A stretch of 64,000 nt of DNA from Roseithermus sacchariphilus (lineage in GTDB: Bacteria; Bacteroidota; Rhodothermia; Rhodothermales; MEBIC09517), in contig CP030158.1 in the NCBI GenBank assembly GCA_003285105.1, forward strand, positions 1,774,501 through 1,838,500, read 5' to 3'. Positions within the stretch are counted from its first letter, which is position 1. Each line of letters begins with the position of its first letter. This document shows positions 1 through 64,000 of the stretch, piece by piece. A program made the position numbers and the translations under genes. The notes below the pieces were generated by a model. The model was not told where the DNA came from, ran no database searches, and worked only from the letters and a program-made list of their open reading frames with translations.

Positions 1-24
1 TACCGCAAGCTCCAGCGCGGGTGA
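1..24 (+). CDS. ettA: EttA (ABC-F translation factor), last codons only
   Basis: The first 24 bases read YRKLQRG-stop. The same ending occurs in longer ettA 3' fragments further along the window, where the preceding residues ([16 protein letters not shown], then HDADRPHRI) match the C-terminal tail of EttA, the energy-dependent translational throttle ATPase. The rest of the gene lies upstream of the window. This is probably the intact resident copy, but only seven residues can be seen, so that is inference. It is the first of four ettA 3' ends in the window. Confidence 0.7.
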   Translation, partial: YRKLQRG

Positions 25-145
25 GCGGCAGGGTTCGGCGCAGGCAGGCCCCGGACCCGATAGGCCTCACCTCGATGTACCGAACATGAAGGGTTGTTTT
101 ACGTATCAATCGGGTTTCGAGAACCGACCCTGATCGAGGCTTCCG

Positions 146-352
146 ATGCCACACGCAACCACCAAGGCGAAGATTATCCGCGCCGTTGAGGAGCTGCCGG
201 AGGACGCCACCATCGAAGACGCCATCGAGCGGCTCGTCTTTCTGCACAAGGTCGAAGTGGGGCTGAAGCAAGCCCGCGAGGGCAAGAGTGTTTCGGTCGA
301 TGAGGTGGAAGCCCGGCTCCGGCGTCGCCGTCAGTCCAAAGAAACCGGGTAG
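146..352 (+). CDS. Antitoxin of a ParE/RelE-type module
   Basis: A 68-residue acidic/basic helical protein beginning MPHATTKAKI and ending in an arginine-rich tail (RLRRRRQSKETG). Size, position 6 bases before a RelE/ParE-fold toxin, and the phrase ELPEDATIEDAIERL fit the short antitoxins of the 'addiction module' type, which bind and mask the toxin and repress the pair's own promoter. The exact antitoxin family is not certain. The pair lies between the first and second ettA 3' ends, so it is part of the inserted material. No operator palindrome could be defined upstream. Confidence 0.7.
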   Translation: MPHATTKAKIIRAVEELPEDATIEDAIERLVFLHKVEVGLKQAREGKSVSVDEVEARLRRRRQSKETG

Positions 353-358
353 GGAGTC

Positions 359-670
359 GTGCCCCGTGTGCGGATTACCGAGCAGGCGCAGAGCGAACTC
401 GACGCGATCCTCGAGTACTACGAACGCGTTGGGGCGGGTGACTTTGCGGAGGTGTTCGAGGAGCGGGTGATCGCGAAGATCCGGAAACTCGAGCGATTTC
501 CCCGTATGGGTCGGGTGGTGCCGGAAATCAGAGATGACGCCATCCATGAGGTGCGCTATCGCAACCACCGCATCGTCTATCTGGTGGACCGGGAGGAGGA
601 AGAGATTGTGGTGCTAACGATCTTTCATGCTTCACGTCCCCTGGGAGACTGGGGCGGCTCCGAGGAGTAA
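359..670 (+). CDS. ParE/RelE-superfamily toxin
   Basis: A 103-residue protein starting at GTG, six bases after the antitoxin stop, so the two are almost certainly co-transcribed. Landmarks of the family are visible: an N-terminal '[13 protein letters not shown]' helix, the '[13 protein letters not shown]' turn, and the C-terminal beta strands '[14 protein letters not shown]' and '[12 protein letters not shown]'. Members either cleave ribosome-bound mRNA (RelE) or poison gyrase (ParE); the sequence does not let me choose. The stop codon is followed after one base by a fragment of ettA, so the cargo ends exactly at a repeat junction. Confidence 0.8.
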
Positions 671-671
671 A

Positions 672-826
672 GCGACCCCGCATATCCTGGCCTTCGAGGG
701 CGACAGCCGGGTCTACGCGTTCGAGGGCAACTACGCCCGGTATGAGGAGGACCGTCGCCGGCGCCTCGGCCACGACGCCGACCGCCCCCACCACATCAGG
801 CGTACCGCAGGCTCCAGCGGGGGTGA
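672..826 (+). pseudogene. ettA: ettA 3'-end fragment, copy 2
   Basis: About 50 codons of the C-terminal tail of EttA ([35 protein letters not shown]). Compared with copy 3 it has two extra bases near 799-802, which shifts the final codons out of frame; the TGA at 824-826 matches the other copies. There is no ATPase domain and no start, so this is a duplicated gene end and not a gene. It abuts the ParE stop codon at one side and the integrase remnant spacer at the other. Confidence 0.8.
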
Positions 827-923
827 AGGACGTTTGCAGGTTGAACGTTGAACGTTGGCGTCCTCCGGCGTCGCCGCTCACTGGCCCGGACGTGTGACCG
901 CCCCGACGTCTCCCGCGCACGGC
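827..923. repeat. Spacer between ettA end and intI end, copy A
   Basis: This 97-base spacer is clearly homologous to 6890-6993. Shared stretches include GGACGTTTGC directly after the ettA stop, GTTGAACGTT, and the GCCGCTCA-TGGCCCGGA block. It separates the convergent ends of ettA and the integrase. No protein is encoded. Confidence 0.7.
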
Positions 924-986
924 TCACCGGTCGAGCGGGCTGCGGACCGAGGTGCTCCGGTGTCGTGCCGGATCCGGCAGACGGAA
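924..986 (-). pseudogene. intI: Integron integrase remnant, copy A
   Basis: Read on the minus strand, 924-953 gives TSVRSPLDR-stop, the characteristic end of integron integrases. Immediately upstream, 966-986 gives the SVCRIRH codons that in copy B (6994-7304) belong to the N-terminal domain. Everything between is deleted, so only about 60 bases of a roughly 1-kb gene remain. It cannot make a protein. Its orientation, pointing away from the attI-like region, is the normal one for an integron platform. Confidence 0.7.
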
Positions 987-1148
987 ATGGGAATGGGGAA
1001 GATATGTAGCCTGTAGCGGAATATTGTCAGGCAACATTGAGATGTAAGTGCTTGATTGTACTGTGTTTTTCCAGTAGGTTGGACCGGTGATACATAGCCA
1101 CGGGGCGCGTTGTAACACGGCCCATGGCGGGTTAATAATAGGTTATGC
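987..1148 (+). other. attI-like recombination region, copy A
   Basis: This stretch is alignable with 7305-7472. Shared words include AAGATATGT, ATATTGTCA, TAAGTGCTTGATTG, GGTGATACAT, GCGCGTTGTAACA, GGCCCATGG and GGTTAATAATAGGTTAT. Each copy lies between an integrase remnant and the first inserted gene, and each ends in a GTTATGC/GTTATAC heptamer (here 1142-1148) after which the two copies become unrelated. That is the pattern of an attI site with the crossover in the heptamer. Assignment is by position and comparison of the two copies; no integrase binding has been shown. Confidence 0.6.
1052..1080 (+). promoter_or_regulatory. Cassette promoter-like element (Pc), copy A
   Basis: TTGATT at 1052-1057, 17 bases, then TAGGTT at 1075-1080, directed toward the inserted genes. 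The equivalent element in copy B is TTGATT-17-TATGTT. Conservation of hexamer position and spacing between two otherwise diverged copies supports a functional promoter, although copy A has the weaker -10. Confidence 0.4.
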
Positions 1149-1173
1149 GCCTGAAATTAAGAACGGAAGCTTT

Positions 1174-1217
1174 GTATGCTGTGATGCCGTACCCAGTATG
1201 CTGTGATGCCGTACCCA
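1174..1217 (+). repeat. Perfect 22-bp tandem duplication
   Basis: The 22-base unit at 1174-1195 is repeated exactly at 1196-1217, just after the cassette boundary and before the start of the secreted protein. It contains an ATG in each copy (ATGCCGTACCC), so it could produce alternative upstream starts. Probably a slippage duplication. Confidence 0.85.
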
Positions 1218-1238
1218 TCATTCGAATCGATCACTGCC

Positions 1239-2222
1239 ATGACGGACCGCTCTGCCCACATTTCGCATCTTACCCTGCTGTTCGTTGGCCTATTCCTGTT
1301 TGCATCAGCACAGGCACAGGATTGCCCATTCACCGAAAGCGATGCTATCGCCGACACGCTCAATCCGAAGGGCTATTATCCGCTGGAAATCAATATTGTT
1401 CATGAGTATGTGAACAGGAGTGGACCCTTTATCGACTATCTACTTAGACAAGAAGTTGTAGCCGACACGCTTATTGATGAAGATCTGTTCTATAAGCTCA
1501 AAGTGATTTCATTCGACGCTGAAAATACCACGATTATCACAGAGACAGACACGTCCTATTACTATCGAGCCGTCATTAATGGGGTCCTGTCTAGCTGGAC
1601 CCCCGAGGCAGGAAAAACTGAAAGCGAAATTCAATTCTTTCGAGACTTCAACACCTGTTATACGCACGCCAACAGGCCGGATGGGATTATCGTGCAAGGA
1701 GCCTACGACACCACGTTCACGTTTCCGTCGGGCGAATCCTCTACTCTGGCGGCCGTGAAGGAATTCGTCTTCATTCTACCTCAGGCTAGAGAAACACAGG
1801 AATATGGCTATGGAATAGGACTCCTACACAGCGGGGGAGAACCTAGCGTGAGTACAACGCTGACCTATGCCCGGATCGGTGGGCAAGAGTACGGCACTCC
1901 ACTCGATTCGCTCTTCGACATTCGGGTAAGCCTCGAATCGCCATCGCTTCCCAAAGAGACATTTAGCCTGTCGGCATACCCGAATCCGTCGTACGCGCTG
2001 ACCCATTTTGCTCTGGTGCTAGCTCAGTCTGGCCGTGCCTCCATGCGAGTTTACAACGTGCTGGGTCAGCTTGTCGCCACGCCCCTACAGGATGTTTACC
2101 TACCGATAGGCAATCACACGATTGAATGGAACGCTGAGGCTGTAACTACCGGCGTGTATTTCGCCGAGCTTTTCGTCGAGGGTCACCCTGTAGCAAAAAG
2201 CAGCGTCGTTGTCACCCGGTAG
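1239..2222 (+). CDS. Secreted protein with C-terminal sorting domain
   Basis: A 327-residue protein. I chose the ATG at 1239 because it gives a clean signal peptide (TLLFVGLFLFASAQAQ); an ATG at 1203 is also in frame. The central region has no family I recognise. The last about 80 residues are a typical FCB-group sorting domain of the type IX secretion kind: 'AYPNPSYALTHF', 'MRVYNVLGQLVAT', 'GNHTIEWNAEAVTTGVYFAELF' and a short basic end. The protein is thus expected to cross the outer membrane. It is the first gene after the copy A crossover, in the same orientation as other cassette genes. Confidence 0.75.
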   Translation: MTDRSAHISHLTLLFVGLFLFASAQAQDCPFTESDAIADTLNPKGYYPLEINIVHEYVNRSGPFIDYLLRQEVVADTLIDEDLFYKLKVISFDAENTTIITETDTSYYYRAVINGVLSSWTPEAGKTESEIQFFRDFNTCYTHANRPDGIIVQGAYDTTFTFPSGESSTLAAVKEFVFILPQARETQEYGYGIGLLHSGGEPSVSTTLTYARIGGQEYGTPLDSLFDIRVSLESPSLPKETFSLSAYPNPSYALTHFALVLAQSGRASMRVYNVLGQLVATPLQDVYLPIGNHTIEWNAEAVTTGVYFAELFVEGHPVAKSSVVVTR

Positions 2223-2317
2223 ATCCGAGGACGTGCTTTCACATCTGGCATAATCCGTGGATGCTCCATTTCAAGAACGGCCTTTTTCTAACTCATTACC
2301 CAACCCCAACAGATATA

Positions 2318-4666
2318 ATGACTTATACCACACTGAAACAGCGGTTTCCTGCGTCGTTACGCGGTGTTTTCTTGCTCATGCTGATAGGAATTGCCTTTCC
2401 CTTGAGCGTCTTGGGCCAGGAGACGTCCTGTGCCCATGGAAATATCCAGTGGACGCAGAGCCAGATGCAAGCCATGCTGAGTTCGCAGGCTGAGGTGCCG
2501 ACCTCTGGTCAGTTCAGAGCACTCATCGTTTTTGTCAGGTTCAAGGACGACACGTTCAACGACACGTGTAACGACAAGTGGCTCGCCTGGCACACGAGTG
2601 ACATGCTGCCCGATATGGCGCATGACTTCCTCGCTCCAGGTGGAGCAGGCGGTCAGGCACCCAGCCCGCCTTTTCCAGAGGACTCAATCACCGAATACTT
2701 CTATCAGCAATCGGATCGAAGCTTCATCTTCTACGGAGAGCCGTATGATGAAGTCGTTGAAACGCAGTTCAACGAGAGCCACTACCAGATCACAGGGACG
2801 GGCTCTACGTCTCAAAATGGTATGGCGGAGCTCACAGAGGAAGTGCTTGATTACATCGATGCGCAAGGTTTTGACTTCAGCGAGTACGATAATGACGGGC
2901 CCGATGGGGTGCCCGACTCCATTGATGATGATGGCTATATCGATCACATTTTTATAATCCCGCGAAGATTTCAGCAGCAAGTATCATGGGCGGGGTTTTC
3001 AATTCTCGGTAATCCTAATCAACCTATACTTTCCTACGATGGCAAAGATGTGGATTGGAATCTGTCAGGGTCCTACAACCGGTACGGGAATGCTGGAAAC
3101 ATCATACCACTGCTAACACTTGGACGCCTCATGGCTCACGAGTTCGGCCACGACATCTGGGGCACATCCAACATCGGAGGCGTGCATTTACAAGCCATCA
3201 CCAGCAATGACGTTCCCTCGAACGGCACCAAACGAATCGCTTACGCACACATGCCTGGTAGAGGTGGTGCTCTTGACATGGCGGGTAATGAAACGATCTC
3301 GGCTTTCGAGCGCGACGTCATCGGCTGGATCAACTGCATCCCCCTGCAAAGCGACGCCAGCGGCGTTAGGCTCGATCACCTGTACTCGTCAGGGGACTGT
3401 CGCGTCATTGAGCTTGACAACAGCTCTTCCGGCAAGACCATCTACCTGTCGAACCTCCAACACGTCGACTACTTTGATGAACTCCACATCTACGATCCCT
3501 CCTGCTTCTATGCCGAGGATGGCCTCAAAACGACGGGACTGCTGGTGGGCATAAGTCAGGGTTCAGGCTCCAGCGCTGAGTATGATGAGCTTCCTGCCGA
3601 CAATACGCTCGATATATCCAACGCAGCAGGTACCTACGCGGGCGATCTCTATTCTCCTTCCACGTCAGTACAAATAACTCCGTGGACCCGGCCCAACATT
3701 AACGGCTGCACCGGCTATACCTCTGATCCTGATTGTGATGCTTCGAACTTCACGCCAAGCTGGCAGGCGGTTGATAATATCCGCTACGTCAGCGGCTCAA
3801 GCGGACCCGTGGAATTCGATTACATCGCTGACTTCCGTGCGGCCCCGATCATCCGTGAAGACTCCTGGATCGGAGCCGAGACCTCGGGTGAAACGATCAC
3901 CGGGGATCTCATCGTCGAGGCCGGCGCTACGCTCACTATTGAGCCAGGCACGACCTTGAAGTTTGCATCCGGCAAGGGGATCATCGTCTACGGCACGCTC
4001 GACGCCGAAGACGTGACGCTGACAGCCAGCGGCACCTCCTGGGACGGCATCACGCTCTCTGGCTCTAGTGCCTCGGCCAGTATCCATAACAGCACCATCT
4101 CGAAGGCGACGACCGGTCTCTACGTTCAAAGCGCCAGCGGTATCCCCACTGTCACAGGTTCCACCATCACCAACAGTGGTAGCTATGCTATCCACGTCAA
4201 TTCCGGTTCCGTCGACGTCTATGACTCACAGCTTACCAACTCCGGCTCGCACGGCGTCTACGTCCAGGGCGGCGACATTACGCTGACTAACTCGACCGTT
4301 TCCGGCAACGGCGGCAGCGGCGTCCGGCTCGCCTATGGCGTTAGCGGGCTGCGCCTGGGCTGCTGCGGCGATAATGGATATAATGTCTTGACAGGCAACG
4401 GCTCGCACGGCGTCTACGCCAACGCATCGTCGTTGACTCTCGGCATTGCGCCCTCGGTTGTCTTGCCTGATGGCTATGCGGGCTACAATTCGATCTACGC
4501 CAACACTGGGAAGGACATGTATTTGACCAACGGGTCGGATGTGCGAGCCGAGCAGCATTGGTGGGGGGAGTCCCCGCCGAGCACGTCCGACTTTCACATC
4601 TCCGGCACCTCCACGCTTGACTATACGCCATATCTAGTGCCGTGTCAAGGATCATCTGCCGGGTAG
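2318..4666 (+). pseudogene. Secreted metalloprotease/beta-helix protein, 5' part, interrupted by IS630
   Basis: Reads from a signal peptide (FLLMLIGIAFPLSVLGQ; start at 2318, with an alternative at 2261) through a metalloprotease-like domain with HEFGH at about residues 274-278 and the preceding M6-peptidase-like text (FYGEPYDEV, DDDGYIDHIFIIP). From about residue 524 it becomes a parallel beta-helix (GDLIVEAGATLTIEPGTTL, then repeated NSTISKA / GSTITNSG / NSTVSGNGGSG turns). True coding ends at 4636, where an IS630 element is inserted; the residues to the stop at 4666 come from the IS end. The remainder resumes in the same frame at 5852. Peptidase function is inferred from the zinc motif and context; no substrate is known. 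Confidence 0.75.
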
Positions 4667-5849
4667 GATGGTAGCTTCAACAATCGCTCACTCCTGAAGC
4701 TACTTCCTGCCATGGCCAAAAAATACTGCGTCACGCTCAATGACAACGAACGTCAGCACCTCAATGGCCTCATTGAGCGGCGTTCAAAAAGCGCCTCGCC
4801 CGTCAAACGAGCCTTCATGCTGCTCAAAGCAGATCAGAGCCAGGGCGCACCGGCCTGGACCGATGAACGCATCGCCGAAAGCTACAACGTCAGTGTCCGA
4901 ACCGTCGAGCGCTTACGCCGGCGCTTCATCGAAGAAGGCTTCGAGGTGGCTCTCTACGGCAAAAAACGCGAACCGGTTAAAGAGAAGATCTTCGACGGGC
5001 AGGTCGAGGCCCATCTGGTGGCCCTGCGCTGTTCAGAGCCGCCGGAAGGCTTTGCCCGGTGGTCGCTTCGACTTCTGGCTGACCGTATGATCGAACTCGG
5101 TTACGTCGAATCGATCTCGCATGAGAGCGTGCGGCAGTTGCTTAAAAAAACGAACTCAAGCCCTGGCGCGTTAAGTCGTGGGTAATTCCTCAAGCCGATG
5201 CCGCCTTCGTCTGCCAGATGGAGCAAGTGCTCGATGTCTACGCCCGGCCCTACGACCCGCTCCGACCGGTTGTGTGCCTCGATGAAGCCCGCAAGCAACT
5301 CATCAGCGAGGTGCGGCAGCCCTTCACGAGGGCCGACGGGGTGCGGCACGTGGATTACGAGTACAAACGCGAAGGGACCCGCACGCTCTATATGCTCTGC
5401 GAGCCGCTGGGCGGCTTCCGGAAGGTGCTCGTCACGGAGCGTCAGGACCGTTTGACGTGGGCTCGTGTGGTGGCCCACCTCGTTGAAGACCTCTATCCAG
5501 ACGCCGAGACGATCACGCTGGTTCAGGACAACCTCTCCGCGCACACCGTCTCGGCGCTCTACGAGGTCTTCGACGCCGAGCGCGCCCGGCGCATCGTGCG
5601 CAAGTTGGAGGTGGTCCCGACGCCGGTGCATGGTTCGTGGTTGAACATGGCCGAGATCGAGCTTTCGGTGCTGGTTCGTCAGGGTCTCTGTCGCCGCATC
5701 GGCAATGCATCGCAGTTAGAGGGCGAGATCGCCGCCTGGTACGAGGCGCGCAACGCAAAGCAGCGGGGTGTAGACTGGCAGTTCACCACGGCGGATGCGC
5801 GGGTGAAGTTGAAGCGGCTATACCCGTCGATTATAACTTGACGCAGCAC
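4637..5849 (+). mobile_element. IS630-family insertion sequence, complete
   Basis: A 1,213-bp element bounded by inverted repeats GTGCCGTGTCAAG (4637-4649) and CTTGACGCAGCAC (5837-5849), whose complement is GTGCTGCGTCAAG. Both ends are flanked by TA (4635-4636 and 5850-5851), the target duplication of the IS630/Tc1-mariner group. It carries one transposase in two overlapping frames. The element sits inside the metalloprotease gene and both ends look undamaged, suggesting a fairly recent insertion. Confidence 0.9.
4712..5841 (+). CDS. IS630 transposase, probable -1 frameshift fusion
   Basis: Frame 1 (4712-5185) encodes the N-terminal helix-turn-helix part (TDERIAESYNVSVRTVERLRR) and a winged domain; it would stop at 5183-5185. 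A run of seven A at 5144-5150 followed by C gives the classical A_AAA_AAC slippery sequence. A -1 slip there gives KKNELKPWRVKSW and joins the second frame, which runs to 5841. That frame carries the DDE catalytic set: D in VVCLDEA, D in LVQDNLSAH, E in NMAEIEL. Programmed -1 shifting is common in IS630 elements, so the enzyme is probably intact; a simple inactivating indel is the alternative. Confidence 0.85.
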
Positions 5850-5851
5850 TA

Positions 5852-6676
5852 GGCTCAAACCCGAATATGGCGATGTCTGTTGCAGCCAACGTGCGAGCCG
5901 GTACCAGCGAAGCACTGGGCCTCGCCGAAGTAGAAGCCGGGCAATCGGTCTTAGAGCAACCCGCATCTGCTCCGATGGCAGAGACAGCCGCAGGCGAGGC
6001 AGGCATCTCTACAAAATCGCAATCTTCGAAGGGTCAATTTGTGAGAGAGATCATGAAGCGACGGGCCGAGCAGGGTCGTGCCGCTTCCGCGGAGGCTTTG
6101 CTACGTGTCGCCAGTGAGCGAGGCAACCCGCTGGCCTACCTCGCTCAGGTGTTCGCTGTGGGAGATCTGCTCTACCTAGGGCGAACGCAGGAAGCTATCT
6201 TGCTGGGGGAGGCCGTGTTACAAAGCGGGCAACTCGATGCAGGGGCCACGAGCGTAGTAGCGCAGGCTCTGCTGTGGGCCTATGAAGACGTGCTGAAAGA
6301 CGAAGCCAACGCTGCCCGGATAAGGCAAGTCCTCGCTCTTGCCGGAGAAGCCTTTGAGACCAATGCGGCCATTGCCAATCTTGGTGACGATCAGTTAGAA
6401 GCAGACCAGGAAGCTGTAGGACTGCAGTCAGGGGCTTATCCGAACCCATTCAATCCAGAGGTGTCCATCCACTACGCTCTGCCACAGGAAGGACGGGTAC
6501 GGCTCAGGGTCTTCGACGTGTTAGGGCGTCAGGTGGCGACGCTGGTGGATGAAGTGCAGCAGGCAGGAAGGCACCGGGTTCGTTTTGTGGCCTCGGATCT
6601 GCCGAGCGGGGTCTACCTGTACCGCATCGAAGCAGGGGGGCAGATGCAGACAGGGAGGTTGGTTTTGCAGAAGTAG
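5852..6676 (+). pseudogene. Metalloprotease/beta-helix protein, 3' part with sorting domain
   Basis: Joining base 4636 to 5852 keeps the reading frame: ...DYTPYL then GSNPNMAMS. The segment has an alanine-rich helical part with tetratricopeptide-like character (AEALLRVASERGNPLAYLAQ, then GEAVLQSGQLDAGATSVVAQ) and ends in a sorting domain ('AYPNPFNPEVSIHYALPQEG', 'RVFDVLGRQVATLVDEV', 'PSGVYLYRIEAGG'). Restored, the gene would encode about 1,050-1,070 residues. An ATG at 5867 could start a leaderless fragment, which would lack a signal peptide and not be exported. The gene ends just before an attC-like site. Confidence 0.75.
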
Positions 6677-6682
6677 AACGGC

Positions 6683-6817
6683 GCATAACCCGGAAATTCA
6701 GCGGACAAAGGGCGCATAGGCGTTTTCCGGTGCGGTTTTGCTCCGTGCCGTCGCAAGTGGCATTCTTGAAGGTAGTTGCCTCGCAGCCCTTTGCCGCTGA
6801 TCGCCAAGTCGTTATGC
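6683..6817 (+). other. attC-like integron recombination site, 135 bp
   Basis: Outer heptamers are GCATAAC (6683-6689) and GTTATGC (6811-6817), inverse complements. Inside, TCAGCGGACAAAGGGC (6698-6713) pairs with GCCCTTTGCCGCTGA (6786-6800) perfectly except for one unpaired A at 6705, the kind of extrahelical base that integrases use to choose the strand. The centre is a long variable loop. With the crossover at 1142-1148 it bounds a cassette of about 5.7 kb including the IS. This is large for a cassette, so multi-step assembly is possible. Confidence 0.75.
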
Positions 6818-6831
6818 CGCTCCCTGCGCCA

Positions 6832-6889
6832 CGGCCACGACGCCGACCGCCCCCACCGCATCAAGTACCGCAAGCTCCAGCGCGGGTGA
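6832..6889 (+). pseudogene. ettA: ettA 3'-end fragment, copy 3
   Basis: The frame ending at TGA 6887-6889 reads [19 protein letters not shown], the EttA C-terminus, and its last seven codons are identical to copy 1 at the window start. It begins about 15 bases after the attC heptamer, so the join between cassette end and chromosomal gene end is abrupt. Only about 19 codons remain. Confidence 0.8.
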
Positions 6890-6993
6890 AGGACGTTTGC
6901 CGGTTAAACGTTGAACGTTAAACGTTGGAGGCCTCCGGCGCCGCCGCTCAGTGGCCCGGAGGTGTGACCGCCTCCACGTCTTCCAAGCACGCC
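6890..6993. repeat. Spacer between ettA end and intI end, copy B
   Basis: Homologous to 827-923 with scattered substitutions and small indels. It contains a short array of AACGTT words (TTAAACGTTGAACGTTAAACG) between the convergent ettA and intI ends. No gene is seen. Confidence 0.7.
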
Positions 6994-7304
6994 TCACCGG
7001 TCGAGCGGGCTGCGGACCGAGGTGCCCTGGTTCAACACGTGCGTGTAGTGCCTAACCGGGCGCACCGGGCCTGGTTCTGTGTGGAGGCCGCCACCTGCCG
7101 CACTTCGGCCAGAAAACTCAGGTATTCGCGCACGTGTGAAGCCCCGAGCTGTGCCGGATGACGCTTGCCGTAAAAGTAGATAAACCGTTTGATCCACTGG
7201 ACATAGGCTCGTTCCGTGCTTATACTGTAGTGCCGGATCCGGCAGACGGACCGAACCTGATCGAGCAACCGGGGCGAAGACGGGTTCATGGTGCTTGATG
7301 GCAA
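6994..7304 (-). pseudogene. intI: Integron integrase, internally deleted, copy B
   Basis: On the minus strand the first about 79 codons (7304 down to about 7068; ATG at 7289 also possible) give the N-terminal domain of an integron integrase: RLLDQVRSVCRIRHYSIS, TERAYVQWIKRFIYFYGKRH, AASTQNQA. A different frame then gives the last codons, HYTHVLNQGTSVRSPLDR-stop (about 7050-6994), including the tyrosine that is the nucleophile in this family. Roughly 230 residues between, carrying the other catalytic residues and the IntI-specific region, are gone. The protein must be inactive. Orientation and position identify this as an integron platform facing away from its cassettes. Confidence 0.9.
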
Positions 7305-7472
7305 TATGTGTAAGATATGTTGGTATTATATGGCCCGTGGCGATATATTGTCAAGCAGGACCGAGAGGTAAGTGCTTGATTGCACGGCGTTTTGCCGGTA
7401 TGTTGAATTGGTGATACATGGCCATCGGGCGCGTTGTAACATGGCCCATGGCCGGTTAATAATAGGTTATAC
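7305..7472 (+). other. attI-like recombination region, copy B
   Basis: Lies between the integrase start and the TIR cassette and ends in GTTATAC (7466-7472). It is alignable with 987-1148 up to that heptamer and unrelated after it, which marks the crossover. The stretch is more A+T-rich than the surrounding ettA-derived DNA. Inference by comparison of the two copies. Confidence 0.65.
7376..7404 (+). promoter_or_regulatory. Cassette promoter-like element (Pc), copy B
   Basis: TTGATT (7376-7381), 17-base spacer, TATGTT (7399-7404), pointing at the TIR cassette. The same hexamer-spacer arrangement is present in copy A. Promoters located in attI or intI and firing into the array are the rule in integrons. 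Confidence 0.45.
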
Positions 7473-7497
7473 CCAAATCCAAACTAAGGAGTTTTAA

Positions 7498-8259
7498 ATG
7501 ATTCATAATGGAACCTTAGAAGATCTTAAAACAATTATAAAAGGGTGCGGGTTTACCGTAGGCGAAGTAAAAGACCAGCAGCATGGTCATCAAATACGTA
7601 CAAATGAAGGCGCAATTGTAAATTGGTATACATCTACTGGTAAGATAGTAATTCAAGGAAAAAAACCGGCTAAGGACAAGCTCGAAGAGGCATGGGGTTC
7701 GTATACAGGTGTAGCTCCAAAACAAGCTGGGGTTACCGCAGATGCGCCAGCTCCACATGCGCCAGCAAATCCTGCAGTGGCAAACAAAAAAGTCTTTGTG
7801 GTTCATGGTCACGATAATGTATCTCGTGAGCAATTAGAATTGGTCTTGCACAAACTTGGTCTCGATCCATTTGTCCTTGCCAATACAGGTGGTGGCGGCC
7901 TTACAATAATTGAAGCATTGGAAGCCGAAATAGGAACCAACAATAATCAAGCTAGGTTTGGTATCGTACTTATGACACCGGACGATATGGGTTATTCAAA
8001 ATCCGATGGTCCAGAGAACGCACAGCCTCGGGCTCGCCAAAATGTAGTCTTGGAAATGGGAATGCTTATTTCGGCTGTAGGCCGCGGCAATGTTGCAATA
8101 CTTAAAAAAGGTCACCTTGAAGTACCATCAGATGCTCAGGGTATTCTTTACATACCCTTCAACGATCATGTGAAAGAAGTAGTGCCAAAACTAGCTGATA
8201 GGCTTAGGGCCGCAGGTTTCGTACTTAACCCGGAAAATATTACTAAAGCATCAAGTTGA
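7498..8259 (+). CDS. TIR-like nucleotide-binding effector (PF10137-type), integron cassette gene
   Basis: A 253-residue protein preceded by a strong AAGGAG ribosome site (7486-7491). Residues about 1-55 form a small alpha/beta domain of unknown function (GCGFTVGEVKD, VNWYTSTGKIVIQGK). A proline/alanine linker follows, then from about residue 97 a TIR-like domain: VFVVHGHDN, GGGGLTIIEALE, FGIVLMTPDDMG and RARQNVVLEMGMLI, where the glutamate is the likely catalytic residue of the NADase fold. This family (PF10137; Cap12 and Pycsar TIR effectors) depletes NAD+ in anti-phage systems. No cyclase gene is adjacent, so the trigger is unknown and the N-terminal domain is the candidate sensor. The gene is A+T-rich compared with the chromosome and is enclosed by attI and attC. 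Confidence 0.85.
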   Translation: MIHNGTLEDLKTIIKGCGFTVGEVKDQQHGHQIRTNEGAIVNWYTSTGKIVIQGKKPAKDKLEEAWGSYTGVAPKQAGVTADAPAPHAPANPAVANKKVFVVHGHDNVSREQLELVLHKLGLDPFVLANTGGGGLTIIEALEAEIGTNNNQARFGIVLMTPDDMGYSKSDGPENAQPRARQNVVLEMGMLISAVGRGNVAILKKGHLEVPSDAQGILYIPFNDHVKEVVPKLADRLRAAGFVLNPENITKASS

Positions 8260-8263
8260 ATGG

Positions 8264-8333
8264 GTATAACAAACGGCTGTTGTCGGACGTGCCTACGCTG
8301 TGCTTCGGCACGCCGCAAAGCCGGGCGTTATGC
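8264..8333 (+). other. attC site of the TIR cassette, 70 bp
   Basis: Outer boxes GTATAAC (8264-8270) and GTTATGC (8327-8333). The left end TAACAAACGGCT and right end AGCCGGGCGTTA resemble the ends of Vibrio cholerae VCR-type attC sites. CGGCT pairs with AGCCG, and TTGTCGGACGTGCC pairs with GGCACGCCGCAAA with one unpaired A. The small spacing and the perfect placement three bases after the TIR stop make this a convincing attC. Confidence 0.85.
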
Positions 8334-8440
8334 GCAACAAATATCAATAGTGGTATTGAGTCTAAAATAATGAGTTTTATTCCTAGAAAATCTAGAAATT
8401 TTTTCGAGACAAAATACGCACCAAATTCTGGAGATAGGCC

Positions 8441-8701
8441 GTGTTTCGATCAAAGAAAAAATGCCTAACATGTCAAGGAATGGGATATGTAACCGAAGTA
8501 AGTTGGAAATGCCCAAACCCAAGTTGCTCTTATGGTTCACATGGATTAATTGATTCATGGGCTGAAGGTCCTCCCAATGGCTCTGAGTGGTTTTGCCCAA
8601 ACTGTGGTACTACTGTTAGCTACTGGCTACACGGTGGTTATGTAAAATCTCATGGCACAAATCCTTGTTCAACTTGTGGGGGCAAGGGGTATGTCCGCTA
8701 G
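8441..8701 (+). CDS. Small zinc-ribbon protein (CxxCxGxG type)
   Basis: An 86-residue protein starting at GTG after GGAG (8431-8434). It contains paired CxxCxGxG motifs at each end (CLTCQGMGYV near residue 8 and CSTCGGKGYV near the C-terminus), as in the DnaJ zinc-binding region, plus CPNPSC and CPNCG in the middle. A compact protein with two zinc sites is likely. No J domain is present, so it is not a DnaJ. It lies in the cassette after the TIR gene, 40 bases upstream of the membrane protein, with which it may be co-expressed. Function unknown. Confidence 0.65.
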   Translation: MFRSKKKCLTCQGMGYVTEVSWKCPNPSCSYGSHGLIDSWAEGPPNGSEWFCPNCGTTVSYWLHGGYVKSHGTNPCSTCGGKGYVR

Positions 8702-8741
8702 ATTGTGTTCAAGGTGTTTAATCTCTCAGACTTGATTTCCT

Positions 8742-9635
8742 ATGCTAGAGACGATTATTTCACTATGCGGTCTGGCCTACAGTTTTGTTAGTGGTATCAA
8801 GGCAGGACGAGAGGCCAAACACATGCTTGAGGTCCAGCAACGGCAACTCCAGTCAATTGAGCGATTGAGCGAGCATCTGTTTTATGCGTCTGGTATAAAT
8901 GAAGTCAGAAATACCGCTCTGCCCACTCAAAGATTAGTGACGGATCTTGAAAAGGTTAGAATTGCACTTGATCCTGTTCAACGTGCATTGGGAGACACTA
9001 TTTTTTCGTCGGGTCTAATCTACACGCCATCTCGAATGCAAGAGGCACTTCTTGAAGATCCATGGAGATGCTTAACTCATATCTCCCCGCTACACAGGAT
9101 TAATACCCCGGCAAATGATGAGATGATTCCTGTATTTTTTAGCGTTGATGGGGGTCGATACATTGGCTGGCAAACCAGAGGTGCACTCATCACATTGTTT
9201 AATTGTGAATTTAATCCTATATCTACAGGATTAAAGAGGATGAGTAGCGTGAGTCAAAGGCTCAGGTTAGAAAACTATGAGGCGGAAAGAGGAAGGATAT
9301 ATGTTCATTTTCCGGAGGTTATTCGGGCGGTGTTCAGTCACTACAGCCTGTTAGGAACATATGTTGCGATTCCTTCAGATCCCAACCTCTGCAGTCTGAG
9401 TTGTTATTTGATTGGAGATGTCAAGAGAGGAGTACAAAACTATCACACTTCACTAACTACTGATGCTATAGTTCGTCGACATGGGCGAAGAGAAAAATTG
9501 CAACCAGCAGGCGCAGGCTTATTTTTTATTAATTACACTGATGGGGTTGGAGATGCTAGAATCGTTGCTCATTTAGGGTCTGACGGTAGCGGAGCACAAG
9601 GCGATCATTTTTATGCTTGGGTTGCTTTTCCCTAA
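8742..9635 (+). CDS. Hypothetical membrane-anchored protein, cassette gene
   Basis: A 297-residue protein with a short hydrophobic N-terminal segment (TIISLCGLAYSFVSGI), a helical stretch rich in Q/E (MLEVQQRQLQSIERLSEHL), and then a soluble domain of mixed strands with a closing 'GDHFYAWVAFP'. I do not recognise the family. The layout, a membrane hook followed by a possible sensor or enzymatic domain, is seen in many uncharacterised defence proteins, but nothing here proves that role. Base composition is A+T-rich like the TIR gene. It ends about 80 bases before a degenerate attC-like site. Confidence 0.6.
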   Translation: MLETIISLCGLAYSFVSGIKAGREAKHMLEVQQRQLQSIERLSEHLFYASGINEVRNTALPTQRLVTDLEKVRIALDPVQRALGDTIFSSGLIYTPSRMQEALLEDPWRCLTHISPLHRINTPANDEMIPVFFSVDGGRYIGWQTRGALITLFNCEFNPISTGLKRMSSVSQRLRLENYEAERGRIYVHFPEVIRAVFSHYSLLGTYVAIPSDPNLCSLSCYLIGDVKRGVQNYHTSLTTDAIVRRHGRREKLQPAGAGLFFINYTDGVGDARIVAHLGSDGSGAQGDHFYAWVAFP

Positions 9636-9713
9636 AAAAAGATACCCTCAGCATGGGAAACTCTCTTTCTGGCACCTGCACTATTTCAGACTTGGGATAT
9701 TCGCAAATTTCGA

Positions 9714-9854
9714 GGCGCGCATAACCCCTTTATGGCCTCACTTTGTCAAGGGCAATAGCGTCCGTGACTGAAAAAAATACCTTTCGGTACCTCTTCGGCT
9801 TCCCAGTTTACATCGCCTTGTTGCCGCGCGTGTCCTGTCGGTTTGGTTGCGCGC
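9714..9854 (+). other. Degenerate attC-like site
   Basis: GGCGCGCATAAC at 9714-9725 is mirrored by GTTGCGCGCC ending at 9854, and GGCAA (9751-9755) can pair with TTGCC (9820-9824) in the interior. The right heptamer is not a clean GTTRRRY. It is positioned where the end of the third cassette is expected, so it may be a decayed or divergent attC. Low certainty. Confidence 0.4.
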
Positions 9855-9894
9855 CTGTTTGGAGGCGTCGTACCTAACACCTTTAGAGAGGCTG

Positions 9895-9940
9895 ACCTTA
9901 CCCCCACCGGATCACGTACCGCAGGCTCCAGCGGGGGTGA
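9895..9940 (+). pseudogene. ettA: ettA 3'-end fragment, copy 4
   Basis: The frame ending at TGA 9938-9940 reads PHRITYRRLQRG, the EttA tail. Like copy 1 it is followed by GCGG after the stop, while copies 2 and 3 are followed by AGGACG. This suggests copies 1 and 4 are the outer boundaries of the whole inserted block and copies 2 and 3 are internal. Confidence 0.7.
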
Positions 9941-9946
9941 GCGGAT

Positions 9947-10690
9947 TCAGAGCGCCCCGGCGGCGTCGCGGGCGCCCAGGCGGTGCACCACGAGGGTGGA
10001 GAGGCCGATGAGCAGCATCAGGAAGACGGCGTAGGCGGCGGCCGCGCCGAAGTCGTAGAGGCGGAGCTGCGCCAGGATCTCGACGCTGATGGGCCGGTTC
10101 TCGAAGATGTAGAGCATGATGGAGGAGACGAACTCGCCCAGGGCCGCCACGAACGTCAGCAGCGTGCCGGCCAGGATGCCCGGGCCGATGACGGGCAGCA
10201 CCACGCGCCGGAACGTGGTGAGGAAGCCCGCACCCAGGTCGGCCGAGGCCTCGGAGAGGCGGTCGTCGTAGCCCTCGAGGGCGGCCACGGTGGCGTGCAC
10301 CACGAAGGGGATGTGGCGGATGAAGTAGGCCAGCGGCAGGATCCAGAAGGTGCCCACCAGGATGCGCCCGAAGCTCAGGGGCGAGGGGGTGTTGAACGTC
10401 ACGATCAGGTTGACGGCGATGACCGTGCCGGGGATGGCGAAGGGCAGGGCCGTCAGCAGGCGGACGAGCGTGCGGCCGGGCAGCCGCCCCCGGGTGATGA
10501 ACAGCGCCGCCGCCACGCCGAAGACCACGTTGGCCGCCGTGGCCAGCGCGGCCATGCGCAGGCTGTTGCGGATGGGCTGGAACACGTCCGGGTCGGCCAG
10601 CAGGTCCACGTAGTTGGCCAGCGTGTAGCGGGTCGGGAGGATCTGGTAGGTCCAGCTCCCTTCCTGCGCCTTTTCCACCGAGGTAGGAGC
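9947..10690 (-). pseudogene. ABC transporter permease, 5'-truncated
   Basis: On the minus strand from about 10657 the sequence encodes a C-terminal permease domain of the binding-protein-dependent (iron/thiamine/putrescine-like) type: RNSLRMAALATAANVVFGV, PGTVIAVNLIV, then the EAA-like loop 'SEASADLGAGFLTTFRRVVLP' and two closing membrane segments. The usual N-terminal half is missing; upstream it runs into an IS66 remnant, although the frame stays open to 10777. No partner ATPase or binding protein is present. Best read as a broken gene. Confidence 0.65.
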
Positions 10691-10812
10691 TCCCTGACCG
10701 CTTTTGCCCGATGGGTCGGGATTCGTCTCAGCACGTCCGTTAGCCACGCGTGCGGGTTGGCCTCGTGCGGCTTGCACGTCGCCAGCAGCGAGTACATGAC
10801 CGCCGCCTTTCC
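10675..10812 (-). pseudogene. IS66-family transposase, C-terminal remnant
   Basis: The minus strand reads GKAAVMYSLLATCKPHEANP, then HAWLTDVLRRIPTHRAKAVRELLP, the well-known end of IS66 transposases (YSL-ATC...WL-DVL-RI...ELLP). Only about 46 codons remain and no other IS66 part is nearby. It directly abuts the truncated permease, so the insertion or a following deletion probably removed that gene's 5' half. Confidence 0.8.
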
Positions 10813-10895
10813 AGGACTACGCGTCGGCGCATGCGACGGCGTGCACAGGTGCAGGTTCTGCTCGGCTGCCAGCCGCTGGCTCAACTCACGGTCGG

Positions 10896-11009
10896 CATTG
10901 CGAATCCATCTCGCTCGGCTGGCACTTCCACTACGCCGCTGACGAAGGGCTCGTGCTGGGTCGACGCGTGGCGAGCTACCTTACCAACACCGATCTCCTG
11001 CCCGAATGA
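10896..11009 (+). pseudogene. Possible vanadium haloperoxidase/PAP2-type C-terminal remnant
   Basis: A 38-codon frame with no start reads SISLGWHFHYAADEGLVLG, then RRVASYLTNTDLLPE-stop. The phrase 'G-H--ADEGL-LGR-VA-YL' resembles the last helix of vanadium-dependent haloperoxidase-like proteins. Too short for certainty; it could be the tail of another gene carried off by rearrangement. Confidence 0.3.
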
Positions 11010-11187
11010 GGCAGGGCGCCCGTCGTGTTCTGTCGGGCCTCAACGCAGTAAAAGGGGCGGTGCAAGCAAAGCGGCTCTCGCGTTCGCTTGTATCCTCGAG
11101 ACCGTCTGAGTAGCTTGGGCGGTTGGCTGCCGCCGGGTGCCTCCGTCCGGCAGGCCGGTTTGCCTGTTTCGTCTGCCCCCCGCTCCC

Positions 11188-14100
11188 ATGCCTGTCCCTG
11201 CAAGGTATGCGCTCGGCGCCGCGCTGGTCCTCGTCGCCGGGATGCTGTCCGCCTGCCGTCGCACCCCCGACCCGATCCCCGTCGCCCCGGGCGACACCAT
11301 CGCGCTGATCGGCAACAACCTCTGCTCGCGGGCGCTCCACTTCGGACACCTCGAGACGGAGATCTACCTGCGGTATACAGACCACCGGCTCACGCTGCGC
11401 AATCTGTGTGACGGCGGCGATACGCCCGGCTTCCGGCCTCACTCGGGCCGCCCCTCGCCCTGGGCATTTCCCGGTGCCGAGCAATTCTATGCCGGTTCGG
11501 AGCTGGCGCGCGACTCCGGCAGCGAAGGCCACTTCGAGACGCCGGACGAGTGGCTCACGCGCCTCGGGGCCGACGTCATCGTGGCCTTCTTCGGCTACAA
11601 CGAGTCGTTCCGCGGGCCGGAAGGGCTCGACCTCTTCAAGGCCGAGCTGGATGCCTTCGTCCGCCACACGCTGAACCAGCGCTACAACGGCATGGCGCCG
11701 CCGGTGCTGGCCCTTGTCTCGCCCATCGCCTTCGAGGACCGGACCGACGCCTACGACCTGCCGGACGGCACGCGGGAGAATGCCAACCTGGCGCTCTACA
11801 CCGGGGCCATGCAGGAGGTCGCCGCCCGGCATGGCGTCCGCTTCGTCGATGTGTTCACTCCGTCGAAACGCTGGTTCGAGACGAGCGAGGAGCCGCTGAC
11901 GATCGACGGCTTCCAGCTCAACGACGCCGGGTATGCTCGCCTGGCTGCCTACCTCGCCGAGGCGCTCTTCGAGGCGCCGAAGCCGGAGGCGGCCGCCCAC
12001 CGGCCGCTCGTGCGCAAGGCCGTGCTGGAGAAGAACTGGATGTGGCACAACGACTACAAGATCCCCAACGGCGTGCACGTCTTCGGCCGCCGCTACGAGC
12101 CCTACGGGCCGGACAACTACCCGGCCGAGCTGGAGAAAATCCGGCAGATGACGGCCATCCGCGATACGGCCATCTGGCGGGCGCTGCACGGTGAGTGGAC
12201 GGACCTGGCCGCGGCCGATGCGCGCACGCGGCCCCTGCCGCCGGTGCAGACCAACTACGAGCCGAGCGAGAAGAACGGCGCTCTCCGCTACCTCTACGGC
12301 CAGGAAGCGCTGGACCACCTGATCCCCGCACCGGGCTATCGCATCGAGCTGTTCGCCTCCGAGCGGGAGTTCGACGACCTGGCGAACCCCGTGCAGCTCT
12401 CCTTCGATAACCAGGGCCGCCTGTGGGTGGCCGTGATGCCGAGCTACCCCCACTGGAAGCCCGGCGACCCGAAGCCCAACGACAAGCTCCTCATCCTCGA
12501 AGACACCGACGGCGACGGCCGCGCCGACCGGCAGACGACCTTTGCCGACAGCCTGCACCTGCCCGTCGGCTTCGAGTTGACGCCCGAGGGCGTCTACGTC
12601 TCGCAGGGCACCAACCTCGTGCTCCTGACCGACACCGACGGCGACGACCGCGCCGACCGCCGCGAGATCGTCCTCAGCGGCTTCGACGACCACGACACGC
12701 ACCACACCATCAGCGCCTTTACCACCGACCCCTCGGGCGCCATCTACATGGCCGAGGGCGTCTTCCTGCATACCAACGTCGAAACGCCGTACGGACCCGT
12801 GCGGGCCACCAACGGCGGCTTTTACCGCTACGACCCGAAGCGCCGGCACCTGGAGCGCACGGCCCAGCTTGCCATCCCCAACCCCTGGGGCATCGCCTTC
12901 GACGACTGGGGGCAGCCCTTCTTCGCGGAAACGTCGGGGCCGGACGTCCGCTGGATGATGCCCGGCACCGTCCGGCCGCGCTACGGCGTGGCCACCCACA
13001 AGTCGTTCAACCTGATCGAAGAAGCGCACCGGGTGCGCCCCACCTCGGGCCTGGAGTTCGTCTCCAGCCGCCACTTCCCCGACGAGGTCCAGGGCGATCT
13101 GCTCATCAACAACACCATCGGCTTCCTCGGCACCAAACAGCACACCATGCGCGAAGACGGCACGGGCTACGTGAGCACCCACCGCCTGGATCTGGTCCGC
13201 GGCACCGACCCGAACTTCCGCCCGGTGGACATGGAGTTCGCCCCGGACGGGTCGCTGTACCTGGTGGACTGGCACAACGTGCTGATCGGGCACATGCAGC
13301 ACAACGCCCGCGACCCGCTCCGGGACCACGAGCACGGCCGCATCTACCGCATCACCTACCCGTCGCGTCCGCTGGTCGAGCCGGCGCCGGTGGCCGGCGC
13401 GCCCGTCAAGGTCCTGCTGGAGAACCTCAAGCTGCCCGAGTACCGCACGCGCTACCGCACCCGCCGCGAGCTGCGCGGCCGCGACCCCGGCGAGGTCCTG
13501 CCCGCCCTCCGGGCGTGGGTGGCCGGCCTGGATGCGGACGACCCGCGCTACGAGCATCACCTGCTGGAGGCGCTGTGGGTGACGTGGGGGCTGAACCGGG
13601 TCGATGAGGCGCTGCTCCGGCGGTTGCTGCAGGCAGACGACTTCCGCGCGCGGGCCGCCGCCGTGCGGGTGCTGCGCTACACGGGCCACCAGGTGGCCGA
13701 TCAGGCCGATCTGCTGGAACAGGCCGCCCGGGACCCGCACGGGCGCGTCCGCCTCGAAGCCATCGTCGCGGCGTCCTGGCTGGAGCGGGAAGCCGGGCTG
13801 CGCGTGCTGGACGCCGCCGGGGAGCACCCGCTCGACGAGTGGATGATCCATGCCTACCGGACCGCCCGGGCTCACCTCAACGGCCGGGAGGTGACCGAGG
13901 AGGACGAGGAGACGACCCAGACGAGGCTGGAAGGGGAGGCGCTCGCCCGCTTCCTGCTGGGACGGGAGATCTACCGCCGCGAGGGCTACTGCGGCACCTG
14001 CCATCAGCTCGCCGGCGAGGGGCTGTCGGCCTCCGGCTTCCCTCCGCTGGCCGGCACGCGCTGGGTGCTGGGCGACGAGGAGCGCCTGATCAAGCTCACG

Positions 14101-14358
14101 CTGAAGGGCCTCTACGGCCCCATCGAGGTGCTGGGCCGCCGCTACGACGGGCAGGTGCCCATGACGGCCTTCGAGGGCCTGCTGAACGACGAGGAGGTGG
14201 CGGCGGTGCTGACGTACGTGCGCAACGCCTTCGGCAACGAAGCCTCCGTCATCTCGCCGGAGCAGGTGGCGGCGGTGCGCGCGGCGATCCGCGACAAGGA
14301 GGGCTTCTACACCCCGCAGGAACTGCTGCTCCAGCATCCGTTCGAAGACGATGAATGA
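11188..14358 (+). CDS. Large lipoprotein: SGNH-like domain, propeller dehydrogenase-like domain and cytochrome c
   Basis: A 1,056-residue protein. The ATG at 11188 gives a lipoprotein signal ending VAGMLSAC. Order: an SGNH/GDSL-like domain (GDTIALIGNN near residue 35; FFGYNESF; TIDGFQLNDAGY), a beta-propeller of the PVC-type membrane-bound dehydrogenase kind (APGYRIELFA, DNQGRLWVAVMPSYPHW, DTDGDGRAD, VDWHNVLIGHMQHN), helical HEAT-like repeats, and a C-terminal cytochrome c with CGTCH near residue 934. It is expected to be anchored outside the cytoplasmic membrane and to oxidise a sugar or alcohol with electron transfer to heme. The SGNH block V has Q where the catalytic His usually is, so that domain may bind rather than cleave. 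Such fusions are typical of Planctomycetes and relatives. Confidence 0.85.
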   Translation: MPVPARYALGAALVLVAGMLSACRRTPDPIPVAPGDTIALIGNNLCSRALHFGHLETEIYLRYTDHRLTLRNLCDGGDTPGFRPHSGRPSPWAFPGAEQFYAGSELARDSGSEGHFETPDEWLTRLGADVIVAFFGYNESFRGPEGLDLFKAELDAFVRHTLNQRYNGMAPPVLALVSPIAFEDRTDAYDLPDGTRENANLALYTGAMQEVAARHGVRFVDVFTPSKRWFETSEEPLTIDGFQLNDAGYARLAAYLAEALFEAPKPEAAAHRPLVRKAVLEKNWMWHNDYKIPNGVHVFGRRYEPYGPDNYPAELEKIRQMTAIRDTAIWRALHGEWTDLAAADARTRPLPPVQTNYEPSEKNGALRYLYGQEALDHLIPAPGYRIELFASEREFDDLANPVQLSFDNQGRLWVAVMPSYPHWKPGDPKPNDKLLILEDTDGDGRADRQTTFADSLHLPVGFELTPEGVYVSQGTNLVLLTDTDGDDRADRREIVLSGFDDHDTHHTISAFTTDPSGAIYMAEGVFLHTNVETPYGPVRATNGGFYRYDPKRRHLERTAQLAIPNPWGIAFDDWGQPFFAETSGPDVRWMMPGTVRPRYGVATHKSFNLIEEAHRVRPTSGLEFVSSRHFPDEVQGDLLINNTIGFLGTKQHTMREDGTGYVSTHRLDLVRGTDPNFRPVDMEFAPDGSLYLVDWHNVLIGHMQHNARDPLRDHEHGRIYRITYPSRPLVEPAPVAGAPVKVLLENLKLPEYRTRYRTRRELRGRDPGEVLPALRAWVAGLDADDPRYEHHLLEALWVTWGLNRVDEALLRRLLQADDFRARAAAVRVLRYTGHQVADQADLLEQAARDPHGRVRLEAIVAASWLEREAGLRVLDAAGEHPLDEWMIHAYRTARAHLNGREVTEEDEETTQTRLEGEALARFLLGREIYRREGYCGTCHQLAGEGLSASGFPPLAGTRWVLGDEERLIKLTLKGLYGPIEVLGRRYDGQVPMTAFEGLLNDEEVAAVLTYVRNAFGNEASVISPEQVAAVRAAIRDKEGFYTPQELLLQHPFEDDE

Positions 14359-14468
14359 ACCGGGCCGTGGGGAAGGGGATCAGGACCGACACGGTGGATC
14401 GTTGCCGCCGGCACTCGGCCTCCTTCGGCTCCACGACGCCTCGTTCCACGCATAGCACGAGGGCGCTC

Positions 14469-14762
14469 ATGACGCTCGACACCTTCACCCGTACCCTCCA
14501 CGACGACGCGCCGCCGGCCGGGCTGCCGGCCCCGCTAGAGGCGCTCTGGTACGAGGCCCGGGGCGACTGGGACCGCGCCCATCGCCTCGTCCAGGACGAC
14601 CCTTCGGCCGAGGCGGCCCGCGTCCATGCCTACCTGCATCGCAAGGAAGGCGATGCGGGGAATGCCGCCTACTGGTACCGCCGCGCCGGCCAGCCTCGCT
14701 GCACCGGCTCGCTCGACGACGAGTGGCGCGCCCTCGTCGAGGCGCTGCTCGCACAGCCCTGA
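14469..14762 (+). CDS. Small conserved protein
   Basis: 97 residues from ATG 14469. The core 'ALWYEARGDWDRAHRLVQDD', 'AARVHAYLHRKEGDAGNAAYWYRRAG' recurs in many bacterial genomes as a stand-alone helical protein of unknown function with tetratricopeptide-like character. Upstream ATGs exist (14355), but they would give a low-complexity extension. It ends 7 bases before the DUF885 gene, so the two may be co-transcribed. Soluble and cytoplasmic by sequence. Confidence 0.7.
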   Translation: MTLDTFTRTLHDDAPPAGLPAPLEALWYEARGDWDRAHRLVQDDPSAEAARVHAYLHRKEGDAGNAAYWYRRAGQPRCTGSLDDEWRALVEALLAQP

Positions 14763-14769
14763 TCCAGCC

Positions 14770-16557
14770 ATGTCCCGTCTGCTCGTTTCCCGCCCGCCCC
14801 GGCTCCGTCTGCTCGCGTTCCTGATGGCGGGGGCCTGCCTGGCCGTGTGGCCCGGCTGCGGCACCGCCGACCCCGATGCCGCGCTGCGCGACCTCTACGA
14901 GGCCGCCTGGCGGTTCCGGCTCGAGGAAGACCCGCTGCTGGCCACCTCCGTCGGCGTCCACACGCACAACGACCGCCTGCCGTCGATGGCGCCGGAGGAC
15001 CTGGCCCGCCGCGAAGCCTACTGGCAGGACGTGCTCGCCCGCCTCGATGCGCTCGACGTCGACGCCCTCAGCCGCACCGGACGCATCCACTACGCCATCT
15101 TCCGCGATCAGGTGGAGGACGCGCTGGCGCAGTACCGCTTCGGCGCGTACCGCATCCCGCTCAATGCCGACTCGGGCTTCCACACGGCCTTTGCCCGCCT
15201 GCCGGCCCAGGTGCCGCTGGCCACCGTGGCCGACTACGACGCCTACCTGGCCCGGCTGCGGGCCTTCCCCGCCTACGTCGATCAGCACATCGCCCTCATG
15301 CGCGAGGGCCTCGCCACCGGGATGACGCTGCCGCGCGTCGTGCTCGACGGCATCGACGTGACGTGGACGACCCATCTGGTGGACGACGTGGAGGAGAGCG
15401 TCTTCTGGGCGCCGTTCGCCGCCTTTCCGGCGGCCGTGCCGCCCTCCGAGCAGGTGCGCCTGCGCGCCGAGGGCCGGGCGGCCATCGAGGAGGCGGTGCA
15501 GGAGGGCTACCGCCGCTTCGGGCGGTTCATGACGGACGAGTACATCCCCGGCGCCCGCCCCACCATCGCCGCCGCCGATCTGCCCGACGGCCGGGCGTAC
15601 TACGAACAGCGCGTCCGCCACTTCACCACGCTGGACCTGACGCCCGAGGAGATCCACCGGATCGGGCTCGCGGAGGTCGCCCGCATCCGCGCCGAGATGG
15701 AAGCCGTCATCGAGCAGGTCGGCTTCGAGGGGGATTTCGCGGCCTTCCTGCGGTTTCTGCGGACCGATCCGCGCTTTTACGCAGAGACGCCGGAGGCGCT
15801 GTTGAAGGAAGCCGCCTACATCGCCAAGCGGATGGACGGCCGGCTGCCGGCGCTGTTCAGGACGCTGCCGCGCCTGCCCTACGGCATCGCCCCGGTGCCC
15901 GACCACCTCGCGCCGAAGTACACCGGTGGGCGGTACGTCGGCCCCGCCTGGGGCAGCACCGAGCCGGGCTACTACTGGGTCAACACCTACGACCTGCCGA
16001 GCCGCCCGCTCTACACGCTGGAGGCGCTGACGCTGCACGAGGCCGTGCCGGGGCATCACCTGCAGATCGCGCTCAGCCGGGAGCTGGAGGACCTGCCCGA
16101 TTTCCGGCGTTTCTCGTACATCTCGGCCTTCGGCGAGGGGTGGGGGCTCTACGCCGAGTGGCTCGGCCTGGAGGCCGGCTTCTACACCGACCCGTACAGC
16201 AACTTCGGCCGGCTCACCTACGAGATGTGGCGGGCCTGCCGCCTCGTGGTCGACACCGGCATGCACGCCCTGGGCTGGACGCGCGCGCAGGCGATGGACT
16301 TCCTCGCCTCGAACACGGCGCTCTCGCTGCACGAGGTGCGCACCGAGACGGATCGCTACATCTCGTGGCCGGGCCAGGCGCTGGCCTACAAGATGGGCGA
16401 GATCACGATCCGCCGGCTGCGCCGGGAGGCCGAAGACGCCCTCGGCGAGCGGTTCGACGTCCGCGCCTTCCACGACGTCGTCCTGCGCAACGGCTCCGTG
16501 CCGCTGCCGGTGCTGGAGGCCGAGGTGCGGGCCTACATCGCGGCGGCGGGGGGGTGA
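14770..16557 (+). CDS. DUF885-family metallopeptidase, lipoprotein
   Basis: 595 residues. The N-terminus (LLAFLMAGACLAVWPGCG) looks like a lipoprotein signal. The DUF885 signature is present: HEAVPGHH at about residue 423, which provides zinc ligands and the general base, and downstream FGEGWGLYAEWLG with the third ligand glutamate. The C-terminal 'YISWPGQALAYKMGE' is also typical. These enzymes are related to M32 carboxypeptidases and are thought to trim peptides in the envelope. Substrate unknown. Confidence 0.88.
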   Translation: MSRLLVSRPPRLRLLAFLMAGACLAVWPGCGTADPDAALRDLYEAAWRFRLEEDPLLATSVGVHTHNDRLPSMAPEDLARREAYWQDVLARLDALDVDALSRTGRIHYAIFRDQVEDALAQYRFGAYRIPLNADSGFHTAFARLPAQVPLATVADYDAYLARLRAFPAYVDQHIALMREGLATGMTLPRVVLDGIDVTWTTHLVDDVEESVFWAPFAAFPAAVPPSEQVRLRAEGRAAIEEAVQEGYRRFGRFMTDEYIPGARPTIAAADLPDGRAYYEQRVRHFTTLDLTPEEIHRIGLAEVARIRAEMEAVIEQVGFEGDFAAFLRFLRTDPRFYAETPEALLKEAAYIAKRMDGRLPALFRTLPRLPYGIAPVPDHLAPKYTGGRYVGPAWGSTEPGYYWVNTYDLPSRPLYTLEALTLHEAVPGHHLQIALSRELEDLPDFRRFSYISAFGEGWGLYAEWLGLEAGFYTDPYSNFGRLTYEMWRACRLVVDTGMHALGWTRAQAMDFLASNTALSLHEVRTETDRYISWPGQALAYKMGEITIRRLRREAEDALGERFDVRAFHDVVLRNGSVPLPVLEAEVRAYIAAAGG

Positions 16558-16734
16558 GCCCGGCCGGTCCGATGCGTCCGGCGGGCCGGTTCCACCGTCT
16601 CTTCGCAGAGGCCCTGCAACCTCGCCCGGGGCAGGGTAGTAGGGCCTTCCCGCGTCGCTGGACGACGGCTGCGGTATCCCTCCGGTGCCGCGCTGCCTCG
16701 CCCCTCCCCGGCCCGTGCATCTCCGCTCCTCCCC

Positions 16735-18117
16735 ATGCCTCCGCTCACCCGGCAGATACTGCGCCAGGAAGTCGTCGACTCGCTGCGGCTGGCCGGGCCG
16801 GTGGTCGTGGCGCAGCTCGGGCAGATCTCGATGGGGTTCGTCGACACCGTCATGGTGGGGCGGCTCGGGACCGAGGCGCTGGCCGCCGTGGCGCTGGGCA
16901 ACACGATCTTTTTCTTTCTCTACATCGTCTGCATCGGCGTGATGGCGGCCGTCGGGCCGATGGTGGCGCAGGCCTTCGGAGCCGAGGACCATGAGCCCAT
17001 CGAGCGGACGGTGCGGCAGGGGCTCTGGCTGGGCGTGGTGATCTCCGTGCCGGCGTTTCTGCTGATCTGGAACTTCGGGCCCTTGCTGCGCCTGGCCGGG
17101 CAGGACCCGGCCACGGTGGCCCTGGCCCAGGCCTACCTGCGGGCCATCGTCTGGGGCTTCCTGCCGGGCGTCTGGTTCATGGCGCTGCGCGGGTTCGTCG
17201 AGGCGCTGTCCCGTCCCTGGCCGGCCACGGTGATCACGCTGGTCGGGCTCGTGCTGAACATCGGGGCGAACTACGTGCTCATGTTCGGCCGGCTCGGGTT
17301 TCCGGCCCTCGGCGTCGTCGGCACGGGCTGGGCGAGCACGCTGGTCTTCTGGTTCCTCTTCCTGGCGCTGGCCACGCTGGTGGCCACGAGCGCGCCGTTC
17401 ACCGCGTACGGCATTTTTCGCCGCCTCCGGAAGCCGGACGGCCCGTACTTCCGCGAGCTGTTCCGGATCGGCTGGCCCATCGGCGTCTCCTACGGCGTGG
17501 AGTCCGGCCTCTTCACGATGACGGCGCTGCTGATGGGGTGGCTGGGGACGACGGCGCTGGCGGCGCACCAGGTGGCGCTGCAGTGTGCGGCCATCACGTT
17601 CATGGTCCCCCTCGGGATCGGCATCGCCACGTCGGTTCGCGTCGGGCAGGCGGCCGGCCGCGGGGATGTCGCCGGCGTGCGGCGGGCCGGCTACGTCGGG
17701 ATCGCGCTGGCGCTGCTGTTCATGACGGGCACGGCGACGGTGTTCTGGACGCTCCCGGAGCCCATCGTCGGGATCTACCTGGACCTGAACGATCCCGGCC
17801 GGGCCGAGGCGGTGCGCCTGGCGGTGAAGCTGCTGGGCGTGGCGGCGGTGTTTCAGGTGTTCGACGGCGTGCAGGTGGCCGCGGCCGGAGCCCTGCGCGG
17901 CCTCAAGGATACCCGCATCCCCATGCTATTGGCCTTTTTTTCATACTGGATTCTCGGTCTTTCGGCCGGATATATGCTAGCCTTCGAGGCGGAGCAGGGT
18001 GCCGTCGGGCTCTGGTGGGGGCTCGTCCTCGGTCTGGCCTCGGCGGCGGTGCTGCTTACCCTGCGCTTCTACCGGCATACCCGCGCCCGGCTCGTCCTCC
18101 CCTCTGCCGTCCCGTAG
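16735..18117 (+). CDS. MATE-family multidrug/cation antiporter
   Basis: 460 residues with about 12 hydrophobic segments. MATE landmarks: PVVVAQLGQISMGFVDTVMVG in the first helix, 'ALAAVALGNTIFFF', 'GPMVAQAFGAED', and in the second half 'AAHQVALQCAAITFMVPLG' and 'RVGQAAGRGD'. It exports cationic drugs or metabolites in exchange for Na+ or H+. Start at 16735 is a reasonable ATG directly before the first helix. Stands alone, 177 bases after the peptidase gene. Confidence 0.92.
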   Translation: MPPLTRQILRQEVVDSLRLAGPVVVAQLGQISMGFVDTVMVGRLGTEALAAVALGNTIFFFLYIVCIGVMAAVGPMVAQAFGAEDHEPIERTVRQGLWLGVVISVPAFLLIWNFGPLLRLAGQDPATVALAQAYLRAIVWGFLPGVWFMALRGFVEALSRPWPATVITLVGLVLNIGANYVLMFGRLGFPALGVVGTGWASTLVFWFLFLALATLVATSAPFTAYGIFRRLRKPDGPYFRELFRIGWPIGVSYGVESGLFTMTALLMGWLGTTALAAHQVALQCAAITFMVPLGIGIATSVRVGQAAGRGDVAGVRRAGYVGIALALLFMTGTATVFWTLPEPIVGIYLDLNDPGRAEAVRLAVKLLGVAAVFQVFDGVQVAAAGALRGLKDTRIPMLLAFFSYWILGLSAGYMLAFEAEQGAVGLWWGLVLGLASAAVLLTLRFYRHTRARLVLPSAVP

Positions 18118-18304
18118 CCGGCCGGGCCCGATCGGTGAGCCGTGCGGCGGCTTCCGGGACCGGTGGCGGGGTGTCCGGCGCGTCCGGCACGTCCTTCCCG
18201 ACTTCGTCGATGTCGTGCGGAGTCAAGGGGTTGCGGCAAATGTGCCGGCCTGCTCTTTATTCTAAATTCAATGGCGTTTAGACTGGGGTTGACGATCAAC
18301 ATCG

Positions 18305-18312
18305 TACCTTTG
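18305..18312 (+). promoter_or_regulatory. Candidate promoter element upstream of actA
   Basis: TACCTTTG at 18305-18312, 43 bases before the ActA start, matches the TAnnTTTG '-7' element of Bacteroidota housekeeping promoters. A TTGAC sits at 18289, too close for a standard -33/-35 spacing, so only the downstream box is supported. Confidence 0.35.
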
Positions 18313-18354
18313 GACGCTTTGCTTTCCGCTCAAACGCTTTAACGTTGCGACGGC

Positions 18355-19002
18355 ATGCCGCAGATCTTTCCTAAGAAGGCGAACCTACTCCCGCACCTGT
18401 CGCTGGCGGGGGCCCTGCTGGGGGGAGTCCTTTCCATCTTTCTGGTCTGGTACTACTTCTCCCCGGAGTTTCTGAACGTCGGCTATGCTCCGGAGCAGCC
18501 GGTTCCCTACAGCCACCGCCTGCACGTCGATCAGCTGGGGCTGGATTGCCGCTACTGCCACAACTGGGTGGAGACGTCGGCGCATGCCAACGTGCCCTCG
18601 ACGCAGACGTGCATGAACTGCCACGCGCAGATCCGGACGGAGTCGCTGAAGTTGCTGCCGGTGCGGGAGAGCTGGGCCACGGGGCAGCCGATCGAGTGGG
18701 TCAAGGTGCATCACCTGGCCGACTATGCCCACTTCAGCCATGCCGCGCACGTGAACAACGGCGTCGGGTGCGAGACGTGCCACGGCCGGATCGACCAGAT
18801 GGAGGTCGTCTATCAGGTGGAGCCGCTCTCGATGGGATGGTGCCTGGAGTGCCACCGGCAGCCGGAGCTGTACCTGCGTCCGAACGAGGAGATCACGACG
18901 ATGGGCTACGTGCAGCCGGCTACCTTCATCGAGCGCAACCTGGAGCGCATTCGCCGCGAAGGCATCCAGCCCCCCACGAACTGTTCGGCCTGCCATTACT
19001 AG
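18355..19002 (+). CDS. actA: Alternative complex III, pentaheme cytochrome subunit ActA
   Basis: 215 residues with one N-terminal membrane segment (LAGALLGGVLSIFLVWYYF) and five CxxCH heme sites: CRYCH (about residue 65), CMNCH, CETCH, CLECH and CSACH. ActA of Rhodothermus marinus is a membrane-anchored pentaheme c-type cytochrome, the electron exit side of ACIII. It is the first gene of the act cluster; 101 bases separate it from actB. Confidence 0.93.
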   Translation: MPQIFPKKANLLPHLSLAGALLGGVLSIFLVWYYFSPEFLNVGYAPEQPVPYSHRLHVDQLGLDCRYCHNWVETSAHANVPSTQTCMNCHAQIRTESLKLLPVRESWATGQPIEWVKVHHLADYAHFSHAAHVNNGVGCETCHGRIDQMEVVYQVEPLSMGWCLECHRQPELYLRPNEEITTMGYVQPATFIERNLERIRREGIQPPTNCSACHY

Positions 19003-19103
19003 GGCCGTTGGCCGGTGACCCGTGGCCGGTGGCGGAACCCGCCACGGCACTACGGCCCGCCTGACGCCGTCCGCAGCCCATAGCCAGGAGCTAACCGCTA
19101 CCC

Positions 19104-22100
19104 ATGATCGAACTTCCCATTCTAGACGCCGCCGAGGCCACCGACGAATCGTCGCGTATGCGCTTCTGGCGCAGCTTCAGCCACCTGCGGAAGGACCCCG
19201 ACTTCCAGAAGATCGCGCAGCAGGAGTTCATGCCGGGCGCACTGGACGAACCCGGCGGTGCGACCCGGCGGCAGTTCCTGCAGCTGATGGGCGCGTCGGT
19301 GGCGCTGGCCGGCCTGACCGGGTGCCGCAAGCCGGTTCAGACGATCCTGCCCTACACCCGCAAGCCCGAGGAGGTGATCCCGGGCATTCCGATGTATTAC
19401 GCCACCGCGATGCCGTTCCGCGGGGTGCTGCGGCCGCTGCTCGTCGAAAGCCACGAGGGCCGGCCGACCAAGGTGGAGGGCAACCCCGAGCACCCGGCCA
19501 GCATGGGCGCCTCGGGCGTGTTCGAGCAGGCCTCGGTGCTGACGCTCTACGACCCGGATCGCTCCGCCCGGGTGTTGCGGGAGGGGAGCGAGGCGTCCTG
19601 GCAGGACTTCGTGAACTTCGCGCAGCAGTTTGCGGCCGGCGCGCAGGCTCGCCGCCTCGCCGTGCTCTGTGAGCCGACCTCCTCGCCCACGCTGCTCGCC
19701 CTGCGGGACCGCCTGGCGCAGCGCTTCGGGCAGGTGGACTGGGTCACGTACGAAGCCGCCGGGGACGATGCCGAGGCCCTCGGCTACCAGCAGGCCTTCG
19801 GGCGGCCGGTGCGTCCGCACTATCGCTTCTCCGAGGCCGAGGTCATCGTCAGCTTCGATGCCGACTTCCTCGGGCCCACGGCGCGCAACTACCTGGCGGA
19901 CACGCGCGAGTTTGCCGCGAGCCGTCGCCTGGAGGCTCCGGGCGACGCGATGAGCCGCTTCTACATCGTCGAGAGCACGTACACGAACACCGGCAGCGCG
20001 GCCGACCATCGCCTGCGTCTGCGGGCCAGCGAGGTCCCGGCGTTCGCCGCGGCCGTGGCGGCCCGCCTGGGCGTGCCCGGTGCCGGAAGCCAGGGCGCGG
20101 CCTTCGCCGACCACCCGTACGTGGCCGCCATCGCCGACGACCTGCGGCGGGCCGGGGCGCGCGGGGTGGTGCTGGCCGGAGAGACGCAGCCGGCCGTCGT
20201 CCACGCCCTCTGCGCCGCCATCAACAGCGCCCTCGGCGCCGTCGGGACCACCGTGCGGCTGCTGGACACCGGCGTGCCGGCCACGCCGTCGGTGGACGCG
20301 CTGCGGGCGCTCGTCGGCCGCATGCGGGCGGGCGACGTCGACGCGCTCCTCATGATCGGGGTCAACCCGGTCTACGACGCACCGGCGGATCTGGACTTTG
20401 CCGGCGCGCTGCAGCAGGTGCCGCAGTCGATCCACCTCGGGCTGCATGTGGACGAGACGGCGCGGGCCAGCCGCTGGCACCTGCCGCGCGCCCACTACCT
20501 GGAGGCCTGGGGCGACGGGCGCAGCTACGACGGCACCCTCTCGGTCATCCAGCCCCTCATCGCACCCCTCTACGACGACGCCCACTCCGAGATCGAGGTC
20601 GTCAACGTGCTGGCTACGGGCCTCGACGAGTCCGGCTACGACCTGGTGCGCGCCCGGTGGCGGTCGGTCATTCCGGGCAACTTCGAGGAGGGCTGGCGGC
20701 GTGTCCTGCACGACGGGTTCCTGCCCGGCACGGCCTATCCCGCCGTGACGGCGGCGGCCGGGCCGGTCGCCCTGAGCGGCCTGCCGCAGCCGCGGGAGGG
20801 GCTGGAGGTCGTCTTCCGCCTCGACCCGACGGTGCTCGACGGCAGCTTCGCCAACAACGGCTGGTGCCAGGAGCTGCCGGACCCGGTGACGAAGATCGTG
20901 TGGGACAACGTGGCCGTGATGAGCCCGGCCACCGCCGAGGCCCTCGGCGTCGTGGCCGAGTACCGCGTCGGGCGCTACGAGGTCGACCGCATCGACCTGA
21001 GCGTGAACGGGCAGACGGTGAACCTGCCCGTATGGATCGTGCCGGGACACCCGGACGATGCCATCACCGTGAACCTCGGCTACGGGCGAGACATCGCCTC
21101 GAACCGGCCCCGCCGCGTGACGGGCTTCTTCGACCTGGACGACTACACGGACGTCTACGGCCAGGGCCATGCCATTGCCACGGGCGTCGGGGTGAACGTG
21201 GCGGTGCTGCGCACGGCCGATTCGATGCACGTGGCGCAGGGGGCCACCGCCCGGCCCACCGGCGAGACGTACACGATCGTGACCACGCAGGATCACGGCT
21301 CGATGGAAGGCCGGCCGCTGGTGCGCATGACGGACCTGGAGACGTTCCGCGCCAACCCGGACTACATGCTGGAGCAGGAGCCCACCCTGCCCGGCGGCGA
21401 GCCCTGGACGGAGTACCCGGAGCCCTGGGCCGAGGACCATCCGCGGGAGCAGCCGGCCTACCACGACAACCCCTACTACAAGAACCAGTGGGGGATGGTC
21501 ATCGACCTGAATGCCTGCACCGGGTGCAACGCCTGCATCGTGGCGTGCAACAGCGAGAACAACATTCAGATCGTCGGGAAGACCGAGGTGGGCCGGGGGC
21601 GCGAGCTGCACTGGCTGCGCCTGGACCGCTACTTCGTCACCGCGGGCGAGGACGACGTGGACAACCCGCAGATGGTGATGCAGCCGCTGCCCTGCCAGCA
21701 CTGCGAGAACGCCCCCTGCGAGTCCGTCTGCCCCGTGGCGGCCACCGTGCACTCGCCCGACGGCACCAACCAGATGATCTACAACCGCTGCATCGGCACG
21801 CGGTACTGCTCGAACAACTGCCCCTACAAGGTGCGGCGCTACAACTGGTTCAACTGGACCAAGACGCTGCCGATCACGCTGCAGATGGCGCAGAACCCGA
21901 ACGTGACGGTGCGCTCGCGCGGGGTCATGGAGAAGTGCTCCTACTGCATCCAGCGCGTGCGCGAGGTGCAGCAGCGCGCCGGCCTGGAGGACCGGCCGAT
22001 CCTCGACGGCGAGGTGAAGACGGCGTGCCAGCAGGCCTGCCCGGCCCAGGCCATCAGCTTCGGCGACCTCAACAACCCCGACAGCGAGGTGGTGCGCTGG

Positions 22101-22214
22101 AAGCAGAACCCGCGCCGCTACGAGATGCTGGCGTACCTCAACGTCAAACCGCGCACCTCCTACCTGGGCCGCGTGCGCAACCCCCATCCGAGCCTCGAAC
22201 CCACGGAAGCCTGA
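19104..22214 (+). CDS. actB: Alternative complex III, iron-sulfur/molybdopterin-like subunit ActB
   Basis: 1,036 residues. A twin-arginine motif ([17 protein letters not shown]) leads to TGC, so it is exported folded and probably lipid-anchored. The first two thirds are a molybdopterin-oxidoreductase-like domain. In known ACIII this domain has lost the cofactor. The last third is a ferredoxin-type domain with four cysteine clusters: [35 protein letters not shown] and CSYCIQ...CQQAC. Electrons from quinol are thought to pass through these clusters to the hemes of ActA/ActE. Start ATG 19104. Confidence 0.93.
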
Positions 22215-22255
22215 AGCCGACCCGGCTGCCCGTCGTCTAGCAACACGCAACCCCT

Positions 22256-23731
<1,476 letters not shown>

Positions 23732-23773
23732 TCGCTGCCCGTATCGCCTGCTCACCGTTCGATTCGAGCCCCC

Positions 23774-24409
23774 ATGAACAAGCTATTCCAGGAGATCCTC
23801 GCCACGATGGGGATCTACCGCAGCAACGAAGACAAGGTCTACGGCGTCCTGGCCGAGTTCGCCCACCCCGGCGACCTGCTCCGCGCCGCGCGGGAGACGC
23901 ACCGGGCCGGCTACCGCAAGTTCGACACGCACAGCCCGTTCCCCATCCACGGCATGGACCGGGCGATGGGCCTGGGCCAGTCCAAGCTGGGCTTCATCGT
24001 GTTCTTCGGGGGGACGGTGGTCGGCTTCGCGCTCGGCGTCTGGCTGCAATGGTGGACCGGCGGTGTGGACTACCCGCTGAACATCAGCGGCAAGCCGTTC
24101 TTCGCGCTGGAGCCCTCGGTGCCGATCATCTTCGAACTGACCATCCTGCTGTCGGCGCTGACGGCGGTGGCGGGGATGCTGGCCCTCAACGGGCTGCCGC
24201 GCCCCTACAACCCGCTGTTCTACTCCCGGCGCTTCATGCGGGCCACGGACGACGGGTTCTTCCTCCACATCGCCGCCAGCGACAGCCGCTTCGACCTGGA
24301 AGCGGTGCAGGCCTTCCTGAAGGGCCTCGGCGCGCTGCACGTCGAGGTCATCGAAGACCGCGAGGAGGCGGACGTCGCCCCGGAACCCGAACCTGCCCCG
24401 GCGGCCTGA
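23774..24409 (+). CDS. actD: Alternative complex III, DUF3341 subunit ActD
   Basis: 211 residues. The N-terminal soluble part ([33 protein letters not shown]) is the DUF3341 signature; two membrane helices follow ([18 protein letters not shown] and a second near residue 120), then a C-terminal cytoplasmic domain. ActD is a structural membrane subunit of ACIII. The tail is acidic and proline-rich. Confidence 0.92.
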
Positions 24410-24423
24410 CCGCCCGCCCTGCG

Positions 24424-25119
24424 ATGACGAAACGCTACGCTGAACGCACGATGATGATGCCACGCACACTCACGCTTCTGATGCTCGGTGGCCTGCTGCT
24501 GGCCGGCTGCCGCGGGATGCAGTCGGAGAAGCCGCCGGTTCACCCGAACCAGAACATGGACTATCAGGAGCGCTTCGACCCGCAGGAGGCCAACCCCTTC
24601 TTTGCCGACGGCCGGGCCATGCGGCCGCCCGTACCGGGCACGGTGGCCCGCGGCTTCCTGAAGGCGGATACCCGCTTCTACTTCGGCCGCACCGAGACGG
24701 GCGCCTACGTCGAGCGGCTGCCGGTGGCCGTCACGAAGGAGTTCGTGCTGCGCGGCCGGGAGCGGTACGACATCTACTGTGCCGTGTGCCACGGCGGGGC
24801 CGGCGACGGGCGCGGCATCATCATGGTCGGCAACGGCGGGCAGGGTTACGGCTACACGCCGGCTCCGAGCTACCACACCGACCGCCTGCGCACGATCGAG
24901 GACGGCTACCTCTACGACGTGATCGCCAACGGCATCCGAAACATGCCGGGCTACGCCCAGCAGATCCCCGTGGCCGACCGCTGGGCCATCGTGGCCTACC
25001 TCCGGGCCCTCCAGCGTAGCCAGAACGCTCAGGAGGGCGACATCCCCCCGAGCGTGCTCGTGAGCATTCAGCAGGGCGGCAGCGTCTCCCCGGATGCCGG
25101 TACCTCCGGCTCGGACTGA
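24424..25119 (+). CDS. actE: Alternative complex III, monoheme cytochrome c subunit ActE
   Basis: 231 residues from ATG 24424 (222 from ATG 24451, which sits better before the signal). The lipobox LLLAGC shows a lipoprotein. One heme site, CAVCH, lies near residue 120, with a later '[13 protein letters not shown]' providing the methionine ligand. ActE takes electrons within ACIII and can pass them to the oxidase. It overlaps no other gene; 14 bases follow actD. Confidence 0.92.
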
Positions 25120-25188
25120 CGGCCCTCGCTTCCGCTCTTTGCCAGGACCTTCCACCGCCGCCGCCGCGGCCGTACGACAGCGCTTCCC

Positions 25189-26463
25189 ATGGCTGATACG
25201 ATTCAGAAATCCAACCTGCTCTTCCGGCTGATCGACCCCCTCCGGCCGACTAGCGACCATGCGGACCGGGCGTTCCGGTTCACGGCGGGGCGCATCTCCT
25301 GGATGCTCCCCGTCGGCATCGGCATCGGGCTGCTGGTGATCAGCGCCGTCTGGGGCGTGACGGACCCGACGCAGTTCTTCTTCTCCTACCTCGTCGGCTG
25401 GACCTTCAGCCTGGCGGTGACGCTCGGCTGCCTCTTCTTCGTCCTCGTCCATCACCTGACGAAGGCGCACTGGGGGGTGGTGGTGCGGCGCATCCCGGAG
25501 GCCGTCGCCTACGCCTTCCCGATGTTGCTCGTCCTCTTCATCCCGATCGCCTTCGGGATGCACGACCTCTATCACTGGACCCACCACGAGCTCTTCGACC
25601 CGTCCAGCCCCGAGTACGACCCGATCATCGCCGGCAAGGCGGCCTACCTGAACCAGCCTTTCTTCTTCGCCCGCCTGCTATTCTACTTCCTGATGTGGTC
25701 CATCATCGCCTACCGGCTCTACACGCTCTCGGTCCGGCAGGACGTGCATCCGGAGCACGACATTCCGAAGCGGCAGCGGACGGTGAGCGCCTGGGGGCTG
25801 CCCGTGTTTGCGGTGACGACGGCCTTTGCCAGCTACGACCTGCTCATGTCGCTCGACCCGCACTGGTTCTCGACCATCTTCGGGGTCTATTTCTTCGCGG
25901 GGGCCGTGTTCGCGGCGTTCGCGTTCATTGCCTTCATGGCGCTGCTGTTGCAGCGGCGAGGGGGGATGCTCAAGCACACCATCACGAAGGAGCACTACCA
26001 TGACCTCGGCAAGTACATGTTCGGCTTCACGGCGTTCTGGGCCTACATCGCCTTCAGCCAGTACATGCTGATCTGGTACGGCGGCATCCCCGAAGAAACC
26101 GTCTTCTTCCGGCATCGGCTGGAGCATGGCTGGGAGTATCACACCACGGCCCTCGTCTTCCTCCACTTCGTGGTGCCCTTCTTGATCCTGCTGCCCCGGG
26201 CCAGCAAGCGCGCGCTGCCGCTGCTGGGAGTGATGACGGTCTGGTTCTTCATCATGCAGTGGTTCGACCTGCACTGGCTGGCGATGCCCGTCAAGGACAT
26301 GCTCTACGGTGGGCATGCCGGGTTCCATCTGCTCGACTTCACCTGCTGGCTGGGGCTGTTCAGCCTGCTCATCGCCGCGACGGTATACCGCCTGAGCCGG
26401 CACAGCCTGGTGCCGCAGAACGACCCGCGCCTGGCCGAGTCGCTCCACTTCGAGAACGTCTGA
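25189..26463 (+). CDS. actF: Alternative complex III, second NrfD-like subunit ActF
   Basis: 424 residues, about ten membrane segments, homologous in layout to ActC (AFPMLLVLFIPIAFGMHDLYHW, FAGAVFAAFAFIAFMALLLQRRG, HFVVPFLILLPRASKR). In ACIII structures ActF is the second transmembrane NrfD-type subunit; a proton-conducting role has been proposed from structure. End of the act cluster proper. Confidence 0.92.
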   Translation: MADTIQKSNLLFRLIDPLRPTSDHADRAFRFTAGRISWMLPVGIGIGLLVISAVWGVTDPTQFFFSYLVGWTFSLAVTLGCLFFVLVHHLTKAHWGVVVRRIPEAVAYAFPMLLVLFIPIAFGMHDLYHWTHHELFDPSSPEYDPIIAGKAAYLNQPFFFARLLFYFLMWSIIAYRLYTLSVRQDVHPEHDIPKRQRTVSAWGLPVFAVTTAFASYDLLMSLDPHWFSTIFGVYFFAGAVFAAFAFIAFMALLLQRRGGMLKHTITKEHYHDLGKYMFGFTAFWAYIAFSQYMLIWYGGIPEETVFFRHRLEHGWEYHTTALVFLHFVVPFLILLPRASKRALPLLGVMTVWFFIMQWFDLHWLAMPVKDMLYGGHAGFHLLDFTCWLGLFSLLIAATVYRLSRHSLVPQNDPRLAESLHFENV

Positions 26464-26665
26464 GCACCGCGTCCGCACGGCCGGCCTTCCCCACGCCGTC
26501 CGGTTCGCCGCCGCCCCTTCGGCCGCCGAAACGCCTGCGTTTCAGGGCGTGGCAAGGGGTGGGTGCTTTTTAAGGTGTTTTCATGTTTCTTTCATTGCGC
26601 ACGACGATCCATCCGTTCGCGTGGGGCGTTGGCTTGCTCGCCCTCGCGTAGACCCTCCCGCAGTT

Positions 26666-27472
26666 ATGGCACAGCATCAAGACACGTCATCGCAGCGTGT
26701 TTCGGCCCCGGTCCTCCGGTGGCCGCGAGAAGAAGCCGTCGTTCACGGGGCCGCCGTGCATTTCGTCTGGGAGCCCCTGCCGGAGGCCGGGGCCTCCTAC
26801 ACCCTGCAGGTGGCCGCCGACCCCGACTTCGCCGACCTCGTCGTCGAGCGGGAGCTGGGCGAAGCGCGGGAGGTGCTCGTGCGCGATGCGTTCCCTACCG
26901 ACGGTAGCACGTTCTACTGGCGGGTTCTGGCCACGGATGCGCAGGGAAACATCCACGGTGCCGATACGGTCGAGAGCTTCATCAGCGGGAGCGAGGCCGA
27001 GGCGGCCGCCCATCCCCCGCTGCCGGATGTGGAAGAGGAACTCGGCCCGGTGGCCGAGCTCGTGAAGGCGGCGGCCATCGAGGTGGCGGCGGACGTGACC
27101 GACGCCGAGGCGTTCTACGAGGCGGAGGCGGAGATGGGCGTCGAGCACGAAGGCATCGAGGCCAAGCAGATCCTGGGGGTGGCGCTGGCGACGATCGCCG
27201 TGCTGATCGTGATCATCATCACCCTGTTCCAGGTGACGGACCGGGCCGCGCGCGCGGCCTACGTCGCGGCGGTGAACCGGGCGCAGTACCCGGAGCTGCG
27301 CGAGGTCGAAGCCGAAGCGGCCCGCCTGCTCGGCCAGTACGAAGTCGTCCGGGACGAGCAGACCACCTACCGCATCCCCATCGACCGGGCCATCGACGTG
27401 GTGGTGAACGAAGCGCAACAGGAGACCGGCCGCACGTATTCGTCCGAGCTTCAGCTTCGTGCCGGAAACTGA
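26666..27472 (+). CDS. Membrane-anchored protein of unknown function between ACIII and oxidase genes
   Basis: 268 residues; ATG 26666 chosen because upstream sequence is arginine-rich and repeat-like. N-terminal about 90 residues resemble a fibronectin/Ig-type fold (VHFVWEPLPEAGASYTLQVA, FYWRVLATDAQGN). A single membrane helix (ILGVALATIAVLIVIIITLF) lies at about residues 172-191, followed by a short helical tail (TYRIPIDRAIDVVVNEAQQE). The position in the respiratory cluster suggests an assembly or accessory factor. The Ig-like part would be on the side opposite the short tail. No known family recognised. Confidence 0.7.
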   Translation: MAQHQDTSSQRVSAPVLRWPREEAVVHGAAVHFVWEPLPEAGASYTLQVAADPDFADLVVERELGEAREVLVRDAFPTDGSTFYWRVLATDAQGNIHGADTVESFISGSEAEAAAHPPLPDVEEELGPVAELVKAAAIEVAADVTDAEAFYEAEAEMGVEHEGIEAKQILGVALATIAVLIVIIITLFQVTDRAARAAYVAAVNRAQYPELREVEAEAARLLGQYEVVRDEQTTYRIPIDRAIDVVVNEAQQETGRTYSSELQLRAGN

Positions 27473-27501
27473 GCGGGGGCAGGGTGTTATAAATCAACGA
27501 C

Positions 27502-28341
27502 ATGCGCTTCGTCCTGCGTCATAGTGTGATGGTGGCGGCGGTGCTGCTGGCCGGGCTCTCCGGCGGGCAGGCCCTGGCCCAGCGAAGCGGCCAGCTTCCC
27601 CCCGAGTTGGCCGACATCGGGGTCGAGGAGCGGCTGGGCGAGACGATCCCGATGGATCTGACGTTCGTGGACGAAACAGGGCAGGAGGTGACGCTGGGTG
27701 CGTACTTCGGCCGGCAGAAGCCGGTGCTGCTGACGCTCGTCTACCACGACTGCCCGATGCTCTGCAGCCTCATCCTGGATTTTGCGACGGAGGCGCTGCG
27801 GGAGCTGGACTGGACGCCGGGCGAGGCCTTCGAGATGGTCACGGTCAGCTTCAACGCCATCGAGACGCCCGCGCTGGCCCGGAAGCAGAAGGAGCGGTAC
27901 CTCGACAAGCTGGGCCGCCCCGCCGCCGCGCAGGGCTGGCATTTCCTGACGGGCGACGAGGCTGCGATCCATGCGCTCACCGAGGCCGTGGGTTTCCGCT
28001 ACCGCTGGGACGAGGCCTCGCAGCAGTTCGCCCATCCGGCCGTGCTGATCTTCGTGAGCCCGGACGGCCGCATCACCCGGTATCTGAACGGCCTGAGCGT
28101 CCCGGCACGGGACGTGCGCATGGCCCTCGTCGAAGCCTCGAACGGGGAAGTCGGCACGCTCGTCGATCAGTTCTTCCAGTATTGTTTCCAGTACGACCCG
28201 GAGGCCAACACGTACGTGGCCCATGCGCAGAACCTGATGCGGCTGGGCGGCGGGCTGGCCGTGCTCATTTTCGGGCTGGTGCTCGTGATGTTCTGGCGAC
28301 GGGAAGTGCGGCGGCTTGACGAGCCCGTGGTGGTTTCGTAG
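27502..28341 (+). CDS. Sco1/SenC copper chaperone for cytochrome oxidase
   Basis: 279 residues with a signal peptide (VMVAAVLLAGLSGGQALAQ). Thioredoxin-like fold with CPMLC (CxxxC copper site) in 'LVYHDCPMLCSLILDF' and a histidine in FAHPAVLIF. A C-terminal membrane helix (GGLAVLIFGLVLVMFW) is an addition to the usual Sco layout. Sco proteins load the CuA centre of oxidase subunit II, which is encoded next. Confidence 0.9.
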   Translation: MRFVLRHSVMVAAVLLAGLSGGQALAQRSGQLPPELADIGVEERLGETIPMDLTFVDETGQEVTLGAYFGRQKPVLLTLVYHDCPMLCSLILDFATEALRELDWTPGEAFEMVTVSFNAIETPALARKQKERYLDKLGRPAAAQGWHFLTGDEAAIHALTEAVGFRYRWDEASQQFAHPAVLIFVSPDGRITRYLNGLSVPARDVRMALVEASNGEVGTLVDQFFQYCFQYDPEANTYVAHAQNLMRLGGGLAVLIFGLVLVMFWRREVRRLDEPVVVS

Positions 28342-28369
28342 GAGTGTACCCAGTCAACCATCGACCAAG

Positions 28370-29308
28370 ATGAACAACGGTTCTGCATGGCTCCCGGAGC
28401 AGGCGTCGACCCTGGCCCCTGAGATCGACGCGCTGTTCTACTTCGTGAAGTGGGTCAGCCTCGTCATCTTCGTGGGCGTCGTGGCGGCGATGCTCTACTT
28501 CATGTTCAAGTATCGCCGCCGGGATGCGGCCGAGCGGCCGGTCCCCGTCAAGGAGAGCAAGCTGATCGAGATCTCGTGGGTCGTGGTGCCGACGATCCTC
28601 GTGCTGATCGTGTTCGTCTGGGGGTTCCAGGGCTTCATCAAGCTGAACGTGGCGCCGCCGGAAGCCTACCAGATCACGGTGCGCGCCAAGAAGTGGCTGT
28701 GGGAGTTCGAGTACCCGAACGGGACCACGACCGTGGGCGAGGTGCACGTGCCCGTCGGGCGGCCCGTGCGGCTGAACATGAGCAGCGAAGACGTGCTGCA
28801 CAGCTTCTTCGTCCCCGCCTTCCGGGTCAAGCACGACGTGCTGCCCAACCGGTACACCTCCGTCTGGTTCGAGGCGACGCGGGCCGACACCTTCCAGGTC
28901 TTCTGCACCGAATACTGCGGGACGCAGCACTCGGGCATGCTGGCCAAGGTGATCGTGCACCCGGAGGCCGAGTTCCGCGAGTGGCTCAACAGCGGCGGCG
29001 GAAACTTCGACGAGATGCCGCTGCCGGAGTACGGGGCCATCCTGTATCAGCAGCAATCCTGCAATGCGTGCCACAGCATCGACGGTTCGTCTGGGGTCGG
29101 TCCCACGTTCCAGGGCCTCTACGGTGCCGAAAGGCGGTTTGCGGACGGGTCTACGGCGGTGGCGGACGACAACTACATCCGTGAGTCGATCCTGCAGCCG
29201 CAGGCCCGGATCGTGGAAGGTTACCCGGGCGTGATGCCGGCGTCCTACGGCTCCCTCAACGAGCGTCAGTTGTCTGCGTTGATCGCCTTCATCCAGCAAC
29301 AGCAGTAG
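28370..29308 (+). CDS. coxB: Cytochrome c oxidase subunit II with fused cytochrome c (caa3)
   Basis: 312 residues; ATG 28370, 28 bases after sco. Two N-terminal membrane helices precede a CuA domain with the ligand set CTEYCGTQHSGM. A cytochrome c domain is fused at the C-terminus (CNACH near residue 229; methionine ligand in YPGVMPAS). This is the caa3 arrangement found in R. marinus and Thermus. It receives electrons from ACIII hemes and passes them to subunit I. Confidence 0.95.
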   Translation: MNNGSAWLPEQASTLAPEIDALFYFVKWVSLVIFVGVVAAMLYFMFKYRRRDAAERPVPVKESKLIEISWVVVPTILVLIVFVWGFQGFIKLNVAPPEAYQITVRAKKWLWEFEYPNGTTTVGEVHVPVGRPVRLNMSSEDVLHSFFVPAFRVKHDVLPNRYTSVWFEATRADTFQVFCTEYCGTQHSGMLAKVIVHPEAEFREWLNSGGGNFDEMPLPEYGAILYQQQSCNACHSIDGSSGVGPTFQGLYGAERRFADGSTAVADDNYIRESILQPQARIVEGYPGVMPASYGSLNERQLSALIAFIQQQQ

Positions 29309-29309
29309 C

Positions 29310-29344
29310 CTATCGCGGCCCCTCGGGCGATAGCTTCGTATATT
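29310..29344 (+). promoter_or_regulatory. Stem-loop and -10-like box between coxB and coxA
   Basis: CTATCGC (29310-29316) pairs with GCGATAG (29327-29333), directly after the coxB stop, followed by TATATT at 29339-29344. The hairpin could adjust relative expression of subunits or stabilise the 3' end of the upstream message, and the box could serve an internal promoter. Both roles are inference. Confidence 0.4.
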
Positions 29345-29375
29345 TTCCAGATCGAAGACCAGAGCTCCGACGATC

Positions 29376-31100
29376 ATGAGTGCAACGGCAAAGGCTACGG
29401 CCGCACCTGCAGCGCATCAGGGTGCCTCGTACAACTACCTGAATCACGACAAGAGCGTGTGGTCGTGGTTGTCGACGGTGGACCACAAGCGCATCGGCGT
29501 CATGTACGCCTTCACGCTGGCCATCGTCTTCCTCGTCGCCGGGGTGCTTGCGATCCTGGTGCGCACGGAGCTGTACGCGCCGGGCGAGACGATCATGGGG
29601 CCGGACGCGTACAACCAGACGTTCACGCTCCACGGCATCATGATGGTGTTTCTGTTCCTGGTGCCGTCGATCCCGGCGATCCTGGGCAACTTCGTGCTGC
29701 CGATCCAGCTCGGGGCCAAGGACGTGGCCTTTCCGCGGCTCAACCTGGCCAGCTACTACATCTACCTGATCGGCGGCGTGCTCGTCGTCTCGGCCATCAT
29801 CTTCGGGCAGGTCGACACCGGCTGGACGTTCTACACGCCGTACTCGTCGGACGGGGGCAGCGCCGTCATCTTCATGACGCTGGCGATCTTCATCGCCGGC
29901 TTCTCGTCGATCCTGACGGGGATCAACTTCATCGTGACGATCCACAAGATGCGCGCGCCGGGGATGACGTGGAACCGGCTGCCGCTGTTCGTCTGGGGGC
30001 TCTACGCCACGAGCATCGTGCAGGTGCTGGCCACGCCGGTCATCGGCATCACGATGCTGCTGCTGTTGCTGGAGCGGGTGCTGGGCATCGGCATCTTCGA
30101 CCCGGCGCTGGGCGGCGACCCGATCCTGTTCCAGCACTTCTTCTGGTTCTACAGCCACCCGGCCGTCTACATCATGATCCTGCCGGCCTTCGGCATCATC
30201 TCGGAGCTGATCGCCACGTTCTCGCGGCAGCGGATCTACGGCTACAAAGCCATCGCGCTGTCGTCGGTGGCCATCGCCATGCTGGGCTTCCTCGTCTGGG
30301 GGCACCACATGTTCGTCTCCGGGCAGTCGGCCGTGTCGGCGGTGATCTTCTCGCTGATCACTTACCTGATCGGCATCCCGTCCGGCATCAAGGTCTTCAA
30401 CTGGGTCGCCACGATGTACAAGGGGTCGATCTGGCTACAGACCCCGATGCTCTATGCCCTGACGTTCCTGTTCCTCTTCACCATCGGCGGGTTGACGGGC
30501 ATCATGGTGGGCGTGCTGGCGGTGGACGTGCATCTGCACGACACGTACTACGTCGTCGGTCACTTCCACTACGTGATGATGGGCGGCACGGTGATGGCCC
30601 TGCTCGGCGGCCTGCATTACTGGTGGCCGAAGATGACGGGTAAGATGTACAACGAGACGGCCGGGAAGATCGCCGTGGCGCTCATCTTCATCGGCTTCAA
30701 CCTGACCTTCTTCTCGCAGCTGATCCTGGGCAGCCAGGGGATGCCGCGGCGGTACTACGACTACATCCCGGCCTACACGGGGCTGCATCAGGTCTCGACG
30801 ATCGGCTCGTACATCCTCGCTGCCGGCCTTTTCCTGGTGCTGTTCTACCTGCTCTGGTCGATGTTCAAAGGCGCCCGGGCGCCGGCCAACCCGTGGGGCG
30901 CGGCCACGCTGGAGTGGACGCACTGCACCTCGCCGCCGGACCCGCACAACTTCCACCACACGCCGCTCGTCACCCGCGGCGCCTATGACTTCCACCTCGC
31001 CGACGAGGTCTTCGGAGCGCAGAGTGGCGACGGCGCCGGCGACGGCGCGCACGCACCGGCCCGGCTCGCCGGGGACGGGCGCGTCGCGGAACCGCAGTAA
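29376..31100 (+). CDS. coxA: Cytochrome c oxidase subunit I (A2 type)
   Basis: 574 residues with 12 or more membrane helices. Heme and copper ligands are visible: H in [10 protein letters not shown] (low-spin heme), '[14 protein letters not shown]' (CuB His and cross-linked Tyr region), GHHMF, and HFHYVMMGG. The YSHP sequence replaces GHPEVYI, the mark of A2-type oxygen reductases such as R. marinus caa3, which lack the D-channel glutamate. The C-terminus has a long Gly/Ala/Asp-rich tail. Confidence 0.95.
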
Positions 31101-31192
31101 GCGCTGCGCTCCCCTCGAACCCCCCATCCACAGACCGCCGGAGCCGCCAGGCCGGTCCCGGCGTCATGCCAGGCTCAATCCTTCCACGCATC

Positions 31193-31909
31193 ATGGCCAC
31201 GACCACGGCAACGACGGCTGACGCGCCCGCGCACGAGCACGCGCATCATCCGCCGCACCTGCAGCACCACTTCGTGTCGTCCGAGCAGCAGTTCGACTCG
31301 GCGAAGCTCGGGATGTGGCTGTTCCTCATCACCGAGATCCTGCTCTTCAGCGGGATGTTCGTCGCCTACACGGTCTACCGCGTCTGGCACCCGGAGACGT
31401 TCACCGCCGCCAGCGCCTTCCTGGACTGGCGCCTGGGCGGCCTGAACACGCTCGTGCTGCTGTTCTCGTCCTACACGGTCGCCCTGTCGATCCACTACGC
31501 CCAGAAAGACCGGCTCGACCGGACGTTCTGGATGCTGGTCATCACGCTGGCCTGTGCCGGGGTCTTCATGATCGTGAAGGCCTTCGAGTACGGCGGCAAG
31601 TTTGCCGAGGGCGTCTTCCCGGGCGAGGCCTTCGACCCCGTCGGCCACTACGCGCCCCTGGCGGACATCCCGTACGCCCGCCAGTTCTTCAGCATCTACT
31701 TCGTGATGACCGGCATCCACGGCTTCCACGTGCTCGTGGGGATGGGCATCTTCCTCTGGCTGCTGTTCCGCGTCCGGCGCGGTGACTTCAACAGCGAGTA
31801 CTACACCCACATCGAACTGGCCGGCCTCTACTGGCACCTGGTCGACATCATCTGGATCTTCCTCTTTCCGCTGCTCTACCTCATCGGGCACGGCGGAGGC
31901 GGGCACTAG
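31193..31909 (+). CDS. coxC: Cytochrome c oxidase subunit III
   Basis: 238 residues from ATG 31193 (an in-frame ATG at 31166 is possible). The N-terminus is His-rich (HEHAHHPPHLQHH), then five membrane helices with typical subunit III text: KLGMWLFLITEILLFSGMF, 'MTGIHGFHVLVGMGIFLWLL', 'GLYWHLVDIIWIFLFPLLYL'. It stabilises subunit I. Fifty-four bases separate it from subunit IV. Confidence 0.93.
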   Translation: MATTTATTADAPAHEHAHHPPHLQHHFVSSEQQFDSAKLGMWLFLITEILLFSGMFVAYTVYRVWHPETFTAASAFLDWRLGGLNTLVLLFSSYTVALSIHYAQKDRLDRTFWMLVITLACAGVFMIVKAFEYGGKFAEGVFPGEAFDPVGHYAPLADIPYARQFFSIYFVMTGIHGFHVLVGMGIFLWLLFRVRRGDFNSEYYTHIELAGLYWHLVDIIWIFLFPLLYLIGHGGGGH

Positions 31910-31963
31910 TCCGGCCTACGGGATCCATCACCCCTCGCATTTCAGACGACGCAGCACGCAGAT

Positions 31964-32404
31964 ATGTCGCACGGGCATCATCACATCATCCCCTTCCAGA
32001 CGCTGACGAAGGTGTTCATCGGGCTGGTGGCCCTGACCATCCTGACCGTCATCACGGCGCGTCTCGACTTCGGGCCGCTGAACTTCCTGCACGTGCCCAT
32101 CGCCATCGGCATCGCGGTGATCAAGACGATGATGGTGGTGCTCTACTTCATGGGGCTGAAGTATGACAACCGCGTCAACGGGCTGACCTTCGGCATCGGG
32201 ACGATCTTCGTGCTCGTGTTCATCGTGATCACCCTGTTCGATACCGCCTTCCGGGGCGATCTGGGCAACGTGGACACCGAGACGATCATGGATCGCCAGC
32301 GCGAGGAGCAGCTCCTGCAGCAGCGTGAGCCGGACCCCGACGCGCTGCGGGTGGCGCCGGGTGCGGCCGCCGCACCGGATACCGCCGCAGCGACCGATTC
32401 CTGA
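31964..32404 (+). CDS. coxD: Cytochrome c oxidase subunit IV
   Basis: 146 residues, three membrane helices (TKVFIGLVALTILTVITA; VPIAIGIAVIKTMMVVLYFM; FGIGTIFVLVFIVITLF), of the prokaryotic subunit IV type. His-rich start (MSHGHHHII). The extended C-terminal tail is low-complexity, like that of subunit I. Last gene before the terminator. Confidence 0.88.
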   Translation: MSHGHHHIIPFQTLTKVFIGLVALTILTVITARLDFGPLNFLHVPIAIGIAVIKTMMVVLYFMGLKYDNRVNGLTFGIGTIFVLVFIVITLFDTAFRGDLGNVDTETIMDRQREEQLLQQREPDPDALRVAPGAAAAPDTAAATDS

Positions 32405-32431
32405 GCCGTTCGGTCCGGTGAAAAGCGTCTG

Positions 32432-32467
32432 GCGGGCGGCCAATTTTATGGTCGCCCGCTTTCTTTT
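32432..32467 (+). terminator. Intrinsic terminator after the respiratory cluster
   Basis: GCGGGCGGCC (32432-32441) pairs with GGTCGCCCGC (32450-32459), ten base pairs with one G-T, loop AATTTTAT, then TTTCTTTT. Strong, and located 27 bases after coxD. Confidence 0.9.
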
Positions 32468-32611
32468 CAGGATCGTGTAAAGTACCTATAAGGACCGTCC
32501 GTACATTACCTTCCGGAGGAAGAGCGGGGCCTCCGTTGCGGCACCGGCTCGCGCGGGCTTCGCATCGACTTCCATGCGTTGCAATCCCCCCACCATGCCC
32601 CCGGCAACGCC

Positions 32612-32920
32612 ATGTATCTCACCTTTGCACTCCTGGCCGCCCCGATGCTGTTCTTCATGCTCATCTGGGTGGCCGTCACCGCGTACCGCATCTACTTCCC
32701 CGAAAAGCCGCTGCCGTTCGAGCAGGATCCCGTGGTTCGGCGATGGCGCATGACGGCCGTGGGTCACAGCATCCCCGTGGGGGTGCGTGAGATCCGGCAG
32801 GACCAGCGGGAGCGGTTGCAGACGACCTCGCCCACCGCCTCCTATCATTACGCGGACGGTTACGCCTCGGAAGGGCTTCCGGAATACTGGATGGAAGACC
32901 TGTACCTGCGCCGCAACTGA
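32612..32920 (+). CDS. Small membrane-anchored protein
   Basis: 102 residues from ATG 32612. One N-terminal membrane helix (LTFALLAAPMLFFMLIWVAV) and a soluble, charged remainder ending 'YWMEDLYLRRN'. No family recognised. It follows the respiratory terminator on the same strand and converges with the nucleosidase gene, whose stop lies 6 bases away. Coding is supported by the open frame and codon use typical of the neighbours. Confidence 0.6.
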   Translation: MYLTFALLAAPMLFFMLIWVAVTAYRIYFPEKPLPFEQDPVVRRWRMTAVGHSIPVGVREIRQDQRERLQTTSPTASYHYADGYASEGLPEYWMEDLYLRRN

Positions 32921-32926
32921 GTGGCG

Positions 32927-33541
32927 TCACGCGCCCTCCGTCAGCACCGCCAGGTGGTCGATGAGAAAGCGGGCGACGGTGGCATAGGCGGCCTCCCGCG
33001 TCTTCCGGACGTCCTCGTCCTGGACCTGGAACTGGCCGGCCACGGCTTTGACCACGGAGCAGGGCACGCCGTGGGTGGCCGCCACGTAGGCGACGGCGTA
33101 GCCGGTCATGTCGCTCACGTCGGCGATGCGTTGCCAGTAGCTGTGCTCGTTCTGCCCGCGGACGGTGTGGTCCTGCGTCACAAGCGTGCCCTCGGTCAGG
33201 TCCTCGAAGGGGACGACGAGGGGCATGCGGGGATAACTGGGGGCGGCCAGTTCGATGCGGTCGCCTTCGAGCACCTGGCTCACCGCCACCAGCGAGCCCA
33301 CCGGGAAGCGGTCCGTCAGCGCCGTACACGTGCCGACGTGCAGCAGGTGCTTCAGGCGGAAGCGCTGCAACAGCCGCTCGGTCCGAAGCGTGGCTTTGAT
33401 CTTGCCCGTGCCGACGATGGAGACGAGCAGGTCGTCGTCGTGCTGGGTGTCTCCCTCGGCCAGGTGGTCGAAGCGGCCGCGCTCGTAGTGTTTGAGAAAG
33501 GGCTGGGCTTCCTCCTCGGTGGCGAATACGACCCCGATCAT
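32927..33541 (-). CDS. Nucleoside phosphorylase/MTA-SAH nucleosidase-family protein
   Basis: 204 residues. The PNP/UDP fold is recognisable: 'MIGVVFATEEEAQPFL', 'VSIVGTGKIKATL', 'HLLHVGTCTALTDRFPVG', and 'VSDMTGYAVAYVAATHGVPC' which corresponds to the E-M-E-G-A helix, with the key glutamate replaced (S-D-M-T-G), followed by 'VVKAVAGQF'. Members remove adenine or other bases from methylthioadenosine, SAH or futalosine. Specificity cannot be set from sequence alone; a menaquinone-pathway or SAM-recycling role is plausible. Confidence 0.75.
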   Translation of the reverse strand: MIGVVFATEEEAQPFLKHYERGRFDHLAEGDTQHDDDLLVSIVGTGKIKATLRTERLLQRFRLKHLLHVGTCTALTDRFPVGSLVAVSQVLEGDRIELAAPSYPRMPLVVPFEDLTEGTLVTQDHTVRGQNEHSYWQRIADVSDMTGYAVAYVAATHGVPCSVVKAVAGQFQVQDEDVRKTREAAYATVARFLIDHLAVLTEGA

Positions 33542-33694
33542 TGAACCAGCGGTTGAATAGGCGGTATCATGGACGTCCGAAAAACGGCCCGGGGCAGGTA
33601 GCGCCTCCTGGTTCGGAGGCGCCGGCTCTGGCCGTCGGCGGCCGGGCCGATCCCTCTGTATGTACGGGTTTTACCGACGAAAATCACCTACGGC

Positions 33695-34651
33695 ATGCAC
33701 GTTACCGAGATCCTCGACCGGGCTACGGAACCCCTCATCTCCTACGAAATCATCCCGCCCCGGCGCGGCGGCACGGTGGAGCAGGTGCTGGCCGTGGTCG
33801 AGGAGTTGATGCCCTTCGAGCCGCCCTTCATCGACGTCACCAGCCATTCCGCCGAAGCGATCTATGAGGAGCAGCCCGATGGGACCTGGAAGCGCCGGGT
33901 GATGCGGAAACGCCCGGGAACGCTCGGACTCTGCGCGGCCATCAAGGGGCGCTTCGGGGTGGAGACGGTGCCGCACCTGCTCTGCAACGGCTTCACGCGC
34001 GAGGAAACCGAGGATGCCCTCATCGAACTGAATTACCTCGGCATCCACAACGTCCTGGCGCTGCGGGGGGACGACCACGGCTTCCAGAAGCCGGTGTCGC
34101 CCGACCGGTCCCGCAACCGCTATGCGGCGGAGCTGGTGCAGCAGATCGCGGCCATGAACCGGGGCGAGTTTCTGGATGACCTGGTGGACGCCGCGCCGAC
34201 GAACTTTTGCATCGGGGTGGCCGGCTACCCGGAGAAGCACTTCGAGGCCCCCAACCTGGCCTGGGACATCCTCAACCTGAAGCGGAAGGTCGATGCGGGC
34301 GCGCACTTCATCACCACCCAGATGTTCTTCGACAACCGCCGCTACTTCGAGTTCGTCGAGCGGTGCCGGGATGTGGGGATCGACGTGCCCATTCTGCCGG
34401 GGCTGAAGATCCTGACGTCCAAGCGGCAGCTCCAGTTGTTGCCCAGCCGGTTCTTCATCGACATCCCGGAGCCGCTCGCGGCGGAGGTGGAAGCGGCGCG
34501 CCCCGAGCACGTGGTGGACATTGGCGTGGAATGGGCCATCCGGCAATGCGAGGAGCTGATGGCCGCCAACGTCCCGAGCGTGCACTTCTACATCATGCAG
34601 ACGGCGTCGGTGGTCAAGCAGGTGGTGGCGGCTCTGCGCAAGATGGCCTGA
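33695..34651 (+). CDS. metF: Methylenetetrahydrofolate reductase
   Basis: 318 residues, flavoprotein TIM barrel. Motifs: 'SYEIIPPRRGGT' with the glutamate at the active site, 'PHLLCNGFTREE', 'NVLALRGDDHG', 'GVAGYPEKH', 'GAHFITTQMFFD' and 'ILPGLKILTSKRQL'. It makes 5-methyl-THF for methionine synthesis. Single gene, on the opposite strand to the YbeY gene that follows. Confidence 0.95.
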   Translation: MHVTEILDRATEPLISYEIIPPRRGGTVEQVLAVVEELMPFEPPFIDVTSHSAEAIYEEQPDGTWKRRVMRKRPGTLGLCAAIKGRFGVETVPHLLCNGFTREETEDALIELNYLGIHNVLALRGDDHGFQKPVSPDRSRNRYAAELVQQIAAMNRGEFLDDLVDAAPTNFCIGVAGYPEKHFEAPNLAWDILNLKRKVDAGAHFITTQMFFDNRRYFEFVERCRDVGIDVPILPGLKILTSKRQLQLLPSRFFIDIPEPLAAEVEAARPEHVVDIGVEWAIRQCEELMAANVPSVHFYIMQTASVVKQVVAALRKMA

Positions 34652-34669
34652 CGGGTCGGCTCCCGCAGC

Positions 34670-35098
34670 TCAGGCGGTGGTAGCCAGGTAGCGATCTTCC
34701 AGCGCCCGCATCTCGGCCCGGGCCTCCGGGGTGGCGTCATCGTAGCCCAGCAGGTGCAGCAGGCCGTGGATCGCGTACCGGCAGACCTCTTCCTCGAAGC
34801 CGGCCCCGAACTCGGCATGCCGCTCGGCCGCGGTGTCGAGGTCCACGTAGACCTCACCCACGACCGGGTCGTCGGGGGATTCGTGCAGGGGGAAGGAGAG
34901 CACGTCCGTGTGGTAATCGTGCCGGAGGTAGCGCCGGTTCAGGTCCAGCACCGTGGGATGATCCGTGAGGATGACGGTGACCTCCGCGGCAGGGCGGCCT
35001 TCGGCATCGAGCACCCGGCAGAGCAGGCGATGGAGGGCGTCGGTGTCCACCCGGCGCGAGGGGTGGACGAGTTCGATGCAGAGGGGCGAGGGAGGCAC
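34670..35098 (-). CDS. ybeY: Endoribonuclease YbeY, rRNA maturation
   Basis: 142 residues. The metal site HGLLHLLGYDD (H-x3-H-x5-D/H type) is followed by 'EMRALEDRYL'. N-terminal 'EVTVILTDHPTVLDLNRRYL' is also typical. YbeY trims 16S rRNA and takes part in ribosome quality control. It is 7 bases downstream of the next gene (35106-35561) on the same strand, so they may share a transcript. Confidence 0.93.
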   Translation of the reverse strand: MPPSPLCIELVHPSRRVDTDALHRLLCRVLDAEGRPAAEVTVILTDHPTVLDLNRRYLRHDYHTDVLSFPLHESPDDPVVGEVYVDLDTAAERHAEFGAGFEEEVCRYAIHGLLHLLGYDDATPEARAEMRALEDRYLATTA

Positions 35099-35105
35099 GG
35101 GCGGC

Positions 35106-35561
35106 TCAGCCCAGGTTGTCGAACAGCGTCTCCGTCATCGACAGGGCCACGCTGCTCATGACCATCTCCGGGGGCAGCTCCAGGAAGTTGGCCGACAGCA
35201 GGGCGTCCTCGACGTTGGCGTAGAGCGAGCAGGCGGCCTCGCGTTCGACCACCAGGCCGGAGGTCGTCCCGTCTCGCTTGACGAAGAAGATGACCTCGCC
35301 GAGCTCCCGGCTGGCGATGAACCCGGTGCAGCCCTGCAGTTGCAGGAACGAGCTGGGCGAGCTGACCGAGATGAGGTTGGTCGGAAGCGTCTCGGCGATC
35401 TCGGGGGCGCCCTGCAGTTGCGTCAGCAGTTCGAGCTTGATCCAGCGTTTGCTTTCTTCGTGCCGCAGTTCGAAGCGGATCGTGGCCCCGTCGCGCCTGG
35501 CCGGGACGCCCAGAACCGACGCGATCCGGTCGATGTCATCGTCTGAGAAGGAGAAGGCCAT
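35106..35561 (-). CDS. Hypothetical protein, YbjN/chaperone-like fold
   Basis: 151 residues, no signal or membrane segment. Mixed alpha/beta layout (IRFELRHEESKRWIKLELLTQ, then EVIFFVKRDGTTSGLVVERE and a helical end) is reminiscent of YbjN or type III chaperone-like proteins, but identity is not established. It precedes ybeY on the same strand. The start at ATG 35561 is preceded by GGAGAAGGAG-like text within its own first codons, so the translation start could be slightly different. Confidence 0.65.
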   Translation of the reverse strand: MAFSFSDDDIDRIASVLGVPARRDGATIRFELRHEESKRWIKLELLTQLQGAPEIAETLPTNLISVSSPSSFLQLQGCTGFIASRELGEVIFFVKRDGTTSGLVVEREAACSLYANVEDALLSANFLELPPEMVMSSVALSMTETLFDNLG

Positions 35562-35718
35562 GATGCGGCTGGATCCGGGGTCGAACGGGGACGGAATCGG
35601 TGGTCAGGGCATACCAACCCTGAGAGAGGGGGGTTCCCTCGGGGGGGCCTCAGACAGATCGGCCGGCGCAGGGGGACGGCCCATCCGGGCGAGAAGAAGG
35701 CGCGGAGGCGGGCGGGGC

Positions 35719-36009
35719 CTAGAGATACTGGGGGCGGCCGCTCATCGAGAAGGCGCCGGACGCCTCCGCCGGCTCGTAGGAATCCGCTGCATCCTCGTCA
35801 TGGGGGACGACCTCGTGGGCATGGAGCCCCTTCGGCCCGTCTTTCAACTCGAAGTCCACGACCTGTCCGGTTCGCAGGGTTTTGAAGCGTTTCTCGGTCT
35901 GGATCTGCGAGTAGTGGACGAAGATGTCGCCACCACCGTCCGGGTGTACGATGAAGCCGTAGCCCTTTTTGGCGTCGAACCACTTGACGACGCTGCGCAC
36001 AACAGCCAT
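35719..36009 (-). CDS. Cold-shock-domain protein
   Basis: 96 residues. The cold-shock domain is complete: 'VVKWFDAKKGYGFIV' (RNP1), 'DIFVHYSQIQ' (RNP2), 'LRTGQVVDFELKDGPKG'. An acidic/Ser-rich 25-residue tail follows, ending in SMSGRPQYL. Translation starts at ATG 36009 behind a good AGGAGG. It binds single-stranded RNA and acts as an RNA chaperone. The promoter at 36158-36186 gives a leader of about 140 bases, usual for genes with cold-responsive mRNA structure. Confidence 0.92.
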   Translation of the reverse strand: MAVVRSVVKWFDAKKGYGFIVHPDGGGDIFVHYSQIQTEKRFKTLRTGQVVDFELKDGPKGLHAHEVVPHDEDAADSYEPAEASGAFSMSGRPQYL

Positions 36010-36157
36010 GGGAAGCCTCCTGAATCTGGTAACGTGTGCTACTCGGGAAAGAACGGGTGATCGAGAGCGGACGCAACGTGAGATGTGCCGGTCGGGGATA
36101 CGCACCTGGAGGCAGGATGCCGGGCTCCATATCTCCAGGAGGTTCCCACACCGAAAA

Positions 36158-36186
36158 AATATAGAGCCGTCACCCTACGGTGTCAA
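36158..36186 (-). promoter_or_regulatory. Sigma-70-like promoter of the cold-shock gene
   Basis: On the minus strand: TTGACA (36186-36181), 17-base spacer, TATATT (36163-36158). Near-consensus hexamers with ideal spacing, directed at the cold-shock gene. Confidence 0.75.
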
Positions 36187-36254
36187 CCAACTTCTTCGGA
36201 AAGATCTAACAAACCCTTGACGAAATCTTTAAACAGGGTGAGGTGGAGCCGGAT

Positions 36255-39116
36255 TCAGGGACGCGTCGTGTCCCCGGCGGCGGGCGGCAGGGCCTGCTCG
36301 TACTGCCGGCGGAGGTCCTCGGCCGACTGGCGCAGCGAGTCGTCGCCCAGGGCGTCGGCGAGGCGGTCGCTGAAGGCGGCGGCCTGCTCGTAGGCGCCGG
36401 CTTCGAGGTAGGTGGCGCGGATGAACTGGATCACCTGGGAGGCATACTCGAGCTCCCGCTGGGAGCGGGCAGCGGTGAAGCGATGCAGGACGACGGGTTC
36501 CATGGCCTGCATGAGCGCCAGCACCTGATCCTGGTCGCCGAGGGTCTGGTAGGCCATGGCCAGGGGCAGCAGCGTGCTCTCGTCGGCCGGGATGGTGCGG
36601 AGCGGCATCTGCGCCATCAGCGTGTCGAGCAGGGTGGCGGCCCGGGCGGTGTGGCCCTGGTCGATCAGGCCCTGCGCCGTGCGCGCGTAGATGCGGCGGT
36701 AGTTGTCCAGCAGCCGCCGGATGTTTTCATCGAAGTAGACGTCCGGATTGGCGAGGTTGGTGAACTTGAAGCGGTCGAGCCGGGCATCCGAGACGCCGGG
36801 CACGATGCGGCCCATGCTCTCGTTGTGCCGGATCGGGACGACGCGGAAGGCCTGCCCTTCGAGCTGGAAGTAGTCCTGCAGGTCGAGCTGGCCGTCCGAG
36901 CTGACGGTGACGGCGAAGTAGATGGGTCGGGTCCAGCCCTGGCGGGCGTTGGTGCGGAGGATGTCGTAGACGGCCAGGTCGGCCACGTAGAGGGCGTTGA
37001 CCTCGCTGTTGAGGGGGCGGCCCCGCAGCGTCCACGTCATCGGGCTCTGGATGCGGGCCGTATCGGAGCGGGGCACGAACACCTCGTTCTCGGCCAGCAC
37101 CTCGGGCTGCTCCACCGGCAATGAGACTTCCCGTGGCTGCCAGGCTTGCGGGGCCAGGTTGTCGATCTGGTCGTCGGAGAGGGAGATGGGCAGCGGGGCG
37201 GACTCGTGCGCCCACTGATCGCGGAGCTGCTTGATGTACCAGGGCGTGTTGAGCAGCGACAGGTTGACGACCCGCACGTCGGGGCGGACGTTTTCGACGG
37301 CCTGGAGGTACCACAGCGGGTAGGTGTCGTTGTCGCCGTTGGTGAACACGATGGCGTTCTCCTCCAGGCTCATCAGCATGTTGTAGGCATACTCCGGCGC
37401 CACATACCGGCCCGAGCGGTCGTGGTCGAAGTAGTTCTCCGCCGTCATCCAGACCGGCACGGCGAGCAGGAGCACGCCGGCCAGGGCGAGGAGCACGCCG
37501 TTGCGGGCGGCGGGTGCCAGCCGGTCCGGCAGGGCATCGCGCACGAGTTGCAGGATCCCGGCCGCCCCGATGCCGACCCACAGGCTGAAGGCAAAGAAGC
37601 TGGCCACGTACGAGTAGTCCCGCTCGCGGGGTTGCAGGGGCGGCTGATTCAGGTACAGCACGATCCCGATGCCGGTGACGAAGAACAGGATGAAGACGGC
37701 AAAGGCCCGTCGCCAGTCCCGTATGAAGTGGAAGGCCGCCCCGATCAGGCCCAGCAGCAGCGGCAGCGCGTAGTAGACGTTGCGGCTGGCCTGCTCGCTG
37801 GGGGTCTGCAGCAGCAGGTCCACCTCCGGGTCGAGGAAGCGGATGCCGGTGATGGCCGGGGCGTCCTGCAGGTCGCTCGACCGCCCGGCGAAGTTCCACA
37901 GGAAGTAGCGCACGTACATGTGCCCGACCTGATACCCCAGGAAGAAGTCCCAGTCGGAGGTGTACTGGCGGTAGACCCGGAGGTGGTTGGGGTCCGGGGA
38001 CCAGCGGCGCGGGAAGAAGACCTCGCGGCGCTCGTCGATGCGGCCGGTCTGGTCGTCGTACGTATAGCCTTTGAGCAGCGGCGTCTGGCCGTACTGCTCG
38101 CGCTTGAGGAAGGAGACGAAGGCCTCCGGGGTTTCGGGGTCGTTCAGGTCGATCGGTGGGTCGGCCGCGCTGCGGATGAAGATGAGCGCGTAGGTGGAGT
38201 ACCCGACGAGCACCATCGTGATGCAGAGCATGACGAGGTTGGCGGCCTGCATGCCCTGGCGCTGCGTGTACCAGACGCCGAAGGTGACCAGGGCGATCAC
38301 GGCGAGGAAGAACAGGAACGGCGCGCCGCTGTTGCCGGCCAGCGTCGGGAGCCACTGGATGATGCCGGGATAGATCAGCAAGAACGCGATCACCGCGCCC
38401 ACGCCCGTCAGCACCAGCCCCCAGAAGCGCTGCCGGTTCGTCCAACTCGGCCGCTCGAACTCGGTGTAGAAGATGATGAGCGCGATGAAGAAGATGGCGA
38501 GCAGGTTCAGCAGGTGCACCCCGATGGCGAGCCCGAACAGGTAGGCGATCAGGATCAGGTAGCGGTTGGCGGCCAGGCTGAAGGGGTGCCGCCCGCCGAT
38601 GAGGCGCGCCTCCTCCTCGCGCGCGTGGATGCTCCAGCGCATGATCAGCCACACCACGATCGCCGTGAAGAACATCGAGAGGGCGTAGACCTCCGCCTCG
38701 ACGGCGTTGAACCAGAACGAATCCGTGGCGGCAAAGGTGAGCGCGCCGATCACCCCGCCGGCCAGCGCCGTGAGGCGGCCGCCGGTCGAGCGGGCTTCGG
38801 CTTCATCCTGCCAGGCCTGCACCAGTTGCACGATGATGAGGTGCGTCAGCAGCACCGTCAGGGCGCTGGCCAACACGGAGATGAGGTTGACGGCCAGCGC
38901 GACGTAGGGCGGCGGCACGAACATCGAGAAGAAGCGCCCGACCAGCATGTAGAACGGGGCGCCGGGGGGATGCATCACTTCCAACCCGTAGACGCTGGCG
39001 ATGAACTCGCCCGAGTCCCAGAACGAGGCCGTGGGAGCCACCGTCAGGACGTACAGGATCAGGGCGTACACGAACACGGCAGCGGCCACGAGCCGCTCGG
39101 TCAGCTTCCAGTTCAT
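36255..39116 (-). CDS. DUF2723-family membrane glycosyltransferase-like protein
   Basis: 953 residues. About 11-13 membrane helices in the N-terminal two thirds, starting 'FVYALILYVLTVAPTASFWD' and with 'SGEFIASVYGLEVMHPPGAP', the acidic loop typical of GT-C folds (protein O-mannosyltransferase relatives). A soluble C-terminal domain follows, containing 'FTNGDNDTYPLWYLQAVE' and helical repeats. The family is widespread in Bacteroidota and Rhodothermota; O-glycosylation of exported proteins is the likely role, with a lipid-linked sugar donor. Neither substrate is shown. Confidence 0.85.
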   Translation of the reverse strand: MNWKLTERLVAAAVFVYALILYVLTVAPTASFWDSGEFIASVYGLEVMHPPGAPFYMLVGRFFSMFVPPPYVALAVNLISVLASALTVLLTHLIIVQLVQAWQDEAEARSTGGRLTALAGGVIGALTFAATDSFWFNAVEAEVYALSMFFTAIVVWLIMRWSIHAREEEARLIGGRHPFSLAANRYLILIAYLFGLAIGVHLLNLLAIFFIALIIFYTEFERPSWTNRQRFWGLVLTGVGAVIAFLLIYPGIIQWLPTLAGNSGAPFLFFLAVIALVTFGVWYTQRQGMQAANLVMLCITMVLVGYSTYALIFIRSAADPPIDLNDPETPEAFVSFLKREQYGQTPLLKGYTYDDQTGRIDERREVFFPRRWSPDPNHLRVYRQYTSDWDFFLGYQVGHMYVRYFLWNFAGRSSDLQDAPAITGIRFLDPEVDLLLQTPSEQASRNVYYALPLLLGLIGAAFHFIRDWRRAFAVFILFFVTGIGIVLYLNQPPLQPRERDYSYVASFFAFSLWVGIGAAGILQLVRDALPDRLAPAARNGVLLALAGVLLLAVPVWMTAENYFDHDRSGRYVAPEYAYNMLMSLEENAIVFTNGDNDTYPLWYLQAVENVRPDVRVVNLSLLNTPWYIKQLRDQWAHESAPLPISLSDDQIDNLAPQAWQPREVSLPVEQPEVLAENEVFVPRSDTARIQSPMTWTLRGRPLNSEVNALYVADLAVYDILRTNARQGWTRPIYFAVTVSSDGQLDLQDYFQLEGQAFRVVPIRHNESMGRIVPGVSDARLDRFKFTNLANPDVYFDENIRRLLDNYRRIYARTAQGLIDQGHTARAATLLDTLMAQMPLRTIPADESTLLPLAMAYQTLGDQDQVLALMQAMEPVVLHRFTAARSQRELEYASQVIQFIRATYLEAGAYEQAAAFSDRLADALGDDSLRQSAEDLRRQYEQALPPAAGDTTRP

Positions 39117-39326
39117 GGGGGAGAAGGTTGATGCATCCAGTCAATCGGGCCGTGGGGCCGGCAGGGTCGTCCGGCGTGGCGGCCCTGTAACGCGCCCGCC
39201 GGGGGGGAGTTGCCACGGGGCGCGAACGGCGAACGGCCGGTCTGCCTCCCGTGCTCTCTGCCGTCCCGTGCGCCGGGGCCTCGGTCGTGCCCGGCTCGTC
39301 CGGCGCGCGGGGACGCCGCGGCACGG

Positions 39327-40028
39327 TCAGTCCGCATCGGCCGTCCACAGGGAGACGCTGGTTCCGGCTCCTCCCACGACGAGCACGATCTCGCCCCGGA
39401 TGGTGGCCTGCCCGGCCACGTACGAGCGCACCTCCGTCACCGTCCCGCGCCGGATCTCCTCGAAGGCTTTCGTCAGCTCGCGGGCGACGACCACGGGGCG
39501 CTCCGGGCCGAAGACCTCCTGCATCTGTTCCAGCGCCTTCAGCAACCGATGCGGGGATTCGTAAAAGATCAGCGTGCGTTCGTCCTCGGCGAGCGCCTGG
39601 AGGCGTTTGAGCCGGCCTTTCTTCGGGGGGAGGAAGCCGGCGAAGACGAACTGGTCGCTCGGCAGCCCGCTCACGGTCAGCGCGGGGACGAAGGCCGTGG
39701 CGCCGGGCAGGGCCTGCACCGGCACGCCGTGGCGGATGCAGGCGCGCACGAGGTAGAACCCCGGGTCCGAGATGCCGGGTGTGCCGGCGTCGGTGATGAG
39801 GGCGATGCGCTCGCCGCCCTGCATCCGGGCCACCAGGTGCGGCGTCTTGCGGTGCTCGTTGTGGGCGTGGTAGCTCGTGCGCGGCGTGGCGATGCCGTAG
39901 TGCTGGAGCAACACCCCGGACGTGCGCGTGTCCTCGCATGCGATCAGGTCCACCTCCTTCAGCACCCGCAGCGCCCGCAGGGTGATGTCTTCGAGGTTGC
40001 CGATGGGCGTGGGGACGAGGTAGAGCAT
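39327..40028 (-). CDS. rsmI: 16S rRNA (cytidine1402-2'-O)-methyltransferase
   Basis: 233 residues, tetrapyrrole-methylase-like fold. Motifs: 'LYLVPTPIGNLEDITLRALR', 'LIACEDTRTSGVLL', 'ALITDAGTPGISDPG', 'ALPGATAFVPAL', 'LIFYESPHRL', 'VVVARELTKAFEEI'. It uses SAM to methylate C1402 in the ribosomal P site. 75 bases separate it from the upstream LptF/G gene. Confidence 0.95.
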   Translation of the reverse strand: MLYLVPTPIGNLEDITLRALRVLKEVDLIACEDTRTSGVLLQHYGIATPRTSYHAHNEHRKTPHLVARMQGGERIALITDAGTPGISDPGFYLVRACIRHGVPVQALPGATAFVPALTVSGLPSDQFVFAGFLPPKKGRLKRLQALAEDERTLIFYESPHRLLKALEQMQEVFGPERPVVVARELTKAFEEIRRGTVTEVRSYVAGQATIRGEIVLVVGGAGTSVSLWTADAD

Positions 40029-40103
40029 GCGGCGAGGGATGAGCGGGGCGGAGGGGCGCGTGAGGCGAAGGACGGAAGGGGAAGCGGGTAGCTGGAGCGC
40101 GCT

Positions 40104-41534
40104 TTACTTGTCGGCTTTTCCGAAGAGCCGGCGGCGCAGCGGGGGGGTGGCGTGCAGGTCCAGCGTCACGTAGAGCAGCAGCCAGAGGCCGACCAGCGCC
40201 ATGACGATGTTGGCGGCCCACATCCCGACCCAGGGGGTCAGCAGGCCCCGGTCGGCCAGTTTCTCGCCCTGCACGAGCGTGATCCAGTAGAACAGGAAGA
40301 TGCCGACGGCCAGGGCGCCGACCGTGCCGAGGCCACCCCGGCGGATGCTCAGGCCCAGCGGGGCGCCGATGAGCATGAAGATGAGGCAGGCCACCGCAAT
40401 CGAATACTTCTTGTGGATCTCGACGCGGTAGCGATCCGCCCGCTGTGCCGCCCATTGCAGGCTGCGCCGGGTGTTGTCGATCTCGGCGCGGCTGTTGCGG
40501 GCCTGCTGCATCGCCGAGGCATAGACCTGCTCGTACTGCACTTCGTCCAGCCCCGCCAGCACGAAGGAGGCCGGGTTCGAGACGACGAGGGCGTCCCGGT
40601 GGCGGGGCAGCAGCGGCTCGGCATCGCGCTCCGCCGCGAGCAGCGAGTCCGCCGCGAGCCGGAGCGAGAGCGTCATCAGGGTGCGGCGCTGCGCCGCGAG
40701 GGTCTGCTCCAGCGAATCCACGTGCCGGATCATCTCCGCGGTGCGCATCGTGCGGTCGGAGCGGAACCCGTCGTTGGGGTCGCTGCGCTCGAAGACGAAG
40801 TCCGACAGGTCCAGCCGCAGCCGGTGCCGTGCGAAGGCCAGCCACTCGTACCGGTCCTCGTCCACCATCGACGGGGCTTCCAGCAGGCGGTGCATCTCGC
40901 CGTCCTCCAGCACCAGGTCCACGCTCGTGCCGGAGGGCGCCGGGATGATGCGGCCGTGGGCAGCCTTGACGACGGTGCGCCGCCGTGCGCCCTCGGTGTA
41001 GTCGTAGACGATCACGTCTTCCAGCTCGTTCGAGCCGGGCGGGATGTGCTGCACGAGGATGCTGTAGCCCTTCAGCCCGTCGTAGAAGACGCCGGCCTGC
41101 AGCTCGAAGCCCGGCTGTTTGCGGCGGATGTCCTGCCACAGGTTGCGTGCCCGGAAGTTGGCCTCCGGCAGCACCTCGTTGTTGAAGTACCACATGCCGC
41201 CGGTCAGCATCAGGGCGATCAGCGCGGCCGGCCAGAGCAGCTGCGGCAGGGAGATGCCCGCATTCTTGATGACGGCATACGCGTTGGTCTCGGCCAGCCT
41301 GCCGAAGGTCATCAGCGCCGCCAGCAGCACCGACATCGGCACGGCCAGCACGACCATGTAGGCCAGGTTGTAGGCGATCAGCTCGACGATGACGCCGGGG
41401 GGAAGGCCCTTGCCGGCGAGGTCCGGCAGATACCGGATCAGGAACTGCATCACCAGCAGAAACATCAGCAGGCCCAGCCAGCCGAAGAACGGGCCGGGCA
41501 GCATACGCAGGATCAGCCGGTGCAGGCGTTTCAT
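40104..41534 (-). CDS. LptF/LptG-family (YjgP/YjgQ) permease
   Basis: 476 residues. Six predicted membrane helices in two groups of three (residues about 10-120 and 380-470), with a long periplasmic domain between them, as in LptF/G. 'MPFGRLAETNAY'-like text (TFGRLAETNAYAVIKNAGIS) is characteristic. It works with LptB ATPase to extract lipopolysaccharide or a related lipid from the inner membrane. The start overlaps the metallophosphoesterase stop by four bases (41531-41534), so the two are translationally linked. Whether F or G cannot be said. Confidence 0.88.
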   Translation of the reverse strand: MKRLHRLILRMLPGPFFGWLGLLMFLLVMQFLIRYLPDLAGKGLPPGVIVELIAYNLAYMVVLAVPMSVLLAALMTFGRLAETNAYAVIKNAGISLPQLLWPAALIALMLTGGMWYFNNEVLPEANFRARNLWQDIRRKQPGFELQAGVFYDGLKGYSILVQHIPPGSNELEDVIVYDYTEGARRRTVVKAAHGRIIPAPSGTSVDLVLEDGEMHRLLEAPSMVDEDRYEWLAFARHRLRLDLSDFVFERSDPNDGFRSDRTMRTAEMIRHVDSLEQTLAAQRRTLMTLSLRLAADSLLAAERDAEPLLPRHRDALVVSNPASFVLAGLDEVQYEQVYASAMQQARNSRAEIDNTRRSLQWAAQRADRYRVEIHKKYSIAVACLIFMLIGAPLGLSIRRGGLGTVGALAVGIFLFYWITLVQGEKLADRGLLTPWVGMWAANIVMALVGLWLLLYVTLDLHATPPLRRRLFGKADK

Positions 41535-42901
41535 CGGAGCGATCCGGGGGGCGGCGAGGGCCTTAAGGCCCGGCGCAGGGTCAGGAGCGTGATCTCCGGG
41601 CGGATGCCGAGCCGGAGCGGAGGCCCGACCGTGCCGGCGCCGCGGTTGACGTAGAGAAACTGCCGTCCGGCGCCCGTCGCCCGGGCCTCGGCGTAGAGGC
41701 CGGCCCAGCGCGCGTAGGCCACCCGCGCCAGCCCCCAGCGCAGCGGCCCCACCTCGAAGCCGATCTGCCCGCCGTGAGTATGGCCGCACAGCATCAGGTC
41801 GATCTCGGGAAAGCCGGGGCGGACGTGGTCGTCCCAGAACGTCGGGTCGTGGGCCAGCAGCAGGCGGACCTCCTCGCCGTGCGGGTCGGCCTGGAGGCCG
41901 TCGAGGGCGCCGGGGAGGTCGGCGTAGCGCTGGCGGAAGCCGGTGTTGTCCGTGCCGATCACATGCAGCCGCGCGCCGTCGACGCGGAGGGTGCGGTGCT
42001 GGTTCACCAGCAGGTCGACCGGCGTCGAGCGGACGCCGCGGACGACGTCCTCGATGCGGGCGTAATGGTCGTGGTTACCCGGGCAGCCGTAGACGCCCAG
42101 CGGGGCCCGCAGCCGGTTCAGCGCGGGCAGGATCAGCGGGAGCTCGTCGGCGTCGTGGTTGACGAAGTCGCCCGTGATGGCGATCAGGTCCGGGCGAAGC
42201 GATTCGACGATGGAGACCGCCTCGTGCATCGGCCGCTCGCTGAAGAACGAGCCGGCGTGCAGGTCCGAGAGCTGCGCCACCGTCAGCCCGTCGAGGGCGC
42301 GGGGCAGGTCCCGGATCGGGACGTCGACGCGGAAGACCTGGAAGTCGTATAGCGATTTGAAGACGCCGTAGCCGACCACCACGAACGGGACGGTGGCGGC
42401 GCTCCAGCCGAGCCGCTGCACGAACTCCCGCCGACGCATCCGCTTCATGTCCGAGAGGTCCAGCCGTGCCTCGGCCGTCGGCGTGGGAGCCGGCGCGGGG
42501 ACCTCGGCCGGGACCTCAGCCGGGACCTCGACCGGGGCGAGCAACCGTTCCTGGAACCACCGGAACAGCCAGATGACGAAGTGGATGCCGTCTTTGACCA
42601 GCAGAGCCAGGGCCAGCAGCGCCTTCGGCAGGTAGTATGTCACCCAGATGCCGATGAAGAGCGCGCGGGCGAGCTTGGGTTCGACCTCCCACCAGTTCGA
42701 AAAGGCGAAGTACACCGGCATCGACACCGCCATCAGCGGCATCAGCACCTGGTAGAGCGGCAGGGTCCACCGCAGCGAGCGGATCCCGCTACGGTGCCGG
42801 CTGCGGAGGCGGACGTAGCGCCGCCAGTGACGGTACACGTAGTAGTCCACCGCCAGCAGCGCCGCGACGAGGGCGAGCGATATGAAGACGAAGCGGGACA
42901 T
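41531..42901 (-). CDS. Membrane-anchored metallophosphoesterase
   Basis: 456 residues. Several N-terminal membrane helices, a Pro/Ala/Glu linker (about residues 125-145), then a calcineurin-like domain with D-x-H (QLSDLHAGSFF), GDFVNHD, GNHDHY and 'LCGHTHGGQIGF', the metal-binding blocks. The family (YkoQ/YaeI-like) includes UDP-diacylglucosamine and phospholipid-related hydrolases. Another twin-Arg-like sequence, RMRRREFVQRLGW, sits before the linked helix. Substrate unknown; context with the lipid permease suggests envelope lipids. Confidence 0.88.
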   Translation of the reverse strand: MSRFVFISLALVAALLAVDYYVYRHWRRYVRLRSRHRSGIRSLRWTLPLYQVLMPLMAVSMPVYFAFSNWWEVEPKLARALFIGIWVTYYLPKALLALALLVKDGIHFVIWLFRWFQERLLAPVEVPAEVPAEVPAPAPTPTAEARLDLSDMKRMRRREFVQRLGWSAATVPFVVVGYGVFKSLYDFQVFRVDVPIRDLPRALDGLTVAQLSDLHAGSFFSERPMHEAVSIVESLRPDLIAITGDFVNHDADELPLILPALNRLRAPLGVYGCPGNHDHYARIEDVVRGVRSTPVDLLVNQHRTLRVDGARLHVIGTDNTGFRQRYADLPGALDGLQADPHGEEVRLLLAHDPTFWDDHVRPGFPEIDLMLCGHTHGGQIGFEVGPLRWGLARVAYARWAGLYAEARATGAGRQFLYVNRGAGTVGPPLRLGIRPEITLLTLRRALRPSPPPGSLR

Positions 42902-43049
42902 CGGGGCGAATAAACGAGAGGGGTGCGGGAAAGGTTCGAGGGCCGGGGCGGCTCCGGCCCCGTTCCGGCGGGCGGAGCCTGGGCCGGGGCGCGGCGTTGA
43001 AAGGCGGCGTAACAAGCCCCGTTCCGATCCGGGTTCTGCCCGAAGCCCC

Positions 43050-43865
43050 ATGCCCGATTCCCGCCTCTATGGCGACCAGGAGATCCGCGCCATCCTCCGC
43101 CGTGCCGCCGAGCGCCAGCACCTCGATCCCACCCCGCCGCAGCACCGCGAGGGGCTGACGCTGGAAGAGCTCCAGCAGGTGGCGGCCGAAGCCGGCATCG
43201 AGCCCCGGCACGTCGAAGCCGCCATCGCCGAGATCGAGCGCACCCCTCCCGAAGCCAGGGGGTTCCAGGTCTGGGGCGCCCCCACGCACGTCGAGCGCGA
43301 GGGTTTCATCGAGGGCACGGTGCCGGATCCGGCCTGGGAGGAGATGGTCGCCGCGCTCCAGCAGGCGTACAATGGCCCCGGCGAGGTGCGCCGGATCGGG
43401 CGCACGCGCGAGTGGTCGTTCGCCGGGAGCTCCGGAGACGGGGTGCTCGTGAGCGTGGCCGAGCGCGATGGCGGCACACGGATCCGGCTGAGCACCAACC
43501 TGACGAGCCGGGCGGTGAGTTCCTACGCGCCCGCTCTGGCCATCGGCTTCATTCTGGCCATGGTGGCCGTGGGGACCATCGAGTCCGGGCTGCTCGCCTC
43601 GATGGCGTTCGTCACGATCCTCGGCGTGTTCTACGCCGCCGCTCGCGCGTTCTTCCGCTACCTGGCCGGCTTTCAGCGCGACAAGGCGGATGACGTGATG
43701 CGGCGGCTGGAGGCCATCGCCCGGCAGCACCGGACGCCGGCGGAGCGAGAAGCGGCGGCCGGCAGCACCGCCACGGCCTCGGCCGGTCCGGTCGCCCTGC
43801 CGGAGGACGCCCCGCCCGCCTCGGAAACCGAGCCCCCGGTTCGGTCCCGCACCCGTTCGTCGTAG
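43050..43865 (+). CDS. Hypothetical membrane protein
   Basis: 271 residues from ATG 43050. N-terminal region 'YGDQEIRAILRRAAERQ', 'GLTLEELQQVAAEAGIEPRHVEAAI' resembles the short helical domain found at the start of many membrane-linked regulators and 'SHOCT-like' proteins. A central beta-rich part and two adjacent membrane helices (ALAIGFILAMVAVGTI, LLASMAFVTILGVFYAAA) follow, with a low-complexity tail. Function unknown. Confidence 0.7.
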   Translation: MPDSRLYGDQEIRAILRRAAERQHLDPTPPQHREGLTLEELQQVAAEAGIEPRHVEAAIAEIERTPPEARGFQVWGAPTHVEREGFIEGTVPDPAWEEMVAALQQAYNGPGEVRRIGRTREWSFAGSSGDGVLVSVAERDGGTRIRLSTNLTSRAVSSYAPALAIGFILAMVAVGTIESGLLASMAFVTILGVFYAAARAFFRYLAGFQRDKADDVMRRLEAIARQHRTPAEREAAAGSTATASAGPVALPEDAPPASETEPPVRSRTRSS

Positions 43866-43919
43866 GGGCCGCATCGCCCTCGCCCGCTCCTCCTCCGCCG
43901 TTCGTCCTTCGACCCTCCC

Positions 43920-44579
43920 ATGACCATCCAGATCTTCCCGTTCAACCCGTTCCAGACCAACGGCTACGTCTGCCACGCCGGCGGTGAGGCGGTGCTCGTG
44001 GATGCCCCGAGCCACACCCCGGCCGAGCACGAGCAGGTCCTCGCCTACCTCGATGCACACGGGCTCACGGTGCGCCACCTGCTGCTCACCCACGCCCACA
44101 TCGACCACATCTTCGGCTGCCGCGTCCTGGCCGACCGGCTCGGCCTGGGCTGGCAGATGCACCGGGCCGACCTGCCGTTCGTCCGGCGGTCCCAGGAGCA
44201 GGCCCTGCTCTTCGGCATCGGCCTGGAGGAGCCGCCCGAACCGGCCGGCTTCCTGGAGGACGGCGATACCATCTCCTTCGGCGGGAGTACCTGGCAGGTG
44301 CGCCACGTCCCCGGGCACTCGCCCGGCTCCATCGCCTTCTACGATGCCGACCGGCGGGCCGTCTTCTCCGGCGACGTGCTCTTCCAGGGCTCCATCGGGC
44401 GGACGGATCTGCCGCAGGGGTCGCTGCCGCAGCTCATGCGCTCGATCTACCAGCAGCTCCTGCCGCTCGGGGACGACGTCGTCGTCTATCCCGGTCACGG
44501 CCCGGTCACGACCATCGGCCGGGAGCGGCGCACGAACCCCTTCCTGCAGGAGTACCGGGCGCTCGGCACGGCCGGCTGA
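43920..44579 (+). CDS. Metallo-beta-lactamase-fold hydrolase (glyoxalase II-like)
   Basis: 219 residues. Zinc ligands: HAHIDH at 'LLTHAHIDHIFG', then H in VRHVPGHSPGSIAF, D in VFSGDVLF and H in YPGHGPVT. The family hydrolyses thioesters such as S-lactoyl-glutathione or bacillithiol adducts. A bacillithiol enzyme (BshA) is encoded 1.2 kb downstream, making a bacillithiol-thioester substrate plausible. Confidence 0.9.
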   Translation: MTIQIFPFNPFQTNGYVCHAGGEAVLVDAPSHTPAEHEQVLAYLDAHGLTVRHLLLTHAHIDHIFGCRVLADRLGLGWQMHRADLPFVRRSQEQALLFGIGLEEPPEPAGFLEDGDTISFGGSTWQVRHVPGHSPGSIAFYDADRRAVFSGDVLFQGSIGRTDLPQGSLPQLMRSIYQQLLPLGDDVVVYPGHGPVTTIGRERRTNPFLQEYRALGTAG

Positions 44580-44584
44580 GCACG

Positions 44585-44614
44585 CCCGCGCTACGGATGC
44601 CCGCGCTACGGATG
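44585..44614. repeat. 15-bp tandem duplication at the convergent junction
   Basis: CCCGCGCTACGGATG occurs at 44585-44599 and 44600-44614. The second copy includes the stop codon and last residues of the minus-strand gene. Slippage duplication; possible effect on termination is unknown. Confidence 0.85.
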
Positions 44615-45724
44615 CATGTTGCGGAGCGCGACCGTGCCGGGGTGGTCCTTGACGAAGCGCTGATGGAAGGGCGGGTTGGCCGGGCTGTTGCGTTCGAGCA
44701 GCAGCAGGATCGAGACGCGGACGAGCTCGCCCATCGTCAGGCACGGCGTGAAGCGGTCCGTGTCGTAATGCTGGTTGAGCTGGCTACGCAGGCGGTCGAC
44801 GTTTTCCGGCGGGGCGATCAGGTCCTCGCTCATCACGTCCATCAACGCCTCGAAGCGGCCGTGGGAGACGCGCACCCGGTTGGCAATCAGCGCCCGCTCC
44901 TCGCGCTGGTATTGCAGCACGTTCTCCGGCACCAGACACCCCATCCCCATCTTGATCATCGGCTGGTTCTGGGGGTAGAACTGCGGCATGTAGACCTGCT
45001 TGCGCCAGTGGTGGCTCTGCTGGTCGAAGTCGATGGGCCGCATGCGGTAGTGCCACTTCTCGAAGTCACGCGTGATGTCGATAACGAAGTTGCCCGCGTG
45101 CATGTCGCCGAGCAGCCGGACGAAGCAGCGCTCGTTGAACTTGGTGAATTCCTTCGCCAGCCGGACCTGATCGAAGCGGCTCTCCGGCATGCCCTCCCGC
45201 ATGAACACGTCGGCCGGGATGCCGATGATGTGTTCCTCGATGAGCGTGGTGTCTCGGATGAAGTAGTGGATGCGGCTGGGCGAGAGGATGTGCTCCAGCT
45301 CCAGGCCGTAGACCCGGTTGGCATCGGCCCGCTTGACGTAGAAGTAGTCGTGGTTGTCGTTGAGGCGGTTGACGATGCGCACGCGGAAGGGCAGCGTGTT
45401 GGCGTAGAGGCAGAGGTCCACCCGGTCGATGTAGAGGTTCTCGGCGATGGAGAGGTCCCCGTAGCCTTTGAGCAGGGCGTAGGTGAGGCAGAGCTGCGCG
45501 TGGATCTCCTGCTGTTCGATGGGGGAGAAGAGCACCGTGGACCAGAGCGTGTCCTCGCCCTGCTCGTCGTAGAGCGGGACGGAGTTGGTGTAGCGCGTCA
45601 GGTCTTCGTAGCGGATGCCCTGGTCGAAGAGCCGCTGGTACCGCTCCAGGTAGGTGCGCAGGTAGTCGCTGATCGGGTAGATCGCCTTCTTGCGGCTGAT
45701 CAGGTGGCGGCGGGGCTGGATCAT
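44606..45724 (-). CDS. Conserved protein with a kinase-like (APH/HipA-type) core
   Basis: 372 residues, no signal or membrane helix. Residues 206-212 read GDMHAGN and 231-234 IDFD, the arrangement of the catalytic loop (GD-H--N) and metal-binding Asp (D-F-D) in aminoglycoside-phosphotransferase-fold enzymes. A candidate ATP lysine is K131 in YFYVKRAD, and EEHIIG (163-168) resembles the hinge. I do not know a name for this family. ATP-dependent phosphorylation of a small molecule or protein is inferred. It is convergent with the hydrolase gene and upstream of bshA on the same strand. Confidence 0.6.
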   Translation of the reverse strand: MIQPRRHLISRKKAIYPISDYLRTYLERYQRLFDQGIRYEDLTRYTNSVPLYDEQGEDTLWSTVLFSPIEQQEIHAQLCLTYALLKGYGDLSIAENLYIDRVDLCLYANTLPFRVRIVNRLNDNHDYFYVKRADANRVYGLELEHILSPSRIHYFIRDTTLIEEHIIGIPADVFMREGMPESRFDQVRLAKEFTKFNERCFVRLLGDMHAGNFVIDITRDFEKWHYRMRPIDFDQQSHHWRKQVYMPQFYPQNQPMIKMGMGCLVPENVLQYQREERALIANRVRVSHGRFEALMDVMSEDLIAPPENVDRLRSQLNQHYDTDRFTPCLTMGELVRVSILLLLERNSPANPPFHQRFVKDHPGTVALRNMHP

Positions 45725-45767
45725 GGCCGGGAGGCTCGGGGCCGGGAGGCTCGGGAGGGCCGGGCCG

Positions 45768-46913
45768 TCAGGCCTGGGCCAGGACGCGGGCGCGGACGGT
45801 TTCGTAGTAGGCCTCGTATTGCGGGACGATGCGGTCCACGTCGAACAGGCCGTGGGCGCGGGCCAGCGACGCCTCGGCCATGCGCCGGTGCAGTTCCTCG
45901 TCCACGAGCAGCCGGCGCGTTCGGTCCGTGAAGGCCTCGATGTCTCCGAGCGGGCAGAGGAAGCCGGTTTCCCCGTCGATCACCAGCTCGGGCAGGCCGC
46001 CGATGTGGCTACAGACGACCGGCACGCCGCAGCCCATCGCTTCCAGCGCCGCCAGGCCGAAGGTTTCCGAGCCGCTGGGCATGAGAAAAACGTCGGCGAT
46101 GGAGAGGATTTCTTCGACCGGGTCCTGCTTGCCCAGGAAGCGGACGTCCTCGTAGACGCCCAGCCGGCGGGCCAGGTGCTCGGCGGTGGCGCGGTCCGGC
46201 CCGTCCCCCACGAGCAGCAGCTTCACGGCGTGCCCTTCCTCCCGCAGCCGGTGAAACACCTGCACCACCTCCGGGGCATGCTTGATCGGGCGGAAGTTGG
46301 AGACGTGGACGAGCACCTTCTCCCCGTTGGGGCAGAGGGCGCGCTTGAAGTGCTCCTTGTTGGCCGGCCGGAAGCGCGACGTGTCGATGAAGTTCGGGAT
46401 GACCTCGATGTCCCGCTCGATGCCGAAGTGCTCCCGGGTTTCCTGCCGGAGGTAGTCGGAAACCGCCGTCACGCCGTCCGATTCGTTGATCGAGTACTTG
46501 ACCACGGGCGCGAAGGACGGGTCCTGCCCGACGATGGTGATGTCGGTGCCGTGCAGCGTGGTGACGACGGGCACGTGGAGGCCTTCGCGTTCGAGGATCT
46601 GCCGGGCCAGGACCGCGCTCGTGGCGTGCGGGATGGCATAGTGCACGTGCAGCAGGTCGAGTTGCTCGTAGCGGACGACGTCGACCATCGTGCTGGTCAG
46701 GGCCAGCGAGTAGGGCGGATACTCGAAGAGGGGGTAGGCATTGACCCGCACCTCGTGGAACGAAATGTTCTCCGTGACGTGGTCGAGCCGGAAGGGCAGC
46801 GAGTAGGCAATGAAGTGGATGCGATGGCCGCGCCGGGCCAGGGCTTTGCCCAGTTCCGTGGCGACGACGCCGCTGCCGCCGTAGACGGGGTAGCAGGTGA
46901 TGCCGATTTTCAT
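45768..46913 (-). CDS. bshA: N-acetylglucosaminyl-malate synthase, bacillithiol pathway
   Basis: 381 residues, GT4 glycosyltransferase. N-terminal 'KIGITCYPVYGGSGVVATEL' and 'HVHYAIPHATSA', mid 'TTLHGTDITIVGQD', and the C-terminal 'MPSGSETFGLAALEAMGCGVPV' (E-x7-E type) are diagnostic for BshA. It joins GlcNAc to L-malate, the first step to bacillithiol, the thiol used by Bacillota and Bacteroidota instead of glutathione. Other bsh genes are not in the window. Confidence 0.93.
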   Translation of the reverse strand: MKIGITCYPVYGGSGVVATELGKALARRGHRIHFIAYSLPFRLDHVTENISFHEVRVNAYPLFEYPPYSLALTSTMVDVVRYEQLDLLHVHYAIPHATSAVLARQILEREGLHVPVVTTLHGTDITIVGQDPSFAPVVKYSINESDGVTAVSDYLRQETREHFGIERDIEVIPNFIDTSRFRPANKEHFKRALCPNGEKVLVHVSNFRPIKHAPEVVQVFHRLREEGHAVKLLLVGDGPDRATAEHLARRLGVYEDVRFLGKQDPVEEILSIADVFLMPSGSETFGLAALEAMGCGVPVVCSHIGGLPELVIDGETGFLCPLGDIEAFTDRTRRLLVDEELHRRMAEASLARAHGLFDVDRIVPQYEAYYETVRARVLAQA

Positions 46914-47162
46914 GAAGCAGAGGCGGCTCGGGGGGAGGGCTGGAATGGCATTTGCGTGGACGCGCAGCCGATCCTTGACAACGAAGGACCCCCGGAGAGG
47001 TTGCACGGGGCTCGTTGCCGTGCCGGAGCCTCTGTGACGCGGCCGCCTCGCGGCGCGGCTGTGAGGAAGCCGGGCGGGCCGGCCCCGTCCGGGGTGTCCC
47101 TTTCGTGCGTCGAGGCGTACACGATGCACGTCGTCATCCTCCACCATCCGAACCTCACAACC

Positions 47163-47792
47163 ATGAAACAGCGACTCGGACGTTCTCTCTTGCTGGTGGC
47201 CCTTGGGCTGGGCGCGCTGGCCATGGCCCGGCCGGCCCATGCACAGCTCGGCCTCTCGGCAGGGCTCAACTTCAACGAGATGGGCGACATCGACACGGGC
47301 AGCCGCCAGGCCACGCTCGACAATGCCACCGGCTGGCACGTGGAGCTCTGGTACCGCCTCGGCCTCGGGCCGATCGGCGTGCAGCCGGGCATCCGCTACA
47401 TGGACGCCGGCAACCTCTACGAGGGCCTGCAGGAAGAAGGCGGCGTCGACCCGGGTGATTTCGACATCCGCATGGTCGAAGTCCCGGTGGACGTGCAGTT
47501 CAACCTGGGCCTTCCCCTCATCTCGCCCTTCGTCTCCGCCGGCCCGGTGATGCGCTTCCCGACGGGGCTCGACGAGGCGATCAAGGACGACTTCAAGAGC
47601 TTCAGCATGGCCGGCAGCCTCGGCCTGGGTGCCCGGGTCGGGCTGGCTGGCATCAAGCTCATCCCGGAGATCAAGTACACCTTCAGCATCTCGAACGTCA
47701 CCGACGGCTTCGACATCGGCTCGTACTCCGTCACGACCGACGAAGGGCAGTCGCTGAATGCCGTGATGCTGCGCCTGGGCATTCAGCTCTAG
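47163..47792 (+). CDS. Outer-membrane beta-barrel protein (PorT-like)
   Basis: 209 residues from ATG 47163. Signal peptide LLLVALGLGALAMARPAHAQ, then the alternating pattern of an eight-stranded barrel of the outer-membrane PF13568 kind: 'LGLSAGLNFNEMGD', 'VELWYRLGLGPIGVQPGIRY', 'EVPVDVQFNLGLP', 'SLGLGARVGLAGIKLIPEIK' and a terminal strand ending in L. The closest type is PorT-like. Role unknown. Divergent from bshA. Confidence 0.82.
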   Translation: MKQRLGRSLLLVALGLGALAMARPAHAQLGLSAGLNFNEMGDIDTGSRQATLDNATGWHVELWYRLGLGPIGVQPGIRYMDAGNLYEGLQEEGGVDPGDFDIRMVEVPVDVQFNLGLPLISPFVSAGPVMRFPTGLDEAIKDDFKSFSMAGSLGLGARVGLAGIKLIPEIKYTFSISNVTDGFDIGSYSVTTDEGQSLNAVMLRLGIQL

Positions 47793-47842
47793 GGCGGCGT
47801 CACACGCCCGTCCGGGTGCCCGTCCGGGTGCCCGGACGGGGC

Positions 47843-47884
47843 GGGGGCCGGATCCCATCGAGGGGACCGGCCCCCGGCTGTTTT
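47843..47884 (+). terminator. Intrinsic terminator after the barrel gene
   Basis: GGGGGCCGG (47843-47851) pairs with CCGGCCCCC (47867-47875), a GC-rich stem, followed by CTGTTTT. A second hairpin (CCCGTCCGGG / CCCGGACGGG, 47819-47840) lies just before it and may form instead. Confidence 0.75.
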
Positions 47885-47921
47885 CGGGAGGCCGCCGGGG
47901 CTTCCGGCGGGCCGCACCGCC

Positions 47922-48962
47922 TCACTCCACGTCCAGCACCACCACGACGGGAAAGTGGTCGGTCGAGGTCGTCGGATCGTGGGCCTGGACGTAGTGGACC
48001 TCGCGTACGAGGCGGTAGAGGGCCGGCGAGAGCAGGATGTGGTCGATGGCGGTCAGCTCGCCCTCGTCCACCGTGCCGTCGTCGTCACGGTCGTAATGGG
48101 CGGTGAAGCGCTCGGCGGGGGGGACGTCGGCGAGCACGTTGTGGAGGTCGTCCTCCGGGCCGGGGCCGGCCGCTTTGATGCGGGCCAGCACGTCGGTGAT
48201 GGGGCGGTTGCCGCTGCGGTCGGGCACGGCGTCGTCGTAGTCGTTGAAGTCGCCCAGGACGATCACGGCGCGGCCGGCCTGCTGCTCCTGCACCACCAGG
48301 GTACGGATGACCTCGGCCTGCGCTTCGCGGCGTGCGCGCCGCTCCGGGTCCAGCGGCCGGGCCAGCAGGTGCACGCCGATGAGGGTGACGGGCGTCTCCC
48401 CCAGGTAGAGCCGGGCGTACAGGTTCTTGCTGACGCCGTAGGTCTGGCGCGATCCCTCGACGCGGGCTCGCCGGTCGGTGCGCCCGATCTGGTCGACCGG
48501 CAGGCGGGAGAGCAGCGCCACGTCCTGTCCGGTGAACGTGTCGTTGCCTTCGACGAAGTGGATGCGGTAGCCGAGGTCGCTCAGGGATTCCGCGAGCAGG
48601 CGTTCCAGCACCCGCTCGTGTTCCACCTCCTGGAGCATCACCAGGTCGGCGTCGATCATGCGCAGAAGGGCAGCGATGCGGTCCCGATGCCGGCGGGCGA
48701 GGTCCGGGTTGCCCTGATGGGGAAACGAGGCCTGCCCCTCGTCGCCGTAGCCGTCGAACAGAAACGCGGTGTTCAGCGTCGCGATGCGCAGCCCGTCGGT
48801 GGCGAAGACGGGCGGCGGCTCGGGGGTGAAGGCGGGGGCCGGCCCGGCCGCGTCGGTCGCTGCGGAGGAGGGGGGCGGCGGGGGCTGATGGCACCCGGTG
48901 CCGGGCAGGCTCAGCGCGATCAGGAGGACGAGGAGGAGCCGGGCAGGGCGACGGAGCGACAT
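47922..48962 (-). CDS. Endonuclease/exonuclease/phosphatase-family lipoprotein
   Basis: 346 residues; lipobox LPGTGC after a typical signal. The domain has the metal-ligand set: 'RIATLNTAFLFDGYGDEGQA', 'LVMLQEVEHERVL', 'ALLSRLPVDQIG', 'IVLGDFNDYDDAVPD' and 'TSTDHFPVVVVLD'. Members are DNases, phosphatases or lipid phosphodiesterases; here it acts outside the cytoplasmic membrane. No partner gene indicates a substrate. Confidence 0.85.
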   Translation of the reverse strand: MSLRRPARLLLVLLIALSLPGTGCHQPPPPPSSAATDAAGPAPAFTPEPPPVFATDGLRIATLNTAFLFDGYGDEGQASFPHQGNPDLARRHRDRIAALLRMIDADLVMLQEVEHERVLERLLAESLSDLGYRIHFVEGNDTFTGQDVALLSRLPVDQIGRTDRRARVEGSRQTYGVSKNLYARLYLGETPVTLIGVHLLARPLDPERRARREAQAEVIRTLVVQEQQAGRAVIVLGDFNDYDDAVPDRSGNRPITDVLARIKAAGPGPEDDLHNVLADVPPAERFTAHYDRDDDGTVDEGELTAIDHILLSPALYRLVREVHYVQAHDPTTSTDHFPVVVVLDVE

Positions 48963-49036
48963 CGGGCGGACTCTGGAAAGACGAAAGACGAAGCGAAGCA
49001 GGAATCCTTCGGGGGGCTTCGAGGATCCCGTTCGTC

Positions 49037-49076
49037 CCAAAACGCACCGAGGCGTGCCCGGATGGACACGCCTCGG
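49037..49076 (-). terminator. Intrinsic terminator of the cell-wall hydrolase gene
   Basis: On the minus strand CCGAGGCGTG (49076-49067) pairs with CACGCCTCGG (49056-49047), a perfect 10-bp stem, followed by TGCGTTTTGG. It lies 108 bases after the hydrolase stop. Confidence 0.8.
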
Positions 49077-49183
49077 CAACGATGAAGTCGCGAAGCCGCA
49101 CGGGGAGGAGGCCCCTGTCAGCGCTCCCATGGCATCCGTCGGGGGATCTCCCCCCGGGCCCACCTCCCGCCGGCGGTGCGCGT

Positions 49184-49852
49184 TCAGGTCACGTCGGCGA
49201 AGAAGCGGAAGCGCCGGGTATCCACGGGATGGAGGCGGGCCGGCGCCACCGGATGCAGCCCTACCGCCCAGGCCGGGGATGTCTGCTCCGGCATGGAGCG
49301 CTCGCTGTAGAAGTGGCGCGTTTCCAGCGGGAACGGCCGCAGCGAATCCGGGGCGTGCCGTACGTGGTGGGCGATGCTCAGCGCCCGCTGCCAGCCCGGC
49401 ATGCTGGAGGTCAGCCCCAGGCTCGTGTAGAACGCCCGCTTCGGGCTGCCCGGGTTGAAGGCGCTGAACTGGTAGGGATCGAGCACCACCTCCCGGTACG
49501 TCGTCTTACCCCGGTAGGCGGTTTCCACGCGATTGCGCACGACCCAGGCGATGAGCTCCTGTTCGTGCGGCTGTTTGGTTTCCGAGAAGATGCAGCGCGC
49601 CAGCCACAGCGTTTCGGAGTCGAGTTGCTCCGGCGGCAGGGCCGGCAGCCGGTGTGGCTGCTGCAGGAGGGTTTCCAGGTTCAGGTGCAGCACGGCATCC
49701 GTTTCGGAGCTGTCCGGTGCGCCTTCGGCGGCCTCGGCCGCCGCGTGCGCGTCGCTCCGGGTCGGGTTCAGGATGCTGTGCAGAAAGAACAGGCTGGTGA
49801 AGACCAGCGGAAGCGCCATGGGAGCGTATCGTACGTGGTACGCATGGTTCAT
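49184..49852 (-). CDS. Cell-wall hydrolase, SleB-type domain
   Basis: 222 residues; start ATG 49852. One N-terminal hydrophobic segment (MALPLVFTSLFFLHSIL) as signal or anchor. The domain 'LARCIFSETKQPHEQELIAWVVRNRVET' and 'VVLDPYQFSAFNPGS' matches the SleB/CwlJ lytic family (PF07486), the glutamate in 'FSE' being the likely catalytic residue. It would cut peptidoglycan glycan strands in the periplasm. Confidence 0.82.
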   Translation of the reverse strand: MNHAYHVRYAPMALPLVFTSLFFLHSILNPTRSDAHAAAEAAEGAPDSSETDAVLHLNLETLLQQPHRLPALPPEQLDSETLWLARCIFSETKQPHEQELIAWVVRNRVETAYRGKTTYREVVLDPYQFSAFNPGSPKRAFYTSLGLTSSMPGWQRALSIAHHVRHAPDSLRPFPLETRHFYSERSMPEQTSPAWAVGLHPVAPARLHPVDTRRFRFFADVT

Positions 49853-50271
49853 AACGCTTACCCGGTTTGTGAGAAGGTGGCCTTGCCTGGTTGGAAAGAC
49901 ATCCGGTGTCCCCGAATGTAACCGGCGCAGCCCCGAGTTAGGCGCGGTCAACGGAGTTTGGCATGGCAGGTTTCCGGTAGAAAGGAACCTGTAACCTTTT
50001 TCAGAACAACCGCTTGGCGTACGCCGGAGCAATATTCACCCGCCCTTCATGGCATCTGGCGCCGGATCGCGCTAAATCGCGTGAATAGTCCGTTCAGGCG
50101 CGGGAAAGCCGGTGTGAAGGAGGGTGCGGAGACCCGGAAGCTCCCGGCGTTTCGACGGGGATGTCTTACGAACGACCGGGGCCGGGGTTACGAAACGTAC
50201 CCGTCCGCGCTACCCCGCGCATACCGTGCCAGAACGCCTGTGTAGATCCTTGCCTGTGCAGATCTTCGCCT
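49853..50271. other. 419-bp divergent intergenic region
   Basis: Lies between the minus-strand hydrolase and plus-strand pdxB. The right half (50100-50170) is G/A-rich with several GGGAAAGCC and CGGAGACCCGGAAG blocks that could fold, and there is a short open frame from 50161 (MSYERPGPGLRNVPVR) in frame with pdxB. I see no near-consensus promoter, tRNA or clear riboswitch. Confidence 0.5.
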
Positions 50272-50286
50272 ATGCAGATCCTTGCC
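50236..50286 (+). repeat. 16-bp tandem repeat over the pdxB start
   Basis: Three units of about 16 bases begin at 50236, 50252 and 50268 (GCCTGTGTAGATCCTT, GCCTGTGCAGATCTTC, GCCTATGCAGATCCTT), with a partial fourth at 50284. Each unit carries an xTG: the third holds the ATG start of pdxB, and the second GTG-CAG-ATC would encode the same M-Q-I. The period is not divisible by three, so starts are in different frames. Confidence 0.8.
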
Positions 50287-51453
50287 GATGAAAACATTCC
50301 GTTCGTCCAGGAGGCGTTCGGCACCCTGGGCACCGTGCGGACCCGGCCGGGCCGCCAGATCACGCGAGCGGATCTGGCCTCGACCGACGTGCTGCTCGTG
50401 CGCAGCGTCACGCCCGTGAATGCGGCGCTGCTGGAGGGGACGCCGGTGCGGTTCGTCGGCTCCGCCACGATCGGGACGGACCACGTCGACCTCGACTATC
50501 TGGCGCAACGGGGCATTGCCTTCGCCCATGCCCCCGGCTCCAACGCCGAGTCGGTGGTCGAATACGTGCTGGCGGCGCTCTACGTCCTGGCCCGGCGGCA
50601 CGATCGTCCGCTGCGGGGGCAGACCGTGGGCATCGTCGGCTGCGGCAACATCGGCGGGCGGCTGGCGCAGCGGGTGCCGGCGCTGGGGGCCGCGGTGCTG
50701 TGCTGCGACCCCCCGAAGGCCGAGCAGGCCGAGCGGGAGGGCCGGCCTCATGCCTACCGCCCTCTGGCGGAGGTGCTGGCTGCGGCCGACGTCGTCACGG
50801 TCCACGTGCCCTTCACCCGCACGGGGCCGCATCCGACCTACCACCTGCTGAATGCGGAGACCCTGCGGCAGATGCCCGCGCAGGCCTGGCTGCTCAACAC
50901 CTCGCGCGGGGCCGTGGTGGACAACCCGGCGCTGCGTGCTGCGCGGGAAGCGGGCCACCTCGGGGGGGTGGTGCTGGACGTCTGGGAAGGCGAACCGGAG
51001 CCGGACGTCGCGCTGCTGCGTCGGGTCGATCTGGCCACGCCCCACATCGCCGGCTACTCCTACGACGGCAAGGTCGCCGGCACCCGGATGCTCTACGACG
51101 CCGTCACGGCCCACTTCGGCCTGGAGGCATCCTGGACGGCGGAGGCGGAGCTGGCCGCCGGCCTGGAGGATCGGCTGGCGCTGACGCCCCCGGCGGCCGA
51201 CCGGCCGGAGGGCGACCCGGAGGTCGACTGGATGCACGCGCTGATCCGGCAGATGTACGACATCGAGGCCGACGACGCGCGGATGCGGTCCCTGGCGGAC
51301 CAGCCCGCCGGGGACCGCGCCGCGACCTTCACGGCGCTCCGCAAGCACTATCCCCGCCGTCGCACGTTCGCACTACACACACTGCCCGGAGCGGCGGTGC
51401 CGCCGGCGTATCGCACCGCCGTGGCCGAGGGGCTGCGGGTGCGGCTGGTCTGA
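50272..51453 (+). CDS. pdxB: Erythronate-4-phosphate dehydrogenase
   Basis: 393 residues, D-isomer 2-hydroxyacid dehydrogenase fold. N-terminal 'MQILADENIPFVQEAFG', substrate loop 'RSVTPVNAALLEG', 'FVGSATIGTDHVDL', NAD motif 'GIVGCGNIGGRLAQ', catalytic R in LNTSRGAVVDN, E in VWEGEPEPD, H in ATPHIAGYSYDGK. The C-terminal dimerisation domain unique to PdxB is present. Second step of the DXP-dependent vitamin B6 route; pdxJ is encoded 1 kb downstream on the other strand. Confidence 0.93.
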   Translation: MQILADENIPFVQEAFGTLGTVRTRPGRQITRADLASTDVLLVRSVTPVNAALLEGTPVRFVGSATIGTDHVDLDYLAQRGIAFAHAPGSNAESVVEYVLAALYVLARRHDRPLRGQTVGIVGCGNIGGRLAQRVPALGAAVLCCDPPKAEQAEREGRPHAYRPLAEVLAAADVVTVHVPFTRTGPHPTYHLLNAETLRQMPAQAWLLNTSRGAVVDNPALRAAREAGHLGGVVLDVWEGEPEPDVALLRRVDLATPHIAGYSYDGKVAGTRMLYDAVTAHFGLEASWTAEAELAAGLEDRLALTPPAADRPEGDPEVDWMHALIRQMYDIEADDARMRSLADQPAGDRAATFTALRKHYPRRRTFALHTLPGAAVPPAYRTAVAEGLRVRLV

Positions 51454-51482
51454 GGCGCCGCACCGCCCGGCCTGCCCGGGCC

Positions 51483-52394
51483 TCAGGCCGAGTAGCCGTA
51501 CGAGCGCAACAGCCCGTCGCGGTTGCGCCAGTCCCCCCGCACCTTGACGTGGAGTTGCAGGTAGACGGGTTTGCCCAGGAAGGCCTCGATGTCCGCCCGG
51601 GCGGCCTGCCCGATGCGCTTCAGGGCGCTACCCCCCTTGCCGATCAGGATGCCCTTCTGGGAGTTGCGCTCCACGATGATCTCCGCGTCGATGAAGTCCT
51701 TGCCGCCTTCGCGCTCCTCGAACTGCACGATGTTGACCTGGGTCGAGTAGGGGATCTCCTGCGCGTAGTGCTCGAAGATCTTCTCCCGGATGATCTCCGC
51801 CACGAAGAAGCGCTCCGGGTGCTCGCTGATCATGTCCTTCGGGTAGAACGGCGGGCCGAAGGGCAGATGCTGCAGGATCTCCTCCAGGAGCACGTCCAGC
51901 CCGTCCCCCCGGAGGGCCGAGATCGGGACGACGGCTTCGAAGGCACGCAGGCGCGTGTAGGCCTCGACCAGCGGCAGGGCCTGGTCCCGGGCGATCTGAT
52001 CCATCTTGTTGATGACCAGGATCGCCGGGCGCTCCCCGATCCGCTCCAGCGTCAGCGTGTCCGGGCGATCCTGCGTGGCGTCGACCATGAACAGCAGCAG
52101 GTCGGCGTCCTGCACGGCGCTCTCGACGGCGTGCATCATCGACCGGTGCAGGCCGTAGCGGGGCTGGATGACGCCGGGGGTGTCCAGGAAGATCACCTGG
52201 TACGAGGGGCCGGAGAGGATGCCGAGGATTCGGTGGCGGGTCGTCTGCGGCTTGGGCGTCACGATGGACAGCTTGCGGCCCAGCAGGGCGTTCATCAGCG
52301 TGCTCTTGCCCACGTTGGGCTTGCCGATCAGCGCCACGTAGCCGCTGCGATGATCCGGGGGGATGGCCTCGGGATTGATCAGGGGTGTTTCCAC
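51483..52394 (-). CDS. era: GTPase Era
   Basis: 303 residues. GTPase motifs: GKPNVGKS (G1), 'PQTTRHRILG' (G2 region), DTPG (G3), NKMD (G4), SALRGDG (G5). C-terminal KH domain 'GILIGKGGSALKRIGQAARADIEAFL'. Starts at GTG 52394, which gives the usual short N-terminus. Era binds 16S rRNA and checks small-subunit assembly. Confidence 0.95.
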   Translation of the reverse strand: METPLINPEAIPPDHRSGYVALIGKPNVGKSTLMNALLGRKLSIVTPKPQTTRHRILGILSGPSYQVIFLDTPGVIQPRYGLHRSMMHAVESAVQDADLLLFMVDATQDRPDTLTLERIGERPAILVINKMDQIARDQALPLVEAYTRLRAFEAVVPISALRGDGLDVLLEEILQHLPFGPPFYPKDMISEHPERFFVAEIIREKIFEHYAQEIPYSTQVNIVQFEEREGGKDFIDAEIIVERNSQKGILIGKGGSALKRIGQAARADIEAFLGKPVYLQLHVKVRGDWRNRDGLLRSYGYSA

Positions 52395-52485
52395 AAGGGA
52401 CGAGGGTGAGGGAGTGGGAATGGGCGAGGGTCGCGTGCCGGTGGAGCGAGTGGGGTTCGATTCGGACGAGCGTCCCGGACGAGCG

Positions 52486-53211
52486 TCAATAGCCTTTAAC
52501 GACGCGGCGCATCTCGCGCACGGCCTCCGGCAGCCCGGTGAACACGGCGCGGGCGATGACGGCGAAGCCGATGGACACCTCCTTGACGTGGGGCACCGTG
52601 TCGGCGAAGAGCCGGAAGTTGCGGTAGTCCAGGCCGTGGCCGGCGTGAATCTGCAGGCCGAGGGCGTGGGCGCGTTCGGCGCCCTGCGCCAGGCGTTCGG
52701 CCAGGGCCCGGCGTTCGGCCGGGGTGGCGGCGTTGGCATAGTCGCCCGTGTGCAGTTCGATGCAGTTGGCCCCCACCTCACAGGCCGCCTCGATCTGGTC
52801 GAGGTCCGGATCGAGGAACAGCGCTACCTCCGGGATCCCGGCGTCATAGAGGCGGCGGATGACGTCGCGCAGGCGGGTGCGGTGCTGGAGGACGTCCAGC
52901 CCCCCCTCGGTGGTGACCTCTTCCCGGCGCTCCGGGACGAGCGTGGCCAGGTCGGGCTGTAGTTCACAGCAGATCTGCACGATGTCGTCCGCCGTCGAGA
53001 GTTCGAAGTCGAGCTTCGACTGGACGGTGTCGCGGAGCAGGCGGGCGTCCCGGTCGGTGATGTGCCGGCGGTCTTCGCGCAGGTGGAAGACGATGCCGTC
53101 GGCGCCGGCTTGTTCGCAGAGCGCGGCGGCATGGACGGGGTCCGGGAAGGTCTCTCGCCGGGCGTTTCGGAGCGTGGCGATGTGGTCGATGTTGATGAGC
53201 AGGTCGATCAC
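52486..53211 (-). CDS. pdxJ: Pyridoxine 5'-phosphate synthase
   Basis: 241 residues, TIM barrel, start GTG 53211. Motifs: 'LLINIDHIATLRNARRETFP', 'GADGIVFHLREDRRHI', 'KLDFELST', 'PDLATLVPERREEVTTEGGL', 'VALFLDPDLDQIEAA', 'IELHTGDYANA' and 'LQIHAGHGLDYRN'. It joins deoxyxylulose phosphate with an amino-oxopropyl phosphate to form PNP. 91 bases upstream of era on the same strand. Confidence 0.95.
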   Translation of the reverse strand: MIDLLINIDHIATLRNARRETFPDPVHAAALCEQAGADGIVFHLREDRRHITDRDARLLRDTVQSKLDFELSTADDIVQICCELQPDLATLVPERREEVTTEGGLDVLQHRTRLRDVIRRLYDAGIPEVALFLDPDLDQIEAACEVGANCIELHTGDYANAATPAERRALAERLAQGAERAHALGLQIHAGHGLDYRNFRLFADTVPHVKEVSIGFAVIARAVFTGLPEAVREMRRVVKGY

Positions 53212-53354
53212 GGCGGGCAGAAAATACCTTGCGAAAGCAACTCTGGTGGGGGGGCGGGGTCTTCCTGTATCGAGACGCGGAACCCTTCCAACCGCGCAGC
53301 CGCCCGGTTTGTTTTGGCCGGGTTCCGGCGGCCGGCGGACGGGGAGGGCGCCGG

Positions 53355-53383
53355 TTGCTTTTCGGGGGAGGGGCCTGTATTTT
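53355..53383 (+). promoter_or_regulatory. Candidate promoter for 53448 gene
   Basis: TTGCTT (53355-53360), 17-base spacer, TATTTT (53378-53383), 65 bases before the start. Reasonable hexamers with ideal spacing in a G+C-rich region. Confidence 0.45.
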
Positions 53384-53447
53384 CGCAACGGCTTTTTCGG
53401 CCCCCCACCGACCACGTACCCTCAACCTCATCTGGAGCACGACGCAC

Positions 53448-53906
53448 ATGGCTGTAGCGAGCCAAGGCGCCAGAGTCGCCATACAGATCGTCCTTGCCAT
53501 CGTCATCGCCGGGCTGGCCTACTACCTCTACCTGTCCATCACCGAGCCCTACGAGGCCATCGAGCGGCAGCAGGAGCTGACCCGGCTGACGCGGGAACGC
53601 ATGACGCAGATCCGCACGGCGCAGGTCGAGTTCGAGAAACGCTATGATTACTTCACCAGCTCGCTCGATACGCTCGTCATCTTCATCAAAGACTCGCTCA
53701 CGGACCGCCAGCGGGACAGCCTCTTCGGCCCCGGCTTCATCCCCGACTCCCTGCCGTTCTCGCCCCGTACCGGCAAGCGGTTCTTGCTGAGCGTCAACGA
53801 CACCCTCTCGGTGGACGTATACCTGTTGCAGGACCCCGATTCGGACGATCAGATCGGGACGCTGACGGCGGACATCACGCAGGTCAACGCGGCGAGCTGG
53901 GAATAG
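53448..53906 (+). CDS. Membrane-anchored hypothetical protein
   Basis: 152 residues from ATG 53448: one N-terminal membrane helix (QIVLAIVIAGLAYYLYLSI), a coiled-coil stretch (YEAIERQQELTRLTRERMTQ) and a small soluble domain. It precedes the DUF3822-like and rsmD genes on the same strand. The family is conserved in Bacteroidota-type genomes with this order as far as I recall; the role is unknown. Confidence 0.65.
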   Translation: MAVASQGARVAIQIVLAIVIAGLAYYLYLSITEPYEAIERQQELTRLTRERMTQIRTAQVEFEKRYDYFTSSLDTLVIFIKDSLTDRQRDSLFGPGFIPDSLPFSPRTGKRFLLSVNDTLSVDVYLLQDPDSDDQIGTLTADITQVNAASWE

Positions 53907-53951
53907 ACGGCGTAGCGGCGGCGTAACCCGGGCCGAGGGGAGGAGGCCAGC

Positions 53952-54866
53952 ATGGAGGCGCACGTTCGGGCAGGCATCGAGGTGCAGGGCACGGTGCTGC
54001 GCTATGCCGAGGTGGAGCAATACGGCCCCCGCTACCGGCTGCTGCGCCTGGGCCGGTGCGACTTCGACTTCGACGTCGTCGGCGAGCTGGTGCAGGTCCC
54101 GGCCTCGCCCCACCGCCAGACGGTGGCCGAGGCGCTGGCCGACGTCTACGCCGGCACGGTGGCGACGAGCCTGCACGTGGCGCTGCACCCGCTGCACGCC
54201 ACGTCCTTCTTCAGCCCGATGCCGCGCAGCACGCCGGAGGACGACCGCCTGGCACGCCTGAAGGCGGAATCGGCCCTGTTGCTGGGGGATGAGACGGCAG
54301 CGTCCGTGCGCCTGACGGCCGACCCGGTCGGCCTGGAAACGCTGGAGGACGGCCGGCAGGTGGCGTGGGTGCATGGCCTGGCCGTACCTGTCCGGCTGCA
54401 CGAGCCGTTCGATCAGGTGCTGGCCGTGTCGCCCTTCCTGCAGTATCGCTTCCGGCTGAGCATGCAGGCGGCGGCGGCCGTCATGGGACGCCTCCACGCG
54501 CCGCCGCACAACGGCCGGGTCACGTACGCGCTCGCGCTGGGCTGGTACGAATCCCACGTGGAGTACGTGCTCACCCGGCAGGGCGACTGGTACTTCAGCC
54601 ACCACACCACCGTGGCCTCGCCCTCGGACGCGGCCTACTTCGCCCTGGCGCTGTGCCATCGCCTGGGTGTGACGCCGGCGGACGTGGACCGGCTCTACGT
54701 CTACGGTCAGCCGGTGGACCTGGCGGCGCTCCAGCCGCTGGAGATGATCTTCCGCACCTCGCCGGCCCGCCTGAACGCGCTCTACGCCGTCGACCTCGAT
54801 CCGGGCAGCCTGGACGCCGACTTCGATGCGGAAGCCTATGTGCCCTGCATCGGCGCGGCGCTGTAG
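53952..54866 (+). CDS. DUF3822-like, actin/Hsp70-fold protein
   Basis: 304 residues, no signal. The pattern of short strands and helices ('VLRYAEVEQYGPRYRLLRLG', 'TVAEALADVYAGTVATSLHVALHP', 'TYALALGWYESHVEYVLTRQG', 'VDRLYVYGQPVDLAALQPLE') suggests an ASKHA-type fold similar to DUF3822 of Bacteroidota. There, DUF3822 genes commonly sit just before rsmD and coaD, as here. Function is unknown; the assignment rests mostly on context. Confidence 0.45.
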   Translation: MEAHVRAGIEVQGTVLRYAEVEQYGPRYRLLRLGRCDFDFDVVGELVQVPASPHRQTVAEALADVYAGTVATSLHVALHPLHATSFFSPMPRSTPEDDRLARLKAESALLLGDETAASVRLTADPVGLETLEDGRQVAWVHGLAVPVRLHEPFDQVLAVSPFLQYRFRLSMQAAAAVMGRLHAPPHNGRVTYALALGWYESHVEYVLTRQGDWYFSHHTTVASPSDAAYFALALCHRLGVTPADVDRLYVYGQPVDLAALQPLEMIFRTSPARLNALYAVDLDPGSLDADFDAEAYVPCIGAAL

Positions 54867-54986
54867 CGGAGGGCTCTGGCGAGGCGGCGCTGGCCGGGAG
54901 GTCGCCTGCCTCGCCGGCGCGCAGATCTTTTTCCGCCGGGCGGGTATATTGCGGCCGTTCGTCGCTCCTTTCGATGGGGTCGTTCC

Positions 54987-55556
54987 ATGCGGATCATCGC
55001 CGGCCACCTTCGCCGCCAGCCCCTGAAAGCGCCTCGCGGCCACCTCACGCGGCCGACCTCGGACCGCACGCGGGAGTCGCTGTTCAACCTCGTCGCCAGC
55101 CGCCTCGCGTTGCAGGGGGCGGACGTGCTGGACCTGTTTGCGGGCACGGGAGCGCTCGGGCTGGAGGCCATCAGCCGGGGCGCGCTGGCGGCCACCTTCG
55201 TCGAGCGCAACGGGGCGGTGCTGAAATACACCCGCCGCAATGCGATCGACCTGGGCGTGGCCGAGGCCTGTGCCTTCGTGCGGGCCGATGCCGTGGCCTA
55301 CCTGGAGCGCTACAACGGCCCCCCTTTCGACCTCATCCTGGCCGATCCTCCGTACGACCTGGAGGGGCTGGCCCGGTTGCCGGACCTGGCTCTGCCTCAC
55401 CTCCGGCCGCATGGCCTGTTCGTCCTCGAACACGATACGCGCCACGACTTCGAGGACCATCCTGCCCTCGACACCAGCCGGGCCTACGGGCGGACGATCG
55501 TGTCGGTCTTCCGACCCGTGCCGCCTGCGGACGCCCCGACCGCCTCCACGCCATGA
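54987..55556 (+). CDS. rsmD: 16S rRNA (guanine966-N2)-methyltransferase
   Basis: 189 residues. 'MRIIAGHLRRQPLKAPRGH', 'TRPTSDRTRESLFNLV', SAM site 'VLDLFAGTGALGLEAISRGA' and catalytic DPPY ('DLILADPPYDLEG'). The stop overlaps the coaD start by four bases (55553-55556), so translation is coupled. A TATATTGC box lies 35 bases upstream. Confidence 0.95.
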   Translation: MRIIAGHLRRQPLKAPRGHLTRPTSDRTRESLFNLVASRLALQGADVLDLFAGTGALGLEAISRGALAATFVERNGAVLKYTRRNAIDLGVAEACAFVRADAVAYLERYNGPPFDLILADPPYDLEGLARLPDLALPHLRPHGLFVLEHDTRHDFEDHPALDTSRAYGRTIVSVFRPVPPADAPTASTP

Positions 55557-56035
55557 CCCGCCTCGCGCTGTATCCCGGTACGTTCGACCCGATCACCTAC
55601 GGTCATCTCGACATCCTGGAGCGGGCCCGGCACCTGTTCGACGCCGTAGAAGTGACCGTCGCCGTCAACGCGCGCAAGCAGACGCTCTTCACCATCGAGG
55701 AGCGGTGCGCCCTCGTCGAGGCGTCCGTGGCCCATCTCGACGGGGTGACGGTGGCGCCGTTCGAGGGGCTGCTGGTGGACCGTGCGCGGGCGCGGGGGGC
55801 CGTGGCGCTGGTGCGGGGGTTGCGGCAGGTCAGCGACTTCGACTACGAATTTCGCATGGCTTTCGCAAACCGCCGCCTTGCGCCTGAGATCGAGACCGTC
55901 TTCTTTATGACCTCCGAGGAGCACGCCTTCGTTGCCGCCTCCATCGTGCGGGAGATCCACCGCTGGGGGGGCGACGTAGCGCCCTTCGTGCCGCCGCCCG
56001 TCGTCGACGCGCTCCGGCAGCGGCGTCCGCAATGA
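55553..56035 (+). CDS. coaD: Phosphopantetheine adenylyltransferase
   Basis: 160 residues, normal length. The nucleotidyltransferase motif T/HxGH is in 'YPGTFDPITYGHLDILERA', with later 'ALVRGLRQVSDFDYEFRMA' and 'SSIVREIHRWGGDV'-type text (ASIVREIHRWGGDV). Fourth step of coenzyme A synthesis. Coupled to rsmD by start/stop overlap, the usual arrangement. Confidence 0.95.
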   Translation: MTRLALYPGTFDPITYGHLDILERARHLFDAVEVTVAVNARKQTLFTIEERCALVEASVAHLDGVTVAPFEGLLVDRARARGAVALVRGLRQVSDFDYEFRMAFANRRLAPEIETVFFMTSEEHAFVAASIVREIHRWGGDVAPFVPPPVVDALRQRRPQ

Positions 56036-56063
56036 GCGCCCCGCGCCGGCGGCCTTCCAGGCC

Positions 56064-56099
56064 CGATCCTCGATGCCCGATCCTCGATGCCCGATCCTG
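56064..56099 (+). repeat. 14-bp tandem repeat between coaD and aminotransferase gene
   Basis: CGATCCTCGATGCC at 56064-56077 and 56078-56091, with a partial third copy (CGATCCTG). Intergenic; no coding or structural role evident. Confidence 0.8.
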
Positions 56100-56122
56100 C
56101 CCACCCTGCATTCTTCCCCGTC

Positions 56123-57337
56123 ATGCCTGCTTCCGTTGCCGATCTGACCTTCAACCCTCGCGTAGCGGCCATGCAGCCGTCGGCGACCCTGGCGATGTCT
56201 GCCCGGGCCAAACAGCTCCGCCGCGAGGGGCATCCCGTGATTGCGTTGAGCGCGGGCGAGCCCGACTTCGACACGCCGGCTCCCATCGGGGAAGCGGCCA
56301 TCCGGGCCGTCCGCGAGGGCTTCACGCGCTACACCGAGAACATGGGCTGGCTGCCGCTGCGCGAAGCCATCAGCGCCAAGCTGAAGCGGGACAACGGGCT
56401 GGACTACCCGCCGGAGCAGATCCTCTGCTCGAACGGCGCCAAGCAGTCCGTCGCCCTGGCCATCCACGCCCTCTGCCGCCCGGGCGACGAGGTGCTGATC
56501 CCGGCGCCGTACTGGGTGAGCTATCCGGAGATGGTGCGCTTCGCCGGCGCCGAGCCGGTCGTCGTGCCGACGACGGTGGAGGATCAGTACCGCCTGCGTC
56601 CCGAGGCCCTGGCCGAGGCGATCACCGAGAAGACCCGCCTGCTCATCCTCTGCTCGCCCTCGAACCCGACCGGCTCGGTGTATCCGCGCCGGGAGCTGGA
56701 GGCCCTGGCCGAGGTGCTTCGCCGGCACGAGCAGGTGTTCGTGCTGTCCGACGAGATCTACGAGTACATCCTGTTCGAGGACGAGCACGTCGCCTTCGCG
56801 TCGTTGCCGGGCATGAAGGAGCGGACGATCACGGTCAACGGCTTCTCGAAAGGGTTTGCGATGACGGGCTGGCGGCTGGGTTATTTCGCGGCGGAGGCGC
56901 CCATCGTGAAGGCGGCCGCCAAGATCCAGAGCCAGCTGACGTCGGCGCCGAGCAGCATCACGCAGAAGGCCGGGCTGGCGGCGCTGGAGATGGGGCTGGA
57001 GCCCGTGCGGGCGATGGTCGAGGCGTTCCGAGAGCGGCGGGACTACGTGCTGGGCCGGCTGCGTGCCATCGACGGCATCGCGTGCCCGGAGCCGGGCGGG
57101 GCGTTCTACCTGTTCCCGCAGGTGTCCGCCTACTTCGGCACGCGCTCTCCGAGCGGCCGCTCGATCACCCACAGCGACGACCTGTGCTTCTATCTGCTGG
57201 AGGAGCATCACGTGGCGCTCGTGCCCGGCGCGGCCTTCGGCGGGCCGGACGGCCTGCGGATCTCCTACGCGGCGTCCATGGAGGACCTCGAGGAAGCCAT
57301 GAACCGCATCGAGCGGGGCCTGGCCGCGTTGCGGTAG
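56123..57337 (+). CDS. Aspartate-type PLP-dependent aminotransferase
   Basis: 404 residues, class I/II aminotransferase. 'ALSAGEPDFDTP', 'ENMGWLPLREAIS', 'LILCSPSNPTGSVYP', 'SDEIYEYILFED', PLP lysine in NGFSKGFAMTGWRLGY, arginine in PDGLRISYAAS. Closest to the bacterial AspC/AspB type making aspartate or prephenate-derived amino acids. Start ATG 56123; ATG 56087 gives a longer, unlikely leader. Confidence 0.92.
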   Translation: MPASVADLTFNPRVAAMQPSATLAMSARAKQLRREGHPVIALSAGEPDFDTPAPIGEAAIRAVREGFTRYTENMGWLPLREAISAKLKRDNGLDYPPEQILCSNGAKQSVALAIHALCRPGDEVLIPAPYWVSYPEMVRFAGAEPVVVPTTVEDQYRLRPEALAEAITEKTRLLILCSPSNPTGSVYPRRELEALAEVLRRHEQVFVLSDEIYEYILFEDEHVAFASLPGMKERTITVNGFSKGFAMTGWRLGYFAAEAPIVKAAAKIQSQLTSAPSSITQKAGLAALEMGLEPVRAMVEAFRERRDYVLGRLRAIDGIACPEPGGAFYLFPQVSAYFGTRSPSGRSITHSDDLCFYLLEEHHVALVPGAAFGGPDGLRISYAASMEDLEEAMNRIERGLAALR

Positions 57338-57363
57338 CAGGCCGGTATCGGCCGGGGCGGGCC

Positions 57364-57834
57364 TCAGCCGTCTGGCAGGAGCACGCCCTCCAGCACCTGC
57401 TGGATCTCGCGGTGGAACGGAGCCAGCACCTCCGGGGGGCGGCCGTACTCGAAGGTCGTCCGGTACGGGCCGCGCGGGCCCTCGACCTCGATCCACTCCG
57501 CACCGCCGTCGGCACAGTCCGGGCAGCCATAGACGGCCTCGGGGCGCTGCCGGAGGAAGCGCTCGGCGTGTGCCCGGAGCCGCGGCCAGGCCGCCGGGTC
57601 CATGGGCCACACGGTCGTCTGCGTCGGATGGGTGGCGGCAGGCCGCCCCGTGCGCACGCGGGTGATGGACGTGGCCGTCAGGCGGTACTCGGTGTGGCAG
57701 TAGCCGACGCAGAAGCCGAACGACGCGCCGTAGCCGATGACGAGCACGTCGGACGAGGCCTCGTCGGCGTCCGGCAGGGGAAAGACCTGGCAGCCGGCCA
57801 GCAGCAGGAACAGCGCAGCAAGGAGCAGGCGCAT
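57364..57834 (-). CDS. Hypothetical lipoprotein
   Basis: 156 residues from ATG 57834 (ATG 57843 also possible). Lipobox in LLLAALFLLLAGC. The mature part has 'GYGASFGFCVGYCHTEYRLT', with paired cysteines, and 'YGCPDCADGGAEW'. This cysteine arrangement could bind metal or form disulfides. No known family recognised. Convergent with the aminotransferase gene. Confidence 0.7.
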   Translation of the reverse strand: MRLLLAALFLLLAGCQVFPLPDADEASSDVLVIGYGASFGFCVGYCHTEYRLTATSITRVRTGRPAATHPTQTTVWPMDPAAWPRLRAHAERFLRQRPEAVYGCPDCADGGAEWIEVEGPRGPYRTTFEYGRPPEVLAPFHREIQQVLEGVLLPDG

Positions 57835-58055
57835 GGGGGGCATGGCGATGGGGGCAGGAGGGGCGTAACGGGTTGGACGCATCGGGCCGCCGAAATATTC
57901 CCGCCTCCGACGCGCTTCACCACCCCCGGCGCGCTTCAAGGAACCTTGTGAAAACCGTGCGGACCTGAAACGCGAGGCGCGGGCAGGCGTCAACGGGGAC
58001 GGCCCGCCCGTGGCCCGTCGCTCTGCCCCTCTCATCGCACTCCCCGGCGTCATTC

Positions 58056-59303
58056 GTGGAGCCTCCCTACTCCTGGACCCGTTCGTATGAGCCTGCATTC
58101 TCCCGGGCGGTCCCCGTCCATGCCCCGCGTGACCGGTACTGGCTGCACGCGCTGCTGTTCGTAGCGACGCTCGGGACGACGATCGCCGCCGGGGGGTGGC
58201 TGGCGGGACGGACCTTGCTCTACGGCGGCGACAGCTACGACGCCTGGATCCACAGCCCCTACTTCTGGCTCGACGGGCTGCGGTACGCGCTCTCGCTGCT
58301 GGGCTTCCTGACGGTCCACGAATTCGGCCACTATTTCGCGGCGCGGTACCACCGGATCAACACGTCGCTGCCGTACTACATCCCGTTCCCGCCGCCGGGG
58401 CCGTGGCTGCCGGTGTTCAGCATCGGCACGTTCGGCGCGGTGATCCGCATCCGCGAGCCAATCCCCGGCACCCGCCGGCTGTTCGACGTCGGGGCGGCCG
58501 GGCCGCTGGCGGGGTTCGTCGTGGCCCTGGCGGTGCTCCTGGTGGCCCTGGCTACCCTGCCGCCGCCGACGTACCTGCTCGACCTGGACGGGCACGAGGC
58601 CCTCAAGGCGTACATCCAGCAGTACGAGCGCTTCCCGCCCGAGCTGTTGCCGCGGCCCGAAGGGCTGGAGGGCCTGACGATCGTGGTGGGGCAGACGCCG
58701 CTTTTCTGGCTGCTCTCGCAGTTCTTCTCGGACGTCCCGCCGATGTATGAGATCTACCACTACCCGATGCTCTTCGCCGGGTGGCTGGGGTTGTTCTTCA
58801 CGGCGCTGAACCTGCTTCCGGTCGGGCAGCTCGACGGCGGGCACATCCTCTACGCGCTCGTCGGCCCGCGATGGCACCGGCGGCTGGCGCGGGGGTTCGT
58901 GACGCTGCTGCTGGCCTCGGCCTCCATCGGCTTTGCCGAGGAGATGCCCGCCGCTCTGGCCGCGTGGCACCCGCTGGCGGAGCACGCCGCCTGGCTGCTG
59001 CTGGCCGTGGTGCTGTTTTTCTTCCTGAACCGGGTCTACCAGCGCGAGCTGCGCATCATCGGGCCGCTGCTGATCGGCATCGTCGCCCTCGCGTCGGTCT
59101 CGACGCAGGTGGGCGAGCCGTTGCAGCAGTTCGGCTATACCGGATGGTTCCTCTGGTGCCTGCTCATCGTCTGGCTGATCAAGGTGGATCACCCGCCCGT
59201 GCTGCGCCCCGAACCGCTCACTCCCGGCCGGAAAGCCCTGGGCATCCTCAGCATCCTCATCTTCCTGCTCTGCTTCAGCCTGAAACCGCTGTACCTGGTG
59301 TGA
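58056..59303 (+). CDS. Site-2 protease-family (M50) membrane metalloprotease
   Basis: 415 residues starting at GTG 58056. About seven membrane helices. Zinc site HEFGHYF in 'GFLTVHEFGHYFAARYH' and the third ligand in 'NLLPVGQLDGGH'. No PDZ domain is seen. M50 enzymes cut transmembrane segments, often anti-sigma factors. It is not paired with a sigma or anti-sigma gene here, so the substrate is open. Confidence 0.9.
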   Translation: MEPPYSWTRSYEPAFSRAVPVHAPRDRYWLHALLFVATLGTTIAAGGWLAGRTLLYGGDSYDAWIHSPYFWLDGLRYALSLLGFLTVHEFGHYFAARYHRINTSLPYYIPFPPPGPWLPVFSIGTFGAVIRIREPIPGTRRLFDVGAAGPLAGFVVALAVLLVALATLPPPTYLLDLDGHEALKAYIQQYERFPPELLPRPEGLEGLTIVVGQTPLFWLLSQFFSDVPPMYEIYHYPMLFAGWLGLFFTALNLLPVGQLDGGHILYALVGPRWHRRLARGFVTLLLASASIGFAEEMPAALAAWHPLAEHAAWLLLAVVLFFFLNRVYQRELRIIGPLLIGIVALASVSTQVGEPLQQFGYTGWFLWCLLIVWLIKVDHPPVLRPEPLTPGRKALGILSILIFLLCFSLKPLYLV

Positions 59304-59528
59304 GGAAGGACGACGAGGGGGCGGGGACACGCGCGACCTGCGGCTCGCGGCTCGCTCTTCGACCTGCGTATGCTCCGGGGCTTTCCGTTGCCACCTGTTT
59401 TTTGGCCGGCGGCTTGCTATCTTGGGCCTCGCTGCTCCGGCAGGGCCGGCCGTTTTCTCAGACACGCACCGTATGATCGCGATTCGCTACTGATCGTTTG
59501 ATTCCTTCCCAGGCCTGGTAGCAATCCG

Positions 59529-60341
59529 TTGGCTCTTCTTTCCTCTCGCGTGTGTGCAGGCGGGTGCGGCGGCATCCGGAGGTTCGGCCTTCGATGGCTG
59601 ATGCTGCTGGCGGTGATCGCCGGGTGTGATACCGCCCCCGGCCCGGAGCCGCTGGATCGGCGCCCGCCCGTGCTGTCTGACTTCGCGTATGCCCCCCGTG
59701 AGGTGGACCTGGGTACGCTGCCGCCGGAGCAGATCGTCGGCGGCGAGGTGCAGGTGCCCATCACCTTCAGCGTGGTGGCGCAGGACCCGGACGGCCCGGT
59801 GGCCGAGGTGACGTACCTCATCAAGGCGCCGCTCGAAGTGGACCGGGCCCTGGAGGTCGGCACGATGACGGCCGTGGGCGAGGGGCGCTACGAGGCCACG
59901 ACCACGCTCCGCGTGCCCGTCGGTGAGATCGGCGACTACGCGCTGATCGTCTACGCCGTGGATGCCGATGCGCGGCTCAGCAACCAGGTACGGGGTACGG
60001 TGTCGCTCTTCTCCTCCGGCGAAGCCCCGGTCATCGAGGGCGTCGAGGCCATCCCCGACACGCTCCGGCCTCCGGGTGAGCTGGTGCTGATCGCGACGGT
60101 GTCCGACCCGGACGGCCTGGAGAACATCGCGCAGGTCGTCGGCCGGGCGCCGGCCGGGTTCGTCTTCCAGATGTTCGACGACGGCCAGAGCCAGGGCGAT
60201 GCCGCCGCCGGCGACGGCCGCTTCACGGCGCGCTTCGACGTGCCCTCGGCCACGCCCGGCGTGCAGACCTTTTCCTTCCAGGCCACCGACCGCAGCGGCC
60301 TCAAGAGTGCGGTCGTGACGAAAGACGTGGTCATCGAGTAG
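59529..60341 (+). CDS. Lipoprotein with Ig-like domains
   Basis: 270 residues; the likely start is a TTG at 59529, since the first in-frame ATG is too close to the lipobox (LLAVIAGC). The mature part holds two beta-sandwich repeats: 'DPDGPVAEVTYLIKAP' and 'DPDGLENIAQVVGRAP', each followed by 'GDGRFTARF' or 'GEGRYEATT' type strands. The residues 'D-DG' suggest calcium binding as in cadherin/Ig repeats. Directly followed by the propeller gene (zero gap), so an operon is certain. Confidence 0.75.
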   Translation: MALLSSRVCAGGCGGIRRFGLRWLMLLAVIAGCDTAPGPEPLDRRPPVLSDFAYAPREVDLGTLPPEQIVGGEVQVPITFSVVAQDPDGPVAEVTYLIKAPLEVDRALEVGTMTAVGEGRYEATTTLRVPVGEIGDYALIVYAVDADARLSNQVRGTVSLFSSGEAPVIEGVEAIPDTLRPPGELVLIATVSDPDGLENIAQVVGRAPAGFVFQMFDDGQSQGDAAAGDGRFTARFDVPSATPGVQTFSFQATDRSGLKSAVVTKDVVIE

Positions 60342-61982
60342 ATGCTCCCGGTGTCCCCCATGTGTTCTGCTGGTATCGATTCGGTGTATCGAGGCGGCGC
60401 GGTCCGCCGGCGGGGAGGGCGGTGCCTCCTGCTGGGCTGGCTGCTGGCCCTCGTCCCGGTCGCCGCCGTGGCCCAGCCGGGGCCGCTGACCCCCGCGCGC
60501 GTGGCCGAGCTGCTGCCGGCGCCCGGCATCCTGCGCAACAGCGTGACCAACCTCCACGCCGAGGGCGACTCGCTCTGGGTCGGGCCGTTTCTGAACCTGA
60601 CGACGGACGAAGGGGCCACCTGGCAGCAGGCCGATGCCGACTCGCTCTTCGGCTCCCGCAATCGCGTCTTCTCGATCGACGTCGAGGGGCCGGTCGTCTG
60701 GGTGGGCCTCGGCTTCAGCACGGCCGACGGGGTGCAGGCCGCCGGCGGCTTCCTCGTCTCCACCGACGGCGGCCGCACCTTCGCCTATCGCTTTCCCCAG
60801 CTCGACGCACCCGACGACGACCGGGTGACCTACGGCGTCTCTACGCTGGAGGCGCTGCCGGTGATCGTGCCCGAGCAGAGCCCCCCCTTCGACATCGACT
60901 ACGACCCGGTGCGGGACGAGGTCTGGGTCGCCGGCTGGGCCAGCGGCATCCGGCGCTCGGACGACGGCGGGGCGAGCTGGACGCGCGTCGTCCTGCCCCC
61001 GGACGACCTCGACGCCATCGCGCCCGATCAGCCCTACGACTTCGTGCTCGAACCCGAACGCGGCACCGCCGGCAACCGCAACCACATGGGCTTCAGCGTC
61101 CTCGTGGACGAGACGGGGACGGTCTGGGCCGGCACCGTCCAGGGCGTCAACCGCTCGACGCCGGCGGACCTCGACCCGGAGACGGGCGAGCGGGCCTGGC
61201 AGCGCTTCAGCTTCGACGGCACCCCGTTCTCGCTGACGGGCAACTGGGTCACGTCCATCGAAGAACAACCCCTCCCCGGCCGTAACCCCGTCTGGATGGC
61301 CACCTGGGACGCCAGCGAGGTCCAGGGCGAACGCCAGCGCTTCGGGGTGACCGTCACGCGCGACGGCGGCGCCACGTTCGAGCAGGCGCTCGTCGGGGAG
61401 CGGATCTATGACTTCGCCTTCCGCGGGGAGACGGTCTACGCCGCCGGCGAGGGCGGGCTGTTCGTCTCCGACGACGGCGGCCGCACCTGGTACACCGTGC
61501 GCGATTTCTACGACCCCGCACAGCCGGACCGCCGCATGCGGCCGGGCGTCGAGGTGTTCTCCGTGGCGACGACGCCCGGCGCGCTGTGGGTGGGCACCGC
61601 GGACGGCCTGGCCCGCAGCACCGACGGCGGCCTGACGTGGCGCATCTTCCGCGCCGAGGTGCCCGTCGACCCGGATACGCCGTCCGACGCCATCCCGCGC
61701 GTCGATACCTACGCCTACCCGAATCCCTTCTCGCCCGTCGCCCACCAGTGGGTGCGGCTGCGGTACAAACTCGACCGCGAGGCGTCCGTCGAGATCCGCC
61801 TGTTCGACTTCGGGATGAACCTCGTCCGCACCCTTGTCGACGAGCGGCAGCCGCCCGGCGAGCGGGAGGTGGTCTGGGACGGGACGGACGACGGCGGCCT
61901 GCGCGTGGCCAACGGGCCGTATTTCTACACCGTGGACGTCGGCGGTGAGACGCTGCGGGGCAAGATTCTGGTGATCGAATGA
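60342..61982 (+). CDS. Secreted propeller protein with C-terminal sorting domain
   Basis: 546 residues with signal peptide LLLGWLLALVPVAAVAQ. Repeated Asp-box blades (STDGGRTF, SDDGGASWTR, TRDGGATFE, SDDGGRTWYT, STDGGLTWRI) form a sialidase/BNR-type propeller. The last about 80 residues are a sorting/FlgD-like domain: AYPNPFSPVAHQ, RLFDFGMNLVRTLVDE, WDGTDDGGLRVANGPYFYTV. A surface-located sensor or binding protein is likely. Overlaps in operon with the lipoprotein and the PorV-like gene. Confidence 0.85.
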   Translation: MLPVSPMCSAGIDSVYRGGAVRRRGGRCLLLGWLLALVPVAAVAQPGPLTPARVAELLPAPGILRNSVTNLHAEGDSLWVGPFLNLTTDEGATWQQADADSLFGSRNRVFSIDVEGPVVWVGLGFSTADGVQAAGGFLVSTDGGRTFAYRFPQLDAPDDDRVTYGVSTLEALPVIVPEQSPPFDIDYDPVRDEVWVAGWASGIRRSDDGGASWTRVVLPPDDLDAIAPDQPYDFVLEPERGTAGNRNHMGFSVLVDETGTVWAGTVQGVNRSTPADLDPETGERAWQRFSFDGTPFSLTGNWVTSIEEQPLPGRNPVWMATWDASEVQGERQRFGVTVTRDGGATFEQALVGERIYDFAFRGETVYAAGEGGLFVSDDGGRTWYTVRDFYDPAQPDRRMRPGVEVFSVATTPGALWVGTADGLARSTDGGLTWRIFRAEVPVDPDTPSDAIPRVDTYAYPNPFSPVAHQWVRLRYKLDREASVEIRLFDFGMNLVRTLVDERQPPGEREVVWDGTDDGGLRVANGPYFYTVDVGGETLRGKILVIE

Positions 61983-62098
61983 CGCATCTCGATACGGTCG
62001 GAGGACGATCTGCGAAGGGGGGCCGGTGTCAGGTGGGCGCGGCCGGCCTTCGCCCTTCCGCCGTTGCTCTGCGATCCTCATCCCACGTCAGTCATCGA

Positions 62099-63121
62099 AT
62101 GAAGCGATATGTCCTTGGCTTCCTGCTGCTTGCCGTGCTCGGCACGGCCGAGGTGCAGGCCCAGGCGGCCGGTATGTTCTCGCGCCTGGGCTTCGGCGCG
62201 CGCGGGATCGCGATGAGCAACGCGCTGGTGGCCGATGCCTTCGGGGATGCGAGTCCGTACTACAACCCCGCCCTGGCGCCGTTCACGAGCCGGCAGCACC
62301 TGGAGGCCAGCGCCGCCTTCCTGTCGTTCGACCGCGAGCTGCAGTTCCTGCAATTCGCCGCGCCGCTGCGCCCCCGGGCCGGCATCGCCGCCGGGCTCAT
62401 CCACGCCGGCGTCGGGGACATCGACGGGCGGGACCTGAGCGGGTATCACACGGATACGTATTCCACCGACGAGTTCGCCTTCTTCCTCGCCTTTGGCACA
62501 CGGATCGGCCCGCGGGCGTCGGTGGGGGTCGGCCTGCAACTGTTTCGCTCCGACTACGTCGCGTTGCTCGACCCGGCGATGACCATCGGCATCGACCTGG
62601 GGCTGACGGTGCGTCTGACGGAGGCATTGCGCTTGGGGCTGGCCGTGGACGATCTGCTGGCGCGCTACACCTGGGATACGTCGGCCCTCTACGACGACAG
62701 CGGCACGTCGGCCACGGATGCCTTTCCGGTGCGGCTGCGCATCGGCGGGGCTTACCGGCTGATGGAGGGCCGGGCTCAGATCGTGGCGGAGTACGAGTCC
62801 CGCGTCCGGACGGCGGAGCTCCGCACGGTGCGCATCGACCTGATCGGCGGCCTGCCGCGGCCGGTGGCGCAGACGCAGGATCTCCGCCTGCACGATGCTC
62901 GTTTGCGCCTGGGCGCCGAGGTGCGCCTGGCCGAGCCGTTCGCCCTGCGCGCCGGCATCGACCGCATCGGCGACGGCGCGGTGGACGCTGCGATGCCGTC
63001 GGCCGGCTTCATGGTGGAGCAGGCCGTCGGGCGGCTTCTGGCCCGCGCCGAGTACACCGTCGTGCGCCAGCCCTACGGCACCGGCGCCATGCACCTGCTG
63101 GCGCTGCGGCTGTTCCTGTGA
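62099..63121 (+). CDS. PorV/PorQ-like outer-membrane protein
   Basis: 340 residues; ATG 62099; signal YVLGFLLLAVLGTAEVQAQ. The mature start 'SRLGFGARGIAMSNALVADAFGDASPYYNPAL' is the signature of the PorV/UPF0164 family, long beta barrels related to FadL; strands run to a C-terminal 'LLALRLFL'. PorV proteins shuttle type IX cargo across the outer membrane. Neighbouring sorting-domain genes support this. Confidence 0.82.
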   Translation: MKRYVLGFLLLAVLGTAEVQAQAAGMFSRLGFGARGIAMSNALVADAFGDASPYYNPALAPFTSRQHLEASAAFLSFDRELQFLQFAAPLRPRAGIAAGLIHAGVGDIDGRDLSGYHTDTYSTDEFAFFLAFGTRIGPRASVGVGLQLFRSDYVALLDPAMTIGIDLGLTVRLTEALRLGLAVDDLLARYTWDTSALYDDSGTSATDAFPVRLRIGGAYRLMEGRAQIVAEYESRVRTAELRTVRIDLIGGLPRPVAQTQDLRLHDARLRLGAEVRLAEPFALRAGIDRIGDGAVDAAMPSAGFMVEQAVGRLLARAEYTVVRQPYGTGAMHLLALRLFL

Positions 63122-63198
63122 GGCACGAGGGGCGCGCGAGCCCCCGTATCCCGCCTCCCGGCGGGCCGCCTTCGGCCCTCGCTCTCCTTCGTCTTCCC

Positions 63199-64000
63199 AT
63201 GCCCTTTTCGCCCATGATTCGACGTCTCCTCCCGGTGCTCCTCCTGCTGGCCGGCAGCCTGCCGGCCGGGGCGCAGGACGCCGGGCTCGCGTTTCTGCGC
63301 ATCGGGTCGAACGCTGCGGCCAGCGCCATGGGCGACGGCGGGGTGGCCTACACCCGCGATGCCTTTGCCACCTACTGGAACCCGGCGGGGCTGGCGGCCG
63401 CGGCTTCCAACGGCGCGGCGCTCTCCCACGTGATCTGGCTGGGGAGCGTGCGCACCTATGCCCTGGCCGGCCGCTTCCGGGCGGGCCGCCGCGGCGGCGT
63501 CGGCGTGTTCGTCAACGCCACCAGCAGCGGCAACCTCCAGGCCCGCGAAGGCCCCACCGCCGAGCCGGACGGCTTCTTCGACGCGCAGTTCGTCAGCCTC
63601 GGCGCGGCGTACGGCCGCCGGTTCGGGCCGCTGCGGCTGGGGGCCGGCGTCAAGTACCTCTCCGAACGGCTGTACGTGAACGACGCCACGGGCTATGCCG
63701 TCGACCTCGGCGCGCAGCTCGGGCTGTGGCAGGAGGGGCTGCTCGTCGGGGTGGCCTGGCAGAACCTCGGCCGGATGAACGCGCTCGACGCCGTCGCCAC
63801 GCCCCTGCCGCGCCTGCTCCGGGCGGGGGTGGCGGTGCGGCCCTTCCGCATCCTGGCTGCCGCCGACGGCGCCGAGGTGCTCCACCTGCTGCTCAACGCC
63901 GAGCTCTCCCACGTCTTCCCGGAGGAGCGCACACGGCTCCACGCCGGCGGCGCCGCCCGAGTGCTCGACATCATCTGGCTCCGCGCCGGCGTCATCACCG
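63199..64000 (+). CDS. Second PorV/PorQ-like outer-membrane protein, cut by window end
   Basis: Open from ATG 63199 (ATG 63214 alternative) to the window end, at least 267 residues. Signal RRLLPVLLLLAGSLPAGAQ and 'AGLAFLRIGSNAAASAMGDGGVAY', 'DAFATYWNPAGLA' are typical of the same family as the preceding gene. Barrel strands follow ('GAAYGRRFGPLRLGAGVKYL', 'DLGAQLGLW'). The 3' end is outside the window. Confidence 0.82.
   Translation, partial: MPFSPMIRRLLPVLLLLAGSLPAGAQDAGLAFLRIGSNAAASAMGDGGVAYTRDAFATYWNPAGLAAAASNGAALSHVIWLGSVRTYALAGRFRAGRRGGVGVFVNATSSGNLQAREGPTAEPDGFFDAQFVSLGAAYGRRFGPLRLGAGVKYLSERLYVNDATGYAVDLGAQLGLWQEGLLVGVAWQNLGRMNALDAVATPLPRLLRAGVAVRPFRILAAADGAEVLHLLLNAELSHVFPEERTRLHAGGAARVLDIIWLRAGVIT

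Follow-up and report, generated by a model that had tools for sequence, protein, structure and literature searches.

An attC site beside ettA 3' ends in tandem decayed integron platforms of Roseithermus sacchariphilus

The 135-bp element at positions 6683-6817 of the DNA stretch analysed here is, with high confidence, an attC site: it ends a cassette of a chromosomal integron that now consists of tandem decayed platforms. Integrons are gene-collecting devices of bacteria. The stretch, hereafter called the window, is 64,000 nucleotides long and covers C1:1774501-1838500 of the single contig (C1) that makes up the 4.8-Mb genome of R. sacchariphilus; positions without prefix are those of the window. 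The attC site itself is of a known kind, and the only unusual part of the locus is the tandem repetition of platforms linked to the 3' end of the ettA gene.

Results

The element lies on the forward strand, directly after a stop codon. As the initial annotation had it, two inverse heptamers form its ends: the R boxes GCATAAC (R'', 6683-6689) and GTTATGC (R', 6811-6817) are complementary at 7/7 positions. Inside them, the arm TCAGCGG-A-CAAAGGGC (L'', 6698-6713) faces the arm GCCCTTTGCCGCTGA (L', 6786-6800) across a variable central part. The two arms make 15 pairs, and A6705 is the sole extra base in this inner stem, also as first described. The further claim of a single unpaired base is nearly right: the conserved extrahelical base is A6705 (a bottom-strand T), and a second bulge is possible at T6697/T6698. 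The latter is ambiguous and would give a bottom-strand A, not G; the canonical bottom-strand extrahelical G is not evident in this site. The strict R' consensus is GTTRRRY, from which GTTATGC departs by one base, and GTTATGC is the usual form in relatives. With its 135 bp, the site falls inside the range of 57-142 nt given for attC sites in the available text of PMC2727003, in agreement with its initial placement among long sites.

The bottom strand is predicted to fold into a hairpin, as had been proposed (DNA z-score -2.66; 2/200 shuffles as stable), and so is the top strand (z-score -2.79; 3/200 shuffles as stable). We scanned 83.5 kb (C1:1755001-1838500) for inverse heptamers with AAC/GTT enclosing an inner stem. 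Inner-stem scores of 10 or more were reached at three sites, 6683-6817, 8264-8333 and C1:1763323-1763457, and at none in 10 first-order shuffles of the region, each of which held between 0 and 8 weaker sites (scores 8-9). A plain heptamer pattern with a gap of 60-90 had no match, because the real spacing is 121. No Rfam family matched in the window, which is no argument against an attC site, and a tRNA/tmRNA search returned none.

Readings unrelated to integrons might also be considered: the palindrome may have arisen by chance, may act as an intrinsic terminator for the secreted-protein gene, or may be one end of an insertion sequence. The position right after a stop codon, the folding of both strands and the presence of an IS630-like element nearby would each suit such a reading. 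It is nonetheless extremely improbable: the shuffles gave no comparable site, and the IS630-like element, with its end at about 5852, does not come close to the palindrome. Further evidence came from a model built on other genomes.

This covariance model, R1, was derived from 18 attC sites taken from 10/20 intI regions of relatives in the same order; R. sacchariphilus and the relative G019 were excluded, and weaker or atypical scan matches were also left out. Over 179,539 bases, R1 matched the forward strand at exactly 6683-6817 (57.6 bits, E 2.2e-12), an end-to-end agreement that speaks against a chance structure and supports the initial attC reading. It was the third best of nine matches at E<=1. 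With filters off over window positions 1-11000, the site scored 57.6 bits on the forward strand and 11.8 on the reverse, and the site at 8264-8333 scored 31.9 bits. A search of the whole genome recovered 6683-6817 at E 5.9e-11; among the limited number of candidates scored in such searches, at least eight matches were found in this genome and at least nine in G019. That search missed C1:1763323-1763457, which had 40.2 bits in the 179,539-base search.

On the scale of the order, IntI-like matches at E<=1e-60 were present in 44/114 genomes. All 10 intI-bearing genomes searched with R1 had 8-37 matches, these 10 including sources of model sites, and no match at E<=0.02 was found in any of nine genomes of family f3 devoid of a strong intI match. 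One observation stands against a strict association, and to that extent against the attC reading: genome G001 has seven R1 matches (best 79.9 bits), yet no TIGR02249 match at E<=1e-60.

In the R1 alignment, 93.0% of the cells are paired, versus 34-42% when partners are slid, and 15/23 pairs change on both sides, a covariation that is biased upward because the sites were chosen by complementarity. The extra base is an A in 18/18 model sites, in the same column as A6705. Column 16 of alignment A1, where the canonical extrahelical bottom-strand G would be, has a top G (bottom C) in 13/18 sites and a top C in 2/18, counts that depend on the alignment; the base found there in the sites of this order possibly reflects a lineage difference in integrase recognition.

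Elsewhere on the contig, three more attC matches (98.5, 67.2 and 31.6 bits) lie at C1:1938979-1943504, outside the window, and none of the nine TIGR02249 matches is near them. A single match (50.9 bits) is located on the minus strand at C1:3892395-3892518.

The surroundings of the site are those of an integron, and this again argues against a terminator or an insertion sequence end. A remnant of an integron integrase gene lies close to it on the minus strand (6994-7304). It consists of about the first 68 residues and the last ~18 codons, the middle being deleted, since the C-terminal codons lie at about 6994-7045. TIGR02249 matches the N-terminal remnant at 7065-7268 with 69 bits, below the 265-bit cut-off, and a frame of 90 residues matches PF13495 (E 2e-24); no relative of this 90-residue product was found in viral contigs. 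The remnant is followed by the attI core of the next platform (7454-7469, forward strand; inferred crossover 7466/7467). On the other side, a second intI remnant, in which the last codons are joined to a few N-terminal ones, lies on the minus strand at about 924-990, and the attI core GGTTAATAATAGGTTA on the forward strand at 1130-1145, with an inferred crossover at 1142/1143. This 16-mer is found exactly in three platform copies and in G019; the three copies can be aligned across the intI remnant as far as GGTTAATAATAGG^TTA and diverge after it. The initial annotation was thus right in calling the attC site; what escaped it was the intI remnant at a distance of 250 bp, the attI sites and the repetition in tandem.

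Two long intI-like genes exist elsewhere in the genome. Both are above the TIGR02249 cut-off and both are broken: one is frameshifted before its C-terminal part, with separate frames covering profile positions 1-258 and 256-314 and a 2-base gap relative to G019, and the other ends after profile position 259. Near each of them lies one copy of a 1044-bp sequence, 100% identical at C1:1442156-1443199 and C1:3847072-3848115; a diverged piece of this repeat precedes a truncated ettA copy at C1:1760904.

The cassette that ends in the site begins at attI and spans 1143-6811 on the forward strand, on which the cassette genes are read. It carries genes for secreted proteins with sorting domains. The last of them, whose product has a PF18962 sorting domain, is the large secreted-protein gene initially noticed next to the site, and an IS630-like element (4635-5852, forward strand; HTH_32 and DDE_3) has inserted into it. 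In G019 the same gene lacks this element, which occurs there in another cassette. The first cassette protein has six related loci in named genomes, with a similarity (30-36% identity) that is confined to the C-terminal part. In the next platform, the first cassette gene after attI 7454-7469 encodes a TIR-domain protein (7498-8259, forward strand; PF10137; PADLOC PDC-S35, E 5e-112), followed on the same strand by the second attC site, of short form (8264-8333, 70 bp). A ThsB-like TIR gene (E 5e-90) is also found at a second integron locus (L018 9866-10639).

We then consider the ettA sequences. A full-length ettA is present elsewhere in the genome (TIGR03719, 942 bits), and the fragment seen directly after the attC site is indeed ettA: window positions 6817-7031 are 90.7% identical over 216 bp to the 3'-end region of a second ettA copy, with the 3' end fragment abutting attC placed at 6826-6889. 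Other 3' end fragments open the upstream platform copy (676-837) and mark the right edge of the region (9901-9947), all on the forward strand. The same ettA end is found at C1:1761903, 1764216, 1774426, 1775258 (window 758) and 3843340. An arrangement of ettA 3' end, intI remnant, attI, cassettes and attC is thereby repeated in tandem over about 23 kb. One unit (C1:1761.0-1764.3 k) has DUF4062 and MazE/MazF-like cassettes and ends in an attC site at C1:1764136-1764255; another comprises an intI fragment (C1:1765871-1766084), later genes and an attC site (C1:1774324-1774449) that, at 25.0 bits, is the weakest in the 179,539-base search; the two others extend over window positions 676-6817 and from 6826 to about 9947. 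A 1.4-kb stretch that separates an ettA end from an intI fragment (C1:1764347-1765775) is 86.6% identical to C1:1444572-1445994. At three junctions, C1:1764255, C1:1774449 and window 6817, no more than about 20 bp separate attC from the ettA sequence that follows it, and the position within ettA is almost the same in all three. Divergence between platform copies is 9-24%, and two have the same intI deletion, that of the remnant at 924-990 being common to C1:1761986-1762299. Judged from this divergence, the platforms are not copies of one recent duplication.

G019, which belongs to another GTDB family, served for comparison. A search within the GTDB family of R. sacchariphilus returned this genome only. 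At L052 2216-5140 it has a full ettA, an intact intI and attI, with attC matches at L052 5518, 6357, 10669 and 16215; its array is flanked on one side by the full ettA and on the other by a 66-bp repeat of the ettA 3' end (L052 17199-17264, 90.9%). The cassette starting at window 1143 is found there at L052 10796, behind an attC instead of attI. Identity begins at the G^TT crossover, which reads AATAGG^TTATGCGCC here and CAAGACG^TTATGCGCC in G019, so that the cassette is bounded by G^TT cores and identity between the two genomes starts at GTTATGCGCC. Together with the model match, these cassette boundaries refute a chance palindrome, a terminator or an insertion sequence end.

Parts of the cassette are 88-99% identical to G019, versus 74-76% for control stretches, three in an 8-kb window region elsewhere; the integron region was therefore probably exchanged horizontally. 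The attC site, for which a homologue in a related genome had been sought, has one beside the intact intI of G019, which a structure unrelated to integrons would hardly have: 106/135 positions are identical to the attC at L052 10669, which closes the preceding cassette. Identity to the attC at L052 16215, at the end of the same cassette, is 97/147 columns. We therefore did not equate 6683-6817 with the attC that this cassette has in G019, the neighbouring cassette having the more similar one. This counts somewhat against a simple attC reading, and points to a later reshuffling of cassette ends.

Outside the array, similarity to G019 stops: there is no match beyond 754 bp to its right, and none between the left flanks within 16 kb. 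An ABC permease-like gene (9947-10777, minus strand) lies at the right edge, and identity to G019 (96.7%) ends at 10669. Among 34 loci, L073-L106, mostly ettA regions of other genomes, this permease gene was found only in L075, the right flank of G019. No additional intI pieces were seen in 20/20 relatives' regions (at most 19 kb each).

How did several platforms come to lie in tandem? On one account, segments with ettA 3' end, intI, attI and cassettes were derived from relatives of G019 and accreted as homologous recombination acted on the ettA 3' ends and on further stretches that they have in common. Chances for and against this account are evenly balanced. It fits the presence of several segments 88-99% identical to G019 above the control level, and copies too divergent for one recent duplication, two of which yet share the intI deletion. 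Homologous recombination alone leaves unexplained why ettA starts so close to attC at all three junctions.

On another account, IntI or another recombinase would have used the 3' end of ettA as a secondary site to which attC was joined, the whole platform behaving as an oversized cassette, or the integron would have entered there as an island. The three junctions at nearly the same ettA position and the G019 array enclosed between ettA and its 3' end repeat are what such an event might leave. Action of IntI on secondary sites is reported in the available text of PMC2426708, and attG is mentioned in that of PMC12901181. We hold this account to be rather unlikely. Between the attC G and the stretch homologous to ettA lie bases that do not belong to ettA, which is not the picture of a simple G^TT exchange. 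Nor did we find an empty site: G018 has an ettA without adjacent intI, but the DNA downstream of it is unrelated. Left and right end repeats of the ettA type, sought in 20 regions, were found in one (G019) and in 0/19 others, so an island model is no general rule for these integrons; the unmatched flanks of this locus and G019 also stand against it. Overall, we find accretion of platforms through exchange between related segments more probable than stacking by the integrase, although accretion does not explain the constant place of the junctions.

Discussion

According to the part of PMC2727003 available, known attC sites recombine through their bottom strand at the G of R'. By analogy with them, and since R1 matches the forward strand and the extra base is on the L'' arm, the same strand and the same G are predicted to recombine here; the chemistry and the strand are both transposed from those sites. 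In the presence of an integron integrase, the bottom strand would form a hairpin in which one T (top A6705) is extrahelical, IntI would cleave beside the G (6811) of GTTATGC, and this cut would allow cassette 1143-6811 to be excised, or to be inserted at attI 1130-1145. The present locus is a tandem of decayed platforms, made of ettA 3' end, deleted intI, attI, cassettes and attC.

All IntI-like genes found in the genome are broken, by frameshift, truncation or reduction to a remnant, so the attC site, structurally intact, is probably idle in its present host unless an integrase arrives. That it is still mobile through an intact integrase acting in trans appears very unlikely. Its preserved structure and the existence of two long intI-like genes would be in favour, and an intI could come by transfer, but the defects of both long genes and the remnant state of the window copy speak against it.

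We also considered, as a more specific and unlikely scenario, that a whole unit of ettA 3' end, intI, attI and cassettes, bounded by attC, may have joined the same place at the ettA 3' end repeatedly. Integrase acting on a secondary site, or an island-like entry, would by such joining have produced the several blocks of ettA end, intI and attI over about 23 kb.

Compared with attC sites of sedentary chromosomal integrons (VCR-type), the site has the same two R boxes and two L boxes, the extra base on the L'' arm and a long variable terminal part, its 135 bp being within range. Unlike them, it has only one clear extrahelical base, and where the canonical bottom-strand G would be expected, its relatives mostly have another base. 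In the Bacteroidetes, a complete integron was described in Salinibacter ruber M1, the only one mentioned for this group in the available text of PMC9024848; the present locus is likewise an integron of the Bacteroidetes, an affiliation that the sorting-domain proteins of the genome also suggest, but consists of tandem platform remnants, none with a whole intI. Decay of this kind is common: as stated in the accessible part of PMC2426708, nearly one third of intI genes are pseudogenes, and 20% of bacteria have at least two genes for an integrase. CALIN and intI pseudogene loci, as presented in the available portions of PMC9024848 and PMC2426708, similarly combine leftover cassettes and attC sites with a broken integrase; they differ from the repeated platform pieces seen here, each opening with the same ettA 3' end. 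The Delta-attI cassettes of class 1 and class 2 integrons, as outlined in the accessible text of PMC12901181, have attI inside the array and not only at its head, as here; the difference is that attI is accompanied here by a remnant of intI and the end of ettA, at a chromosomal locus. Within a limited literature search, for which the sources were partly accessible, no description of tandem, ettA-linked platform repeats was found, nor, in a limited search, any work joining integron integrase and ettA.

Integron cassettes are thus confirmed by an independent model in an order in which 44/114 genomes have an IntI-like match at E<=1e-60, and the locus provides a clean two-genome example of cassette exchange. 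Two of the cassette genes match PADLOC defence-related families, which fits integrons as stores of defence genes. The repeated attC/ettA junctions, for their part, are a place to ask whether whole platforms can stack.

Follow-up and report, generated by a model that had tools for sequence, protein, structure and literature searches.

A probable mobile TIR-gene cassette at the attI site of a decayed integron beside ettA in Roseithermus sacchariphilus

In the chromosome of Roseithermus sacchariphilus, the sequence at 8264-8333 of the window (the whole stretch of 64,000 nucleotides analysed, to which coordinates refer unless another locus is named) is very probably the attC site of a mobile one-gene cassette, which carries a TIR gene and appears to have been inserted at the adjoining attI site of a decayed integron on the side of ettA. 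The cassette is an ordinary representative of an already known kind; the novelty lies in the scattered attI copies without an integrase that were found in this host and in G010, a genome of the same order.

Structure of the attC site

The site lies on the forward strand and begins four bases past the stop codon (8257-8259) of the TIR gene. Its layout is GTATAAC-AAAC-GGCTGTTG...CAAAGCC-GGGC-GTTATGC, in which R'' (8264-8270), L'' (GGCTGTTG), L' (CAAAGCC) and R' (GTTATGC, 8327-8333) follow one another, with the crossover between 8327 and 8328. R'' and R' are inverted, end in AAC and begin with GTT, respectively, and pair at 7 of 7 positions with one G-T; in the circular form of the cassette they make a perfect 7-bp pair, as cassette theory requires. 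L'' and L' (GGCT-G-TTG and CAAAGCC) pair with one extrahelical base in L''. This base, a G on the top strand, agrees with the unpaired base claimed in the earlier note, and the interior stem contains further single unpaired bases. When folded as DNA, the bottom strand forms a hairpin of -21 kcal/mol (z = -3.9).

An initial, relaxed scan for R and L boxes called many false sites within genes, and a stricter scan with controls was therefore adopted. The site at 8264-8333 received the top score in all integron loci examined, and a score of at least 14 was reached by 1 of 1,749 random 195-nt slices used as its control. A covariance search, suggested in the earlier note, was performed with a model (CM) of nine attC sites from three other genomes (G006, G023 and G033); it matched exactly 8264-8333 (22.3 bits, E = 0.006 in 208 kb) and also detected three attC sites of a plasmid integron outside the training set. 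The site was absent from the output when the CM was run with filters off, perhaps because of a hit-length limit, and for this reason we regard the CM by itself as moderate evidence. No match was obtained in Rfam over 1-20000 (E ≤ 1) or, for the exact pattern of this attC, in IMG/VR. The boxes, the hairpin, the scan, the CM and homologous sites elsewhere agree with the earlier placement of an attC directly behind the TIR gene. Judged by its sequence, 8264-8333 is a genuine attC, and the cassette borders that it shares with gammaproteobacterium HTCC5015 suggest that it has been recombined by an integron integrase.

The site differs from the other attC sites of the host genome, and its close relatives were found in Marinobacter, on a plasmid of Thiolapillus and in a class 1 integron of Escherichia coli. 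The attC in the plasmid integron of Marinobacter sp. SBY-1 is 89% identical and sits between bla and qnrVC1, with intI annotated beside that array, and that in the class 1 integron of E. coli plasmid pEc98_2 is 82% identical and precedes qacEdelta1; the cassettes of both integrons, however, carry other (resistance) genes. The VCR elements of Vibrio have the ends TATAAC ... GTTATGC, are about 120 bp long and occur as near-uniform copies within one array. The term "VCR-like" used in the earlier note is apt for the R boxes, which are similar, but not for the remainder, because the site has 70 bp, a different interior, a single copy and the relatives named above, and differs from a VCR in both length and repetition.

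The TIR cassette and its twin in HTCC5015

The complete single-gene cassette extends from 7467 to 8327 on the forward strand (861 bp). It opens with TTATAC, the complement of its own R'' (GTATAAC), and the R'' thus predicted occurs once downstream. In a genome scan of 84,980 species, the closest relative of the TIR protein (89% identity) was found in HTCC5015, a marine bacterium of a phylum other than that of the host. The DNA match to HTCC5015 spans 7466-8330 with 80.6% identity and includes both the gene and the attC, and beyond it the identity drops to 29% and 36% on either side, close to chance. The ends of the match are the two integrase crossovers, so that homology between the genomes stops at both GTT crossovers, and these limits are exactly those of the compact single-gene cassette outlined in the earlier note. 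Since the cassette ends in HTCC5015 at precisely the two bases at which it ends here, we consider it a real mobile cassette, and one that documents the exchange of a defence gene between phyla within base-exact borders. The HTCC5015 copy sits behind another attC, and the window copy behind attI. The GC content of the cassette is 44%, versus 69% in the chromosomal part of the window.

The integron platform

To the left of the cassette, a remnant of an integron integrase gene was identified on the reverse strand (7032-7304; NF011946, 4e-21; TIGR02249, 5e-20; PF13495, 2e-24), which retains about 70 N-terminal residues, the remainder being deleted. A candidate integrase promoter on the same strand (7325-7354, TTGACA-18-TATAAT) matches the sigma-70-like consensus at 12 of 12 positions, a consensus match being its sole basis. 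The attI region (7288-7466, forward strand) has its crossover between 7466 and 7467 and, in an alignment of eight copies, a conserved core of about 56 bp at the crossover; it shares 89-94% identity with its counterpart in an intact integron. Because attI ends at 7466, the TIR gene takes first place among the cassettes. In G010, the orthologous locus has ettA and an integrase that is complete (456 bits); its intI-attI region corresponds to that of the window (94% identity over window 7067-7469), and the right flank is also shared (97%). A functional intI beside attI is therefore absent at the window locus, which has the N-terminal remnant only, and intact in G010. Over window 1-10500, G010 locus L076 shows 97-99% identity in several genes and in the ABC-permease flank; despite the label of G010 as another family, such identity reflects either recent exchange or a problem with that label. 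No tRNA was found in the window.

Three intI genes were found in the host, all apparently broken: that of locus A (G000 3843502-3844486) is frameshifted, another stops ~55 profile positions short of the end, and the third is the window remnant. Locus A (L022; G000 3832001-3850000) is a second integron, which adjoins the only full ettA of the host. Its frameshift may result from a sequencing error, and if so the system may have remained active. An attC in L022 is apparently split by a 1,044-bp stretch, likely an insertion sequence, and L023 has a stretch of 100% identity to it next to its intI.

Taken together, these features suggest the following order of events. The platform would be an old chromosomal integron beside ettA, whose attI was copied several times, mostly without the integrase, the copies coming to hold different cassettes. 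At the window locus, an integron integrase would have inserted the circular TIR cassette at attI by a crossover between 7466 and 7467, so that it became first in the array, where it would be expressed from the attI side, and the neighbouring integrase gene would afterwards have shrunk to about 70 N-terminal codons. The TIR cassette is probably frozen now, because the local intI is reduced and the other two are frameshifted or truncated.

Two other explanations of the palindrome were considered. A transcription terminator, or some other hairpin foreign to integrons, would account for a stable fold just past a stop codon. Yet 8264-8333 has no T tract, no terminator was called there, and the stretch, which might have turned up in many copies as a terminator, occurs once in the 4.8-Mb genome; moreover, its R and L boxes, its extrahelical base and the cassette limits in common with HTCC5015 have no place in a terminator, and its close relatives sit in integrons, all of which makes such an origin barely credible. 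It is also very improbable that the cassette is a relic of the CALIN type, integrated at an attG, a secondary site in the genome, where a true attI is lacking. CALINs are common (PMC9024848), and the window locus has no complete integrase, but the intI remnant lies in the right orientation, the attI region resembles that of the intact integron as described above, and the conserved attI block stops exactly at the crossover. A cassette inserted at a true attI accommodates these observations, and past integrase activity, asserted in the earlier note, is supported by the HTCC5015 cassette borders, the intI remnant, the attI and the shift of a T9SS-protein cassette (see below). That note had overlooked the intI remnant, the integrase promoter, the attI, a further attI copy at 1003-1142 and the additional cassettes.

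Repeated attI copies

The attI block is present in at least eight copies in the host and G010, mostly without an integrase: at window 7288-7466, at window 1003-1142, 12 kb upstream of the window, and in G010 at no fewer than five places, among them an integrase-less copy at 589673-589838. When eight copies were aligned on the crossover, their identity was 0.80-0.94 over the last ~56 bp; past the crossover it was 41% in the first 20 bp (a shared TTA and C) and then 23%, the chance level. What comes after the crossover differs from copy to copy; for five copies or more it is a cassette that possesses an attC. For four copies, the opening six bases of the cassette were used to predict R'', which was then found exactly once in the next 3.5 kb with an attC behind it, and for a fifth an attC was detected by the CM (L202 8932-8990). 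The copy at 1003-1142 (copy 1, forward strand) has its crossover between 1142 and 1143, where its similarity to copy 2 (82%) ends, and the integrase beside it is almost wholly deleted (961-1003). In L021, the stretch 7318-9129 holds another attI copy together with a DUF4062 cassette (attC 8323-8457) and a MazEF cassette, the latter seemingly with its own attC.

Whether the copies, as distinct from the attC, have any function of their own is a question on which we are evenly divided. Those near ettA carry an ettA 3' tail and differing intI deletions, like broken duplications, and could be mere debris of segmental duplication. On the other hand, the G010 copies away from ettA are well conserved only in the ~56 bp at the crossover, and the cassettes behind no fewer than five copies have an attC. 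A further, tentative and rather doubtful proposal is that there is one integrase for many docking sites: attI may have spread without the integrase, with its recombination core under selection, while a single IntI (intact in G010) would serve in trans and each copy would capture and express its own cassettes, including defence genes. Should the integrase-less copies prove live, integrons could have more docking sites than integrases, and a large number of orphan attI platforms may have been missed. The eight copies also allow an attI with a conserved core of ~56 bp to be read directly; for integrons other than class 1, attI sites have been poorly described, and the standard program does not detect them (PMC9024848). 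An incomplete search of the literature turned up no description of attI sites that are scattered without an integrase and hold cassettes of their own.

Other cassettes and ettA tails in the window

A probable second cassette (8328-9905, forward strand, with a putative right end) follows the TIR cassette and contains two ORFs (8441-8701, a zinc ribbon, and 8742-9635). It opens with TTATGC at the crossover; the complementary R'' (GCATAAC) is at 9719-9725, and the right half of its attC is degenerate. Behind attI copy 1, comparison with G010 places the start of another forward-strand cassette at 1143 (1143-2222), with a gene for a T9SS-sorted protein (1203-2222). This cassette lies behind attI in the window and behind attC in G010, with its junction at the same base (G/TTATGC, the slash marking the crossover), and to judge from that junction the differing position testifies directly to the movement of cassettes within the group. 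The second full attC of the window (6683-6817, forward strand, crossover between 6811 and 6812) follows a T9SS gene (5867-6676); it has R'' (GCATAAC), L boxes and R' (GTTATGC), and a homologous attC is present in G010. An IS630-type element with its transposase in two ORFs occupies 4634-5852 and is 97% identical to one at the orthologous G010 locus.

Directly past the crossover of this second attC lies a copy of the ettA 3' end (6818-6889, forward strand). Further ettA tails, which consist of the last 24-150 bases of ettA and bound each integron module, are found in the window at 1-24, 676-826 and about 9902-9940, and in L021 at 6256-6979, 9216-9330 and 19426-19524. Three start right at an attC crossover (window 6811, L021 about 9248 and 19445; GTTATGC/CGCTCC...), and whole integrons have possibly been moved or duplicated through recombination between attC and the ettA 3' end. 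An empty junction of ettA and the ABC-permease gene, which would show insertion at the ettA 3' end, was seen in none of the 12 loci examined. At 176-670, a small ORF precedes a gene for a ParE-like toxin, which is fused straight to the ettA fragment at 676.

The chromosomal integrons of Xanthomonas lie beside ilvD and have an inactivated intI (PMC12444791). The present integron is similar in its position at a fixed chromosomal gene, here ettA, and in an intI that is repeatedly broken by deletions or frameshifts while the arrays remain, but differs in having several attI copies, most without an integrase, each before different cassettes. A complete integron is on record in the Bacteroidetes/Chlorobi group for Salinibacter ruber M1 (IntegronFinder 2.0, PMC9024848), whereas the locus described here is in decay and holds several attI. 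In the delta-attI cassettes of class 1 and 2 integrons, attI occurs away from the integrase and is still recombined by IntI1 (PMC12901181). In those cassettes, however, pieces of attI replace the attC downstream of the gene, whereas here whole attI lie upstream of cassettes as docking sites.

The TIR gene and its predicted function

The TIR effector gene (7498-8259, forward strand) encodes a protein of 253 aa, whose domain is of the CAP12/Pycsar type by Pfam (PF10137, 1.1e-33), and it matches the PADLOC candidate defence family PDC-S35 over the full length of the profile (residues 2-253, 5e-112); homologues support this assignment. The gene shares its TIR domain with the CAP12/Pycsar-type effector systems, but has no adjoining cyclase: neither Pfam nor PADLOC identified a partner nucleotide cyclase in the next two genes (8441-8701 and 8742-9635). 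The domain and profile matches suggest that the protein is most likely a phage-triggered, NAD-consuming single-gene defence effector, PDC-S35 being only a candidate family.

The protein is ~67% identical to its homologues in G023, a relative from another family, and Paludisphaera. In G023, the gene comes after a small ORF, with a full intI ~600 bp away, and is followed (L068 13920-13960) by GGTATAATTATAGGTTATACC, apparently an attC cut down to two R boxes. An attC-like site lies at most 6 bases past the stop codon in about 9 of 46 TIR homologues. No attC was detected downstream of the Paludisphaera gene and some relatives are located in prophages; not all TIR homologues, therefore, are cassettes. 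Locus A has a ThsB-like TIR gene near its intI, and G010 has an AbiJ-like gene (a weak match) as second cassette, so that defence-like genes recur in these arrays.
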